Shown: one piece after another, positions 1 through 64,000 of the stretch
Numbering within the stretch: the stretch's first letter is position 1
How the letters are laid out: every line of letters starts with the position of its first letter
Assembly (NCBI GenBank): GCA_017506865.1
Contig: JAFCMP010000519.1
Coordinates: 496,001-560,000, forward strand
Direction of reading: 5' to 3'
Length of the DNA stretch: 64,000 nt
From: Tribonema minus
Taxonomy: Eukaryota > Sar > Xanthophyceae > Tribonematales > Tribonemataceae
Notes under the pieces: generated by a model
The model's input: only the letters and a program-made list of their open reading frames with translations
The model's database searches: none
What the model was told of the DNA's origin: nothing
Translations under genes and position numbers: made by a program

Positions 1-3000
1 CGCCTCACTAATTGCGACTCGCGGCGCGCCATGTGATATGCGCGCATCCGCCACTCTCACCAGGCCTCGATGGGGTATGTATGCATGGCGTCGTATACAT
101 CCCCCATCGCGAGCGCCACGACTCGTGGCGCGACACACGGACATGATTGAGCATGGCGTAGAGTGCACATTTGTAGAGGGCGCAGGCAGTGGGACTTGTT
201 GAAGCATATGGCAGTTACATGCTCGATGCGTACGCGTCCGCAACTCACCAGGCCTCGACGGGGTACGTATGCATGACGTCGTATACATACCCCATCGCGA
301 GCGCCACCGCCGCAACTCGCGGCGCGACACACGAACATGAACGCGAACGCGTCCGCCACTCACCAGGCCTCGATGGGGTATGTATGCATGGCGTCGGCGG
401 CCGCGAGCGCGTCCAGCGGCGCCAGCACAAACTCCTGGACGAGCGCTGCTGCCAACTTCAACTCGTCCTCTTGAGGTTCGTGCCACCGCACGTCGAGCTG
501 GTCCCTGGGGTGCAGCAGCGGGGGCTCCCCCAGCCTGTGCCACTCTGCCGGAGTCCCTATTTGTGACCACCTCGCGGGGGGCAGGCTGCGGGAGTCCACT
601 GGGTAGACCTGGGCACGAGCGGGCCAGAGAGGCAGGGGGGTTGTGAATCAGAAAGGCAGGGGGGGGGGGGGGTTGCTTGAAGGTTATGTGAAGAAAGAGG
701 AACCATGGTGCAAGGCTGCGGGAGTTGACTGGATAGACCTGGGCACGAGTCGGCCAGTGAGGCAAGGGGGTTAGAAAGGCGTGTGTGTGTGTGTGTGCTT
801 GAAGGTCATGTGAAGAAAGAGGAACTATGGTGTAAGGCTGCAGGAGTCCACAGGGTAGACCTGGGCGCCAGCAGACCGACAAGGCGGGGGGGGGTTGTGA
901 ACCAGAGAGGTGTGTGGGGGGGTGTTGATGAAGCTCTTGTGAAAAAGAGGAACACGGTGCACCGTAGGTGGGTCTGACGAGAGCCAGGGGATAACGATGA
1001 TGAGGTTGTTCGTGGAGGTAACACCATGTTGCAGTACGTGCGTGCGTGTTCAATGCTGTTGAATACCGCTCGCGTTTGCTGAGAGCGAATACTATGCATT
1101 GACGCACTGCACATGTGATCGCCGTTATTGCAACTCCGAGGCAACTGTAAATGCTGCATGCGGAGGTGCGGTCGAATGCCTGCATATGAACTCAAATAAG
1201 CATGTATGAAAACATGAGCGCGCGTGAATTTGATGGAATACACGTGTATCTACAAAGAATAGCACGCGGCGGGGGGGGGGGACGGGCGAAGCTGAAGTTC
1301 AAGCACTTTCATGTATACGCCCTCATGACAGGGTAAAACCTTGATGATAGGGGTAAGTCCTGATGATAGGGTTAGTGCCTCACCTCAACGAGGCCGTGCA
1401 GCAGTGCCTGAGCAGCTTGCACACCAGCCCTGATGATAGGGTCAAGCCCTGATGACAGGGTTGAGCCCTTATGACAGGAATAAGCGCTAAGTGAAAGGGT
1501 GAAGACCTGATAATAGGGTTAAGTAAGCCCTGATGATAGGGTTAGTGACTGACCTCAACGAGGCCGTGCAGCATGTGCCTGAGCAGCTTGCACGCGGTCT
1601 TGCGCGCGTGCCTGTCGCCGTGCGCCATGCCTGCCGCCAGCGCCGAGCGCAGCTGCGCGGCGTGCGGCACCACCGCCGCGCCCGCCTGCAGTTTCCCCAC
1701 AGGCCATCACCAGGCGCGCGCAAGTGTTAGCTGACGATATCGCGGTCGCGCTGTCAATCGATGAGCTTTCCTGCAGCTGGCGGCTGTGTTTTTCCTGGCT
1801 TTTTACTGCATGTGGCAGACCCACCCCCAGCGCTGAGCGCAGCTGCGCGGCGTGCGCCACCACCGCCGCGCCGCCTGTAATTGTATACGCAGGCCATCGC
1901 TACACGGGCTGATGAGTGACGATGTCGTGATTCAATGAGAGTTGAGCTTTACGGGCACGACGCAGCTTGGCATCGCCCCACGACCACACATGCTGCATAC
2001 TTGAAGTATGTACGTGCTTCACGAGCGCTGACAGCAGGCGCGGGCGCCACGCCATGAGCAGGCGCGCCGCAATACAGATCACTCACAAGTCCCGGCGAGA
2101 GCAAGAACACGCCGCGCCACGCGACCACACACTTCACTCTTGAATTGAAGTCAGACACTTCACACAGTCTTCGTAGTTGAGGTACGCACGTGCTTCACGA
2201 GCCCCGACAGCAGGCGCAAACGCCACGCCACCAGCCGGTGCGGCACATCACGAATCACTCAGAGGTCCTGACGAGAGCAACATAAGACGACGCATCGCGC
2301 AACCACACATACTTCACACTTGAAGTAGTACGTACGTGCTTCACGAGCCCCGACAGCAGGCGCAGGCGCCACGCCACGAGCCTGTGCGGCGCGTCGCGGC
2401 GCATATCCCGCCACACCAACCCTGAAGCAGAAAAAACTTTAAAAGTGATCCATGAAGAGCTGATAAGCAACAGTAGGTGCATGGTGATAGACTCCTCTGT
2501 GGGAAAGGGAAAACTACAAATGAGAGCATATGTAGGTGCGATACGCGCTGCTCACTATACATCCGCCGCATACGTACGTGCTTCACGAGCCCCGACAGCA
2601 GGCGCAGGCGCCACGCCACGAGCCGGTGCGGCGCGTCGCGGCGCACGTCCGCAGTCAGCGCGGGCACGAACAGCGCCATCGCGCGCTCGGGTGCCGCAAG
2701 CGCGCACCCCTCGAGCGCTGCCGCTGCGTCCTTGGCGCCGTCCGAAAGCGGCGACTCCAGCAGCTTGGTCAGGAGCGCGCGCGAGGCGTGGGCGAGCGCT
2801 GCCGCGTCCATCTGCGCGAATAGTTGCCTGTCGGCGTGCGCACACATAGGAACCGTGTGTGTGTGTGTGTGTGTGTGTGTGAAGATGGACGCCATCAGGG
2901 GAGTACGGTATGTAAGCAATCTTGGCATGGTGGGGAGCGCGCGCGAGGCGTGGGCGAGCGCTGCCGCATCCATATGCGCGAACACTTGCCTGTTTGCATG

Positions 3001-5409
3001 GAAACGAATCAAAAGATCGTAGAGCTCTAGGTGACAAAGGATGGTTAGCCGCAAGTACCTTCCGCCAATAACCGTGGTGGCCGCTGTTGCAGTCATTGGC
3101 CACGAGTCAAACAGTGTCATCATATCCACAGGTCAAAAGACTTCTGTGTGCGAGCTTTGCATACGCGCACACAAGAGTGATGTGTGAGGGGACGCGCAGG
3201 GGTGTGTGTGTGCGTGTGTGTGTGCGTGTGTGTGTGTGTATATGTATGAGGATAGACGCCATCAGGGGAGTATGGTATGTAAGCATTCTTGGCGTGGCGA
3301 AAAGCGCATGGAACGCTTGGGCGGGCGCTGCCGCGTCCATTTGCGCGAACAATTGCCTGTTTGTATACGCGCGCGCGGTTGCCTGTTTGCATATGCGCGT
3401 GCGGGAATGATGTGTGCGGGGAGGCGCCACACGCAGGGGAGTAGGATAGGTGTGTGTGTGTGTGTGAATGTATGAGGACGGATGCCATCAGTTGTGCGGG
3501 AGGCGTGGGCGAGCGCTGCCGCGTCCATCTGCGCAACAGCTGCCTGTCGCGCGAGTGGAGGGTCGTCGAGTGGAGGTCCGAGGCTCTGCACGAGTTGCTT
3601 GAACATGATCGCGGCTGGTTGTTGTTGTTGTGTTCTGAGGGTTAGGGTTAGGGTTAGGCGCACAGATAGCGCATCAGTGTGTGGACACACGGGGGCCGCG
3701 GCGCGCACAGGGGCGCCGTAGGTCCTTATGAATGGGCGAGAGGAGCGCGCAGGAGGCGCGTGATCTGCACCAACAGTTGCCTGTTGCGCAAGCAGAAATC
3801 GTCAATCGTGCAGAGGAGTGACGCTCGGCAAGCGCGCTGCCCTGCCGCGGCGTGCTGAACAAAAACGCCTCCAGAAGGTGACGGTCCGTACCCCTCTGCC
3901 CCCTACTTCAAACCCTACCCTCCTACTTCAAGTATGAACCCTACCCCGTCCAAGACCCACCTGCAGATGCCGCGCAGCAGATACGACAGCACGTCGTCGC
4001 GGTACGCCCCCATGGCCCCCGCGATCCCCGCAAAATCGCCGCTGCCACCCCCCCTCCATGCCACAATCCTAACCCTGTCCCCTACTTCAAACCCTACTTC
4101 AACCCCTACCCCGTCCAAGACCCACCTGCAGATGCCGCGCAGCAGATACGACAGCACATCGTCGCGATACGCCCCCATGGCCCCCGAGATTCCCGCAAAG
4201 TTGCCGACCCTACCCCCGACTTCAAACCCTTATTCAAACCTTAACTAACGCGTCCAAAGACGAACCTGCAGATGCCGCGCAGCAGATACGACAGCACGTC
4301 GTCGCGATACGCCCCCATGGCCCCCGCAATTCCTGCGAAGTCGCCGCCGCCGCCCCCCCCTATCCCCGTCATGGCGCCCGCCGTGTTCATGGTGTCTATC
4401 GACGGCGCGCCAGGCTTGGCGGGCTTGCCGCGGTGCTCCATGACTAGGAACAGTCTGTCCAGCAGTGCCAGCGCCCAGTCGAGCATCGTTCCGCTGAGCG
4501 CCTCGCACGCCGCCAGCAGCTCCTGCACAGGCGGCGTTGTGCAGGGGGTAGCAAGAGGTTGATCCACATCTTCATTTTTTTAAATGCTTGTTTAAGAATC
4601 GTTATGGCATCTATGAGTGCTCGCCGCGGTGCTCCATGACTAGGAACAGTCTGTCCAACAGCGACAGCGCCCAGTCAAGCATCGTTCCGCTGAGCGCCTC
4701 GCACGCCGCCAGCAGCTCCTGCACAGGTGAGAGTTCAGGCACATTAGGTTTTCAGAAGCGTAATGGCATTTATTAGTGGGGAGCGTACAGTAGTGTCAGT
4801 GCTCGATCCCGAAATGTTCCGCCGAGCACCTCGCACGCCCCAGCAGCTCCTGCAGGGGTGATTGTTGAAGTAGATGATGTTGTCAGAAACGCAATACTTG
4901 AAGTAGCATTTATCAGTGTGTGGGGTATAGTAGCGCCAGTGCCCAGTCCAGCGCCGTTCCACTGACCGCCTCGCACGCCGCCAGCAGCCCCTGCAAATGT
5001 GAAGAAGTAGTAAAATATATGTTGGTTTATGACAGCCTTGTTGAGCAATGATGCCGTCCTGCTCGCTGTAGCTCCTCAAGGCTGGCAGCGTACGCAGTCT
5101 GCGGCTCGCGGCCCTCAACACACATCTGCGCGAAATACACGCCAGCGCAATGCTGGAACGAGGACAACAAGTATTCACAATGCAACAGTAGCACTAACTG
5201 TAGCTGCCTCTTCACCCCCACTCCAACACAGAACCTCGCGCACACATCACACTGCCCGGCACGCACATCGCCTCTATCTTCCACAAACAGCCTATTAACC
5301 ACACAAGCATCAGCGCTCAGCCTCACCAGCCGCTCCTCCTCGTCCGCGGCAGCGCTCGTGGTCTGCCGCTCCAGCCACGGCAGCGGCGGCGCCTCCGCCG
5401 CCGCGCCGC

Positions 5410-5442
<33 letters not shown>

Positions 5443-5449
5443 CGCCACT

Positions 5450-5484
<35 letters not shown>

Positions 5485-8400
5485 TATAGTCCAGAGGCGC
5501 GCCCACTATGGGCACCCAGCACAGCACCGTGTCGAAGAACTCGAGCGTGGCGAGCGTCTTGGTGAAGTCGTTGGGGTCTACGCCCGGGAGTGCCCACGCG
5601 AGCAGCGTCGGCAGGTGCGGCGCGATGAGGGGGCGCGGGTGGAGGAGAGGGTGGGCCAGGCGCGCAAGGGCGCGCAGCGCGCACGGTGCCTGTGACAGCG
5701 GACAGCAACAAATGTGTTTGGGTATGAATGCTTATGAATCTCGTGTTTTACCAATATGTGTACTTCAAAGTATCTTGAGCACCCCCACGACCTCACGTAT
5801 CTGATGCATCTCAAGCACCTCCGGCAGCAGGCGCGCAAGACGCACGGGGCCTGAACATGTGCGTTTCAGGAGAGGGTGGGCCAGGCGCGCGAGGGCGCCT
5901 GGGGACACACAAGCAACAAATGCGTCTGCGTATGAATGCTGGCGAATCGTGTTTTACCCATATGTGTACTTCAATGTAGCTTGAGCACCCCCATCACCTC
6001 ACGTACTGCTATCTCATGCATCTCAAGCACATCAAGCAGCGAGGCGCGCATGTTGCCTGATGGAGGGGAAAAGCACGTGCACGCATATCAGGCGCCGTCT
6101 GCGTTGTGATTGTGGTATTTGGGCACGTGTTGCGCAGCGCGCACGGGGCCTGACTGTGTGCGTTTGGCCAGACAAGCAAGCATCAATGGTGTGTCAATGC
6201 TACGTCCATCAAAGCGTTTGCGATGAGGGGGGGCGGGAGGAGCAGCGGGTGGGCCAGGCGCGCTAGGGCGCGCAGCGCGCACGGGGCCTGGGGACGCGCA
6301 AGAAGTGCAGCGGTGGCGTCTGCATGCGATGATTGCTCGACTGACTGATGTTACCATATCTGATGTACTTGGGAGGCATCTTGAGCACACCCAGCACCTC
6401 GCGTATTGCATGCATCTCAAGCACCTTAGGCAGCGGGTGCACGAGGCGCGAGCGGCACGCACGACGATTGCTGCGCACGGCCCTGCTAACATACATTTGC
6501 CTACCTGGCGCGTGTGGTTGACTGCGGCGATGGGGTCGAGTGCGCGCGTCAGCAGCGGCAGTGACACGGCGGCGACCGGGATGAGGGTATGTATTTCTAC
6601 GCACATATACCCATGCCTCGTACTGGAATGAGAATATGTGTAGTACTCTACGCGTGTACCCATGCCTACCTGGTGAGTGTGGTTAACAGCAGCGATGGGG
6701 TCGAGCGCGCGCGTCAGCAGCGGCAGCGTCGCCGCTGCGACGGCACGCGGCGCCATGCCAGCCAGTATGCGCAGCGACCGCTCCCCCATGTCCACCACGG
6801 TGGGGTGCTTGGCGAACAGCATCTCGTGGCAGAGAGGGAGGAGCGCAGCGATGACGGCGGTCACGTCGGCGGCGCGCAGTGCTGCAGGGGGCAACGGGGG
6901 GGGGTGGGGTAGGGGGGGGGGGGTTAGGCACGCGTGGGTGATGTGTTGTAGCGTATACTACGCCGTTGAAGCAACAGGAGGAGGGACAAAGGGGCGGCAG
7001 CGCCCAGTGTGTGATGCTAACCCTGACCCTGACCTTTGCACGCAGTGCAGAAGAGGTGTTGAGGGACAAAAGGCGCGCCGATTGAAACTGCAGGCGTACT
7101 TCATAGGTTTCAAGGTTGATTGTCCCCAAGTCAGGCCTACAATTGCTCACTGCTGATCCTGAACATTACCTTGAACCTCACCACATTTGTCAATGCCATG
7201 TTAAGCTGAAGCAGCCTTGCCTGAGCAATTGGCGACACGTCGCTTACCATCCTGCTGATCCACGCGACCCTAACCTCTGCCCTAATTTTCAACCCCAAAT
7301 ATGATCCCACACCTAATCCTTACCCTAACCCAAACCCTAACCCTGACCTGGATACGGCGACACGCCGCCTGCCGTCTCTGCGGCGTCCTGCGCGTCCTGC
7401 GCGCCCAAGCGCCAAGCCCTGACCCTAACCCTGACTTTGACTCTCATCATCCCCTACCCTAGCCCAAAATTGCGTTGTGTACCTGGATACGGCGACACGC
7501 CGCCCGCCGTCTCTGCTGCGTCCTGCGCCCCCAAGCCCTGATCCTGATTGTAACCCTAATTACTGATCCCACGCAACCCTGAACCTAACCCTAGGTTGCG
7601 TCACCTGGACACGGCGGCACGCCGCCCGCAGTCTCGGCCGCGTCCTGCGTGCCCAGCCCCCAAGCCCTAATCCTAACCCTAACCCTAACCCTGACTCCAA
7701 ATCTCATCATGCCCTACCCTAGCAATTGCGCCATGTACCTGGATACGGCGACACGCCGCCCGCCGTCTCAGCGCCGTCCTGCGCCCCCAGGCGCCGCGCC
7801 AGCGCGCACGACAGCCACGCCACCGCCAGCGCAATCTGATCCGACCAGCGCCCCAGGTTGGACGGGTGGATGTACGTGCGCAGCGAGCGCAGGTACGTCA
7901 GCAGCAGCTGCGTGCCGCGCGTCAGGCGCTGCCGCCGCTGCTGCTGCTGCTGCTGCGGAGGCGGCGAAGTAGTAGGCTGAGCGCTGACTTCGTCCTCGTA
8001 CGCGCCGTCGCCGCCGCGCCCCATGCAGAAGACGAGCAGCTTGGCGAGCTTGGGGAGGAGGACGTTGTTGGAGACGCCCGTGTTGCCCAGGAGCGCGCGG
8101 TAGACCTGCGCGCGCGTGCGTGCGTACATGCATACATGCGACGTGTGCATTAATGTACATACTTCAAAAGTACATACTTCTGAAGTACGTAGTTGGAGAC
8201 GACCTTGTTGCATACGACGTGTGCATTAATGTACATACTTCGAAGTACGTCAAAAGTACATGCGTTGTTGGAGACGCCCGTGCTGCCTAGCAGCGCGCGG
8301 TAGACCTGCGCGCGCTCGTGTGTACATGCATGCATACATACAACGTCGATGTGTGCATTAACACACCTACTTCAAATAATAGACGTTGTTGCTGACGCCC

Positions 8401-11400
8401 AAGTTGCCGCGCATCGCGCGGTAGACGTGCGCGCGCGTGCGTGCACAAGTACATACGAGTAGATTTGTGCATCAATACACATACTTCGAAGTACTTCAAG
8501 GTACATGCGTTATTGCTGAAGCCCGTGTTGCCCAGCAGCCCGCGGTACACCTGCGCACGCGTGTGCATACATGCACACATACATACGATGTGTGTGCATA
8601 CATAAACACCGCCCGTGTTGCCCAGCAGCACGCGGTAGACCTGCACGCGCGCGCGTGCGTACATAACATACGACGTCGACGTGTGCATTGATATACATAC
8701 TTCAAAGTACATGCGTTGTTGCCCAGCAGCGCGCGGTACACCTGCGCGCGCACGCATACGTATGAACGTGTGGCAAGATTGACACCAGAACGTGAAGCAT
8801 GCTGTACACAGCACAGTCATGCACCTCACTAAGTATGCGTACAAAGTTGTGCGCCCACCTGCAGTACCGCCCAAAGACACTGCATCAATATACACACTTC
8901 AAATCTATAGGTATGTGGGTAGGTTCACCCCTCGCCGCTACCCACCTGCGGTATCGCGCGGTGTTCCGGTGGAGCGCCCTGCCCGAGCGGCGTGTCCCTC
9001 ACAAAGCAGACTTCATATCCATCCAAACATACACATGTATTTTATACCAACACTTCGACAGTGCACTTCAATTGAATGGGTATGTAGGTAGGTACGCCCA
9101 CCTGCGGTATCGCGCGGTGCTCCGGCGGCGCGCCCTGCCCCAGCGGCGTGCTCACCGCGAGGCGCGCCTTCATGAACACGCACGGCATCAGCGCATCCCA
9201 ATCCACCACCCCCGCCGCAGCGTGCTTGCGCGCGCGGCACAGCAGCGTCGCCACCATCTGATCCAGATCCAAACAGTGATCGACCGCGACCCACAGCGCC
9301 GCAAGCTGCGGCACCAGCGCCGCCATCTCCGGCGCGTCCGACGGCATGAACAGCGTGAGCACTGCCACGGAGCGGAAGACCTCCTGGCGGCGCGCGTCGG
9401 CGAGGCCGGCGGCGGCGACAGCGGCGACCTCCGCGCCGGCGCGCGGCGCGAAGTAGTGGCGCGCGACGGAGGCCAGGTTGACGAGGGAGCGCCCGTGCGC
9501 GGCGTCCACGCCGCGGCAGGACGTCGGCAGGCCCAGGCCGTCCTCCTGTCAAGTGTGTGTTTTTGAAGTTGAGGTTATATGTTGAAGTTATGAGTGAAAT
9601 GCTTTTTGATTGACTCTTGTATGATGTGATGTAAGGTTGACGAGCGAGCGCCCGTGCGCGGCATCCACGCCGCGGCAAGACGTCGGCAGGCCCAGGCTGT
9701 CCTCCTGCCGACAATTATATGAAGTTGAGGTTGAATGTTGAAGTAATTTGAGTTCTCGAGGTTCAAGTTGAGTTGATTACGCGGTAAAGAGCTAAAGCTG
9801 GCTTAGGGAGCGCCTGTGCGCGGCGTCCAAGCCGCGGCAGGACGTCGGCAGGCCCAGACCGTCCTCCTGCGGTGTATACACAGTTGAGGTTAGACACAGA
9901 GTTGAAGTCGAATGTGAAGAATTCCGGGTTGTTGCGGCGCGAAGAGGTGGCGCGCGACGGAGGCGAGGTTGACGAGGGAGCGCCCGCGCGTGGCGTCCAC
10001 GCCGCGCCGCGGCAGGACGTCGGCAGGCCGAGGCCATCCTCCGGGGGATACAAAGTTGAAGTTGACCATTGAAGTTGAATATCGGAGTCCTCACAGGTTC
10101 AAGATACCAGGACTCCGATACAAGATACCAGGGCAGTGATGAGTAAAAAAATGGTCGAGGGAGCGCCCGTGCACGGCGTCCATGCCGCGGCAGGACGTCG
10201 GCAGGCAATGTGCGCACGCTCCATTGAACAACACAAATACTTCGAAGTACTTCTTTTGAAATATCACCATGTTCACCTGATATGCGGCCATCACCGCGGC
10301 GAACAGCGGGCGCCATGCCAGCTCCAGCGCCCCATAGACGGGCAGCAGTACAGTTTGCATTCGCCTACATGCTTGTACTACAGCATCACCAGATACTTTA
10401 ACAGTGTGCACATGCATCATACACAAGTATCACAATGTATGTTCACCTGGTACGCGGCCATCACCGCGTCGAACAGCGGCCTCCACGCCAGCTGCAGCTC
10501 CCCATAGACAGGCGGCACTACAATCTGTAATCGTATGCTTCGAAGTACTTGCATTGCAGCATCACGCTACACTTCACGTGTGCACGCGCTTCATTGAACA
10601 ACAACAAGGAAATAATATCAGTGTGTTCACCTGATATGCAGCCATCACCGCGTCAAAAAGCGGCCTCCACGCCAGCTCCAGCTCCCCATAAACAGGCGGC
10701 TCCACCTCCGCCAGCGCATTGACAACGAGCGCGTACGCCGTCTGGTGCAGCCGCGTGCGGATGTTAACGGGCAGCTGCTGCGGCGGCGGCAGCACCTCCA
10801 CTCCGCCCTCCGGAAACGCCAGCTGCCAGATCTGGATAAGCAGCAGGACCTTGTCGGCGGGCGCGAGGCGGTAGTTCAAGTCCATGTAGTTCTGCAGCTG
10901 GCGGCACGCACGGCTCAGCCTGGTGGGAGGGGGAAGGGAGGGGGGGGGAGGGGGTAGGTTGGTATGACATGGGGGCGAGGCGGTAGTCCAATGTAGTTCT
11001 GCAGCTGGCGGCACGCACTGGTCAGCCTGGGGGGTGGGGGTGGGGGGGGGGTAGGGGGTAGGTTGGTATGGCAACAGGTGAGGCTCGGTTACGGAATGGC
11101 GAGGGAGTTGTTTGAGGTGGTTGGCGGTGGTTTGAGGTAGAGCAATGCCGCAGTCAGCTTGGCGGTCGTGGGACCGCAGAGGAGTTTGAAGATGTCTGGT
11201 GTTTGAATGTGACCATGGGTACGTACATACCCGCCCCCTTGGAGTTCATGCATGGCGAAATGTGCATGGGCTGTCGGGTTGTGCCAGGCTTAGAGCAGAC
11301 ATTTGCAGTTGTACATAGAGCCAAGTACGCCACATTGTCTTTTAAAACGGATCCATAGAGAAGCTTGATGACATCCACGCAGCACCTTTTTGTTGCATTT

Positions 11401-12520
11401 GTGCATTCAATGGGGAAAACCACCAAAGTGGTTAAAATGTGGTTATGATGTGGTCACACATCAAGGGCATCATGAGCATCAAATAAGATAACAATGCAGA
11501 GGGGTCAAGCCGAGTCGGGAGCTGGCGAAGCGCCCAGCTCAGCCTGCTACGCGACAGCGTCATGTTTAGAGTCTCAACATGAGACGCTTTAGATGCTCAA
11601 GCCTTGCAGCAAGTGACCGAGAGAAAAGCCCCAGAAACACAATGATGAAGCGGCACTGCAGTAGCGAACGTCCGCACAACTCTGTGGCAGCAGGCACAGG
11701 GAGTTGCGCCTGTGGTGTGGCAGTTTGAAGGTTACTCATTGCTTTACGAGATAGGCTTGTAGGCTCAGAGACCTTCGTCCATGCCACAGGGCAGGCGTAA
11801 AGACAAAAACTAATCCTATGGGGTGCGACACTACAAGCAAAAGAATGGCGCGCGAAATCTGTGCATCGCACCCTGCATGGCTGCCACACAGCACATCGCC
11901 CGGTGCATGTGGTGACTGGAACGCGCACACTGAAGTCCAAGGTTTCAAGTAATTCAGTGTCTCACATTCATTCTGATATGTTAGGATGCCGGTGTTGCAT
12001 TCGCGTACCAACAGATTGGGAAAGGCTTTGCTGGCTGAAAAACATGCAATCAGAGTACAGGAAATTGACTGTAAGGGTAGCACAGTTGTGTCTAACTTCA
12101 CATGTGAGGCACACAAAGGTACCGGCAATACCCACTGCAAGTACAGGCGTCACTGGTCTGCCCTTTACATGAGTACAACCCACTGGAAGCAGCGGCCCCT
12201 TGCTTCGAGAGTCACTTGGACGGTATTACTCTCATGATAGCTGCACTTAATAAGATAATACATGTTTCCATTGAGAGCTTTCAACGTGTACAAGACGTTC
12301 TTGAGTTTTCAGACGGAGTTGACTGTGTTGACTGTGCTCACGTCTTCGGATTGTCGCCCAGGTTGAAAGACATGAAAGTCTCTTTGAGCTCTGCTAGCCT
12401 TTCCTGCTCCTCTGTCTCCAGCGCTGGCCTGTAGCTGGGCGGGAGCGTGGCATTGAACGGGTGCAGCGGTATGCTCGTGTCTTCATTGTCCGGCACCGGC
12501 ATCGTGTCTTCGCCTGCCAT
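1..12520 (-). CDS. PSME4: Proteasome activator PA200/Blm10, N-terminal half (10 exons, partial)
   Basis: HEAT-repeat cap of the 20S proteasome. Exons, read downward: 12342-12520 (start ATG 12520), 10631-10919, 9102-9545, 7739-8105, 6670-6881, 5327-5689, 4266-4522, 2578-2827, 1554-1685 and 364-608. All have AG/GT sites and all nine junctions keep phase, giving about 912 codons. Landmarks colinear with family members as I know them: ELAWRPLFDAVM near residue 140; RHYFAPRAGAEV near 185; YIHPSNLGRW near 395; LPGVDPNDFTKTL near 540; DWALALLDRLFLVME near 640; ERAMALFVPAL near 755; a W.QIGTPAEWH stretch near 850. A Gly-rich insert (GCC tract 5395-5484) sits after VGAPLDY and is probably lineage-specific. 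The rest of the protein, including the bromodomain-like region known in animals, lies left of position 1. Family identity is firm; exon edges are inferred from phase and homology, with no transcripts. Confidence 0.9.
55..330 (-). repeat. PSME4 intron 10: two copies of the exon 10 donor edge
   Basis: Exon 10 ends at 364 (GAGGCCTG, then GTGAGTGG). Two further copies of the same edge, reading roughly MHTYPIEAW and followed by GTGAGT or GTGAGA, lie just downstream at about 250 and 62. The intron continues off the window. Confidence 0.75.
703..1428 (-). repeat. PSME4 intron 9: exon-edge copies at both ends
   Basis: Copies of the exon 10 acceptor edge (CCCAG then GTCTAYCCNGT...) lie at 703-760 and 832-885. 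A copy of the exon 9 donor edge (GGCCTCGTTGAGGT) lies at 1378-1428. The rest of the intron has a poly-G run (658-672), a short GT run and a minisatellite. Confidence 0.75.
1320..1550. repeat. Minisatellite, GATGATAGGGTTAAG-like unit
   Basis: About nine imperfect units of 15-20 bases, with cores such as CCTGATGATAGGGTTA and CCTGATGACAGGGT, inside PSME4 intron 9 next to the exon 9 donor. The GGGTTA core resembles the telomere-type repeats elsewhere in the window. A donor-edge copy interrupts the array. Confidence 0.8.
1822..2408 (-). repeat. PSME4 intron 8: three donor-edge copies and one acceptor-edge copy
   Basis: Exon 8 ends at 2578 in GTGAAGCAC then GTACGT. Copies of its last 60-75 bases with a following GTACGT, GTGCGT or GTACAT lie at 2331-2408, 2180-2250 and 2005-2080. 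A copy of the exon 9 start (GCNGGCGGTGGTG...CAGCTGCGCTC) lies at 1822-1885 but has lost the AG at its edge. Confidence 0.8.
3015..3102 (-). repeat. Dispersed repeat D1, copy 1
   Basis: Reverse-complement partner of 46790-46877, differing at about four positions. It lies in PSME4 intron 7 between acceptor-edge copies. It is too short to classify and has no obvious terminal repeats or tRNA-type promoter boxes. Confidence 0.92.
3637..3658 (-). repeat. Interstitial telomere-like repeat in PSME4 intron 7
   Basis: Three and a half TTAGGG units on the plus strand, between two acceptor-edge copies. Confidence 0.92.
4627..5000 (-). repeat. PSME4 intron 6: three acceptor-edge copies of exon 7
   Basis: Exon 7 begins at 4522 with GAGCTGCTGGCGGCGTGCGAGG. 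Increasingly diverged copies, each preceded by a pyrimidine-rich tract and TGCAG, begin near 4722, 4854 and 4994. The nearest copy is almost identical over about 95 bases; the outer two degenerate after about 65. The spacing is 130-200 bases. Confidence 0.85.
5770..6580 (-). repeat. PSME4 intron 5: donor-edge copy plus extended acceptor-edge units
   Basis: A donor-edge copy of exon 5 (LTRALDPIAAVNHT) lies at 6505-6580. Towards exon 6 lie copies of its start (CAG then G..CCGTGCGC...) at 5870-5910, 6125-6155 and 6215-6298. Longer units at 5770-5850, 5985-6055 and 6385-6465 carry an extra conserved module reading VLEMHxIREVxGVLK. That module is absent from the inferred exon 6. Confidence 0.7.
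7320..7700 (+). repeat. Scattered telomere-like repeats in PSME4 intron 4
   Basis: CCCTAA and CCCTGA units in short runs at about 7320-7347, 7420-7432, 7565-7590 and 7668-7693, alternating with donor-edge copies of exon 4. Confidence 0.85.
7347..7660 (-). repeat. PSME4 intron 4: three donor-edge copies of exon 4
   Basis: Exon 4 ends at 7739 (GGCGTGTCGCCGTATCCAG then GTACAT). Copies of the last 40-60 bases, each ending CCAGGT, lie at 7602-7660, 7477-7535 and 7347-7405. Short CCCTAA and CCCTGA telomere-like strings fill the space between them. Confidence 0.85.
8262..8995 (-). repeat. PSME4 intron 3: five acceptor-edge and one or two donor-edge copies
   Basis: Exon 4 starts at 8105 (CGCAG then GTCTACCGCGCGCTGCTGGG). 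Copies have their edges near 8305, 8426, 8551, 8641 and 8742, at spacings of about 90-200 bases. Four keep CAG|GT; the one at 8426 reads ACGT. A donor-edge copy of exon 3 (ATACCGCAG then GTGGGT) lies at 8938-8995, with a fainter one near 8855-8880. Palindromic words such as ACTTCGAAGT separate the copies. Confidence 0.85.
9637..10520 (-). repeat. PSME4 intron 2: two donor-edge and four acceptor-edge copies
   Basis: Donor-edge copies of exon 2 (ELAWRPLFxAVMAAYQ, ending CAGGTGAAC) lie at 10438-10520 and 10266-10345. Acceptor-edge copies of exon 3 (GGAGGACGGCCTGGGCCTGC...) lie at 9637-9716, 9798-9878, 9955-10050 and 10152-10212. The two nearest exon 3 keep CAG; the third reads CCGGAG and the fourth is truncated. 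Donor copies sit on the donor side and acceptor copies on the acceptor side. Confidence 0.88.
10976..11040 (-). repeat. PSME4 intron 1: acceptor-edge copy of exon 2
   Basis: A poly-pyrimidine tract, CCCCAG and the first ~55 bases of exon 2 (GCTGAGC...GCCAGCTGCAGAACTAC) are duplicated upstream of the real acceptor at 10919. The copy has small deletions. Confidence 0.85.
11041..12341 (-). other. Body of PSME4 intron 1
   Basis: Lies between the exon 1 donor (GAC|GTGAGC at 12341) and the duplicated acceptor. I see no convincing coding, RNA or mobile-element signal in it. Open frames here are short and unlike known proteins. Confidence 0.5.
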
Positions 12521-13234
12521 GACGCAAGATGTGCTGGCTATGCCTCAATGAAGGTTATTGAAGCACGCAAGACCCTCCTTCCGCCAGTCTGGTGTGCCGC
12601 TCGTGTTGCAGGTTGACGCAATGCAATTCGTCTGCAGACCTCCTGCGAGCTGCGATCTGTCGAAATCTTCCCAAAAAACTTCAACTTCGACCCTGCGAGG
12701 AGAACTTCCGAAATCCTGCAACAAAACAAAACAACCCCCCCGTCGCGATGCGCGATTAAGCTCCACTTTGACACAGCGCCAGAAGCTCGTCGCCAAGCAG
12801 CGCAGCGACAGCAGCGGTGCAGAGCGGCGCCGGGGCGGACACAGCCAAGGTCCGAGGTAAGAAGTACACGCACCAAATCGATTACAGCGCCACCAAGGGG
12901 CGAGACCCCCTTGCGCCACACTTGCAACAGCATTGCACTGTATACCAATTCTCGCTTGATCCCAGATGGTAGATGTCCAGGTTGCTATCAGAATCAACAC
13001 CTATCTTGTGCGACATCGCCATTCCCCCCCCTTCAAGTCATCATGCATCTGCCTCCAGTCCGCCATGTGCGTCATGACCCGCAAACATTATGCTGCCGGC
13101 AAAGCTATGCCTCTTCTAAAAGGCTCGATGACTGGCTGTCGGGGCTTATAGCAGCAGCGCATGTTAACAGCAGCGCCAACAGATTTCATGCAGAGCAGCA
13201 CTAACAATCGGTTTTCAATGCAGGTGGAGACAGC
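12521..13234. other. Divergent intergenic region between PSME4 and the FNIP gene
   Basis: Probably holds the PSME4 promoter on the minus strand and the 5' part of the FNIP gene on the plus strand. I see no TATA box or clear exon. A plausible splice acceptor (TTTTCAATGCAG) lies at about 13213-13224, just before the FNIP reading frame. The region contains one copy of a dispersed ~140-base repeat (12580-12720). Confidence 0.4.
12580..12720 (+). repeat. Dispersed repeat D2, copy 1
   Basis: Resembles 28230-28375. Shared blocks include GTGCCGCTCGTGTTG, CTGCAGACCTCCTG and the AACTTCAAC word. Divergence is substantial, so it is an old repeat or a conserved motif block. Both copies have the same orientation. 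Confidence 0.6.
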
Positions 13235-13610
13235 ATGTTCGGCGGGCAAGTGAAGCGGCAGAAGGCCGGGGGCGCCTGTCCTGTTGAAGTCCTGAGTGTC
13301 GTTGCGCAATCCGGTCGGCTGCCTAAGCCTGCATGGTCACTCAACAAGCAGTCTCGCGAGGACGTCATCCCACTAAAGCGTGCGGAACTCCACGGAGACG
13401 AGACCCTTAAAACTTTCAACGCCGTGATGCGTGACCCCGCTCTGATCCACATTGTCATGACCCCATGCCCCAGTTGTGATGAGATGGAGATTGCCTTCCC
13501 CAGACAACTTCAGATTCTGTCCGTCGAACGGATGGACTATAACGAGGTCATGGATTTGGATCTCGGCACGGTTCCGCACGGACTGCGTGAACTGCGGGTA
13601 CTTGGTCCAT
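13235..13610 (+). pseudogene. FNIP/LRR-like protein gene, 5' part (split by a retrotransposon)
   Basis: An open frame from ATG 13235 reads leucine-rich, FNIP-like strands such as AFPRQLQILSVERM and VPHGLRELRVLG up to the copia insertion at 13611. It resumes in the same sense after the element at 20126 with a matching LRR-like strand. FNIP repeats (LP..L..L.L...F..P) are typical of large repeat families in amoebae, giant viruses and algae and are thought to act in protein recognition. The true start may lie in an upstream exon, because a good AG acceptor precedes the ATG. The insertion makes the gene almost certainly non-functional here. Confidence 0.7.
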
Positions 13611-13867
13611 TGGAAAACCGGGGGTGCGCAGAGAGAGAGGAGAGCAGCCATGCCCTGGCCGCAGGCCGCCCGCAGGCGCCTCGAGCTGGGAGAAGAAGAA
13701 GTGATATTATTGCTGACACAAAACAAGGGCCAGCGGGAACCTTCCGTTCCGTAGGGGCACCAGAACCTTCAAGAACTTGCTAGAACTTACTGGAGAAACC
13801 CTTAGAACTGGACCATGCCCTACCCCTAGGGTATGCACTAAGTATTGGACCATCTCATATTCCAACA
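13611..13867 (-). repeat. LTR1 (outer, 3' LTR of the composite element)
   Basis: 257 bases, about 99% identical to 19868-20125. It begins TGTTGGAATATG on the minus strand and is preceded there by the purine-rich GACTGGGGGATGG at 13868-13880. Confidence 0.93.
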
Positions 13868-14834
13868 CCATCCCCCAGTCAACGCTCCATGCCCTCATAA
13901 GCTTGACTGTATCTGCACCCACTGGCAAAAGAGCCTGGTGCCTTACCTCTGCAAAATCATTGTGATACACTGCCATATCTGCAGCTACTTGCAAATTATA
14001 GATACGTCAGGCAGAATCTGCGCCGTGAACAACTTGCCACTCAACGCTATCTGCCTATTACCTGCGCTGTTACCAAGCGCATGCCCCCCCCACTATGTTG
14101 AGAGGTACCCTCCCCGGCTATGCCCGCCACATTGACATCCTGTACCATCTACGCTCCAGCTATACTCTAGCAGACCAAGCCCTGAGCGCATTATATCTGC
14201 CGCTCCTTAGCCAGCTGCTCCTCGTACCAGCCCTGATCGCCATAAGCTCCTGAGCTTGAGCACGCTCCATGCCCCTTGGGCATTGGTCGCCTCTGTCACA
14301 GCTCGACCTCCGGGCATGCCTGTGTAGCGCACCAGCCATACGCTGTGCCCACGTCGCATTGGGTGTGCCTTGCAACACCCTTAACCCCTTGCCGATGCCA
14401 CGGTCCTACCACGCTGGGATTTACGGACCCTTCCCCGTGCCTGGGGTGGCAACTGCGATGCCGTAGCTCAACCGCTCCGCTTGTGCACGACGCTAGCACT
14501 CCGAAGTCAAGCTGCTCCTGCTGCTGCTGTTGTTGCCGAACGACGCACATCCCTGATGTAGCTGCTGCTGCCGTCGTCGTGAGGTAGAGTTGGCCACAGC
14601 TGAACTCGCATGCTGAATCTTGTCGGGGATGCCTTCCTGCACCTGACCTCACAGCGTGATGCAGCTCGTGCTGTAAACCGTCTCCTACTTGCGTATGTCC
14701 TCCACGCCAGCAAACGATAGGTGATCAGCCGTCCTCGTCGCTGCTGCGCGTGCGCCCATTGATAACCCAGTGGCGTCGAAGCTGGGGACTTCAGCTGTGC
14801 AGGCTTCTCCTCATGAGCGCAGGCTCATAACCAT
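13868..14834 (-). mobile_element. Non-coding internal segment between LTR1 and LTR2
   Basis: Bounded by a polypurine tract (13868-13880) and a primer-binding site (TGGTTATGAGCC on the minus strand, 14822-14833), so it has the layout of a small non-autonomous LTR element. It has no gag or pol. A short CTG-rich stretch lies near 14510-14535. Its left edge (PPT and about 45 bases) is closely related to 15140-15185 beside LTR2. Confidence 0.7.
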
Positions 14835-15139
14835 TGATTTCTTGACACCGCGCAGAGTGCCAGCCAGCGGAAGCAATATGTCCTCCTCACCTTCGTGTTG
14901 CACATCATCTTGACCAGGCATGATTGCAGAGCACCAGAGGCAGAAGAGAGAGTTCCAACTTGTGTGGATGCAAAGGAAGTGAGGTATTCACAGGATGCAC
15001 AAGACACAAGGTGGTGGAATTGCTTCCCTACAGCACGGGGCACTAGAACTTGCCAGAACACGCAAGAACGTGCCAGAACTTGCAAGGGAAACCTAGGAAA
15101 CTTCTGCAGAATACAATGACCCTTCTACATATTCCAACA
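14835..15139 (-). repeat. LTR2, divergent internal LTR
   Basis: About 305 bases, from a TGTTGGAATATG start on the minus strand to ...AAATCA at the junction with a primer-binding site. It shares the terminal bases and an AGAACTTG.CAGAAC-like block with LTR1 and LTR3 but is otherwise different. It is flanked by a polypurine tract on the gag-pol side (15140-15152) and a primer-binding site on the other. It therefore acts as 3' LTR of the coding part and 5' LTR of the non-coding part. Confidence 0.7.
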
Positions 15140-15240
15140 CCCTCCCCCAGTCAACGCTCCATGCCCTCATGAGCTTGACTGGATAAAACTGCACACTGCC
15201 ACAGAGCCTGGTTCGTTACCTCTGCGCAATTGCAAATACC

Positions 15241-18200
15241 CTAAAATCTTCCGAGCAATGCTGCCGAATGAAACATGTGCTGCTCAGTGCTCAGCGACTT
15301 GGTCAGCACATCTGCATGCTGCGCCTGCGTGCGCACTGCTTCTACAGCAATCTTCCCCCTGGCAACCTGCTCGCGCACATAATGAAACTTAACATCTATG
15401 TGCTTGGTGCGCTGCGACGCACCCTCATCTGCTGCCAACCTGATAGCAGCAGTGTTGTCCTCAAGGATCCGCACTACCCCGTGTGCCTCCCCCAAGAACC
15501 CCAGGAGCCGTACCATAGATGGCACCTCCTTGCTCGCCGCGCACAGCGCCACGTACTCCGCCTCCGCCGTAGAAAGCGTAACGCATGGTTGAAGCTTGGA
15601 GCTCCACGCCACCGCCGCGCCACCAAGCAGAAACGCATACCCGGTGTGACTGCGCCGCGTCTCGCGGTCGCTCGCAAAAGATGCGTCGGCGTATCCGAGC
15701 AGCTGCAGCTCCGCGCCCTCCCGCCTCTGGAATGTGAGGCCCGCCGGATGGCCCTTGAGGTACCGCAGCACTCGCTTGGCTGCCTCCAACAGGCACGCCC
15801 GTGGCGCCACCAGATGCCGCCGCAGCTGAGACACCGTGTAACTGATGTCCGGCCGCGTGCATGCGGTGACCCACCCCAGCTCCCCCACCAGACCCTGGTA
15901 CTCCCGAATTTGAGCACCGTCCAGCAGCGGCGAATCCTCCACCGAAACGGCTGCGCTTGCTGCTGGTGTCTGCGTGTGATGAGGGTCCTGCAGGCCGTAC
16001 TTGGCCAGCAAGCTGTTCACGTAGTCGGTCTGCGACATGGTGATGCCGCCATCGCCGGTGCGCGTGAACGTGATCCCCAGGAACTTGGTTGGAAAGCCGA
16101 GGTCCTTGAGGTCGAACTCCGCCCCTATGTCGTCGACTGCCGCCTGCAGCACGCCCTGGTCGCTGCTGCCCGTCATGAACACGTCGTCGACGTGCAGCAG
16201 TATGATGGCGCCTGACTGATGGTTGCGCAGCACGCACGGGTCAGCAAGGCACTGCTTGTAACCGCGCTGCTTGAGGGCGATGATGAGCTTCTGATGCCAA
16301 AGCCGTGGGCTCTGGTGCAGCCCGTAGAGGCTCTTGCGAAGCCTCATGACGAGTGGCTGGCCATCCTTGCCGCGCTTGACGAACCCCTGCGGCTGATGCA
16401 CGAAGGTGGGCTTGTCGATGTCCGCTTGGACAAAGGCGTTGTCGAAGTCGCATGCGTGAAGCTCCCAGTTGTAGTACGCCGCTAGCGCCACCAGTACCCG
16501 AAGCGATCTGATCTCGGCAGTGGGTGAATGCACCGCATCGAAATCTACGCCGGGTCGCTGCTGATCGCCGCGAACAACTATGCGCGCCTTGCGCCTCGCC
16601 ACCTCGCCATGTTCCCCGAACTTGGTCTTAAGCACCCAAGTGGTGCCCAGCACCTTAGCTCCCTGCTCCACCTCGCTCTGCTCCACCAGCTCCCACGTCC
16701 CCCGGCCATTGAGCTGGTCGTACTCCTTGCTGCAGGCTGCGCGCCACTCACTGCTGTGAGCCCCCTCTACCGCCTCGTGGTAAGACTTAGGGTCCTGTGC
16801 GCAAACAGCCGCTGCTGCAAGCAAAGCAACGAAGTGGGCTCGTGAGTACCCACGCCCGCTGCGTGTGCGGGAGGGCCGCGTTGCTGCATCTGCTGTCGAG
16901 TCAGCATCCGCAGCATCTCCCTCCCCAGCTGCTGGCCCCTGGCCTGCTGCTGCATCGCCGCTAGCCTCGCCAGCAGCCTCGCCAACAGCACCGTCCTCCT
17001 TAGCAACTTCCTCGGGCCCCTGCCCGAGCTCCTGTTCGGGCCCCTCCTCGGGCCCCGCCGCCGGCTCCTCCGCATCAGGACCCTCGCGGAACGTCACGTG
17101 GAACGCCGTGACCACCTGGCGCGTGCGCTCGTTGTACACGAGGTAACCACCCTTGGTGTCCTCTGAGTACCCCACCAGCCGCCCGCGCCACGCCTTGTTG
17201 GTGAACTTGCCGGGCTCTCCCTCCGCGCACACGTACGCGAAAGAGCCGAACACCTTGAGCTTGGACAGGTCCGGGATCTGTCCCGTCCACGCCTCGAACG
17301 GGGTCTTCCCTCCGAGCGCAGAGTGAGGGCTCCTGTTGACAAGGTAAGTGGCATGGCGGAGAGCAAAAGGCCACAGTGACCCAGGCAGAGCTGCCTGCAG
17401 CATCTCGCACCGCGCCTTGTTGTGCAGCGTGCGCAGCGCACGCTCCGCGATGCCGTTGGACTCGTGCGTGTACGGCGCCGAGTAGCTGATGTCGTAACCG
17501 GCTGAGACGCTGTGCTCCTTGAATGACGCCGCCCTGAACTCCTTGGGCCCGTCCAAGTGCACCTCAAACAGGTGACGCTCCTTGGGCGCCAGCACGTCGC
17601 CTCGCAGCCGCTCAACATCCTCCGCCATGTCTGCTTTTGACCTGCGACAGTACACAACATGGTAACGCGTGTGCTCGTCGACGAACACCCTGGAGTACCA
17701 GCTGCCGTCGTGGCCGCGCTCCTCGTACGGCCCGGCCGTATCGCTGTGCCACACCTGCCCGGCGGCAGTTGCGCCCTGAGCGGCGCGCGGGGGGTGCGTC
17801 TGGTGTGTAGCCTTGCCCAAGTGGCAGGTCTCGCACGGTGGCAACTCCCCGTCGGGCAGCTCTAGTCCTGAGCCTTCCATGCCCGCCAAACGCCGCATGT
17901 CCGCCAAGTTGAGGTGCCCTAGCCGCTGATGCCAGCGCTCCAGCGACACTGAGGCTGCAAACGCCTCTGGGCGACTACCTCCGCCGCCGGCTCGAAGCGC
18001 TCCGTCGCTGCAACCCCTGACCCGAAACTTGTAAAGGCCGTTCTCCTGCCGCAGTGGCACTGCTACCCTGGGGCCGCCTGGCACTGCTGGCGGCAGCACC
18101 AGGGACATGGCTCCTGGCGTGAGCACGAGCTCGCCCCCTGCCGCAACCAGCTTTGACGCGCTCAGCAGCAGCGCCTGGCCTGAGTGCGGCACAATGAGCG

Positions 18201-19299
18201 ACTCCCAGAGGTCCAGCTTGACCTCCGCTCCGTTGCCTGCAATGCGCACGTGCAAATCGCCAATACCTGACGCGTACGCACCCTCGCCAGGGTGCGCCGT
18301 TGCGAGCGCCACGCGCTCCTGCCGAACTGACGACATGAATGCGGAGACATCGCACCCAGGCCAAAGTGCCGGGTCGATGACGTGCCTGTTGGCGCCGCTG
18401 TCCACCAGGACCTCAACGTAGCTACGCTGAGCTGAGGTCCCTCCGGCTGCTACCATCGCAGTAGCATCTTCCTCCGGCTCACCAGCTGCCTTCATGTAGC
18501 AGCCATGAGCTGGGCCGTCTGCGGGCGCGTCGGAGTCGCCTGACCCCTGCTTGCCTCCCCGCGTCTCCTTGCGCTTGTTGCGCAGCTCCGCGACAGAGCC
18601 TGCTGCAGGCTTCTTGCCGGCCTTCTTGGCGGCACAATCGCGTTCCCAGTGGCCTGACTTTCTGCAATAGTTGCAGGTACCCCGTTTGCCACTGCCGTGA
18701 GCCGAAGCAGCACCATCATCTACGGCGTAGGCTGATGGGCCCTTGCCGTTCTTGCGTGCCGCTCGCTCACTGTCGTACTCCGCCTGCAGCCGCCTCTCAG
18801 CCTCGTCCAGATCCGCTGAAACCATGCAGCGAATCGTCCGGGCTACAACCCGGTATCCTTCCGCATCAGGCAGTCCTTGCAGTAGCCTTGACAGCAAATT
18901 GCCGTCCGCCACCGCCTCCCCCTGACTTGCGAGTCTACCGCGCAGATAGCGCGCTTTCGCGAAGTACTCCATGGGCGACATGTCACCCATCTCCAGCCCT
19001 CCCAACTCATCGTGCAACGCCATGCGTGACGCGATAGTATTGGGCTGATAGCGCTCCCTGAGCGCCCGAAAGGACTTCCTTCCCTGCCGCACGTTGCTTG
19101 GATGAAGTAGCACGTAGCCGATGTCGGTCGCCTTGGTGGAGATGACCGTGACCAGCGCCTGGTACACCTTCAGGTCGAGAAGGTCGTACACTGTAGTTGC
19201 GCTGTCACGCAGTCCCTGGTCGTACCGCTCGTCCCAGTCCACCATCGGCGGTGGCACTCCCTCGAGACAAAGTGCCGACTCGAACGCCATGGCGAACAT
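15241..19299 (-). CDS. Copia gag-pol polyprotein, intact
   Basis: A single 1352-residue frame with no break. Approximate order: gag; CCHC zinc knuckle CNYCRKSGHWERDC near 208; aspartic protease VDSGANRHVID near 300; integrase HHCC (HQRLGHL...CETCHLG) near 445-480 and integrase core ending ESNGIAERALR near 605; reverse transcriptase with TWVLKTKFG near 890 and the YVDD-type box LLHVDDVFM near 1045; RNase H with GYADASFASD near 1195 and a C-terminal ADVLTKSL. The protease-integrase-RT-RNase H order is diagnostic of copia rather than gypsy. ATG 19299 is the first Met of the open frame; a longer gag cannot be excluded, since an overlapping frame with a Gln run lies upstream. All key catalytic motifs are present, so the element could be active. 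Confidence 0.96.
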   Translation of the reverse strand: MFAMAFESALCLEGVPPPMVDWDERYDQGLRDSATTVYDLLDLKVYQALVTVISTKATDIGYVLLHPSNVRQGRKSFRALRERYQPNTIASRMALHDELGGLEMGDMSPMEYFAKARYLRGRLASQGEAVADGNLLSRLLQGLPDAEGYRVVARTIRCMVSADLDEAERRLQAEYDSERAARKNGKGPSAYAVDDGAASAHGSGKRGTCNYCRKSGHWERDCAAKKAGKKPAAGSVAELRNKRKETRGGKQGSGDSDAPADGPAHGCYMKAAGEPEEDATAMVAAGGTSAQRSYVEVLVDSGANRHVIDPALWPGCDVSAFMSSVRQERVALATAHPGEGAYASGIGDLHVRIAGNGAEVKLDLWESLIVPHSGQALLLSASKLVAAGGELVLTPGAMSLVLPPAVPGGPRVAVPLRQENGLYKFRVRGCSDGALRAGGGGSRPEAFAASVSLERWHQRLGHLNLADMRRLAGMEGSGLELPDGELPPCETCHLGKATHQTHPPRAAQGATAAGQVWHSDTAGPYEERGHDGSWYSRVFVDEHTRYHVVYCRRSKADMAEDVERLRGDVLAPKERHLFEVHLDGPKEFRAASFKEHSVSAGYDISYSAPYTHESNGIAERALRTLHNKARCEMLQAALPGSLWPFALRHATYLVNRSPHSALGGKTPFEAWTGQIPDLSKLKVFGSFAYVCAEGEPGKFTNKAWRGRLVGYSEDTKGGYLVYNERTRQVVTAFHVTFREGPDAEEPAAGPEEGPEQELGQGPEEVAKEDGAVGEAAGEASGDAAAGQGPAAGEGDAADADSTADAATRPSRTRSGRGYSRAHFVALLAAAAVCAQDPKSYHEAVEGAHSSEWRAACSKEYDQLNGRGTWELVEQSEVEQGAKVLGTTWVLKTKFGEHGEVARRKARIVVRGDQQRPGVDFDAVHSPTAEIRSLRVLVALAAYYNWELHACDFDNAFVQADIDKPTFVHQPQGFVKRGKDGQPLVMRLRKSLYGLHQSPRLWHQKLIIALKQRGYKQCLADPCVLRNHQSGAIILLHVDDVFMTGSSDQGVLQAAVDDIGAEFDLKDLGFPTKFLGITFTRTGDGGITMSQTDYVNSLLAKYGLQDPHHTQTPAASAAVSVEDSPLLDGAQIREYQGLVGELGWVTACTRPDISYTVSQLRRHLVAPRACLLEAAKRVLRYLKGHPAGLTFQRREGAELQLLGYADASFASDRETRRSHTGYAFLLGGAAVAWSSKLQPCVTLSTAEAEYVALCAASKEVPSMVRLLGFLGEAHGVVRILEDNTAAIRLAADEGASQRTKHIDVKFHYVREQVARGKIAVEAVRTQAQHADVLTKSLSTEQHMFHSAALLGRF

Positions 19300-19424
19300 C
19301 GTGCGGCTCGCAGACGCTGCTGCCTGGTGCCGGTATCACCCTCGATAGCAGCGTCGTTCTCCTGCTCTGCCTGTAGTGCTGTGTTTCGACGGCCTTGCAA
19401 TCGTGCACTCCTTCTGGACGGCGG

Positions 19425-19478
<54 letters not shown>
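19425..19478 (-). repeat. CAG/CTG trinucleotide tract in the retrotransposon leader
   Basis: About 18 near-perfect CTG units on the plus strand, just upstream of the gag start. It could encode Gln or Ala in overlapping frames, but the gag frame starts downstream of it. Confidence 0.85.
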
Positions 19479-19479
<1 letters not shown>

Positions 19480-19854
19480 GCCGGTCGAGCAGCAGCTCGC
19501 CCTGCTGTTGCACTCCTAGGCATGCTGGTGGGACCGCCAACGCATCAGGCAAATGACGCAAGGATTTCAGCAATTCTGGCGGTTTCGCAAACGGTGGATT
19601 CTGCACAGGCAAAGTAGTTTACTTGAGGAGCTCTTTGGACAGCACCACGACGACAGCAAGCCGCTTGGCGTCGGGTCGATATTGCTCAATAAGGACACTA
19701 ACTGAGGTGTTAGCAGCAGTCAGCTAGCCCGCAGGTGCAGTGGTTCAAAATAAAAAAGGTGAGGTGATTTAAGCTTAGGGAGACCTGAGTACTATCGTAC
19801 CCAGGAACTCCTCCTCCTTGCCGCTGAACTGCTGCACTTTGAGCTTAAGCTTAA

Positions 19855-19867
19855 GGCTCATAACCAT
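19855..19867 (-). promoter_or_regulatory. Primer-binding site of the copia element
   Basis: Read on the minus strand, ATGGTTATGAGCC follows LTR3 directly. The TGG start fits the CCA end of a tRNA, probably initiator Met as in other copia elements, but I cannot match the tRNA. An identical word lies next to LTR2 at 14822-14834. Confidence 0.7.
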
Positions 19868-20125
19868 TGGAAAACCGGAGGTGCGCAGAGAGAGAGGAGA
19901 GCAGCCATGCCCTGGCCGCAGGCCGCCCGCAGGCGCCTCGAGCTGGGAGAAGAAGAAGTGATATTATTGCTGACACAAAACAAGGGGCCAGCGGGAACCT
20001 TCCGTTCCGTAGGGGCACCAGAACCTTCAAGAACTTGCTAGAACTTACTGGAGAAACCCTTAGAACTGGACCATGCCCTACCCCTAGGGTATGCACTAAG
20101 TATTGGACCATCTCATATTCCAACA
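19868..20125 (-). repeat. LTR3 (outer, 5' LTR of the composite element)
   Basis: 258 bases, near-identical partner of LTR1. It is followed on the minus strand by the primer-binding site and on the plus strand by the resumed FNIP coding sequence. Confidence 0.93.
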
Positions 20126-20874
20126 GTCCTGGTTTCGACGATGTGTCGCTCCTTAATTACACTTTTCAGCAGATGCCCCCCAACTTGTCAAAGGTCCACC
20201 TCAGTTGGATGGGGCACTTCGAAGAGCAGATATACTGGCCGAGCGGAGTCACCCATCTTTCTCTGGAGAATATTTATTCTCCCCCTAACCTTCCGTTGAC
20301 GCTCCTCCACCTGGAGATGCACACTGTTAACGATATGGAGAAGCTGCAGCTCCCAGCCTCTCTGCTGTCCATCTCCAAAGACGATCGGTGCGAAGGGCAT
20401 GTGTACGACGAAGAAGACTTCGTCCTTCCGTCTCCGCTTCCTGGCGGCCTCCTTCAGCTTCGCATCAAAGGATTGCACTCCGTGGACCAGATGAGGACAT
20501 GAGTCACCGTGACCATCCCCAAACTGCCTGAGACTCTGCAGGTGTTGACCCTCGACGGGCTTGAACCACCCATCTGGGTGGTGCCGCCGACACCTCTGCC
20601 CCCTGCACTCAAGATGTGCATCATCAAAATTCCCGAGTTCAATTTACCCATAGGTGCAGAACTGCCGCGCGGTCTCGAGGAGCTGGTGTTCAGCGCCGAC
20701 TGCGACTTCAATCAGCCGCTGCCCGAGCTGCCGCAGACCCTGCGCAAGCTGCGGCTCGGACGCCATTTCACCCACCCGCTGATCCTGCCCGCCGGCATCC
20801 AGGAGGTGTCGCTGCCACTGGCACTGCCTTACAGGGTGAAGGTGCCCCACGGCGCGAAGGTGGAGTGGGTGTGA
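20126..20874 (+). pseudogene. FNIP/LRR-like protein gene, 3' part with in-frame TGA
   Basis: Continues the frame cut at 13610 (FDDVSLLNYTFQQMPPNLSKV and onward). The C-terminal third has clear FNIP repeats: LPRGLEELVFSADCDFNQPL, then LPQTLRKLRLGRHFTHPL. One in-frame TGA lies at 20500-20502 between two well-formed repeats, after QMRT and before VTIPKLPETLQVL. The final stop is at 20872-20874. The TGA with the transposon upstream fits a decaying gene. A stop introduced by sequencing error is the alternative. Confidence 0.75.
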
Positions 20875-20877
20875 TAC

Positions 20878-21697
20878 GGCGGCGTCGTGCGCATTGGTGC
20901 GTTGTGTCGTCGTGCTGATGCGCGAAGGTACTACATAGTATATACTGTTAGGAATGACCATGACGCGCGTCGAGGCGCTGATCAGGCTCGCAGCAGGCTG
21001 CCTGCAGCGGGGGCGTCTGCTTCTCTCCGTCAGCCGCTTCTGAGGGTATGTACCACTTAGTCTAGTAGTAGCTGCCGCACGAATGTCGCGGCGTTCCTGA
21101 ATGCAATCTGTGTACAATATATGACACTTCCACTGCCGGTGCCTCCGAGGCTCTTTCATTTCGTGTTGCACAATTCTGCGCAAGGCCTCTGCCTTGTGTT
21201 TTATGTTTCCATCTTGCTGTGAGTCAGAGGTTAAGTCCCCTGCGACTGTTCCGAAGTCACTTTCTTCACTTCTGCACGGAAAACTTTGAACCTATGCTTT
21301 GCAACCATCAAGTTGACGACCACGCCATGTCACCACCCATGTGACAACGCCCTGCCTCGTACTTGGCCAAAAGCGACAGTCAATGGACTCACGACTCGGA
21401 GTATTCCTAGGGACGAAGTCACTAGGTCTCCGTTTGCACATCGTGCAAAAGACCCAAAATCGCAATAACTTCTGAACTAGAAGCCTGTTTCTCATCCTGT
21501 TTGGTGCATGGTACAGACCATACTGTTAGGTATAATGATGATGCAACAGATCTGCAGCAGACCACGTGTGTGATGCTGTGGGTAATTACACAGCCTCAAA
21601 ATAAGGTTTATTCGGATTAAAAGAGTTTGTCTGTCTGTCTGTTCACCGGAAACCCGATATAGATCGCCGGTATTCAAATTGTGATCGGTTGATTTGG
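20878..21697. other. Intergenic, nothing recognised
   Basis: AT-richer than the neighbours. It has a short CTGT run near 21630 and leads into the truncated first unit of the tandem repeat that resumes at 25916. I see no coding signal. Confidence 0.4.
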
Positions 21698-21705
21698 CGA
21701 CCCGT
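21698..21705. repeat. hAT target-site duplication, left (CGACCCGT)
   Basis: Identical to 25916-25923. Eight bases is the hAT hallmark. Confidence 0.95.
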
Positions 21706-24700
21706 TAGGGCCTGGCACAATACCTGATTTCAATGTGCCTATTTCCTTTTATTCATCCTCCCAAAAATCTGCCTATTTCCTTTTTTTTATCCTTTTTTCC
21801 TTTTCTGTAATTGGGCGTAAAACCACCCTAGACATTGCACTGCTGACCTGCTACTGCAACAGCACATGCGGGAGGGGCTACTCTGAGGCTGCCGCAAGAC
21901 ACATGAACATACTGTGGTGCATCATGTAGGGCAATTGGCTTGCAACAAACGCATTGAGCACATGGACATATACAACCAAGGAAGCAGAGCCTATATATGG
22001 CATAGAGCAGACGAAACATCAAGGCAGCACACATGAAGCGTAGCAGTACAGGAGGACAGGTATGTCATCACATAATGGAAAGAAAAAGCATGCACCAGGA
22101 GAACAAAGGCGGCAATGGCACCACATTGCGGAGCACAAAGTGCTATTGAAATGGTGCGCACACACAGAGGCCCTGGCTGATCAAATGTGTTCAAACACCC
22201 ACAAACGATTGATCCGCTTGATGAACCGCATTAATTGATCCGCTTGTTGAACTGCAACTGACAAGGAGGAGCTGACATAATCCTCCAAGGCGCTCGTCTG
22301 CTTGTCTCCAAAGCTGTTGCTCATAATGGAGAACACCCTCTCAGCTGCAGCCGAGGCCGGCTGGATCGTGGCGATCAAACGAGCAAATGTCACCCACATT
22401 TTGAGGTGTCCGCCCTCTTTCTGCGTCCTCCAGAACGGCATGATGTCATCAATAGTGAAGGCAGAGTCTGCGTCGTGTAAGTCAGCTGACGCCGCCTTGT
22501 ATGCAGGCAGCTCGCTTATCAGCTGGTCAACGTCCACTTCCTTAAGGAAAGGAGCAAATTGTAGCAATGCGCTGTCTGTCAATGTTGCACAAATGGTGTT
22601 TGCACTGAACCGCAAACCAGCCATGCGCAAAGGGTGGCATAGGCGAGCAGCCTTGTACAACAGCAGATGGTGCTGTAGTGTCTCCTTGATCCTAGACTGA
22701 AAGTACGCAAAGCACCCCCACACAAGGTACTTGCCATACTCTAGCCATGCACGCTCCACAGTAGCTTGCTCACTCTCGTTTGCAATGGCACCCTGCACCG
22801 CGAGACCAGGTGCAGAAGAAGGGCAAGGTGTAAGTGTGAGTTGCTTCAGCAACTTATCTGACACATGCAAATATATACAGCCCAACTATGCATGATGCCA
22901 AGGAAGTCAGCGGGATGGACCCACAGTACATGGTGCACAAGCTTAGCATTGCATCGTCTAGATGTCACTAGCATGCATCAATGATTGCGGTAGCTAACAA
23001 TGTGGGGTGGTCAAAATTATTTTGCATGGCAGCATCACAATACAGTACCAGTAGTTCCATGTTACCTGCAAAGCTATTGCCAGTGGCGCGCCAGCAGCCG
23101 CTGGCACCATTGCCGCATCTGTAGCCACGGCTGCTGCAGCATCAGGAGCGCGTTGGAGAGGCAACCTGTTGCACTCCACTCCCTGCAACAAGACAATGAC
23201 AAGGAGGTAAAAGCAAACAAATGTGTAAGACTTGATGTGGTGGCAACAGCAACACGCATGCCTCATATGAAGCCAACGAAACGAACCTGTGCAGCAGCCG
23301 TCGGAGGGTTCTTGTTGATGTTGCTGCCAGTCCTGGCAATGAGCCTGGAATGCTTGGCAGCCAGCATCTGCACAGCAGGGAAGTCCATGTCTGGAAGCAG
23401 GTCCGTGCGGATGCTTGACAGCCGCTCTATGACATCATGTGCTACCATAGAGAGCGGCCCGTCGCCCTCTAGCTGGTAGGTCGCCTGCACAAAGGGCGTA
23501 GCCGCTGCTACCAGGCAAGTGAGCTCAAACATGATAGCACGTCTGGTGGGCGCAAACCTCCACTGAGCCTGCATGCTTTTGATGTACTCAGACACCTGCA
23601 GCTTCTCCGTCCTCAACAAAGCAGACAGCATGCTGCCCTTGCTGTCGCTTTGGCTGGTCTCCTCCACCGTCAGAATGTTTGCCAGCAGCTCAAACTCTGA
23701 CCACCACCTGCACGACAGCACATAAGACAAACCATTGCAAGGATACATGTACCGCAATATTGGCCACGCACAGACGCTGTTGCAGAATAGCTAGACTAGC
23801 TGACCATGATGCTACGGTGATCATTCCTGACGGCATGCAGCATGGTGGAAGTGGACACAGTCAACTGCAAGCCCACCGCTCGATCTAATGATTGCATTGG
23901 CCATCAGCAATCGTGATGAACCCCAGCTACTGCTGCGCATACACAGGACATTTTGATGTTGCTGCACCTCAGTACATGATCTAATGCAATATCAGGGCTT
24001 AGCTGGCAACACCAAACACCTACCTGGTCTTTGATTTGCTGCCAAAAGTCTTGCCAGTCAATGTCTTCCAGGCTGTTTGCGCCTGTAGGCTAGTGGACAT
24101 GAGGCCATTGAGTGAGTTGAAAAATCTCCTGGCTGTGGGAAGCAGAACGTGCTCGCCGCAGTGGTCAAGCGTGTGCGACAGGCAGGACCCTGCTGCTGCA
24201 TGTGGGAACAGGGTCTGCAGTGTGTCCACTGCGCATAGTCCTGCCTCAGCTCTGTCTAGTTGGAACTGCAGCACATGCTCGTCCTGCACTGCTAGTGTGT
24301 GCGTCAGCAATTTGTAGACGACCCTCGCCAGCTCCTTGTTGTTGAAGGATGCAACATAATGGCCAAGGTGCACCAGGCGCTGCTGGATGACCATGTCGGC
24401 ATCCACAAACCTGAAACACATTTGACATAATTACCTTCCGTCAGTATCTGCGATCATAGAACTATGTACATAAAATTGACATTGTGACCACAGCGCAGTA
24501 TACTTGCCACAACAGCACTTGTTGTAATCTCGATGTGGTCAACATTCAATACCTGGCAACGACTGCAAGCACCTCCGCATGGTCCGTGGTCCCATCAAAG
24601 ATGACGGCAATGTGCTGCCCCGCCAGCTCCTCGCAAAGAGCCTTCATCTCCTCGCCGGCCACCACAATGATAAGCTCCCGCATGTGGCTGGAGTCGGTGA

Positions 24701-25915
24701 GGCTGTAGTTGTTGTGCTCCAGCGCAAGGCGCAGTGGTCCATCAAGCTTGCTGATGGGAATGCCACTGATCATGAGCATGCGTAGAGTTTCCAGACGGTA
24801 CACGCTTTCCATGTCCGACAGGCTGCTGCCCTTGGCTTGGCTGGCGTTGAAGTGCTGCCGCAAGGTCTTGATGCGCTCCTTAGTTGCTATCGCCCTGTGC
24901 TCCAGTGCCGCCTTGCGAGTGATGTGCTTTGAGGATTTCACATGCCTGTTGACGGCCGTCTTCTCTTCCGCACATTCGGTGACGCAGATAATGCAGAACA
25001 GGCGTCCCTCCTCCTTGCGAAAGTCGCCAGGGTGCTCCTTGATACGCCTAGCCACATTGCTGTCGTTGACAGTAGGACGCCGTTTGCCCGATCTGGCGCC
25101 TATAGGGGGCTTGTTCTGCTTGGCGCAGGAAGGTAGTACTTCACAGTCTGAGGAGCTCCCGCATTCAGCGTCCTCGGCGTCGTTGGAGCTGGCGAAAGCA
25201 GCAGTTGCAGGAGAAGGCACCTTGGGGGCAGCAGCTGTGTTTCTGCAAAAGGCAAATAGACGGAGAGTACATGTCAGACTGAGTTTTATTGAAGCAAGTG
25301 GTTCACTGATGCAAAACAATGTGGAAACGTACTCACTTGGCTGTGTTTGTGGCGATCTTTCGAGTTCTAGCTCTCGCGGATTTGGATGGTGACTGCATCC
25401 GCTGCTGAATCGTGAGCCCTTTATTGGTACCAGTGGTGGGTGCTGCGCCACTTCTGTCGATTGGCCTAGGCGCCTTGCCAGGTATGCCACCCAGTTTGAA
25501 GAAGTCAATTATGCCCTTTTTCTTCTTGCGCTTAACCACAGCAGTGGTGTGTCAGCAGGTGCTGCTGCTGGGAGTACAATGGGTGGCTCCTCGCCCTCAG
25601 AGTCTCTATCACTAAGCAGCATCGCACCAGCAACAGCAGCAGCAGCCTCCATGCTGCTGCGCCAAGGTGTGTAAGCACAATCACAAACGTGTGAGTGTAC
25701 TTCAACATCATCATGTTGAAGTGAGACTAACATCGTGTAGGGCAACTGTTCTGCTCGGAAATGGATGCCTGTGGACAGGCAAGGCGATTGCACAATCCGT
25801 GAACGCTTCTCGAGCCGATTGCGGTTGCTTGTGAGCAATTCCTTTTCTTCCTTTTCTGGGTCAAAAAGTTGCCTATTTCCTTCGAAAGGACCTGCAGGTA
25901 TTGTGCCAGGCCCTA
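21706..25915 (-). mobile_element. Complete hAT DNA transposon, 4.2 kb
   Basis: Terminal inverted repeats at 21706-21726 and 25895-25915 begin TAGGGCCTGGCACAATACC and match perfectly over about 21 bases. They are flanked by perfect 8-bp direct repeats CGACCCGT. The word TGCCTATTTCCTT recurs inside both ends as a subterminal motif. The interior encodes one transposase gene on the minus strand with intact catalytic motifs. Perfect ends suggest a recent, possibly active copy. The insertion site is within the first unit of a ~176-base tandem repeat. Confidence 0.95.
22181..25539 (-). CDS. hAT transposase (six exons)
   Basis: Exons, read downward: from about 25539 to 25337, 25242-24553, 24410-24024, 23707-23287, 23182-23066 and 22792-22181. 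All junctions are GT/AG and in phase. Domains: basic N-terminus (KRKKKK); a BED-like zinc finger CIICVTECAEEKTAVNRHVKSS; the first catalytic Asp in FDGTTDH; a C-x2-H motif CLSHTLDHCG; the C-terminal hAT dimerisation domain with the catalytic Glu in PASAAAERVFS. The N-terminus is uncertain: an upstream ATG near 25652 opens a plausible leader (MEAAAAVAGAMLL) that is out of frame with KRKKKK by one base, so there is a short undetected exon, a non-ATG start or a frameshift. Its introns carry none of the exon-edge copies seen in host genes. Confidence 0.93.
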
Positions 25916-26480
25916 CGACCCGTCAGCAATGAACCTCCATAGGTGGTGCTTGCCAACTGTTCGCAAAGGCAACTGGCCTGGCTGACTGAAGCTGGAGCCT
26001 CGATTCAACATAGAAGCCTGAGGCTTGCAGAGCTGCATGCTGTCAAACAGGGCAGTGAGCACGCAGAAGACTACGATCGATAGACTTGGCGACCCATCAG
26101 TCATGAATTTTCATGGCTGGTACTTGCCAACTGGTTGCAACGACTGGCCTGGGCTGGCTGCAGCTGAAGACATGTGCAACATGCGAGGCTTGCAGAGCTG
26201 CCAGTGCATGCTATCACATTGGGCCGTGTATGCAGTGAGCACGCATCAGGTTGCGGTCGGTTGAATTGGCGACTTGTGAACATTGAACTGCCATGGCCGG
26301 TCCTTGCCACCTGTTTCGATGTTGCCTTGGGCTGACTGCAGCTGAAGACATATGCAACATGCGAGGCTTGCGGAGCTGCCTGTGCATGCTGTCACACTGG
26401 GCCATGCATGCAGTGAGCACGCAGCAAGTTGTGCTCGGTTGACTTGGCGCGTCGTGAGCATTGGACTGCCATCTGGCAGC
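25916..26480. repeat. Tandem repeat, ~173-179-base unit, about three copies
   Basis: Units start TTGGCGAC..RT..TGAA and share TGCCAACTG, CATGCGAGGCTTGC and GTGAGCACGCA. Starts lie near 25913 (first unit, split by the hAT element, its beginning at 21695), 26086, 26265 and 26443. The first eight bases after the transposon are the target duplication. No protein is evident. Confidence 0.85.
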
Positions 26481-28930
26481 AGGTGTCATGATAATGCATT
26501 CTTCAAGAGGCCAGGTGATACCAACAATGCACTGGTGTCAACAGCATCACGTGGTATGAGAGCAGCTGAGGCGCAGACCAAGCTGGCACAGCAGGACGTG
26601 ATAGCACACTTCTGATACTGCCATAAAACCTGCGTGGAGTAAGAGCATTCCTCTGGACAGTGTATGCGTTTGAAGCTACATTATGTGGTATCAACAACCA
26701 TAACATACATATGTTACATTGTGTGCTGAACTCCTACTTTGCCCTGCTTGCCAACATACACATCTGCAGTGTGCAATGAAGCAGCGTCGGGTGTGGTTAT
26801 GCCTTTGATAACCCCAGGCGGTGGAGCAGTCATCACATTCGCGCAGCCCTTCAAACGCACGAAATGGCTGCTTACCTGCAGCTCAGCGTGGCTGAAATTT
26901 GCGCTTGAAGTCTCTCGAGTTTAAGGGAAAGTTATGCTCCCGTGTTCATTTGCAATCAGCTTTTGAGCATTTGTAAGATATTACTTATTTCATTGCACAC
27001 GTTGTCACATGTGCCGCCTCCTGTGCCCCTGCTTCCTCAGAGTCTGCTGTGCACTGACAACACTGTGCCTGTCTGCATGACCAGCTTTCCAACATGTTTG
27101 CAATACAACAACCCTGTCATCAAATTTCCACAGCTTGTGAGCAAATACAATGCTCCTGTTGCTTTTAGTAGCACCATGGTGCACTCCATCTGCACGCGTC
27201 CCTAGGACTTTCCCCCAGCCCGCAGGGCTATTATTTGGGATTTGATCACCGCACCCCGAATCAACTTTCAACTCTAAGACATGGATGCCGGAATTTCGCA
27301 ATCACTGGTTTTCAGAGGCGCTGACGTGTGCTTTAAGAGCTAGCAAGTCCCGGATGACAACCAAAGCTTGCGCCACAATGAATGTCAGTCCGCACGTAAA
27401 AGTGTACACGGCAGTCACGTATGTCAGAGATGACATCATGGTCTTACATTTGCACTGACAATATTCTGTCCAGCGCACTACAGGTGGGGAGGGGGGTTGC
27501 AAAGACCGTCTGAGACCTTGGGTTTGTACTTATGATCTTGTATTTATAGCAGCCCCAAGGTGGGCTTGATGCGTTGGATAAGATTGCAAAAAACTAAAAT
27601 CGGACGGGCCCTTAGAGCCCTGCGTTGCAGGCTTGTACTAGACTCATGGGGGGTAGACACAGCGGCACCCAGTCTGAGCCACACCTATCGTAGCCGATGT
27701 CTCCATCTCTTGAGCGAAAACGCCGGAGGACCGCGGTTATGCCTATAGTATACATTTGGGCCAGAGGCGCCCGGTCCTCGATTCCTTGCCTAAGCACGCC
27801 GCTGACGTGCCTGGCCGAGGTTCTCTTTCTTGCGTGTTCAAGCAAACGATCTACAGTGTGCCCTGATGCTATCCGCATCCCCATGTTCCAATATCCCCTG
27901 CTGCTGCCCAAAGCCGTATCCTCACCACACGCGACTCCGCAGCTCCTGCTCACAGTCAGAGCCAGCATCTCCCATCCCCTAGCTGCCTGATGCACCCTCG
28001 CCACCATCAGCGCCACCGCAAGCGCTGCCGCACCTCTCGGTGCTAACGAGCAGCTGGTGTTAGTACTTTGTTTACTGGAGCGTGAGGGGCGGAAACTCTA
28101 TGAATAAGGAAAACCAACTCGTGTAAACATATGCTGTGTCAAGCGTGCAACAGAAACGCTATCTACACTATCAAACCTGCAGCACTGACCGCCAAGCCCA
28201 ATACAGATGGGTTTGTACATGTGCATAATTTCCGCCAGGCTGTTGTGCCGCTCGTGTTGTAGGTTCTTGCAATTCCTCTGCAGACCTCCTGTTGGAGCTG
28301 TCTCTCGGTCGACATCTTCACTCCTAAAACCTCAACTTCAACCTGGAACACCAGAAGTCCCACTCTGGACTTCAACCTGGAGCACAAACACGTGGCATGC
28401 GCAATGCTTTGTTGCCGTGTGCACGTGCAATTCTCCGCAGGCAAGGAGTCAAGCTGTTACACAAGAAACTTGACAAGCTTGCAGGCTACGCTGCCTTGAA
28501 TAGCAACAGCAACAACTCCAGCTGTACCATGCAAGGCGTAATATTTCTACACTTTGAAATGGGTGCGCTGGTGCTGCACGGCTGTAATGTGACATTTGAC
28601 ACAGGATGTGGGATCATGAGGCGCACAGTACACTTGCGCAACACAACGCATTCATTCGACACCGATCTCAGGAGCCACAGCTTTCAGAAGTGCATTGTGT
28701 CAGTAGTGCTGCTGGTCTGTGACCGCAGCAGACACGGGCTGCTGCAGACACACGAGTGTATTTGCAGATCCTTCCAAGTATGTGATGACGGAACGCAGGA
28801 GGCGAAGCACCCCAGGCTGCCTGCCACTTTGCTGTGCATGCTGCTGCCATAAACCAGAGCCCCTCAATATGTAATCTGTACATACATAAAGCCGTGGCTT
28901 GTGGGCCTATTTACAGGACCACCCAGCTTG
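26481..28930. other. Intergenic, mostly unrecognised
   Basis: I see no convincing exon series. Minus-strand 27612-28016 is open for 134 codons but resembles nothing I know. The D2 repeat copy lies at 28230-28375. A pyrimidine-rich stretch near 29030-29160 belongs to the acidic tail of the next gene. Confidence 0.4.
28230..28375 (+). repeat. Dispersed repeat D2, copy 2
   Basis: Partner of 12580-12720 in the same orientation, sharing TGTGCCGCTCGTGTTG and CTGCAGACCTCCTG blocks and ending in AACCTCAACTTCAACC. Confidence 0.6.
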
Positions 28931-30373
28931 TCAGGAAGGCGTGCATCGACCGCCCCCGCCCTGTTCTGCCTCACCGCTGTCACGCTCCGCGCCATCCCCC
29001 TTGCTCTCCTCCGCGCCCTGATCACCCCCCCCCCCCTCACCCTCTTCTCCGCCGTCCCCACCCCCGCCCACATTACCCTCTCCCCCCGCTTCCCCTTCCC
29101 CTTCCCCTTCCCCTTCCCGTTCCCTATCCCCTTCCTCTTCCCCTTCCCCCTCCCCATTAACGGCTTCGTCGTGCCGCTTCAGGCTCGCCTCCACCCACGC
29201 CCCCACCTCCCTGGCCAGCCGCCTGTCGCCCCGCAGCAGCGCGCGCTCCGCGCGCTTGATCTCGCTCACGAGCCGCTCCGCCGCGCGCGCCGCCGCGTCG
29301 TCGGCGCCGCCCGCCGCCGCCTTGCGCATCGCCTGCGCGTCGCGCAGCGCGGGCTTGACGCGCGCGGCCGCGAGGTGGGCCCGCGCGCGAAGGTGCAGCG
29401 CATTTAGGCACAGTGCGTGCAGCCTCCGCCGCGCCTCGCCGGCGGGGGCGGTGGCGAGGTAGTGCTTGCCGAGCACGAGCGCGCGGGTGGAGAGGGAGAC
29501 GACGCGTTCGCGTGCGTCTTGCGTTGAGCCGGCCTTTGCGGCGCATTTCGCGCTGTTGACCAGCATGGTGACGTGCTGCAGCGGCAGCAGGCTCAGGCGC
29601 AGGACGCGGGAGGCGGCTACGGCCTCTTCTTCGTCGACGCCGTGCTCGTCCTCCTCGTCGAAGATGACGTCTGCGTTGCGTGTGCGGCGCGTGAAGAGCA
29701 GGCAGCGGCGGGAGTAACCATGAGCACGTCAGCGCAGTGGGCAACGCGACTGTGGCAGGAGAATCAGGGCAAGCGTGGGCGTGCCCAATTACTGCCACAA
29801 TAAATGCAACACAAACAGCACCACATAATAGAGATAAAGGATGCGTGGCTCTGCTGTGCGGCCAGGCGCTGCCTCACGCGTAGAACTACTATTCAGTTCA
29901 AGAACTTGTCATGCAGCTCACGCGTCGAATCATGTCTAGGTGCACTCACCAACAGTGCCGGTTTCGCTCGACATTGCACTGATCATGCCCGCCCTGCAGA
30001 CCCTGCCGTCATCCAATGGCACCAACACCTCTGACCCTATCGTCAGAGGCGGCGTCAAGTGCTGCAAAGCCAGCTCGTACACGTCGCCGGCGGCTTCGTA
30101 ATCCGGCAGCAGAAACAGCTGCTTGCCGAAGCCTTGTAGCCGCTCCACCAGGGTCGTCAAATCGGCGGTGCTGCTGGTGGTGTCATCGGTGGGCAAGCTC
30201 AGATCGGTCTCGAACGCAAACAACGCTTCAATGGCGTCCTGACCTACTCCATTGACCTCTGTCAGGTCCGCTGTTACCAAGATATCGTAGGATCCATCGG
30301 GATTGACGAAAGCTATTGTCCCTCGTCTCCATTGCCCATCCCTGAGAACGCGGACAGCTGCGCCCACCTCCAT
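28931..30373 (-). CDS. Tudor-like / TPR-like protein with acidic tail
   Basis: Two exons, 29950-30373 and 28931-29670, join in phase (GTT G|AC) for about 387 residues. The N-terminus has an SH3/Tudor-like strand pattern (VRVLRDGQWRRGTIAFVN, then DGSYDILV). A second, similar module spans the splice junction (EVLVPLDDGRVCRAG, then VDVIFDEEDEHGV). The middle is helical and Ala/Arg-rich with a TPR-like stretch (CLNALHLRARAHLAAARV, then PALRDAQAM). The last ~70 residues are Gly/Glu-rich and acidic. ATG 30373 (MEVGAAV) is chosen because the module starts right after it; an in-frame ATG lies upstream at 30418. The 279-base intron shows no exon-edge copies. Partner and process are unknown; Tudor modules often bind methylated ligands. 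Confidence 0.7.
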
Positions 30374-30747
30374 GGCTGATCGCCTTTGTGATGTGAGCCA
30401 CCTGTACGGCAAGCACAAACAACAAAACTTAAGTACTACAGCACAAGTTCAACTTGGGGTCTCGTAACAGTTGAGTTTGTCCTGGCAGTTCTCAGACGCC
30501 TGCTTGGAACGAATCAGCAGAGCTTCTGTTGCACGCAGCAAGCATAATGCTAGGACGTGCGGAAGGATTGGGCTTGACGCCCTTGAAGCGCCAGCCCACA
30601 CGAGTGAGTAAAGGCTGTTCTCTGCTTTAATCTGCATCAGTTTTGCAAAATGGCCCTACAGAGATTTTCAACAAATGGTTGTAGGTGTCAAGGCGGTGGT
30701 GACGACTGATGTGGTCTGCTGCTGCTCTGCTGCGCATACTCGTTCAG
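30374..30747. other. Divergent intergenic region, Tudor/TPR gene and centrin
   Basis: Probably shared upstream DNA for the two divergent genes. The first centrin exon should lie here, since the recognised frame begins at an AG acceptor. A short candidate is ATG 30650 followed by GTTGTAGG, but support is weak. Confidence 0.35.
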
Positions 30748-32958
30748 GTGCGACATGAATTGACAGAGGAGCAAAAGCAGGAGGTTCGAGAGGCTTTCGA
30801 ACTCTTTGACACCGAGCAAACGGGGACCCTCAGCTTATATGAAGCCAAGGTGAGGAGCAGCATTTGCTGGTCGCATCATTGTTGTTTTGACACTATAGCA
30901 GGGCTGCCTCAGTACACACTTTCTCTTAAAGCGGCAGTTGCTGCGTGTGCTGGTGCACACAGGGCTTGCGTAAAAGCCGCGCTTTTCCGATCGGCAGTGC
31001 AGGGACCCCTTCAACACGTGGCTGCAAGCCTGTGTTATACTGCCGCTGGCGGATGGCGCATTCATTTGCCTCCGCACTACGCTTTCCGCGTTCAGGACTG
31101 TGTGCTCCGCGCAGCCGCAATCACGCGGTGTGAGCACTCCCAGTCACGCCGCGCGCCGCTCGATTGCCACACTGCGGACCGTGTCACGTGCAGCTGACGC
31201 TCCACATGTGACGCTCCGGGTATGACACTTCACATGTACAGCCGTGTGCATCCAGATGCGCTGCGCTTGGCGCCCCCCGTTCGCGTATTTACAGCCCGTG
31301 TCTGCTGCAATCAAGACGTTACTGAGCACTGAATATCGAGCGCGACACGCGCGGCACTCTGCGTGCTTTAAATTGGCATCGCTACACCTACAATGCGCCC
31401 GCATTTGGGCGGGCAGCCGCCTCTGCGGAGCGCGCCGAGGTCGACACATTTGCCAGCAGACGTTGTAGGCCATGCAGCGAACCGTCTCGGCGGCGTCTGC
31501 GCTGCTGCATCTGAGAGCGTTTAATGTGCCGTTGCACATGCAGTTGCGCCTTCACTGTCAGCTTATCAGATGTTGGAGTGTCCGTCGCATGCTTGCATGT
31601 ACTCAGCGTGCACTGCCGTGCTATGCTGTGTGTACTCCACAAGTAGACTACTGCGTCATTACGAAACATATGTGCCATAATCCGTTCCAGCGTCGTGCGC
31701 ATGCCGGCACGCTCCCCATCGAGCAGCGCAATGTACCACACATGCCGCTCGCAGCCTGCACTGGTCATGGAACGCCCGTGCACGTCTTAGCAGCAGCGCT
31801 TGCACGATGCAGCAGCGCTCAATAGATGCGCCAACGCTCAGCCCCCCCCCCATGCCGCGCGCGCGCGCGCAGGTGCTGCTGCGCGCCCTGGGCTTCCCCG
31901 TGAGGAAGCACGACGTGCTGCGCGCGTTCCACGCCGTCGATCCGCACGCCGACGGAGCCGCCGTCACCCTCAGCCACCTGTACGAGATGGCGCTGCCGCA
32001 CTACGCGGGGCTCGACCCGCAGGAGGAGATGCTGAAAGCGTTCAGGCTGTTCGATGCGGATGCCTCCGGGAAGATCTCGGTGGCGGACCTGCGGCGTGTC
32101 GCTCGCGAGCTCGGCGAGGGGCTTAGCGAGGACGACCTGCAGGTGATTTGTTGAAGTTAAAGTTGAAGTTTGTGTTGAAGTACTGCAGGGCGTGTTGTCA
32201 AAGTAGGTGTGTTGCAGGTGAAGCGTACTTGATGTAGTGGCGAGCCTGGGTAGAGCATTGTGGGAAGCGACTTGCAGGTGCTTCTGTATGTGTTGTTGAA
32301 GTCATTGTTGAAGTATGCCCTGCGGCTTGAGGAGTGCCCTTTGCAATTGCTGACATGCCTGCCCTGCCACGTGAAGGTACCCGCTGCCTCTGTGGGCAAG
32401 GCGGCTTGCCCTCTGTGCAGAATGACGTGCACTGTGTGAGGTCACATGCGGTAGCCAGGGCTGGATGCAGGGCATGTAGGTATGAAGCGCTTTTGAGCAA
32501 GGTGCGCTTGGCAACATGCCGACCCTGGATCTCCCCTACGCCGGCGTATGCGCATGCGTGATGGCAGCGAAGAGCAATCCAGGGCCACTTCCTGCTTTGG
32601 CAAGTGGATGATTATGTGCTTTGCCGAGCAGGTTGTGAACGCACTTGCGAGTGATCGGTGGAGGCTGCCCAAAATGCATGTCTGTGTGCTGCTTTGGCGA
32701 CGTGTGCTTTACAGACAGCAGTGTCAGCCTGACAGGGGTTGTTCTGAGGTGCTTCCATGTACATGTACGGCGCCATGCGCGTCAATCACAACTCTCGAAG
32801 TGCCCTACACTATGTAGATGATGCTGACTGAGCACTGCGATGCTTTGGGCGCTGCGCCGTCGTCGCAGGCCATGGTTGATGAATTCGACAGGGACCAAGA
32901 CGGGCAGATATCGAAGGACGAGTTCCTGGCCATCATGCAGAACAGCAATGCCTTCTGA
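30748..32958 (+). CDS. CETN: Centrin (caltractin), 5' end missing
   Basis: Exons 30748-30849, 31873-32142 and 32869-32958 join in phase 0 for 153 residues; family members are about 165-170. The first exon carries [19 protein letters not shown], the classic centrin start, and EF-hand loop 1 ([12 protein letters not shown]). Exon 2 has RALGFPVRK, a degenerate second hand ([12 protein letters not shown]), and hand 3 ([12 protein letters not shown], Asp at position 12). Exon 3 has a canonical fourth hand ([12 protein letters not shown]) and ends IMQNSNAF. Centrins are Ca2+-binding proteins of centrioles, basal bodies and contractile fibres. A short upstream exon with the initiator Met is needed. 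The weak second hand suggests fewer Ca2+ sites, which is known for some centrins. Confidence 0.92.
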
Positions 32959-34180
32959 GCGGCGGCTGCTGCTGCCTCAGCTGAATGGCCATGACTGGCC
33001 ATGGTCAAGGGCACGGCATTGGCTGATGCGACGACATGTTACATCAAAGCACCTGCAATCCACCATGACCTCAAATCAAACTTCAGCTTCTCGGCCTGTT
33101 GTAAGCGTACGCCTTCGGGGCCATGCATACCACAGGCTCAGAGAGGAGGGCGTGCCACGCACGTTCTCAAGCTCGCGTATGGGTATGTATGCGTCTCCTC
33201 GCATCAGTGCTCAGCACCGATCACGTCGCTCGCCTACCCCGCTTTCCAACGAGGGGCGAATGCTGGCCATACGAACACACCAATTTTCCATACGAACCAA
33301 TTTTCCGGCGTGCGGCCGCAAGAAGTGGAAGCTCAACAGTATGTATCCCTTGCGGTACCTACCTACCTAGTTCTGGTGCTGCATGCGGGACGCAGCGTCG
33401 TCATCGCACCCGCCAGCAAGCACCAGTGTCCAGGAGGCTTGCATGAAATCAGCGCGTGTACCTGGGCTCAGGGTATTGGCGTGCTATCAGCACACAAACC
33501 GGAATTGAAGCAATGCGTGGCTGGACTGTAACGTGACCATGGTGGTCCCTTTCTTGTCTTCTGTTGGCAGCAGTTGCTCCCAGTGCTGCTCTGTTTGCCT
33601 TCTTCTGCTGGTAGTTGCTGCTGCTGCTGAAGTTGCCCATGGTCCTTGCTTGCACTGGCAAACTTGCTTCTCTCTTGGGCCCCTGTCCTTCCCCTTTTTG
33701 CCCACGATGGCCTGTGTGTCGTGTCGGGGGTCCCGGGGACAACGTACGCCACTGAGGAGAGACCTTGGGGATAAGAAAGAAGAAGAGACAGTGATGCGCA
33801 TCGGCCAGAGAAGCACGGCAGTGCATTTACTGTCGCCACATGGCAAGTCTATTGGATGGCCTGTGCATGTGCCCAAACACCAGCCGCGCATGAGTGATGT
33901 ACTGTAGGTAGCCCTAACCCTAACCCTTACCCTAAGCGCCGATCATCCCTAGGCATAGTAGAGGCCCTGACCTTCAGGCCAAGGGCCTGAGACGAGCTGA
34001 CGCTGCACGATCTGATTGCCAACAGCACTGCAATCAGGTCAACTGTCGGATCTGCCCCTCCAGCAAAGTGGATCTATTTCCGGCGCTATAACTTGTGCAG
34101 AGGCGCCATAACACCTTCAAAACCGGTCATCCTACACTGCAAGGTCGAGAACCGACTCCCGCTGCAAACTACAGCCTCAC
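32959..34180. other. Intergenic, with a telomere-like block and a weak minus frame
   Basis: The minus-strand frame 33449-33826 contains an internal MGNFSSSSNYQQKK, which would suit N-myristoylation, but I see no homology or splice support. A short CCCTAA block lies at 33911-33935. Otherwise nothing is recognised. Confidence 0.35.
33911..33935 (+). repeat. Interstitial telomere-like repeat
   Basis: CCCTAACCCTAACCCTTACC in an intergenic stretch. Confidence 0.85.
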
Positions 34181-35828
34181 TTAAATTGTTGACGTGCAAC
34201 TTGGATCCTCTGTATCACGCTGCGGCTCGGTGCGATTGGCGCACAGCCACCGCACCGCCTCAACCTGATTGTCCCGCATCGCAAGGTTGAGCGCTGCTTG
34301 CACCACGCGCCGCGACCAGCAGCCGTGCGCACGCAGCCAGCGCAGCACCTCGACCTGCCCGGCGCGCGCCGCGCTCGCCGCCGCGCCGCCGTCGTACGCG
34401 AAGACACCCGCGCCGTTGCGCCTGCACCACTCGAGCACCTCCACGTGGCCGTAGCGCGCCGCGCCGACGCACACGCGCTCGCAGTCGAGGTGATGCGCGC
34501 ACCGCCTGTCAGCGGCGCTCAGAAGGCCCAGCGCCTCCGCCGCGTCCGCGCTGCCGCGGCGCGCGTGCAGCGACGCGTTCGCGTAGATATCGATATGCTC
34601 CTCGCTCCAGAGGTCGTAGACCGTGCAGCCGTTGGCGAGCGCCCAGCGCAGCACGCGAAGGTGCGCGCCCCTCACGGCCGCCAATGCGGTGCCGCAGCCC
34701 CACGGCGCGCCGTTCGCGCGCGCCCACTGCAGCACCTCGAGGTGCCCTCCCCGCGCCGCCGACGAACACGTGCTTTCAATCCAGTCGCAGCCGCGCTCGC
34801 GCGCCCAGCGGAGCACTGCCAAGTGGCCGCCGCGCGCCGCGGCAGCGCACGTCCACTTGTCCCAGGGGCAGCCGTTCGCGCGCGCCCACCGCAGCACTGC
34901 TAGGTGTCCATTAAAGGCCGCCTCGCTGCACACCGCAGCGTCCCACGGCGCGCCGTTCTCGCGTGCCCACCGCAGCACCGCTAGGTGTCCGCCGTAGGCA
35001 GCGCGCACGCACACGCGCCGGTCCCACGCGCAGCCGCTCGCGCGCGCCCACCGCAGCAGCGCCAGGTGTCCGCCGAGCGCTGCCTCGCTGCACGTGTCCG
35101 CACTCCACGGCGCGCCATTTGTGCGCGCCCAGAGCAGCACCTCCAGGTACCCGTTGCGCGCTGCTGCACGACACACGGCTTCGCTACACCAGTCGCAGCC
35201 GTTGGCGCGCGCCCACTGCAGGATGTGCAGATGGCCCGCGCCCGCCGCCGCGAAACATGTGCACTCGAACCACTCGCAGCCGTTCTCGCGGGCCCACTGC
35301 AGCAGCGTGAGGTGCCCGCCGCGGGCGGCGGAAGCGCAGGTGCGGTGGTCCCAGGGGCAGCCGCCGCGGCGGAGCCACTGAGGACGGCGATGTGGCCCCC
35401 GCCGGCTGCCGCAGCGCACCACTCCGCGGCTGTGGACTTCGGCCAGAGCTCGATGTTGAGGTGGCGCATCATGCCGTGGATGCAGGGCAGTACGTGCGCG
35501 CGGCCGGCGCTGACGGCCGCGCCGAACGCCTGGTAAGCGTCCCATGGGCAGGCGTTGGCGAGCAGGTATCGCAGCAGGCGCAGGTCCCCCGCACTTGCTG
35601 CCAAGAGGGTGAGGTGCTTGCCCCAGCAGCAGCCGTGGGCGCGCGCCCACAGCAGCTGATCGACGGACAGATCTGCTGCTGTGATGGCTGTTGCCTTGGG
35701 GTAGAGGCTCGCGTATGTCTCCCTCCACTCGCGGCACACGAGCGCCGTGTGCAGGTAGCGATTGGGGCCGATGAGCTCGCAGAGTACCAGCCAGGCTCCA
35801 CCAGACCAGGTGAGAGACTCGTTGCCCG
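34181..35828 (-). CDS. F-box-like ankyrin-repeat protein, one frameshift
   Basis: The frame starts at an AG acceptor (TTGCAG) at 35828, so an upstream exon is missing. The first ~45 residues look F-box-like (WLVLCELIGPNRYL then LVCREWRETY). At least nine ankyrin-type repeats of ~26-27 residues follow (GHLAVLRWARANGCPWD with TCAAAARG), and the stop is at 34181. At 35379-35381 the frame must shift by one base: GHIAVL should be followed by QWLRRGGCPWD, but one C of CTCCAG is missing. Both frames are otherwise clean, so either the gene is recently broken or there is a base-calling error. Such proteins are usually adaptors that present targets to SCF ubiquitin ligases. Large WARANG-type families occur in many algae. 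Confidence 0.85.
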
Positions 35829-36551
35829 CTGCAACGAAATAGAAGCAGTCATAATGTGAGCGTCTCGCACACCATGCGAGAAGGAGGCCTCATGTTTGAA
35901 AAAGGAACGCATGAAATTCATGCCTACACTCCAGCCAAAACTTGATCTTCCGCTCATGTTCAGGCTGATGCCTAGGCCATTCTCGCAACAGCGATCTCAT
36001 CATCGTGTGCATGGTTTGTGGATTTCGCCAAATCAAAAATTCATGGGCACTCACCAAGGGTCTCATCTGGGCCATTCATGACAGATTCGAACACCAGCGC
36101 GGCATTAACGCACGTGATCTACGTGTGTGCTCAGTGCTTATGCCTGACACAACCAGCTCTCGCCTCCATCCGCCCCAGCTCTCTCACTCCCGACTCTAAA
36201 AGAATAAACTCATCTGGAATCCAGAATAGCTCTAATAGTATAGAAAGCGATCCAACTCTGCTCTGGTCACAGTCTGGTGGCGACGCAGCTCGAGTGCTGC
36301 CAACTGGAGTTGCTTTAATCATCCGCCGTATCGCACGCCTTCGGTTCCGGCTCAAGAGTGCGGTCTACCGAAGCGACTAAGGCTCACAGGCGAACCTAAT
36401 CCAGGATTTGTATGTCCTGATGGCGTTGCAAGAGCAGGTAAACCAGTTCGCTTTCTCTTGCTCTTAGTATCGGTGTCACCACCTTGGCGATGCCCCTTTT
36501 CAGCGTCTTGCTTCAACCGGTTCGACATTCCAGTTCGTTCTGACCCTGCTG
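35829..36551. other. Intergenic between the ankyrin and SET genes
   Basis: May contain the first exon of the ankyrin gene on the minus strand and the promoter of the SET gene on the plus strand. No exon is convincing. Confidence 0.35.
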
Positions 36552-38249
36552 TTGCGCGCCTGTGGTCGCCTTGATCATGGCATCACTTGTGCCGCTGCAA
36601 GCACATCATGTCAACCCACCTTCCTCAGCTTCACACATTGCGATGTGCCGGCGGTTCCAACTGCCGCATGCTCCGCTTTGAGCTGCCCCCCTTGCAACAT
36701 ATGTGACCTCCTTTTGTACCTCCCCTTCTCGTTCTTGCACGCTCTGCAGCAGCATCTGGCGCGCTCGGTCAGCACAGCGCTTGCGGAATACACCCCCATA
36801 GAGCGGAATGTACGGCTGTCGGAGCTGCAGTCAGATTCGGCCACCGCCACCGCCGAAGCCGAGACGCCAGATTCTGCCCTCGCACTTGAGGCAGGCGAGG
36901 ACGTCGAGGTGCGCGATGCTGGCAAGAAGGAACGGAGCCTCTTTGCTGACGCCTCCATCGTCGCAAACGCGCTCGTGGCCGAGTTCGTCGGCGAAATCCT
37001 TCCGGACGCTGCTGCCTACGCTCTGAAGGCAGGCCACCACCACCTGGAAGACGTCGAGGTGCGCGATGCCGGCAAAAAGGGACTGGGCCTCTTTGCCAAA
37101 GCCGCCATCGCCGCAGGCGCGCTGGTGGCTGAGCTCACTGGCGAAGTCCTCCCGGAGCATGCGTACGCGCAGCGCGAAGTGGCCGCCGCCGCCGCCGCTG
37201 CGCGCAGCGGCGTGCGCTATAGCAGCTACGGGCTCAAGCTGGCGGGCGGCGAGGTCGTGGACGCTCGGCACAAGGGGGGGGTGGCGCGGTTTGTGAATCA
37301 CGCGTGCGCGCCTTCGTGCGTGGCGCGCATGGTGCTGCTTGGAGGGGAGCGGCGCGTTGGCGTGTTTGCGCGGCGGCGGCTGCAGGCGGGGGACGAGGTT
37401 ACTGTGTACTACAGGTGTGTGTGTACGCTAGGGCTGATCAGATGCCAGCAGCAGTGCCGAGCGGGCGCAGGGCGCTCGAGAGGAATTGGGTGTAGACGGT
37501 GGAGGTTTCGCATGTACGCCCCCTGCAGACAGCAGTTTTCGGGCCGTGCAATACAGGTCAGCAACGGCGCGTGCGTGCACCGGGGCTGATAATGTGTCGG
37601 AGGCAGTGGCGCGCAGGCGCAGGCGTGTTGTTCATTCTGAGTGCATGAGTTCTCAAAGGTGCTATGACGTGCGCCATCCACTCCATTCTCTCTATACAGT
37701 ATCCTCCAACTCAAGATGACGCCATGCACCACTTCTCTGCATGGTGATATCACCATGTGCAGCTTCCTGAACCTGCCGCCGAGTCGTACCATTGAGTCGT
37801 TCCATTGCGATACACGAGACTGCCAATCAGTGTGCAGGCGCGCTTGTGCCATAGTCTAGACTAATGTACACGCGGTTTCACAGCCCCCCAAGCGGATCAT
37901 ATTCAAGGTCAGTGGGGTATTGTTGTAGCAGGCAAAGACGTCCCTGCCACATTTGCAGCATCACAGACCACGCTCACTTCCTTCATGGTGTCACTTCCTG
38001 AGCGCTGAGCCGCTTTTGAACATTCACATACCAATCGCCCACAAACCTGTGCCGAGCGTCGACGCTCACCGACCCTCCTTTTCGGCCATCCGCTGCCTCA
38101 ACTCAGGCACATTGCAGCTTTGGCGTACCCTATGGGCTGCTGCTGCGGCGCGCGCGGCTGCGTCACGCGCCTCGCGCCAACGCTCAGCCTGCCCGCGCCC
38201 TCGCGTGTGGAGTCCGCTGCGCAGATCTGTCTCGATGTGGAACTGCTAG
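36552..38249 (+). CDS. SET domain protein with post-SET Cys cluster (N-terminal part of a larger gene)
   Basis: Probable lysine methyltransferase. The open frame runs to the splice donor at about 37414. The ATG at 36552 is the first in frame, but 36552-36748 looks non-coding and CTCTGCAG at 36741-36748 may be the real acceptor. Motifs: GLGLFAKAAIAAGALVAELTG (SET start), RFVNHACAPSC (NHxC box) and GDEVTVYY. Exon 38118-38249 encodes CCCGARGC, which fits the post-SET C-x-C-G-x3-C pattern that shares a zinc with the SET Cys. To read that frame the donor must be CAGGT|GTGTGT rather than CAG|GTGTGT, two bases apart in a GT run. The SET start is duplicated in frame: EDVEVRDAGKK occurs at 36898 and 37050. 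The frame leads on into the RS/RG-rich exons downstream. Confidence 0.75.
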
Positions 38250-41200
38250 GTGAGTGCTGCTGGGGAAGTGGGGGGGGGGGGGGGGGGTAGGTATTGGATC
38301 AGGTATGTATCACGTGCAAGCATGCGCGAGGCGCGGCGCTGCGTGCAGAGCTGTCGCCAGGGCGCTGTGATCGAGTGGAATGTGCAGTGAGCGCCGGCAC
38401 GCAGGCTGTCATCATTGACGAGGCCGCTTGCAAACGTCAACTTGTACGTTGACTGAAATTTTAAATCTGTTGCACTGTGCTGTTGACGGCCCTTGACGCG
38501 AGGTGCGGTGCCCTTGCCGCACTCCATTGGCATCATCACTTGCGCCAGCACCCAGTGTCACCTGCCTGCGCGTCCTACCGCGCAATGTGCCTGTTGCCAT
38601 CAGAGGCTTCGCCATCAGTTGCAGTCGTTGTGCGAGTGCCCAATGCGCACGTGGCGGCCCTTGTACCCTGGCATTGCAGCCACGGCCAACACACCTTTTT
38701 GTTCAATTGCTGTATGTGCACCACTTCAAGGACAAGCAGCACCGCTCAGGGCTCGTGTCCTCGGCGCTCAGGTTCCCTTTAAGTTGCGCGCGCGCACCTC
38801 GTGCGCGCGGCCGTCTCCGCCGGCACCGCAAGTGCGACGCCGCTGCCCTTGCACCACTTGACAGCCTGTACTATGGGCACTGCTGCGCGCTCGCCCGTCA
38901 TCAGTGCTCAACGCCCAGACTTCCCTCGCTCTCACCGGCGCCGGCGCTCTTCGCCGCTGCGCTGGCGCCTCTTGTCCACCTTTACTATGGGCATTACATA
39001 CACGCTCATCAGCAGTGCTCAGAGCCCAGACTCCCCTCGCTCTCACTGGCGCGCAATACCACAGAGATACTTCAACTGCGTTGCTTTGGGCTGATCATCA
39101 GTACTGGCTGCAAACCCCATGTCACTTTTCCACTGCATAGGCCGGCGCCACGGCCGCCTGCGCGAGCGCGACGCAGCGCTCGTGCGCAGTGGCGGCGTCT
39201 TCCTGCTGCGCAGCCTGCGGCACGCATGGTCGCGCGACGCCTTCGCGGCGCTCCGTCCTGCGGACGCCGCGGCGGCGCAGCAGCAGCAGCAGCAGCGGCG
39301 GCGGCGGCGGCGGCAGCAGCGCAGCGGCAGCGCGGTCGCCAGGCGGCGGCGCAGGAGCCGGCCGCTGACGGTGCTCGGCCGGGCGGTGCAGGCGCGGCTG
39401 GCGGAGCTCGTGCCGTGCCTGATGGCGCAAGCGGAGTCGAGCGCTGCTGCGAGGGGCAGGGGGGGGCTCACGGAAGGGGATGTGATCGACTACAGGGGAC
39501 GCGGCGGCGGCGACGCAGCGGAGGGGGAGGAAGAGGGCGCGGTGACCGTGGAAGTGAAGCCGCCGCCGCCGCCCACCAAGGTGAGCTTCCGGCCCGGCGG
39601 CGGGCGCGCGCCGCTGCAACCGCCCGGCCGCGCTGCCGCTGCCGCTGCTGACTCGCCGTCCCCGGAACGGGCGGAGGCAAAGCAGCAGCAGCAGCCGCAG
39701 CAGCAGACGCGTAAGCGCGGCCGCGGCGGCGACGGCGCCGCTGCCGCCGCGGCTGCGCAGCCCGGCGGCGGCGGCAAGCTGCGGCGCATGCCATCCGCGT
39801 TCGGCACCAGCAGCGACGAGGACAGCGACGCGGACGAGGCGGCGAAGAAGTTGAAGTTGGAGGCCGACCTCGCGGCGCGCGACGCCAAGCGCTACAAGCC
39901 GCTCATGCCCCACGAGCTGGACGACGGCACGAGCGCGCTGGAGAGCAGCCTGCTGCTGGCCGCGCAGCCCGCGTCCGTCGCCGCCGCCATGGCGGCGATG
40001 GCAGCAGCTGCAGCGACGGTGCCGCCGCCGCCAGGCGCCCCCACCGCGGCCATCTCCGCCGGCAGCGGCGGCGGCGGCGGCGCGTTCACGCGCGTGATGG
40101 AGGTGGTCGGCAGCTGGCCCGACCCGCTGCGCGGCGCGCAGTACCTGTGGACGGACCAGATGTGCGCGCGCATAGCGGCGCAGACGGGCTGCGCGGTGCG
40201 GCGCGCCGCCGTCGCGGGGCGCACGCTGGAGGACGTGACGGCGCTGCAGCTGAGCGCGCCCGCGGCGCGCGCGCTCGACGCCGCCGCCGCCATGATCGAC
40301 AAGGTGCAGATGAGCGTGAGGCTCGTCGCGCAGGGGATTGCGGGCAGAGACGCAGCTGCAGCGGCGCCGTCCGGCGCTGGCGGCGGCAGCGCAGCGAGCA
40401 GCAACAGCAGCAGCAAGAAGGAGGGGGGCGGCGACAAAGCTGCGGAGGCGAAGGCGGGAGAGGGGAAGAAGCGGAAGGCGGGTGATGGTGGCAGCAGGAG
40501 CCATTCGCCGCGTGCGCGCGCGCCGCGCCGCGCTGCGCGCAGCCGGTCGCGCAGCGGCGACAGCAGGGACCGCAGCGCGAGCGGCGACAGCCCAGGGGAG
40601 CAGCGCGCTGGGGGGGGCAGGAGCAGGAGCGGGTCGCGCCGCAGCAGCAGCGGCAGCCGCAGCAGGTGCACACTGCGCGTCAGTAGGCATGTTTTCTGCA
40701 CACCGTAGTGGGTATGCGGTGCGCAGGAGGCTTTTTTTGTGGAGCGGGCGTTGTGTATGTGCATGTGGGCAGAGCTGGCGTGCCAGGGCCTGCATGAGAG
40801 TTGTGGGCAAGCTTTGTTTATGTAGCCGGTACCCGTGATTGTCGCTGCATGTGCGTGCTGCCGACGGCAGAGCTGTGCGCACGCACTTGCAGGCTCCGAT
40901 TCGTGACTCATGTCATACAATTCAGCAGCTGTACTCGTGGCGGCGCTGCTTGGAGATCTGCACAGCCGGCTCGCTGCCACGGACTGCGTGTGGGTCGGCG
41001 CGTCCCCTGTTGCACAACTTCAACCCCTGTTGCAAAACTCCAACTTCTTGTGCGTTTGCCATCATCTGTGACGTCATGCACGTCTTGCTCAGGGGGTTAG
41101 GACTAGGGTTAGGCAGCGCCATGCCTGCAGCAGTGCTCAAATAGCCAGCTTCCTGTGACACAAAGAGAGGGGACCAAAGGGGCGCTGGTCGTGTGCCAGT

Positions 41201-44200
41201 GCTCAGGAACCCTAATCCTAACCCTAGTTAGCCCTTGTTCTCATCGTGGTGCAAATGCCCTCAAAGGAGAGCTGCTGCGCGCGCGCGGGGGCGACGCGCG
41301 TGTCCCATTTCAACCAGCTTCCGTTGAGTCATGGCCACTGTGCCAGCGCTCATAAACCCCAACAACAAACCTATCTCTCGTTGAAACCCCTAATTGTCAT
41401 TCACACCCACGTGCACATCATCCTCGGAGACGGCAGGGCCGATTTGCTGCCGCTGCGCGCGCGCATGAGCAACGTGCGAGTCACCATTTCAACCAGCTTC
41501 CGTGGAGTCATGGCCACCGTGCCATCGCTCGGACCCTGATCAAACCCTACACCTCATTGTCATCATCGTGCAGGTCGTCCTCAGAGGACAGCAGGGCCAA
41601 GTCGCCGCTGTTGCGCACGCGCGTGTCACATTTTTTTAGCCAGCTTTCGTGAATCATGGCACCACTGTGTCAGCGCTCAGGAAGCCTAACCAAACCCTAA
41701 CCCTAACCCTCGCTGTCGTCACCGTGCAGATCGTCCTCGGAGGACAGCAGGGCCAAGTCGCCGCCGCGCGCGCACGCGAAGGAGCAGCCGCGCCCGTCGC
41801 TCACGGAAGAGGCGGAGCCATGGCCTCCGTACCACTCCGATGAGCTACCGCCGCCGCCTGAGGAGGGGGAGGAGGATGAGTTTGGGAACATGTGGCGCAT
41901 GGTGCCGGACTGCCCGTGGGGGCTGCGGGGGGACATGCCCGCGGACCTGTGTCAGGTGAGTTGAAGTTGGTTGTTGAAGCTTATTCCTTTTCAAAATACG
42001 TGGCATTATGTTGAGACATAGCGGGGTGATCAAGCTCACAGAGCAGGCGGTTTGCGGATCTGTGTCAGGTGATTTGAAGTTGGCCGTTGAAACTTTTTCA
42101 TTTTGAAGTGATGACATTGTGTTGAGACGCAGCTGGGTGATCGAGGTCACAGAGCAGGGCGTTCATAAGCCAGCCGCAGGACCGCTTTCCAGTCGGCGAG
42201 TAAAGCAAGTTGAATCTGCACCTGAGGCTGGCATGGTGCCGGACTGCCCGTGGGGACTGCGGGGGGACACGCCGGCGGATCTGTGTCAGGTGAATTTGAA
42301 GTTGTTTGTTGAAGTTTAGTCCTTTCTCAAATTCATGGCATTATGTTGAGCCAGACACATCTGGGCGATTGAGGTCAGAGAGCAGGGCGTTCATAAGCCA
42401 GCCGCAGGACCACTTTTCTGTCGGCGAGTGCAGCAAGTCGAATCTGTATCTGACGCTGACATCTTCTCGAATCTTGGCGTAATATAGCAAATAGGCAGTG
42501 GACCTGCCCTACATATCTACTGTTTAAACTCCACCTTTGTCCTGTCAATGTAGACAGGGCTTGATAAGCGACAGTGAAGCCCCCGGCTGCAGGTGCCGGG
42601 AGTGGCGGAAATGGTGTTCGAGGTGCCGGCACTGGCAGTTGCTGATTGTGACTTGTGAATTCAGCCTCATGGACTCAGAGTCAAATAGTCATCAGTCGGC
42701 GCATCTGCAACGTCAAGGGACAGAGGCAGTAGTAGAGTTTAATGACTAACTTCAATCTGTCACCAACTTCAACGGCCGGCGCCCTCAGCGGGTGCCACAT
42801 ACTCACCACGTCCACATCATAGCTGCGTAAAGTGCGTACGGCATGGTGAATTGATGGCAGCGATCGTGACACCCTGTCTTGCTGACATCAGATTTCAAAC
42901 GTCGGTGAACATGACTCCATTGCCTTTTTGCTCTACTCAGACACTGGCCGAATCTCACCCACCGCCACCGCGCTCACTCATATATCCGCTCCTCGTGCAG
43001 GCGGGGCATGTCTTTGTGCTGCAGCCCTTTGGCCTGCACCCAAACCGCCGCGGCCCCATCTTTGTGATAGGCGAGACGACGCACGTGCGCGTGGCAGTGC
43101 AGGTGCTGCAGGCGCTCCAGGTACGTACTGCAGATACTTGAAGTATGACTTTTTATGCACAGCAAATGTATGTTCAACCTGCCTACGTACAGTGTCGCAT
43201 GGCCAGACAGGTGCTGCAGGTACGTACAGTAAGCGTGTATTTTCAGCTGCCCCAAGTGTCGGCAAATGCATGTGCGGTGCAGGTGCTGCAGGCGCTCCGT
43301 ACGTACAGCAGATGTGTGTTTATGAACAATAAATGCATGTTTTTCCTAAAACTGCCCACGTCAAGTGTCGCGCGGCCGTACAGTGCTGCGGGTACATACA
43401 GTAGATGTGTGCGTGTTCTTGAAGAGTGCTCCAAATGTCAGCAAAGGCATGTGCGGTGCAGGCGCTACACGCGCTCCAGGTACGTACTGCAGATACTTGA
43501 AGCATGAGTTGTTATGCACAGCAAATGTATTTTTAACCTGCCTACGTACAGTGTCGCGTGGCCGTACAGGTGCTGCAGGTACGCACAACAGTAAACTTGT
43601 TTGTTTAGCTGCCCCAAGGGTCAGAAAGCGCGCTACATGTGAGCACAGGAAAGTGTTTCAAACTACCCCAAGTGTCACCCACCGCATGCAACGAATCTTG
43701 CACCGTCTCGTCATGCCGCAAGGCAGTGTCGCTGCTAAGACAGAGTATGCAAGTACCCATGGTCGAATACGAATGTCACAACGACGTCTGCATACGCCAA
43801 GCTGCAGTTTGCGCTGCAGGACGCAAGCACACCTCACAGCGTGATTACAACGCAGCGCTCAACGCAAGACGCGTTTGCCGTCGAATGCTCCGAGGTGCCT
43901 CTTGGTTGATGCATGCAAAGGCGGATAACGGTGACGTTGGGGGGGCACGTCGAGGGCATGTTGAACACTTTAACATTAGCCGCAGGTGCTGGCGTAGACC
44001 ACGCGTATGCAGAAAGAGTCACTGACTGCAGTGGGTATCACGGACAGAGTAGTCGTGTGCCAGGCGCTCTGGATCCAATCACCAGTGCACCTCCGCATTG
44101 GGCAGGACGTTGCATGCGATTGAATGCTGCGCGCAAGGCGCCGCTGCATGCAAGGCGCCGCTGCATGCGGCTCATGGTCGTGACACGCCGTCGCAGCGCA

Positions 44201-45423
44201 GCGCTGTGCTGGTGTTATGCGCCTTCACAACGCTTTTTGGCACTGGCGGTGTCTCCGGCTAGCAGCGCAGCAAGACGCCTGTTGCGCCTGTGTGGCGGCA
44301 ATGCGGCTGTTTGGGCGTGATGCTTTGCGCTGCCCGCTTTGAGGGCCGCAAGGCGCAAGCCTTTGCCTGTTGTGCACTCGACATAAGCTGAAGCTTCACA
44401 CTAGATTCGAGGTTTTCATCTGCGTTGGTCGAGGGGCGGACCTAGTGACACAGCGCATGGCTGCACGCGACAAGCAGCGACTGCAGCAGCTGGTGGACAT
44501 GAGCGCCGTGCTGCTTGTTCACCGATACGAGCGTGAGCGGGAACGGGCTGCAGCAGCAAGCACCCGCAGCCGTGATGCGAGTGCGCACATGTACATACAG
44601 CAAGCTGTACACCACAGCCCGCAGAGGTGACGCGGGTGCGCACATGCGGCAAGCTGTACACTGGAGCGGCCCCTAGCGCGCATGCATTTGCGGGAGCTCG
44701 CGTGCATCCAGCAGACGTGCCTCCAGCGCACCAGTCGCATGGCAGCCGCACAGTCCGGCAAGCTGATGGAGGACTTGAAGGCACTCTGCGCCAGAGTGGA
44801 GCTTGGTGGGAAAAAGCCATCAGGAGCTGCGCAACCGTAAGATGCAGCAGGTGATCCGCAATGAAGAGGCGGGAATTGTGCAGCGCGCTATCGAGCAGAG
44901 AGAGCCCCTGCTGCTGCTGCTGCTGCTTGCAAGCCGCGCTGCTGCTTGCGGGCCGCCTCTCGCTGGCACCTGTGCTCCACAGCCCGCTGCACAAATTGCG
45001 ACTCCTCATCGCGGATCACGGGCAGCATCTTACGGCCTCTCAGCTCGTGAGGGCTTTGGCCCAGCTCCACGAAATCTGGCGCCACTCTGGCGCAGAGCGC
45101 CTGCCAGTCCTCCGTCAGCTTGCCGTACTGTGCGGCCGCCTCTTGTCTGACGCGCTGGAGGCACGTCTGCTCGATGCATGTGAGCTCCCGCAGATGCATG
45201 CGTGCTGCCGGGGCCGCTCCGGTGTACAGCTTGCTGTACTTGCGCACCCGCTTCACGGCTGCAGACTTCTGCTTCTGCCGCGCGTCCCGCTCACGCTCGT
45301 AGCGGTGGACGAGCAGCACGGCGCTCATCTCTGCCGCGTGCTGCAGCTGCTGCTTGTCGCGCGCAGCCTCGCCCTCCGTGTCTAGCTTGTCCTCCAGGTC
45401 CCGCTCGACCGCATTGAGACTGC

Positions 45424-45466
<43 letters not shown>

Positions 45467-46648
45467 AACGCCCTGACCTTTGGGCACTGGCTCAGCAGCG
45501 GCACGCGCGGCAGCACGCGCCACCGCGCCTCCCTTTCACACCCGTGCCTCCAGTACAACTGGTGCTGCTGCTGGAGGCGGAGTGGCGCTGCCGCCGGCGC
45601 CGCAGCCGCAGCAGCAGCAGCACGCGCAGGCGCCGTAGTGGCAGCTGGCGACTCCGCCATGGCCGCGGCGGCAGCAGCGCGCGCGGGTTCCCACGCTGTA
45701 GCAGGCGGCGATGGCATTGGCCAACTTTGCGGCACATTTGTTGCGTTTGCCTACACAGTATTGCACCAGAGGCTGCACCTACACGCGGCCCACTCACGCT
45801 CGTCCCATCGGCCAATACCTGTCTGAGGCGCACTTGCCGCAACCAACACGCCAATGAACGACACTGTGACGCGCTCTCAACCGCCTGCGCAGGTCAAGCA
45901 GCCGCGGCCGCACGAGACGCAGTGGCTGGCGAACCAGATCGCCGCCGAGCAGCAGCGCGAGGGGCGCCCGAAGCGGCCCGTTCCGCCGCCGCCCGTTCCC
46001 GAAGACCAGACCGAGCGGCGCGTGTTCCTGGTGCACGACTGCATCGGCCGCGCGCTCACCACGCAGCTGCGCTGGGCGGTGGAGCTCATGCCGCGCGTGT
46101 CGGGCGTCGCGAGCGCGCGCGTCGGCGTGCGCGCGCTGCGCCACCGCCCCAGCGGCGCGCGGCTGCGGCGCCTCACCCTCGAGGGCGCGCCGGCGTACGT
46201 CGACGCCGCCGCCGCCCTCTTCACCATGCTCATCGACTGCTTCATCGACGTGAACGCGTTCGAGCAGGAGCACGCGCCGCCGCCGCCGGGCAGCGCCGCC
46301 GCCGCTGCCGCCGCGGCGCCGCCGCGCCGCGGCGGCAGCAGCAGCGCGCCGCGCTATCCGCAGCAGCCGCCGCCGTCGCGCGCGCAGTTTGCGCAGGGCG
46401 GTGCGAACGGCCGTGGCGGCGGCGGCGGGGGTGGCTGGGAGGCGGGGAGGGGAGACGAGGGGATGAATGAATGGAGGGGTGGAGGGGCGCAGGCCAGGGG
46501 GGGGGCTAATAGGGAGACCTGGGAAGCGCGAGGGCCAGGCCGTGATGATGGCAGGGAGAGATTTGGCAGCAGGGACAGGTCTGGTAACGACGGCGGCGGC
46601 GGCGGGCAACGGTACAATGGGGGTCGGGCGCGTGTAGATGCACACTGA
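38118..46648 (+). CDS. Gln/Ala-, RS- and RG-rich protein, probably the C-terminal part of the SET gene
   Basis: Exons 38118-38249, 39141-40665, 41730-41955, 43001-43120 and 45893-46648 join in phase (1, 2, 0, 0) for about 918 residues. Order: post-SET-like CCCGARGC; a Gln run and basic stretch; a nuclear-signal-like RKRGRGGD; an alpha/beta segment that could be a KH domain (QMCARIAAQTGCAVRRAAV then ALDAAAAMID); an RS-type stretch (RSRSRSGDSRDRSASGDS); PWPPYHSDELPPPPEEGEEDE; GPIFVIGETTHVRVAVQVL; a second possible alpha/beta module (VFLVHDCIGRALTTQLRWAV); and an RG/GG tail. This composition suggests RNA binding. ATG 38132 (MGCCCGARGC) could instead start a separate gene. The last intron, 2.8 kb, contains an inverted duplication, so linking 43120 to 45893 is the weakest join. 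KH assignment is tentative. Confidence 0.65.
41215..41645 (+). repeat. RS gene: acceptor-edge copies before exon 41730
   Basis: The exon begins CGTGCAG then ATCGTCCTCGGAGGACAGCAGGGCC. A close copy lies at 41565-41632 (CGTGCAG then GTCGTCCTCAGAGGACAGCAGGGCC). More diverged copies lie near 41420-41475 and 41240-41305. Each is followed by a stretch resembling GCGCGCNCGCG...CAACCAGCTTCCG. Telomere-like strings separate them. Confidence 0.75.
41683..41711 (+). repeat. Interstitial telomere-like repeat, 18 bases from an exon
   Basis: CCTAACCAAACCCTAACCC and onward, ending just upstream of the acceptor at 41729. A related block lies at 41093-41113 (opposite strand). Confidence 0.9.
42050..42300 (+). 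repeat. RS gene: donor-edge copies after exon 41955
   Basis: The exon ends CCGGACTGCCCGTGG...GACCTGTGTCAG then GTGAGTTGAAGTTGG. A copy at 42227-42303 repeats about 60 exon bases and ends TGTCAG GTGAAT. A shorter one at 42050-42085 ends TGTCAG GTGATT. Each is followed by the TTGAAGTTG word. Confidence 0.8.
43195..43600 (+). repeat. RS gene: donor-edge copies after exon 43120
   Basis: The exon ends GCAGGTGCTGCAGGCGCTCCAG then GTACGTACTGCAGATACTTGAAG. Similar words recur near 43205, 43285, 43465 and 43570, mostly ending CAG GTACGYAC. The unit with the downstream GCATGACTTTTTATGCACAGCAAATG is about 360 bases (43120 and 43480). Confidence 0.75.
44440..44900 (+). pseudogene. Degenerate copy of the coiled-coil gene segment
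   Basis: Left arm of inverted duplication A. It matches the right arm over DKQRLQQLVDMSAVLLVHRY and, after small indels, over KLYTGAAP and the downstream part. The frame is broken several times. Confidence 0.75.
44440..45375. repeat. Inverted duplication A (coding segment, tail to tail)
   Basis: The left arm, about 44440-44900 on the plus strand, and the right arm, about 44900-45375 on the minus strand, both carry ARDKQxLQ...MSAVLLVHRYERER, KLYTGAAP and related sequence. The 3' ends face each other across a very short spacer with a CTG run. The left arm has indels and stops; the right arm stays open. A transcript across it would fold into a long imperfect hairpin. It lies in the putative last intron of the RS gene. 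Confidence 0.8.
44888..45523 (-). CDS. Uncharacterised Gln-rich coiled-coil protein segment
   Basis: An open stretch of about 210 codons with no strong ATG; it is probably an internal exon of a gene on the minus strand. It begins with an Ala-rich lead and a Gln run (CTG tract 45426-45467 on the plus strand). Charged, helix-prone sequence follows (ERDLEDKLDTEGEAARDKQQ, LLVHRYERERDARQKQKSAA, TEDWQALCARVAPDFVELG). The basic KRVRKYSKLYTG stretch recalls HSA-type helices of chromatin remodellers, but I cannot claim homology. The intact arm of the inverted duplication is in this frame, and the other arm's decay while this one stays open favours real coding. Confidence 0.5.
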
Positions 46649-46789
46649 TCTAGCACCAGTATGGCAGTTGACCGCGCATGGAAAAAATGGACATCACACG
46701 ACTTCACTCTCAACTGCTTGATGTTGCTGCTGCATTGCACTGAGGGTGTGTTCCGCAATGCCATACATGTCCTATTCACTGAATAGCAT

Positions 46790-46877
46790 TGGCCAATGAC
46801 TGCAACAGCGGCGACCACGGTTATTGGTGGAAGGCACTTGCGGCTAACCATCCTTTGTCACCTAGAGCTCTACGATC
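46790..46877 (+). repeat. Dispersed repeat D1, copy 2
   Basis: 88 bases from TGGCCAATGACTGC to CTCTACGATC, nearly identical to the reverse complement of 3015-3102. Confidence 0.92.
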
Positions 46878-47465
46878 GTTTCCATTGTGCTATCACTCGG
46901 GTTTGTACCATAGCAACCACCATCACGCGGCTGTGCACACCCAATGCAGATTCAGCCACAGCCTCATGTGTCTGTGCATCAATTGACTCTTGGGCCATCA
47001 GAAACTCATCGGTACATGTGTGCCACCTGCGCTACAAATGACATGATCTTCAGAGCTTCCAACTGCCTCTCCATCATCATAGAACCAACATGCATGCTGC
47101 AGCATTGGAGGAAACTCTCCCTGCAAGAAAACTGTGCAAGCCGAAATTGTGTCACGGCAGCATCATGCAGCTCAAGAGGCCATCACTGTGGTACGCAAGC
47201 AGGGCCTGACAAACTGCATCAGCAAATACCCATGCTCTTTTACATCAAATTGTTCCATGGAACAGCTGATTGACTTTCCATTGTTTTCTGCATGATTTTA
47301 CAAAAGTTCACATGCTGTGCTTACGTGCAGTACACCGCAAAAGACCTGCGTCTGGTGAGCAAGCAGTGGCATCGCCGCACAGTCGTGCCATGAAATACTA
47401 AAGTACAAGATGTGCGCTTTAAGACGCAGTACTGCAGAAGGACTCGGTGCACCTCCACCCCCTGC

Positions 47466-47497
47466 ACCCTAACCCTAACTCTAACCCTAACCCTAAC
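47466..47497 (+). repeat. Interstitial telomere-like repeat
   Basis: Five CCCTAA-type units, one a variant (CTCTAA). Confidence 0.9.
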
Positions 47498-49359
47498 TGT
47501 TCGCACACAAGCGTAAGGAGCAGGAGAGTGCTGCCTCTGCATCCGCCAGAGCCGTCTATCCCTACCCCACAGCGGCAGCGCCTTCGGCGACGACGTCAGG
47601 GACAGCAGCCGCGGCAGCGCAGCGGCAGCAGCGCGCGACACACGGTGGCACACACGGAAGCGGTTGCTGTGAATGTCGCCAATTGCAAGAGGAGGCCCAG
47701 GTGTGTTGGGGCGACAAGCCAAACCAGAGTTCCGCCGCCTGGATTGCCTCCAGCGCAGTGAGGCTGGTGCTGCTGCTGGCGGCGGCGGAGGCGGCCCGCA
47801 TAGGCGAACAGAAGGCACATGCCGTCAACGGAGCGGGAGGCCGCCGCCTTCACGCTTCAAGTTGCGGTGAACCCAAGGCGCCAGATTCAAATGCTGGACA
47901 CCCGCAGCGCGCAACAGCAACAGAGCATTGCACAATTGTTGTTGATAAATCAAACATTCGATCATGTGCACATGACAGTGGCAGGATTCCAGAAAGTGCC
48001 GCCGCCGCCGCCGCCGCCGCTGCCACCGCTGCTGCCGCCGCTGCAGGTGTCGCTGGCGCTGCCGCCGCCGTCGCCGCTGCTGCTAACTGTGTCGCTCGAG
48101 CCCACCCCTCGCCGCCACTGCAGGCCCTCCCAGCACCAATTCTGCCAGCGTTGGCTGCTGCGCGGCTGCCTTCACCGTGGTGGCTCGTGTAGATGCCGCT
48201 CGGCGTTGCTGCTGCTTCCGCCCCGGACTTACAGCCGCCCTTGCCGTAAGTCGTCGGGCACCTGCACAGAGTTGTTGCACAACAGCTTGACCAGGTCTGC
48301 CTCCAGCCCCCACGAGGCATGCCCATTGTCGTGGCACGGCACCTTTTTTACCTCTTGGGGCGCACATGAAGTGGGAGCGTCACCTGCCTGCCTTGCACTT
48401 GAATGGAATTTTGTTGGTGGTGCACTGCTGCTTGCACAGCATTTCTGCTGGCCCAGAGAGGCCTTGTTTCGACATTGGAGGAGTCTGATGCCTACTTAGC
48501 CTCTCGCCAGCCCCACCACCAGCCGGGAGTCCGCATCCGGACACACCGTCTGAGAAATCCGAGATCCATATCTTTCACAAACAGTGGCTAGCGACAAGGG
48601 GGGAGGTGCGCCAGAGAGCAAGAGCCTTAGTCTCGGCACATCCCCAGCCTCACCACAGCAGTGGAGTCATGCCTGTGGAACATTCCCCGAGTGCAGCTGC
48701 AACCTGGTCGAGGCACAAGAGCCACCAAGACCCCGACAGCAGCAGAAGAAGCAGAGCACAGTGTAAGCTCTGGGTTTGACACTGGGCCGTATGGCTCATC
48801 GCAGCTGGTGCAGCATATGCCCTCCCTATTACTTCCCTTCAGCTTCCTGCAGAGGGCACCCTGAGGCGGCATGTGGTCACCCACATGTAGAGTCTGGCAC
48901 TGCACACAGCTGTGTGTGATTCAAGCGCAGTTGAACGAGCGCAATTGATGTGCTGCGCTGAAAGCTGCGCGGTGACTGCGGTCAACTGCGGTGATCATGG
49001 TTGACCACAAAGAACGTCGTGGCATTACACGCAAGTGCTGCTGCCAACACACCAGCGGCATCGGCGACTGGGCGAGGCGGCGCCAGCAGCGTGATAGGTG
49101 GCCAAGTGACGATGATGATGGCGTCGTAAGAGGATCTGTGCATATTTTTCTTGCTGTGTCCTCCACCAACACAGAAATTCAGCGGAGTAAGGTATGGACC
49201 GCGCATCCACTATGTCCGATGGCATCGCTGGTGTTGTGTTCCTGGTGCCTTGAACGCGCTCGGCGGATAACGGCAACAGACCCCTTGTTGCGGCAGCGTC
49301 ACCAATTGGACTGCAACTCCGAATATCGCCCTCCACATGCTCCCGTGATGTGATCATGC

Positions 49360-50185
49360 GCAGGTGGACGACTCGCGCATTCACGTATCCACCAGCGTCG
49401 CAGTGCCGGGCGTCGCCGACCCCATTTTGGCGATCGTCATCTGGTCGCAGCACCTGTCCGTGCTGCGTATGGCGTGGGTCGCAATGGGCATCGTCCGCAA
49501 GAAGCAGCTGTCCGCGGCGCTCATCCGCCTCCCCGCCACACTGGAGCAGGCCTCGGACTTCTACTCCTACATCAAGCATCACGACCCCAGCCCAGAGGAG
49601 CGAGAGAAACAACATCAGCTGTGGGTCGGAGAACTTGATGAGGACGGGGCGCAGTCGGCAGCCGCCAGGGGGCGGGAGGGCAAGATGCCGCTGGAGGCCA
49701 TGTGGTCTCTCTCTTCAGCCACAACAGAGGTCATGCGCGTGCCGAAGCTGAGTGCAAGGTGGCTCGGACGCATTCATGCGCATAGTGATGTAGCCAGCCA
49801 CCGCGCGCTCAGCTTTTCAAAGCATGTGCTTGACCTCCGTTGTAACCTCCGTCTTGCCCTCCGCCCGCTTGGCGGCCACGTACTGCGCCTCGTCCTCATG
49901 AAATTCTCCTAGCCACAGCTGGTATTGCTTCTTCTGCTCCTCTAGGCTGAGGTGTGGTGCTTCATGTAGGCGTAGAGGGGTTGGCGGCCTGCTCGCAAAA
50001 AGCGGGGCGGCCGATGAGCGCCGCGAACAGCAGCTCCTTGCGGAGGATGTCAGTCGCGATCCACGGCATACGCAGCATCGACAGGCGCTGCGACCTGATG
50101 ACGGTGACCAAGATGGGGCTGGCAATGCCTGGCACCGATACGCCGGTGAAGACGTGAACGCGAGAGCCGTCCACCTGCGCATGCG
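49360..50185. repeat. Inverted duplication B (coding segment, tail to tail)
   Basis: The left arm, 49360-49700 on the plus strand, pairs with the right arm, 49850-50185 on the minus strand, with a spacer of about 150 bases. Both arms begin at the same AG acceptor and share VHVxTxVxVPGxAxPIL and QLWxGExxEDxAQ. The layout is the same as in duplication A: one open arm, one decayed arm. Confidence 0.8.
49364..49912 (+). CDS. Uncharacterised exon, intact arm of inverted duplication B
   Basis: Follows an AG acceptor (ATGCGCAG, frame from 49364) and is open for about 180 codons, of which the first ~115 match the opposite arm. Sequence such as SRIHVSTSVAVPGVADPILA, IVIWSQHLSVLRMAWVA and PEEREKQHQLWVGELDEDG looks like a folded domain with a charged helix. 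No family is recognised. The conserved start in both arms (CGCAG then GTGGACG) supports a genuine splice acceptor. Flanking exons were not found. Confidence 0.5.
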   Translation: MDDSRIHVSTSVAVPGVADPILAIVIWSQHLSVLRMAWVAMGIVRKKQLSAALIRLPATLEQASDFYSYIKHHDPSPEEREKQHQLWVGELDEDGAQSAAARGREGKMPLEAMWSLSSATTEVMRVPKLSARWLGRIHAHSDVASHRALSFSKHVLDLRCNLRLALRPLGGHVLRLVLMKFS

Positions 50186-50195
50186 TGGCATTCAG
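49820..50195 (-). pseudogene. Degenerate arm of inverted duplication B
   Basis: Reads VDGSRVHVFTGVSVPGIASP from the acceptor near 50182, then shifts frame after FCEQAANP. The segment SLEEQKKQYQLWLGEFHEDE is open in another frame. Confidence 0.7.
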
Positions 50196-52674
50196 GGCAG
50201 GGTCAACGACGGTCAGTGACCTAAAAGTACTGCCCCTGCAAGCTTGGACCATTTGTCCTGGCCGTGAAAGCATGCATCACCAATGAGTCAACGCGATGTT
50301 GAGGTACTACGGTGCACGCGTGTAACCGCCACCGCGTTACTTCGCAGCAGTTGTGACCTCATTGCATTGGGTTCAGCATCAGTGACGCCACTGTGGCAAT
50401 GGCGGCATCAGCCCAATGAGCACACTGATTCATGGTCATGTTAGATTTGTACAACTACTATTGGCTCTGAGTGCTCCCTTTCTGAAGCCTTTGCAAACAC
50501 GCAGTAACTGACGGTTTCAAGGCATGATTGTGTGCGCGGCGAATCCGACAGAAGCCCCACCATCATGCGCACCCTTTGCTTAGCAGCTGAGGTTGTACCT
50601 AAAGGGTTGCAGCGCGTTCCACATCTAGGTCGCGCTCTTTCACACCTTCAGAGTCGCCTTGAAAATCATGCATGTCCTCCAACATCAAACAGCTGTGGCA
50701 TCCGTCACTCGCTTGAACTCTGGTGCATCACTTCAACATCGTTGCCGCCTGCTGCTTCGCCTGTGGTCCTGACACGGTCACCCGGGCCGTGACGTTGCAC
50801 TGCGCTGCCTCTGCTGCAGTCTCTATGGAAGTCAAGCAGACAGGCAACATACACACACGTTTGAGGTTGTGGGATGGACACTTGCGACGCGCCTGCATGG
50901 TGTCAACACTGAGCCGGTAATGCCAGTGTTACTTACATGTTGCACGTGGCTGCCTTTAACAAGTATTTTTTGTGAGCCTTCCCGCAAACCATGCCCTTCT
51001 CTCCTGCTGCCCTGCATGCGGCACCTGCTGCACGCCCGCCTGCTGCACAGCGATGGATACACTTTCAGGCCGCCCGCTGCCGCAGGCGCTGCCTTTTAGT
51101 GCCAACATGCGCGCGCCGCACGCGCTTGCATGCCTGTGCGTCGCTGTTGATGCGGGCTTGAAGCACGGCGGCAGCAATGGCGGCGGCGGCGGCGCATGCG
51201 GCGCGGCGCTGCTGGCCATCCTGCCGTGGTGCTTGCCATCGTGAACCTTGCATGCACGTATCCCGCCATGCACTCCGCGGGCATTCGCTGCCACAAGCGG
51301 CGGCAGCTAGGTGCTTGCAGTGGTGCTGCACAGCGCCGTCGCGAGCGTCAACATATCACAGGTGGACCTCGACAGGGCTCACGCTGCGCAACCGCGCGCT
51401 GAACTGGTTCGGCTGCGCATGTCCCGTCGACCGCGGCCACCGAGCCGTAGGTATAGGTTTAAAGTTAGAGGTTTACCTTGCCCTCAACCTCAGCCCTAAT
51501 GTACAGCGCTGCCGAGGCTCGCGCTGCGCAGCTGCGCGCGCTGTTCTGGCTCGACGTGCGGCCCGCCGCGCAATGACTGAGGGGCAGGGGGCACGCCTTA
51601 TGTCCCTGATTCACCATCTTGACCCTGTTTGCGTCCATGGGCTCAAGTGATTATGGTCTGCATACTTCAAGTGACATGGGACTTTCAAGTCGAGCCCTAG
51701 CAGGCCCGCGTTGAATGGCCAATTTACAACTCTCAAGCGCCCCGCCATGATGGTGGCCGCGTCCTGTTGCATCTTGTGAATGCCTCATCAGATTTTATGG
51801 GGGGGGGGGGGGGGGGGGGGGGGTCAACCTCAACCAAGACTTTTCAACTTCAACTTGTAACTGTAAAACAGAAACCAAATCACACGCAGTGCTGCGTAGG
51901 GTGGCTGCTAAAAAGTACCAGGAATGCAAAGGCGCAATGCAGCCGGATAGCCATGCTGGCGGCGATCTGGAGGCGCAGCGAGACAGCCGACATGCGACCC
52001 ATGAGGACGAGGTGATCGAGCGCGTCTCCGCTTCGGTACTGATGATTCTACTGTATCCTCTGCTGTAAAGACAGCATAAGTTCTAACATCACCGCGTCGT
52101 TAATCATGTCGTTGCAAAACAACACATTTACACTGATGCTGTCTGTGTTCTGGACACTCGTAAATTCCCTCTCGGCGCGAATCGTAGCGGCAGAGCGTAT
52201 GCTGCTGTCAGTCCCATGTGCGTCTCCAGTGCTGCATACCTGCGTGTTCGTGAGCATGTGATCCACATGCCTTGCGCTCTGCCAAGGCATGCGCATCATC
52301 TCATGACCCTCACGTCAGCAAATCTCGCAAAAGCTCCAAAAAGCTCAAGAGTACAGGCAACAACCTCCTGTACAGGCATTGGCTTTTACTTTTGCATGAA
52401 GCAAAAGCTGTGGTCACCATTATCATCGACAGTCACTGCGGGTAATATCAGGCTTGTCTTGGAATGCTGAACCTGATGTGGCCAATACTGCAAGAAGATT
52501 TGTGTATTCTGGCGCTCTTGTCGGTCGTTCGAACACACGGTGCAACGATTACCATGATCACAAGCAGGTGTGAGTAGTAGCCTTATTGCCCCACATATAT
52601 ATGCCACTCTGGGTCACCTACTGACCGCATGCAGCGACAACGCTTGCCCCCCCCTGCCCGCTCCTCCCCTGCAG
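50196..52674. other. Intergenic or 5' exons of the membrane-protein gene, unresolved
   Basis: Plus-strand 51048-51244 is open and hydrophobic (HALACLCVAVDAG, CGAALLAILPWCL) and could be an upstream exon of the membrane protein, but phases could not be fixed. A 25-base G run lies at 51799-51823. Little else is recognised. Confidence 0.35.
51799..51823 (+). repeat. Poly-G tract of 25 bases
   Basis: An uninterrupted G run followed by TCAACCTCAACC. Similar shorter G or C runs lie at 659-672, 38272-38287 and 56829-56846. Confidence 0.95.
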
Positions 52675-55600
52675 CTGGCAGCGCTGGCGGCAGCAGCGCA
52701 CGACACATACGCAACCGTACGCTACCCCGCGCGCTACGCCTTCGCGCTCTGCGCCACGCGCTGGTGGGACAGGCTCTACCTCTGCCTGCTCCTGCTCTAC
52801 GCGGTGGCAGCACCTCTGCACCTGACGGTCACGGAAAGATCTGCGGAAGGTTCTGCGTCAGCGCTCGCCAGCGCTTCGGCTGCGAGAATTGCGCACGCGC
52901 TGCTGGCGATGGCGGCGCTCGTTGCGGTGCCCGCCGTGGGCGCGGCGGTGCTGCGGGTGACGCTCCCCGGCGCGTTCCGCATCTGTGCGGCACACCAGGT
53001 AAATCCCGTAGTAGCAGTAGTGGCGGTAACTGCCGGTAGGTGGCGTGGGGGTGCGCTTGGGCGCGCCCTGTGTGCACTCAGAGCGCGTTGCTACCGGTAT
53101 TGCAAGCGTATGGTACTTAGTATGTATGCTCCATGTCATACAGGGTTTTTCGCCCCTCAATCACAAAAGTACACCAGTGCCTGACGGTCACAGTGCTTTT
53201 CGTCTGTGCATCACATACGGGCTTGTAGAAGCCCAGATGAATTTATACATGTATAAAGGTTGATGCATGCAACCGCTGCCATGGGCCAACCGTACAGCTC
53301 TCTTGGCACACAACCACCCCCGTTTGTCCGGCCGCCTGCTTACCTCTAACCCTAACCCTAACCCTAGCCCTAACCCTGCTCTAGCACTTAACCTAACCCT
53401 GAGCTCACCCCCTCCCAATGCACGGGCGTCGCCAACTCCTCCTCTCCACTGACACTTGAAAGTATCATCGTTTCTCTCCTGCAGGGCCACGATATCGGCG
53501 TCTTCTTTGCGCTGGCGTGCAAATGCCTGCCGGGCTATGTCGCGACGCCTCACGCAAGCGCGGCAGCACAGACCGCCGGTCCGTCCAGCCCCCGCAGCAA
53601 CGCCGCACACGCAGCGCACACATTAGTTAAACAGGGCAGCGGCGGCGGCAGCAGCGCTGCGATCCAACCCGCCGGCAGCAGCGCACATGCGACAGCGGCA
53701 TCAGCAGCGGCGACAACTGCTGCTGCTGCAGGGTCACGAACAGCGGGCGGAGCGGCCAGTGATGGTCAGGCGAACCCTACAAGTGACCCTAGCCCTAGCC
53801 GTGGGGGCAGCGGCTGGCAGTGCCTGGTGTGCAAGCGCGACAACGCGTACCCTGAGTGGTGGGCGGGGAGGGGTGTGGAAGACGTGAGGATGGTGCTGCA
53901 GAGGAAGGAGGTGGACAAACGGCAGATACGCGCGCACTTCACGGCTTTCACGAGGTACCCTCAGGTGGGCATACACCCTACGGGCTGTGTTTGTGTGTAT
54001 ATACATGTACTTCATATGTACGTCAAGAGGTATTATTGATGTATGTACACATGTAGGTGGATAAATGGCAGATACGCGTGCACTTTACGGCTTTTACAAG
54101 GTACCCTCAGGTGCGCGTACACCCAACGAGTCATGTGTGCGTACTTCAAGAAGTGTTGTATACGCATGTACACAGATGTATACTTTTACATGTCAGGTGG
54201 ACGCACACGCCATATGCGCTGTGTGTGTGTGCACATGTACATGCGCTTTCAGAAGTATTATGTATGTGTGTACACATAGTCTATGCATGAAGTATGCGGT
54301 AGGCATGGAGTTGGCCAGTGTGTGCCGTATTTGACGCTGCGTAATGATGCATGCGGTGCGCACTCGCCAAGCGCACGCGCACGCCTTTTAAAGTTTGCAT
54401 TGTGAATATGTTAGTGTTTTGTTCTCTCCTATGTAGGGCGCTAGTAAGTTCATGTAGGTATTTGCCGCCCGCATTCTGACATCCCCACCCATCGTTGCCA
54501 CGAGTGCTACACTATTCTGGCGCGTTGTGCGACATGCAGCAGAAGGGGTACGGTTAGGCTTTAATAAGCAGGGTTAGGGCTAGCTAACCCTGACCCTAAG
54601 CGGCATTCGTGCCGTGGCACGGGGATTTCATCTCCACTGCTCCACCAGCTGATCGCCGCTGCTTTATGCCAAGCGCTGCATACCCTGCACTTGCATACCT
54701 GAAGTAGGCCGCAGACTACATCCTGACATATCCACTGCATGTGAATACACGACTGCGCGTGCTGAGCAATTGGGTGCAGGGCAGACTAGGTTGCTGCATG
54801 CTGCACAAAGCCTAGGAACACGCCGAACACCCGGCCACTATTGAAGTTGATGATTATAATGTTCATGAGTGCTAAATGACTCAGGCGCATCGTGGAAAGA
54901 GCGGCGCTGGTGCAGCAGTCGCTCTGCCCTGCAGGCTCTGACACATGGCTACCATTTTTGCCAATCCACTGTCGTTCAATGTCCACCCTCATTTAAGTGA
55001 TTTTATTTTAGATCTCGTCAATGTCCTGTAATTGCCGCCGCAGTGCGTCAAGTGCTTCACGCCGTGCAACTACACGGGGCGCAGCCCGGCGTTCGATGCG
55101 CCGCCGCCGCCGCCGCAGCAACCTCAACTTTCAACCTCAACTTCACGGTCGCCAGGGGGCACCACCGCTTCCTCAACGCTCAGCAGCTCTGCAAGAGCGT
55201 CCTTGAAGAAGAGCGCGCAGCGGCAGCGGCCACAGCAGCGGCAGCAGCTGTTGCTGCAGCAGTCGAGCATGGAGAGCTCCGTAGCGGCATCCGAGATGGA
55301 CTACGATATCGGTTACGGCGTGAAACCGCCGCGGTGGCACGCCGCTTGGAGGAAGGCCAGGTGCGCTGTCTGGCGTTTGTGAAGTTCATCAAGGCACATG
55401 TCTTGGTACTTTGTTGCTCGGTACACGTGCATAGCCTCACCCGACCAAGAGCATGAGCAGCTGTGGTGCAATGCATAGATGAAAGCCGGAGGCGTGACGA
55501 CATCAATCTTAGTGCAGGACATGCAAACTTCAAAGCACAGCTGCACACGTCAGGTTGCACTGTGATTCTTGGACCTACACCGTGTTTTGTGAAGCCATGC

Positions 55601-58600
55601 TCTACGTTGCATTGCTTACTTCTTTAGAATACCTGACACAATACATACGGTAGCGGGGGAGCTCAGCCATGGTGGGAAAGCCGACATGCACACATGTTTA
55701 GCTCTTTATCACAAGACTTCAAATATCATGCCGCCGCGCCCCTGTCATCTGCTCCGCGTTGCATGCGCGCTGTGCAGCGGTTCACTGCGCAGTTCAACTT
55801 CTTGTCAAAAAAGTTCAACTTCACCTTGCCGAGCTTTCATATCTGCTCCGCGTTACAGGCGCTTCGTGCGGCGGTTCACTGCGCGACGCCGTGTGTCCCA
55901 CAAAGAGCCCATGCTCTTCTTCAGCAAGAGGCTAATGAGGGAGGCAGAGGTGCGTTGAGTACTATGCATTCTGAGTCAAGACTCTGAGTCAAGAATCTGA
56001 GTCAAGACTCTGAGTCAAGGGTCCTTGCCATGCTGTGCGTGTGACAAGCGGTGTGTACGCACATTGCGGCCGCTGAGTTGAGAGGGGAGGCTGGAGTGGG
56101 AATGTGCACAGCAGAGGTAGGGTGAGAATCAGGGTTAGGGGCATTTGCCTGTTGTTTTGCTCCTTGTGTTGTAAATGCAACGCAGCACACAAACTCTGAG
56201 AGGTTTTTGCAGTCTGCAAAAGAAATGAGCGTGTCGAAGCCTGATAACTATTTTTTACATTTTCAACCGGTTTGGGGTACACACTCCTTTACATGAGCCA
56301 TACAAGCAATGATGACCTAACACAAACTTCTATAGGTATCCAGACACTTTACACCTGCCATGCTTTGTGCTTGTCGACCCAATTCTGGCCACCTCGCTTC
56401 ACTGATCTGTGCTTGAGACTGGCTCAGGGCTAGGTGAGGAGTGAGGGGAGCATCGCGATCACAAAAGGGTTAGGGTTATGTCGTCGACAGCACTGGTGCA
56501 TGCTAGCGTTTCCACGCTTGTTCAAAGAGATGCCGCAGGCACACCAGCAAGAGTGCTGCTGCACGCCAGGTCAGGTCTTCATAGTGTATGTTCACCATGA
56601 AATACGTCTGCTGATGCTTGTCCTGTGCTTTCATGATATGATGCTCTTGCTCACAAAGACAGAATTCAATACTGCGGAAGTCTGACTTCGCTGCCTATTT
56701 TTGTTTTTGCTTCACTGTCCGTTTCATCTGTTCACTGCTCAGGTGCAGTTCATGCCCGACCTGCCGTGGGAGGGTCTGCACCACAGCGGCACCTTCCGTG
56801 TTGGTAAGTTCAACATGCCCCCCCTCTCCCCCCCCCCCCCCCCCCCGTCCCCTCCTTCCAACCAGTTAGATTTAAGGAACACCGACGGCTCGTCAGAGGC
56901 TGCATTGTCGTGCAGACATAAGCCTTTTCCATGAGCGCAGATGGGCGCGCTGCCATGTTCTCATGTTCTGCCAAAAAGATTTTGCGGATGACGCAAGCAT
57001 TGTCGGTCATGGCACCCAGACAAGTGTTGCCTCTTGTAGTTTGTGTCGCGCATGGTTGACCGCATTGAGACACCTGCATGACAATGTTGGCCAGTCTGTG
57101 CCTGCCTGCACGCGTCTGCAGCGCATGCAATGGCAGTACTTTTCATGACTTCCTCCCTGCTGCGCGCACGCCACTTCCTTCAGCACGCTGCTGCTCACAG
57201 CACCATTTTACCGAGCGCACCAACCCTTGACGTCAGCACTTTTTGCCGCTGCTGTCACTCCCGCGGCGCGCAGGCGACCGCATAGAGTCGTACGCAAACG
57301 TGGGGCAGTGGACGCCCAGGCGCACCGCGGCAGCGCGCACAATGCCTGCCTTTACCCGTCTGCGGCGCATGCAATGGCAACGCTTCTCATGACTCCGTCC
57401 CTCGGCGCACGCACCTACCCAGGACCTGGTGCTCATGACACGATTTTGCCGACCTCACGCCAGCTCTTAGGGCACAGTTTCACCAGCTCTTTGTGCCGCC
57501 GCTGCCCCTCTCCGCGCGCGTGCAGGGGACCGCATCGAGTCGTACGCGAACGTGGGGCAGTGGACCCCCGGGCGCATCGCGGCGGCGCGCACGGGCGCCC
57601 CCCCCTCGTACGACGTCCTCTACGACGACTCCGCGCGCGCGCGCCACGTGTTTCCGCACGCGCTGCGCAGGGCGCGGCCGCCGCAGCAACCTCAACTGGT
57701 GACGCTCTTCTACGCGTGCGTGCTGTTCCCGCTCGTTGCGCTCCCGCTTACAGGTTTGTCGCACTGCCCCTCACAGGTTTGTCGCTGCGGTGGCTGCGCC
57801 GTGCGCGTGTGCGCGCAGGTGCTTGCGCAGGCACGCTGTCATTGTGCGTCTTGACTGTGTGATGTGATGCTGCAGCCTCCCAGGGCTGCGCACGGCATTT
57901 GTGCACAAGTGCAATGAGTCGCAGTCACCATCGTCTGACGCTTGCCATGCTTGCGAAGTGCGAAAAGCCTACAGTACAGGTATCTTGTCACAACTCAAAA
58001 GCGGTTCAATGCGCACTGAAGATCGCTTCTCAACGACATCGCCGAGTGAACTTGCTGTCCCAACCACTGAGCGCTCTTTGAGCACTGCCGCCGTCACCAC
58101 CCGTGGCCACCCCGGTGCCCACGGCGCACGATCTTCCGCATGCGCCACTCTTCCAGTAAACCTTGCTACTTCACATTGAAGCACACATTGCTGCTGGCCT
58201 GCCGACAGGTGCCGCGGCGTACTCCGGCGCGGCGCGCGCCGCCGCCGCCGCCGCGCCCGTCGCCACGGCGGCAGCGCTCATGGTGGCGGCAGTGCTCATC
58301 CAGCTCGCTTTGGCGGCGGCGGCCAACAAGCGCGCGGGGGCGCGCCTGTGTGTGACGCTGGGCACATTGCTGTTGTTACCGTGGGTGACGCTGCTGGCGT
58401 TCGGGCTGCTGTGCCTGGCGCGCAGCGCGGGGGTGAGTGAAAGGAAGGGGAGTGAACTCTCGCAGCAGCGATGGGTAGGCCTTACGACATTCAGTGCGGG
58501 TATCACCCATTGCGCCATGTAGCGATGAGTGCCTGTCAAGGTGTGGCGCACTTCAAGTGTAAACGCTGCGACCTTGAACTACATGAGTATGTGAGCACGC

Positions 58601-59457
58601 TGCTGTGTGACCGATGAGGTCGAACCCAAGTTGAAGTCGTGCCTGTGCATGTAAGGTCAGACCACGCAGGCACAAAGGTGGCGAACATTCTGCCTGCTGG
58701 CATTGCTCGGCCGAGAGTGCAGGGGGCATAGGTATGTCATTGACGTTGACGTGATGATGGGCTGCTCGGGAACTGACAGGCAGCAAGGCGGCACAAGACG
58801 AGTTGCTGGCAGAGGCAAGTTGCTGGCGCTGCCATATTTGAACTCAGGGGTCAGATGCGAATCACCGCGTCTTTGATTGGCCAACTCAGGTGACCGTCAT
58901 AATCTAGGCAGTGTGGTGGAGTACAGAGCTGCACCTGATGGGCGCCGCGCGCATGTTTTTGGCCGTCCCACCTCGATCCTGCTGCTAGCCGCATCGAGCA
59001 TGCTTGACCTACTGCATGCGCGTACACGCGCATACACTCGCACACCCCCCCGCAGACAACAGACCTCCCCTGGACTGCCGCCCTCTTCGCCCCGGCGCTC
59101 GTCCTGGCGGCGGCGGGAGCGCCCGCCTCGCGCTGCGTGCGGCCGTTCTACGGCAGAATCTGGGCAGCACTCAGCGCGCCGTGGCTCCTCTTCCTGCTGA
59201 CGCTCGCGCTGAAACTGGACGGCACGTCCGGATTGTGGCCGATTTTCAGCCGGATCCCGTGGCTGGGGGTTTTCGCGCCGCTCCAGGCGCTCGTACTGGC
59301 GCTGCTGGCACTGCATGCGCTGCTGCCGCTGGTGTGGGAGGTCACCGCGCTGGTGCCGCCGCGCGGGAAGGGGGCGGCGGGGGGAGCGCGGACGTGGGTG
59401 CGCAGCTTCAAGTTGAAGTTTGCTGCCGGCGGTGGCGGCGGTCTGAGGCCGCGCTGA
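52675..59457 (+). CDS. Multi-pass membrane protein with Cys-pair motif, Tudor-like module and TMEM185-like C-terminus
   Basis: Exons 52675-52998, 53485-53964, 55044-55360, 55859-55949, 56743-56803, 57526-57753, 58209-58432 and 59056-59457 all join in phase (708 residues, 5' end missing). Order: two membrane segments (RLYLCLLLLYAVAAPLHL; IAHALLAMAALVAVPAVGAA); a Ser/Ala linker; paired cysteines CLVCKRDN and, after the next splice, CVKCFTPCNYTG, possibly a zinc site; a basic stretch; a Tudor/SH3-like module (FRVGDRIESYANVGQW, PSYDVLYDD); then five or six hydrophobic helices ending with PWTAALFAPALVLAA, LALKLDG and GVFAPLQALVLALLAL, which resemble TMEM185/FAM11-type repeats. The stop is at 59455. 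Family assignment of the C-terminus is by motif only. The combination with a Tudor-like loop is unusual. Confidence 0.75.
53345..53400 (+). repeat. Interstitial telomere-like repeat in an intron
   Basis: CTAACCCTAACCCTAACCC plus variants, in the intron before exon 53485. Confidence 0.9.
54052..54215 (+). repeat. Membrane-protein gene: donor-edge copies after exon 53964
   Basis: The exon ends GTGGACAAACGGCAGATACGCGC...TACCCTCAG then GTGGGC. A copy at 54052-54117 repeats about 65 bases (GTGGATAAATGGCAGATACGCGTG...TACCCTCAG then GTGCGC). A remnant lies near 54195. Confidence 0.9.
55745..55795 (+). repeat. Membrane-protein gene: acceptor-edge copy before exon 55859
   Basis: TCTGCTCCGCGTTGCATGCG followed by CGGTTCACTGCGCAG mirrors the real acceptor region (CTGCTCCGCGTTACAG then GCGCTTCGTGCGGCGGTTC). 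The AG at the equivalent point reads ATG. Confidence 0.8.
57121..57413 (+). repeat. Membrane-protein gene: acceptor-edge copy in a ~247-base tandem unit
   Basis: 57271-57345 repeats the start of exon 57526 (CGCAG then GCGACCGCATAGAGTCGTAC...GGGGCAGTGGACGCCC) with a stop introduced. The flanking stretch CGCATGCAATGGCA..ACTT.TCATGACT occurs at both 57121 and 57367, so the unit is about 247 bases. Confidence 0.85.
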
Positions 59458-60958
59458 GCAATGAGACTGTACAGCGGGCTGATTGCAGCACCCAACTTTT
59501 GTGCGTGTTTGCTCATGTTTCCGCTAGCCGTCAGCTGCTGCTGACCACCTCCAGATGGAACGCAAAAAATCATGTCGGTGGAAGGCCTACAGTGCACTGC
59601 TTGGCAGCAAGCATTCACATGGTTTCATGCTAAATTGCTGGAATATGTGCTGAAACGCCGCAGCTATTGCAAAGCGCTTCAACTATGGGCGCGTGGGCAT
59701 TGCATAACGGCACCACCGCTTGTGTGGCACCGCATCATGGCGTTGTTATGCATGTGAAGGCCTGTTTTTGACAAGGGCGATGCGGAGCTTGATGACAACA
59801 TTCACGGCGGCATGGATCAATGTTGCGTCGTCAGGGCCAAGAGGTGCGTCGATTGTGTGCAGGTGCTCCCTGAATCCGCAGAGGTCGATGAGTCAGTGAT
59901 GACTGAAGGTCACTGCTTCAGCGAAGTTCACCTTCATTGGTGTCATCGTCAAAGCAAAAGTGGGCACCGTTATGATTACAGGTGCACTATGTATGGCGAG
60001 CCATTGACTTCATATATGAGAAGTGAGCACAGAGCGGCATGATTCATGAGAGATGCACAGTGTCCTGCACTACATGTAAGCACATGATGGCGCAGGTCCA
60101 AGCGCTTGAGATCACCTTACACACATGGGATCTTTGCATTGCGGTTGATGCGCGCAGCGAGAGACGATGGTCATTCTGTTCCGCTTTAGCAGGCAGAGAG
60201 GCTGCAATGCTCTGGGCCAGTTATTGTAGGGCTCCGTATTCCTGCTGAGCCACCGGAAGGTTTGTAACAGGACCCGCAGCATCTCTCGTCTGTAGAGATA
60301 CAGATGTAATTAGGGGGCTCTTGCCCTGCATGTGCAGTTTCAACTTCAAGCCCTGAGCGGAGTGGTGTCTCTACAACCCCACGTCTAATACAAAGTCATC
60401 TCAGTTCCAGTCACAGCAGACACTGCTGGTGGGGCCCCACTACCTACCACCGGATCTGCAAGATTCGGCCTCTCAGCAGCTCTGCTCTGCAACACCCAAT
60501 CCATGTCACTTGGCTGCAACTTCCCCCCCCCATTAGCTCTCAAAAGGTGCTGTACCCCCGTTTCTTCTTGCACATTGCCTTCCTGTTGCGAGTGGCAAGC
60601 GGGGCCACATGGCCATCTTGTGCCACTGGCATGCCAGGCCATATGTGTCTGTGGGCGGCTCAGGACATGCCGGCGCCAGGAGCTGCGCCCTGAATGCATA
60701 GAAGTACAAACTCTGGACACGTCTGATGCCCAGCGCTGAATGCTCATATCTGTTGTGGGCTGATGCTGTTACAGTCGCTGTTGCCGTTGCTGTTGCTTTG
60801 CTCTGCTTCTGCTTCTGCTTTTGGCTGTGAACTTCAACCGTTTCGTCGACATAATATACAACTTCAACGGTTCAGAAACGCAGGCGTGGCACAACCAAGA
60901 TCTCAAGCGCAGCAGAGACTGCCAACTACTTGGCGTCCTCGCACAAACGAGTCTGGCT
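59458..60958. other. Intergenic, one repeat-like minus frame
   Basis: The minus-strand frame 60385-60747 (121 codons; DMDWVLQSRAAERPNLADP) looks protein-like and may derive from a mobile element, but I cannot name it. Elsewhere no signal, apart from AACTTCAAC words near 60340 and 60830-60865. Confidence 0.35.
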
Positions 60959-62896
60959 ATGTCGACGACGTTCTGCACGCTCACCCCTGAGCATGAAGAG
61001 CAGGTAAGTTTGTCATTGAATCTTTTGATTTTGCTGGCAGGCAGTTCCGCTTTCATGTTTCGCTGCGCCAGCCAGAGCAGACCCTGATGAAATCATACTG
61101 CTTCTTTGCAGATCCGCTTTTACCTGCGCTTCATGCGTGCCAAGAGGGACATAGCGCTACAGCAGCTGGACAACGAGTTCCAGGACATCAAGAACGACAG
61201 GTGACGCCTGCACATCATGCAGGATTAACAAGCACGCCCATCGTAAGCTTTCTAGTGGATCTCTAGTGCGTCGTTGTGTAAATTTCCGCCAGCGCAAGCG
61301 ACCAGAACAGAAAACAGCCATCATTCAGCAGAGTATGGGCAATCGTGTCGGTATCAGGAGGTTAGTGCATTCACTCGTATGCGGTGAACGCTTGTGTACC
61401 GAATCCTGCGCTGTGTGCTGAATCACGCTTGCAACTACATAGCCTGTTTTCTTGGTCCTTAAACAACAGCTGGGATTGGCTGCAGCTACAACCAGAGCAC
61501 ACACCAGCGCCCTGCTTTTTACAGCGCCAGTGCCATTGCCTCGGGGGCAGCTTGCACCAGCATCATATTGTGAACATGATCGTGTATGCGCCATGAATTT
61601 TTTCAAGAAAATGCATGTCTTTCATTACGAAGGTGGAGAACTTCAAATCACATGCGTACTTTGAGAACTACAGTTCCGTGTTCATGTCAAGTTCAACGGC
61701 TCAAGCACTGTAGCGTACAGCACTTCACGTCGAGTAACCCTCGAAACCGCCCCGCTCACAGGCTCATGGAGCAGATGTACCCGCAGGACGAGGTGGAGAA
61801 TATTCTGGATGATCTGAGCCGCCTCGTGCGCGCCAATGTGCGCCAGGAGATCGGAGCGCTGATGGGCATGACCAGCATACTGCTCAAGCAGCTGCTGGAG
61901 GGGGCGGAGGCGAAAGGGGCGCTGCAGCTGGAGATGAACACGGGGGCCATCGAGGACAGAGGTACGTGCCAAGTTTCCTGTATCGTTAGCAGTGCCCCCA
62001 CAATTACAAGCCGGGCATCTCATTAAACCTAACCCAACCCTTACCCCCAAATTGGGGCTTCATAGAGGCAAGCCCATGAGGGCCGTACATGTATCCGTAC
62101 TGGCACAGGCATTGAAGCTCCTGCGTCCCATGCGTAATCGACGTGGGCGGAAGTTACGGGGGCGCTGCAACTGGAGATGAACACGGGGGCCATAGAGGAC
62201 TGAGGTACATTCCATGACTGCACTGCGTCAAGTCCATGAGTACAGGCCAGTTCACGCTTGAACACTGTCACTACTTCAACAGCGCTCCAGGTCCGTCTCC
62301 TCCCTCCCTCCTTTCCGCCCCCCGGCTAAGCCAGATTCCGAATGATCGTTGCCCGCCCCATTTCACCACGCACAGTCCGCGAGCACAGACCAGTCCACCG
62401 TTGAACACTGTTGCTCTGCAACAGCGCCCCCGCCCCCCCGTTCCCCCCCCCCCTGCCATCGCCGGCCAAGCTGAAGGCCGTATGATCGCTGTCCCCCCCC
62501 CATTTCACCACGCAAAGTCCACGAGTACAGGCATGTTCACCCTTGAACACTGTCACTACTTCAATAGCGCTCCACGCTCATCCCCCCCCCTCGCCCCCTC
62601 CCGCCGCAGCCGTGCTGGATGCCTTATGATCGCCGCCCTTCCCAATTTACCACGCGATGTCCACGAGTACAGGCCAATTCACCCGGCAAACACTGTCAGT
62701 AATCTAACAGCGCTCCACACTCATGCCCCCTTATCCCCCCCCCTGCGCAGCCGTGCTGGATGCCATAGAGAAGATGCGCACCGACGGGCCCGTGGTGCCG
62801 CGCGCCAACGCGGGCAGGCTGGTCAGCATCAAGGACGAGCACGCACGCCTCATGGAGGAGAGGGACAAGGCAGACGCGGCGTGCAAGGCGGCACAG
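60959..62896 (+). CDS. LZTFL1: Leucine zipper transcription factor-like 1 homologue (N-terminal part, partial)
   Basis: Exons 60959-61003, 61112-61200, 61762-61961 and 62751-62896 join in phase (160 residues) from ATG 60959. The start LTPEHEEQIRFYLRFMRAKR, the FQDIKNDRL block and the predicted helix DEVENILDDLSRLV with SILLKQLLEGAE follow the order and spacing of animal LZTFL1. The coiled coil begins in exon 4 (IKDEHARLMEERDKADAA). LZTFL1 binds the BBSome and controls its ciliary traffic, so this supports a ciliated stage. The long C-terminal coiled coil lies right of the window or was not resolved in the repeat-rich DNA after 62896. The true exon 4 edge is taken as 62896 because the exon body is contiguous with it. 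Confidence 0.88.
62150..62750 (+). repeat. LZTFL1 intron 3: donor-edge copy and ~140-160-base acceptor units
   Basis: 62154-62213 copies the exon 3 end (GCGCTGCAACTGGAGATGAA... then GAGGTAC). Four tandem units follow, sharing CGAGTACAGGCC.GTTCAC, GAACACTGTC.CTACTTCAA and GCGCTCC with a C-rich tract. They begin near 62230, 62380, 62518 and 62655. Each ends in a decayed version of the exon 4 start (GCCGTGCTGGATGCC at 62751; GCCGTGCTGGATGCCTTATG at 62608; fainter near 62468 and 62330). Only the last joins the exon body. Confidence 0.85.
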
Positions 62897-62984
62897 GTAG
62901 GGCTGCATGTGCAGTGTATGCACATTGAAGTGCAACTTCAACCTGTGGTTTACATGAGAACTCAGTCATGTACAGCGACGTCTT

Positions 62985-63535
62985 GTCAAGGACGAGCATG
63001 CACGCCTCATGGAGGGGGGGGACAGGGCGGATGCGGCGTGTAAGGCGGCACAGGTAAGGCTACATGCGCAATACATGCTTACTGGAAGTACAACTTCAAC
63101 ATGTGCTCCACAAGAGAGAACTCATCGAAGTCTTTGTCAAGGACGAGCACGCACGTCTCATGGAGGCGAGGGACAACACAGACGCGGCACAGGTATATGC
63201 CCACCACATGCACATTGAAGTGCAGCTTCAATCCATAGTTGCTGGTTGTTGGTTTACGAGAGAGAAACTCACATGTCGTACACAGCGAAATCCCTGTAAA
63301 GGACGAGCACGCACGTCTCATGGAGGAGAAGGACTGGGCTGACGCAGCGTGCAAGGCGGCACAGGTAACACCATATGCAATTGAGCGCATTGTTGATGTG
63401 CAACTTCAACATGCAGTTGGCGGTTGTTTCGGATTTACGAGAGAGAAACTCACATGTCATACGCAACAAAGTCTCTGTCAAGGACGAGCACGCACACCTC
63501 ACGGAGGAGAGGCAGCACACCTGCGGTGCAAAGCG
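62985..63535 (+). repeat. LZTFL1: four donor-edge copies after exon 4
   Basis: The last 60-75 bases of exon 4 (AAGGACGAGCACGCACGCCTC...GCGGCACAG) recur at 62985-63056, 63128-63192, 63296-63366 and 63475-63535. The first three end ACAG GTAAGG, GTATAT and GTAACA; the last decays. Each is followed by a spacer with TGCAACTTCAAC and GAGAGAAACTCA. Confidence 0.92.
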
Positions 63536-64000
63536 GCCTGATCCACCGCAACTGCAGGTAGTAGTCAGTGCAGTCACATTTGGCAGATTACGCAGGACAC
63601 CACGATGCGGAACAGTATCTCGGCAATCAGTCAAGAAACGTCATGCGCTGCGTCATTGCCGTCTAGTCTCAAGTACCTAGCCGTCAATGCTACTACTTAT
63701 AACAAGCATAGCATAGCATTCTGATGCTCTGTTCATGACCTGAGGCACGCCAGCTGCCATGTCATCAGCTCAGCAATCACCACGTGATTCACCATCATAC
63801 CCTGCTTGCCCTAGCGCTGATCCGCATGCCCTGCTTACGGTCTGCGTTCATTGCGTCAGGAGCGGTGTCACAGCAATCTCACGTGATTAACCATCATAAC
63901 CTGCTAGCCGTATCGCTGATCCGTGTGTCCTCACAGCCTGCGTTCCTTGCACCAGGAGCGGTGTCAGCAGCTGCAGGCACAGCATATTTTGCTTGCCCTA
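63536..64000. other. Right end, probable LZTFL1 intron
   Basis: No exon recognised. Near 63770-63950 a ~115-base direct repeat contains CACGTGATT.ACCATCATA and CTGCTTGCC or CTGCTAGCC, two copies. Confidence 0.45.

Follow-up and report, generated by a model that had tools for sequence, protein, structure and literature searches.

The introns of the PSME4 gene of Tribonema minus, a xanthophyte stramenopile (Xanthophyceae), are stacked with copies of the edges of their own neighbouring exons, each consisting of roughly 20-100 bases of exon edge together with the adjoining GT or AG. A first-pass annotation of this DNA had suggested iterated local duplication at existing junctions, and that suggestion is supported by the presence of such copies in several unrelated genes and by arrays that are younger than the split between two paralogues. 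We propose, with moderate confidence, that introns of T. minus have been lengthened by repeated duplication of segments straddling the exon-intron junction, the unused copies being nearly neutral and their exon parts being kept alike by subsequent exchange.

Exon-edge copies in PSME4

The gene lies on the minus strand and runs from about position 12,520 of the window, the whole 64,000-base stretch that was analysed, to about 11,200 bases left of it. It was recognised as PSME4 through solved PSME4 chains, which match a 413-residue piece (E 3.5e-16), and the best match of the spliced protein is the hypothetical protein JKP88DRAFT_330915 of T. minus (P0001). Exon edges were placed from open frames and GT/AG sites and are the same as in the NCBI model except for the extra pieces inserted there; the intron set comprises 17 introns of at least 60 bases, a 28-base 'intron' being excluded.

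Queries consisted of 40 exon bases plus the splice dinucleotide, with a score threshold of 14 or 18 as stated. Introns 1-9 hold 37 copies scoring at least 14, at 15 of the 17 exon edges tried, and exactly one of them scores just 14, the top score in 136 dinucleotide-preserving shuffles; intron 10 adds two further copies within the window. The first-pass annotation had reported, by eye, about forty exon-edge copies with their splice sites, distributed over all ten introns that reach into the window, and the copies, their number and their presence in all ten introns are borne out. Intron 1 contributes one strong and one weak copy (score 15), and the edge query for the donor edge of exon 6 (5327) found no copy scoring at least 14. 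Over the whole gene, the count is 57 copies in 15 of 18 introns at a score of at least 14, and 49 copies in 14 of 17 introns, at 22 of 34 edges, at a score of at least 18. The features within the window are as follows.

10991-11026, minus strand: acceptor copy of the exon 2 start
10631-10919, minus strand: exon 2, whose edges served as queries
10277-10516, minus strand: two donor copies of the exon 2 end, with exon-like parts at 10447-10516 and 10277-10346, each treated by the NCBI model as an exon
9634-10223, minus strand: four acceptor copies of the exon 3 start, the AG (or the site where it has decayed) being near 9706, 9868, 10043 and 10223
9102-9545, minus strand: exon 3
8946-8994, minus strand: donor copy of the exon 3 end
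8263-8743, minus strand: five acceptor copies of the exon 4 start, junctions near 8307, 8428, 8552, 8642 and 8743
7739-8105, minus strand: exon 4
7348-7656, minus strand: three donor copies of the exon 4 end, GT at 7603, 7481 and 7346
6670-6881, minus strand: exon 5
6505-6576, minus strand: donor copy of the exon 5 end
5868-6289, minus strand: three acceptor copies of the exon 6 start, the best at 6220-6287, the other two weak
5327-5689, minus strand: exon 6
4619-4992, minus strand: three acceptor copies of the exon 7 start, AG at 4720, 4851 and 4992
4266-4522, minus strand: exon 7
3961-4217, minus strand: two donor copies of the exon 7 end
2925-3782, minus strand: four acceptor copies of the exon 8 start, AG near 2991, 3358, 3545 and 3782
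2578-2827, minus strand: exon 8
2404-2577, minus strand: spacer separating exon 8 from the first of its donor copies
2014-2403, minus strand: three donor copies of the exon 8 end, GT at 2334, 2188 and 2012
1824-1876, minus strand: acceptor copy of the exon 9 start
1554-1685, minus strand: exon 9
1384-1422, minus strand: donor copy of the exon 9 end
713-862, minus strand: two short acceptor copies of the exon 10 start
364-608, minus strand: exon 10
61-281, minus strand: two donor copies of the exon 10 end, a third lying left of the window

The copies are 70-100% identical to the exon, and 43 of the 57 retain the splice dinucleotide (placement is approximate, a few exon edges being off by one base). 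Their arrays extend over 8,806 of the 17,306 intron bases of the gene (51%). Successive copies are spaced at a median of 165 bases (quartiles 134-183), in line with the roughly 90-200 bases estimated at first pass; a count of spacings by three (14/22/30) was set aside because the spacings are accurate to a few bases only. Self-matches in a 33-kb region are direct in 230 of 241 cases and in PSME4 reach 546 bases, spanning more than one unit, and copies within one array often share their end point in the exon (exon parts of 70/70, 66/66, 33/33, 26/26 and 110/110 bases).

Copies in other genes and at random loci

Controls were scored at 18, with exons predicted by a codon model trained on PSME4 alone. 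In the PSME4 region, copies occur at 20 of 38 predicted edges, as against no match at this score at mid-exon (0/30), on the wrong side of the exon (0/38) or in reverse complement (0/38); at a score of 16, one mid-exon and three reverse matches appear. The arrangement in which donor-edge copies follow and acceptor-edge copies precede their own exon thus holds in this region. For comparison, 18 random stretches of 10 kb with 54 predicted exons were sampled. After removal of low-complexity queries (3/52 acceptor, 3/49 donor and 10/52 + 9/49 mid-exon), which was also applied, in uncounted number, to the 40-mer profiles of PSME4 and P450 given below, positives numbered 13 among 49 acceptor edges and 7 among 46 donor edges, with control matches of 3/42 + 2/40 at mid-exon, 0/46 + 1/49 on the wrong side, 0/49 + 1/46 in reverse and none in shuffled flanks. 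The comparison of exon edges with exon interiors, which the first-pass annotation had envisaged genome-wide, was thus made in samples, and in these the edges are the commoner. Testable predicted exons were present in 14 of the 18 random stretches, of which 8 carried at least one positive edge and 6 no edge copy at score 18. Elsewhere in the window, copies were detected at 2 of 22 acceptor edges and 4 of 23 donor edges (controls: mid-exon 0/44, wrong side 0/45, reverse 0/22 + 2/23).

The genes concerned are diverse. Specifically, Pfam identifies P450 (L011), Iso_dh (L010), Flavodoxin_2 (L014), Trehalose_PPase (L008) and Metallophos (L006) at copy-bearing random loci and Leu_zip at a copy-bearing locus in the window; at L009 it identifies CNNM, the copies there lying at another predicted exon, and the locus with the most positive edges of all, L007, matched no Pfam family.

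The P450 gene was reached via random locus L011, and L021 was used to extend it. Two proteins define its exons, namely the NCBI model P0007 and P0014, which derives from a Trinity transcript deposited in EukProt and shows 98% identity across 69% of the query. The gene holds 17 copies in 5 of its 7 introns, the best of 14 shuffles scoring 9, and in the young array of intron 6 about 110 exon and 65 intron bases are repeated head-to-tail at intervals of about 178 bases. A paralogue (L025), by contrast, has only two copies in eight introns of 293-1297 bases, which makes the arrays patchy among genes. All 13 P450 copies tested (of 17) are nearer to their own exon than to that of the paralogue, some by a few points only, and the arrays are therefore younger than the paralogue split. 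Six of the seven intron positions, including four of the five that bear arrays, lie at the same protein place in the paralogue as judged by eye, so that new intron creation is not seen in these six. Intron 6 (L011/L021, about 11501-15551, 4 kb) has no counterpart in L025, where two other introns are peculiar to the paralogue, and it may reflect either gain or loss relative to L025. In intron 4, a GC donor (L011, about 9561) is backed by P0014; the NCBI model takes a GT instead and drops three residues.

At the right end of the window lies an LZTFL1-like gene, with six copies spread over 3 of its 5 introns; three of these copies fall within the window.

61762-61961, plus strand: LZTFL1-like exon 3
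62165-62206, plus strand: donor copy of the exon 3 end
62751-62896, plus strand: LZTFL1-like exon 4, with donor copies ending near 63055 and 63366

The first-pass annotation had extended its proposal to the lineage as a whole. With only two copies in the paralogue and 6 of 14 random loci without any, a lineage-wide rule is unsupported.

Other repeats and frames were recorded alongside. An open frame at 34220-35161 (minus strand) contains in-frame 81-base repeats (27 residues, of 'GGHLAVLRWAR' type), which we take to be ankyrin-like, and another at 36816-37397 (plus strand), presumably SET-like, contains a 150-base in-frame direct repeat, which may represent a copied exon edge whose reading frame is intact. 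Frames at 15985-17319 (minus strand) are, we assume, reverse-transcriptase-like, of Ty1/copia type. Very young tandem duplications lie off predicted exons in L011 (2746-3407, 331 bases, 99.7%) and L016 (7073-7669, 199 bases, 98.5%). Short telomere-like runs of TTAGGG/CCCTAA, possibly repair-related, occur in introns (window 3630-3660, 7320-7345 and 7675-7695, and other spacers) and are enriched in the sample, as is the word ACTTCAA/TTGAAGT in the 18 random loci (200 against 18.6 expected).

The duplicated unit and the origin of the arrays

In the explanation that we favour, short segments straddling an existing exon-intron junction would be duplicated repeatedly, on the donor as well as the acceptor side, and the intron would lengthen with each round. 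Each event would be a tandem duplication, arising for instance by staggered-break fill-in or slippage, in which both copies keep the splice site. If the splicing machinery defines whole exons, it should stay with the contiguous edge and ignore a copied edge, which is no whole exon with a splice site at each end, so that the duplication would be nearly neutral and persist. The exon edges, now about 150 bases apart, could in turn supply the homology on which in-register exchange or short tracts of gene conversion depend; this would add copies and preserve the similarity of the exon parts, whereas the intron flanks would decay.

Tandem duplication is demonstrated by co-duplicated flanks for part of the arrays only. 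Specifically, the intron flank is recognisable beside 33 of the 57 PSME4 copies, where it exceeds all 60 shuffles, whereas beside the other 24 its similarity is not above shuffles and tandem duplication is accordingly not shown for those copies. Identity is far higher in the exon parts than in the flanks, both between exon and copy (0.914 against 0.676, 44 pairs) and between two intronic copies (0.866 against 0.686, 33 pairs), relative to a mean of 0.53 for unrelated DNA, and exon and flank identity are uncorrelated (Spearman -0.13, P 0.40). Co-duplication of exon edge and flank, though clear in some arrays, does not by itself explain the better-kept exon parts; an exchange limited to the exon part would uncouple the two identities in just this way. 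No conversion tracts were demonstrated in the arrays, and the exchange between exon and copy, like any preference for junctions, is something that we infer.

Because the identity pairs were picked by their exon part (score at least 24), an unbiased 40-mer search was run as well. In PSME4, same-intron matches per 40-mer amount to 1.28, 0.97, 0.36 and 0.11 for centres lying 20, 40, 60 and 80 exon bases, respectively, from the junction, and no same-intron match was found for 40-mers centred 100-200 exon bases from the junction or in exon interiors (0/178); intron 40-mers give 0.28 at 20 intron bases and 0.34 in interiors. The P450 gene shows a milder contrast, with an exon profile of 0.93, 0.57, 0.64, 0.14 and 0.07 (one match in 14 at 100 exon bases and none further in) and intron values of 0.33 (20 intron bases from the junction) and 0.12 (intron interiors). 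The exon-to-intron match ratio is 4.6 in PSME4 and 2.8 in P450.

These profiles bear on the possibility that generic tandem duplication proceeds at the same rate everywhere, with junctions unfavoured and junction cases visible only because they are tolerated, a possibility that we consider unlikely though deserving of serious weight. It gains from tandem repeats of about 80-250 bases that also occur away from predicted exons (L005, L015, L016, L017, L019), from two in-exon repeats in the window whose units are divisible by three (34622-35343, period 81; 36897-37156, period 150) and from the low ratio in P450. Simulated uniform neutral duplication (eight settings only, 60 introns each), however, yielded ratios of 0.85-4.2, which were at most 2.2 unless intron DNA was three times as mutable, together with 0.15-0.87 exon matches per 40-mer at 120 bases and 0.58-3.26 intron-interior matches. 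All settings gave broader exon profiles and more numerous interior matches than observed; one threefold-mutable setting, with its ratio of 4.2, approaches the PSME4 ratio but leaves the rest of the PSME4 profile unmatched. The uniform model thus did not reproduce the PSME4 profile, and the repeats away from and inside exons make it likely that a general tendency to tandem duplication is part of the story.

A tentative alternative of similar standing treats exon edges as local seeds, with a junction-specific process that would plant or re-copy 20-100 bases plus the splice site, homogenised with the exon and phased at about 165 bases, while the introns of loaded genes turn over as they exchange continually with the exons beside them; the phasing would correspond, at a guess, to roughly one nucleosome repeat. 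More doubtful is an exon-edge-specific process, such as templated insertion or conversion at splice junctions, that would plant short copies amid unrelated filler. In its favour, some near-identical exon parts adjoin flanks that are about as dissimilar as unrelated DNA (exon part/flank identity 1.00/0.53 at the exon 17 donor, 0.94/0.56 at the exon 15 donor and 0.92/0.50 at the exon 12 acceptor of PSME4), and the lack of correlation between exon and flank identity fits as well. The 174-base exon 8 spacer likewise matched only itself across the T. minus genome (158.18 Mb, 554 contigs), in a search of this one spacer that skips simple repeats and very common words; the 90-base flank of exon 8 resembles the flanks of the copies no more closely than shuffles do, although identity rises to 0.75 over the first 36 bases. 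For four other spacers, about 270 kb of sequence yielded few matches or none, except that 125 bases of the exon 15 flank match L013 at 80%. Against such planting, several arrays have clearly co-duplicated flanks, and the flanks of neighbouring copies average 0.69, compared with 0.53 for unrelated DNA.

Growth at the exon would be expected to leave a gradient, and the first-pass annotation had described divergence as rising with distance from the exon. As a steady gradient this is unconfirmed. Among 15 PSME4 arrays, the copy closest to the exon ranks first, alone or in a tie, in 8 (6.9 expected, P 0.36), with a mean correlation of -0.09; in P450, the same holds for 4 of 5 (P 0.06), with a correlation of -0.86 (P 0.004); pooled, the values are 12 of 20 (8.8 expected, P 0.09) and -0.28 (P 0.053). 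The gradient, present in P450, is weak in PSME4, which counts against the junction-straddling duplication that we favour, and strict ladder growth outward from the exon, being weakly supported, was not adopted.

Coding status, known systems and significance

That the copies are real, translated mini-exons is a reading that we regard as very unlikely. The NCBI model of PSME4 treats 20 copies as exons among 42 chained pieces, and the LZTFL1-like model JKP88DRAFT_264836 (P0127) includes copies in an extra stretch at about residues 161-235; among the T. minus database models examined, two of four (these two, as opposed to the two P450s) contain copy-derived peptides. The PSME4 model, however, is 2,578 residues long, compared with 1,687-2,034 in the five other proteins found and 1843-1878 in the solved chains, and its reading of the 20 copies as exons is probably wrong. 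The extra LZTFL1-like stretch is missing from three full-length relatives, two of them brown-algal. In P450, the single transcript protein P0014 extends from exon 1 as far as exon 7, and the 13 copies of introns 2, 3, 4 and 6 are all missing from it; its first part is in a different frame, and its exon 2 extends beyond the donor of the NCBI model.

Codon positions in PSME4 point the same way. Exon-to-copy differences number 37/36/102 by codon position, as expected of a constrained exon and a free copy, and states common to all copies but differing from the exon number nine at third and three at second positions; judged from sequence comparison, the pattern fits an exon changing chiefly at silent sites and copies changing freely, and the near-neutrality of the copies is thereby supported. 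Copy-to-copy differences (58/64/90) also lean towards the third position, a point against the favoured account, although on our reading the lean may reflect copies that left the exon at different times. The copies themselves show no supported coding constraint, single-copy changes being nearly even in raw counts (31/37/47).

An introner-like mobile element as the source of the spacers is still less probable. The word ACTTCAA/TTGAAGT is enriched in PSME4 introns (35 against 1.4 expected), but its association with breakpoints is not significant (odds ratio 1.9, P 0.08-0.10) and it was rejected as a breakpoint signal; the spacer searches described above, with the exon 8 spacer matching itself alone and the four others next to nothing bar the one match to L013, point away from a dispersed family. 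That an assembly artefact produced the copies, which are known from assembled sequence rather than raw reads, is scarcely credible given their range of identity to the exon, the codon-position pattern on the exon side, their recurrence on independent contigs and a paralogue largely free of them.

The closest precedent comes from a potato RdRp gene, where one tandem duplication, supported by reads, crosses the boundary of intron and exon (Ma, Lan and Niu 2016, PMC4974935); as in T. minus, the duplicated unit comprises intron end, splice site and exon start. As that paper presents it, one event gave rise to a new intron and an exon used in mRNA, whereas loaded genes of T. minus carry tens of copies, on both sides of the exon, mostly in pre-existing introns and apparently unused. 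Tandem duplication as a source of new introns has been reviewed (PMC3443670), and it shares with the present case the extra splice sites supplied by local tandem duplication; in the classical form outlined there, exonic sequence is duplicated and the intron is made de novo, while in T. minus the junction pre-exists. Introners (PMC9860276) likewise remodel introns on a large scale, but are described as dispersed families, some with target duplications of 3-9 bases, in contrast to local copies derived from the adjoining exon; the word 'Tribonema' is absent from the main text of that paper. A known route to short tandem duplications is Pol alpha-primase fill-in at breaks with 3' overhangs (PMC8355091), reported for human and mouse cells in an abstract that does not mention splice junctions. 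Beyond these works, no report of introns filled with repeated edges of the adjoining exons was recognised among the matches listed, as judged by titles and abstract openings in a search covering few subscription papers. With the single potato case already published, the arrays are best regarded as a new variant, a massive form of a known junction duplication.

If this interpretation is true, T. minus would reveal an ongoing and common route of intron lengthening, dozens of whose intermediate stages survive side by side within single genes. The arrays would also offer natural test cases for how splicing chooses among near-identical splice sites about 150 bases apart.
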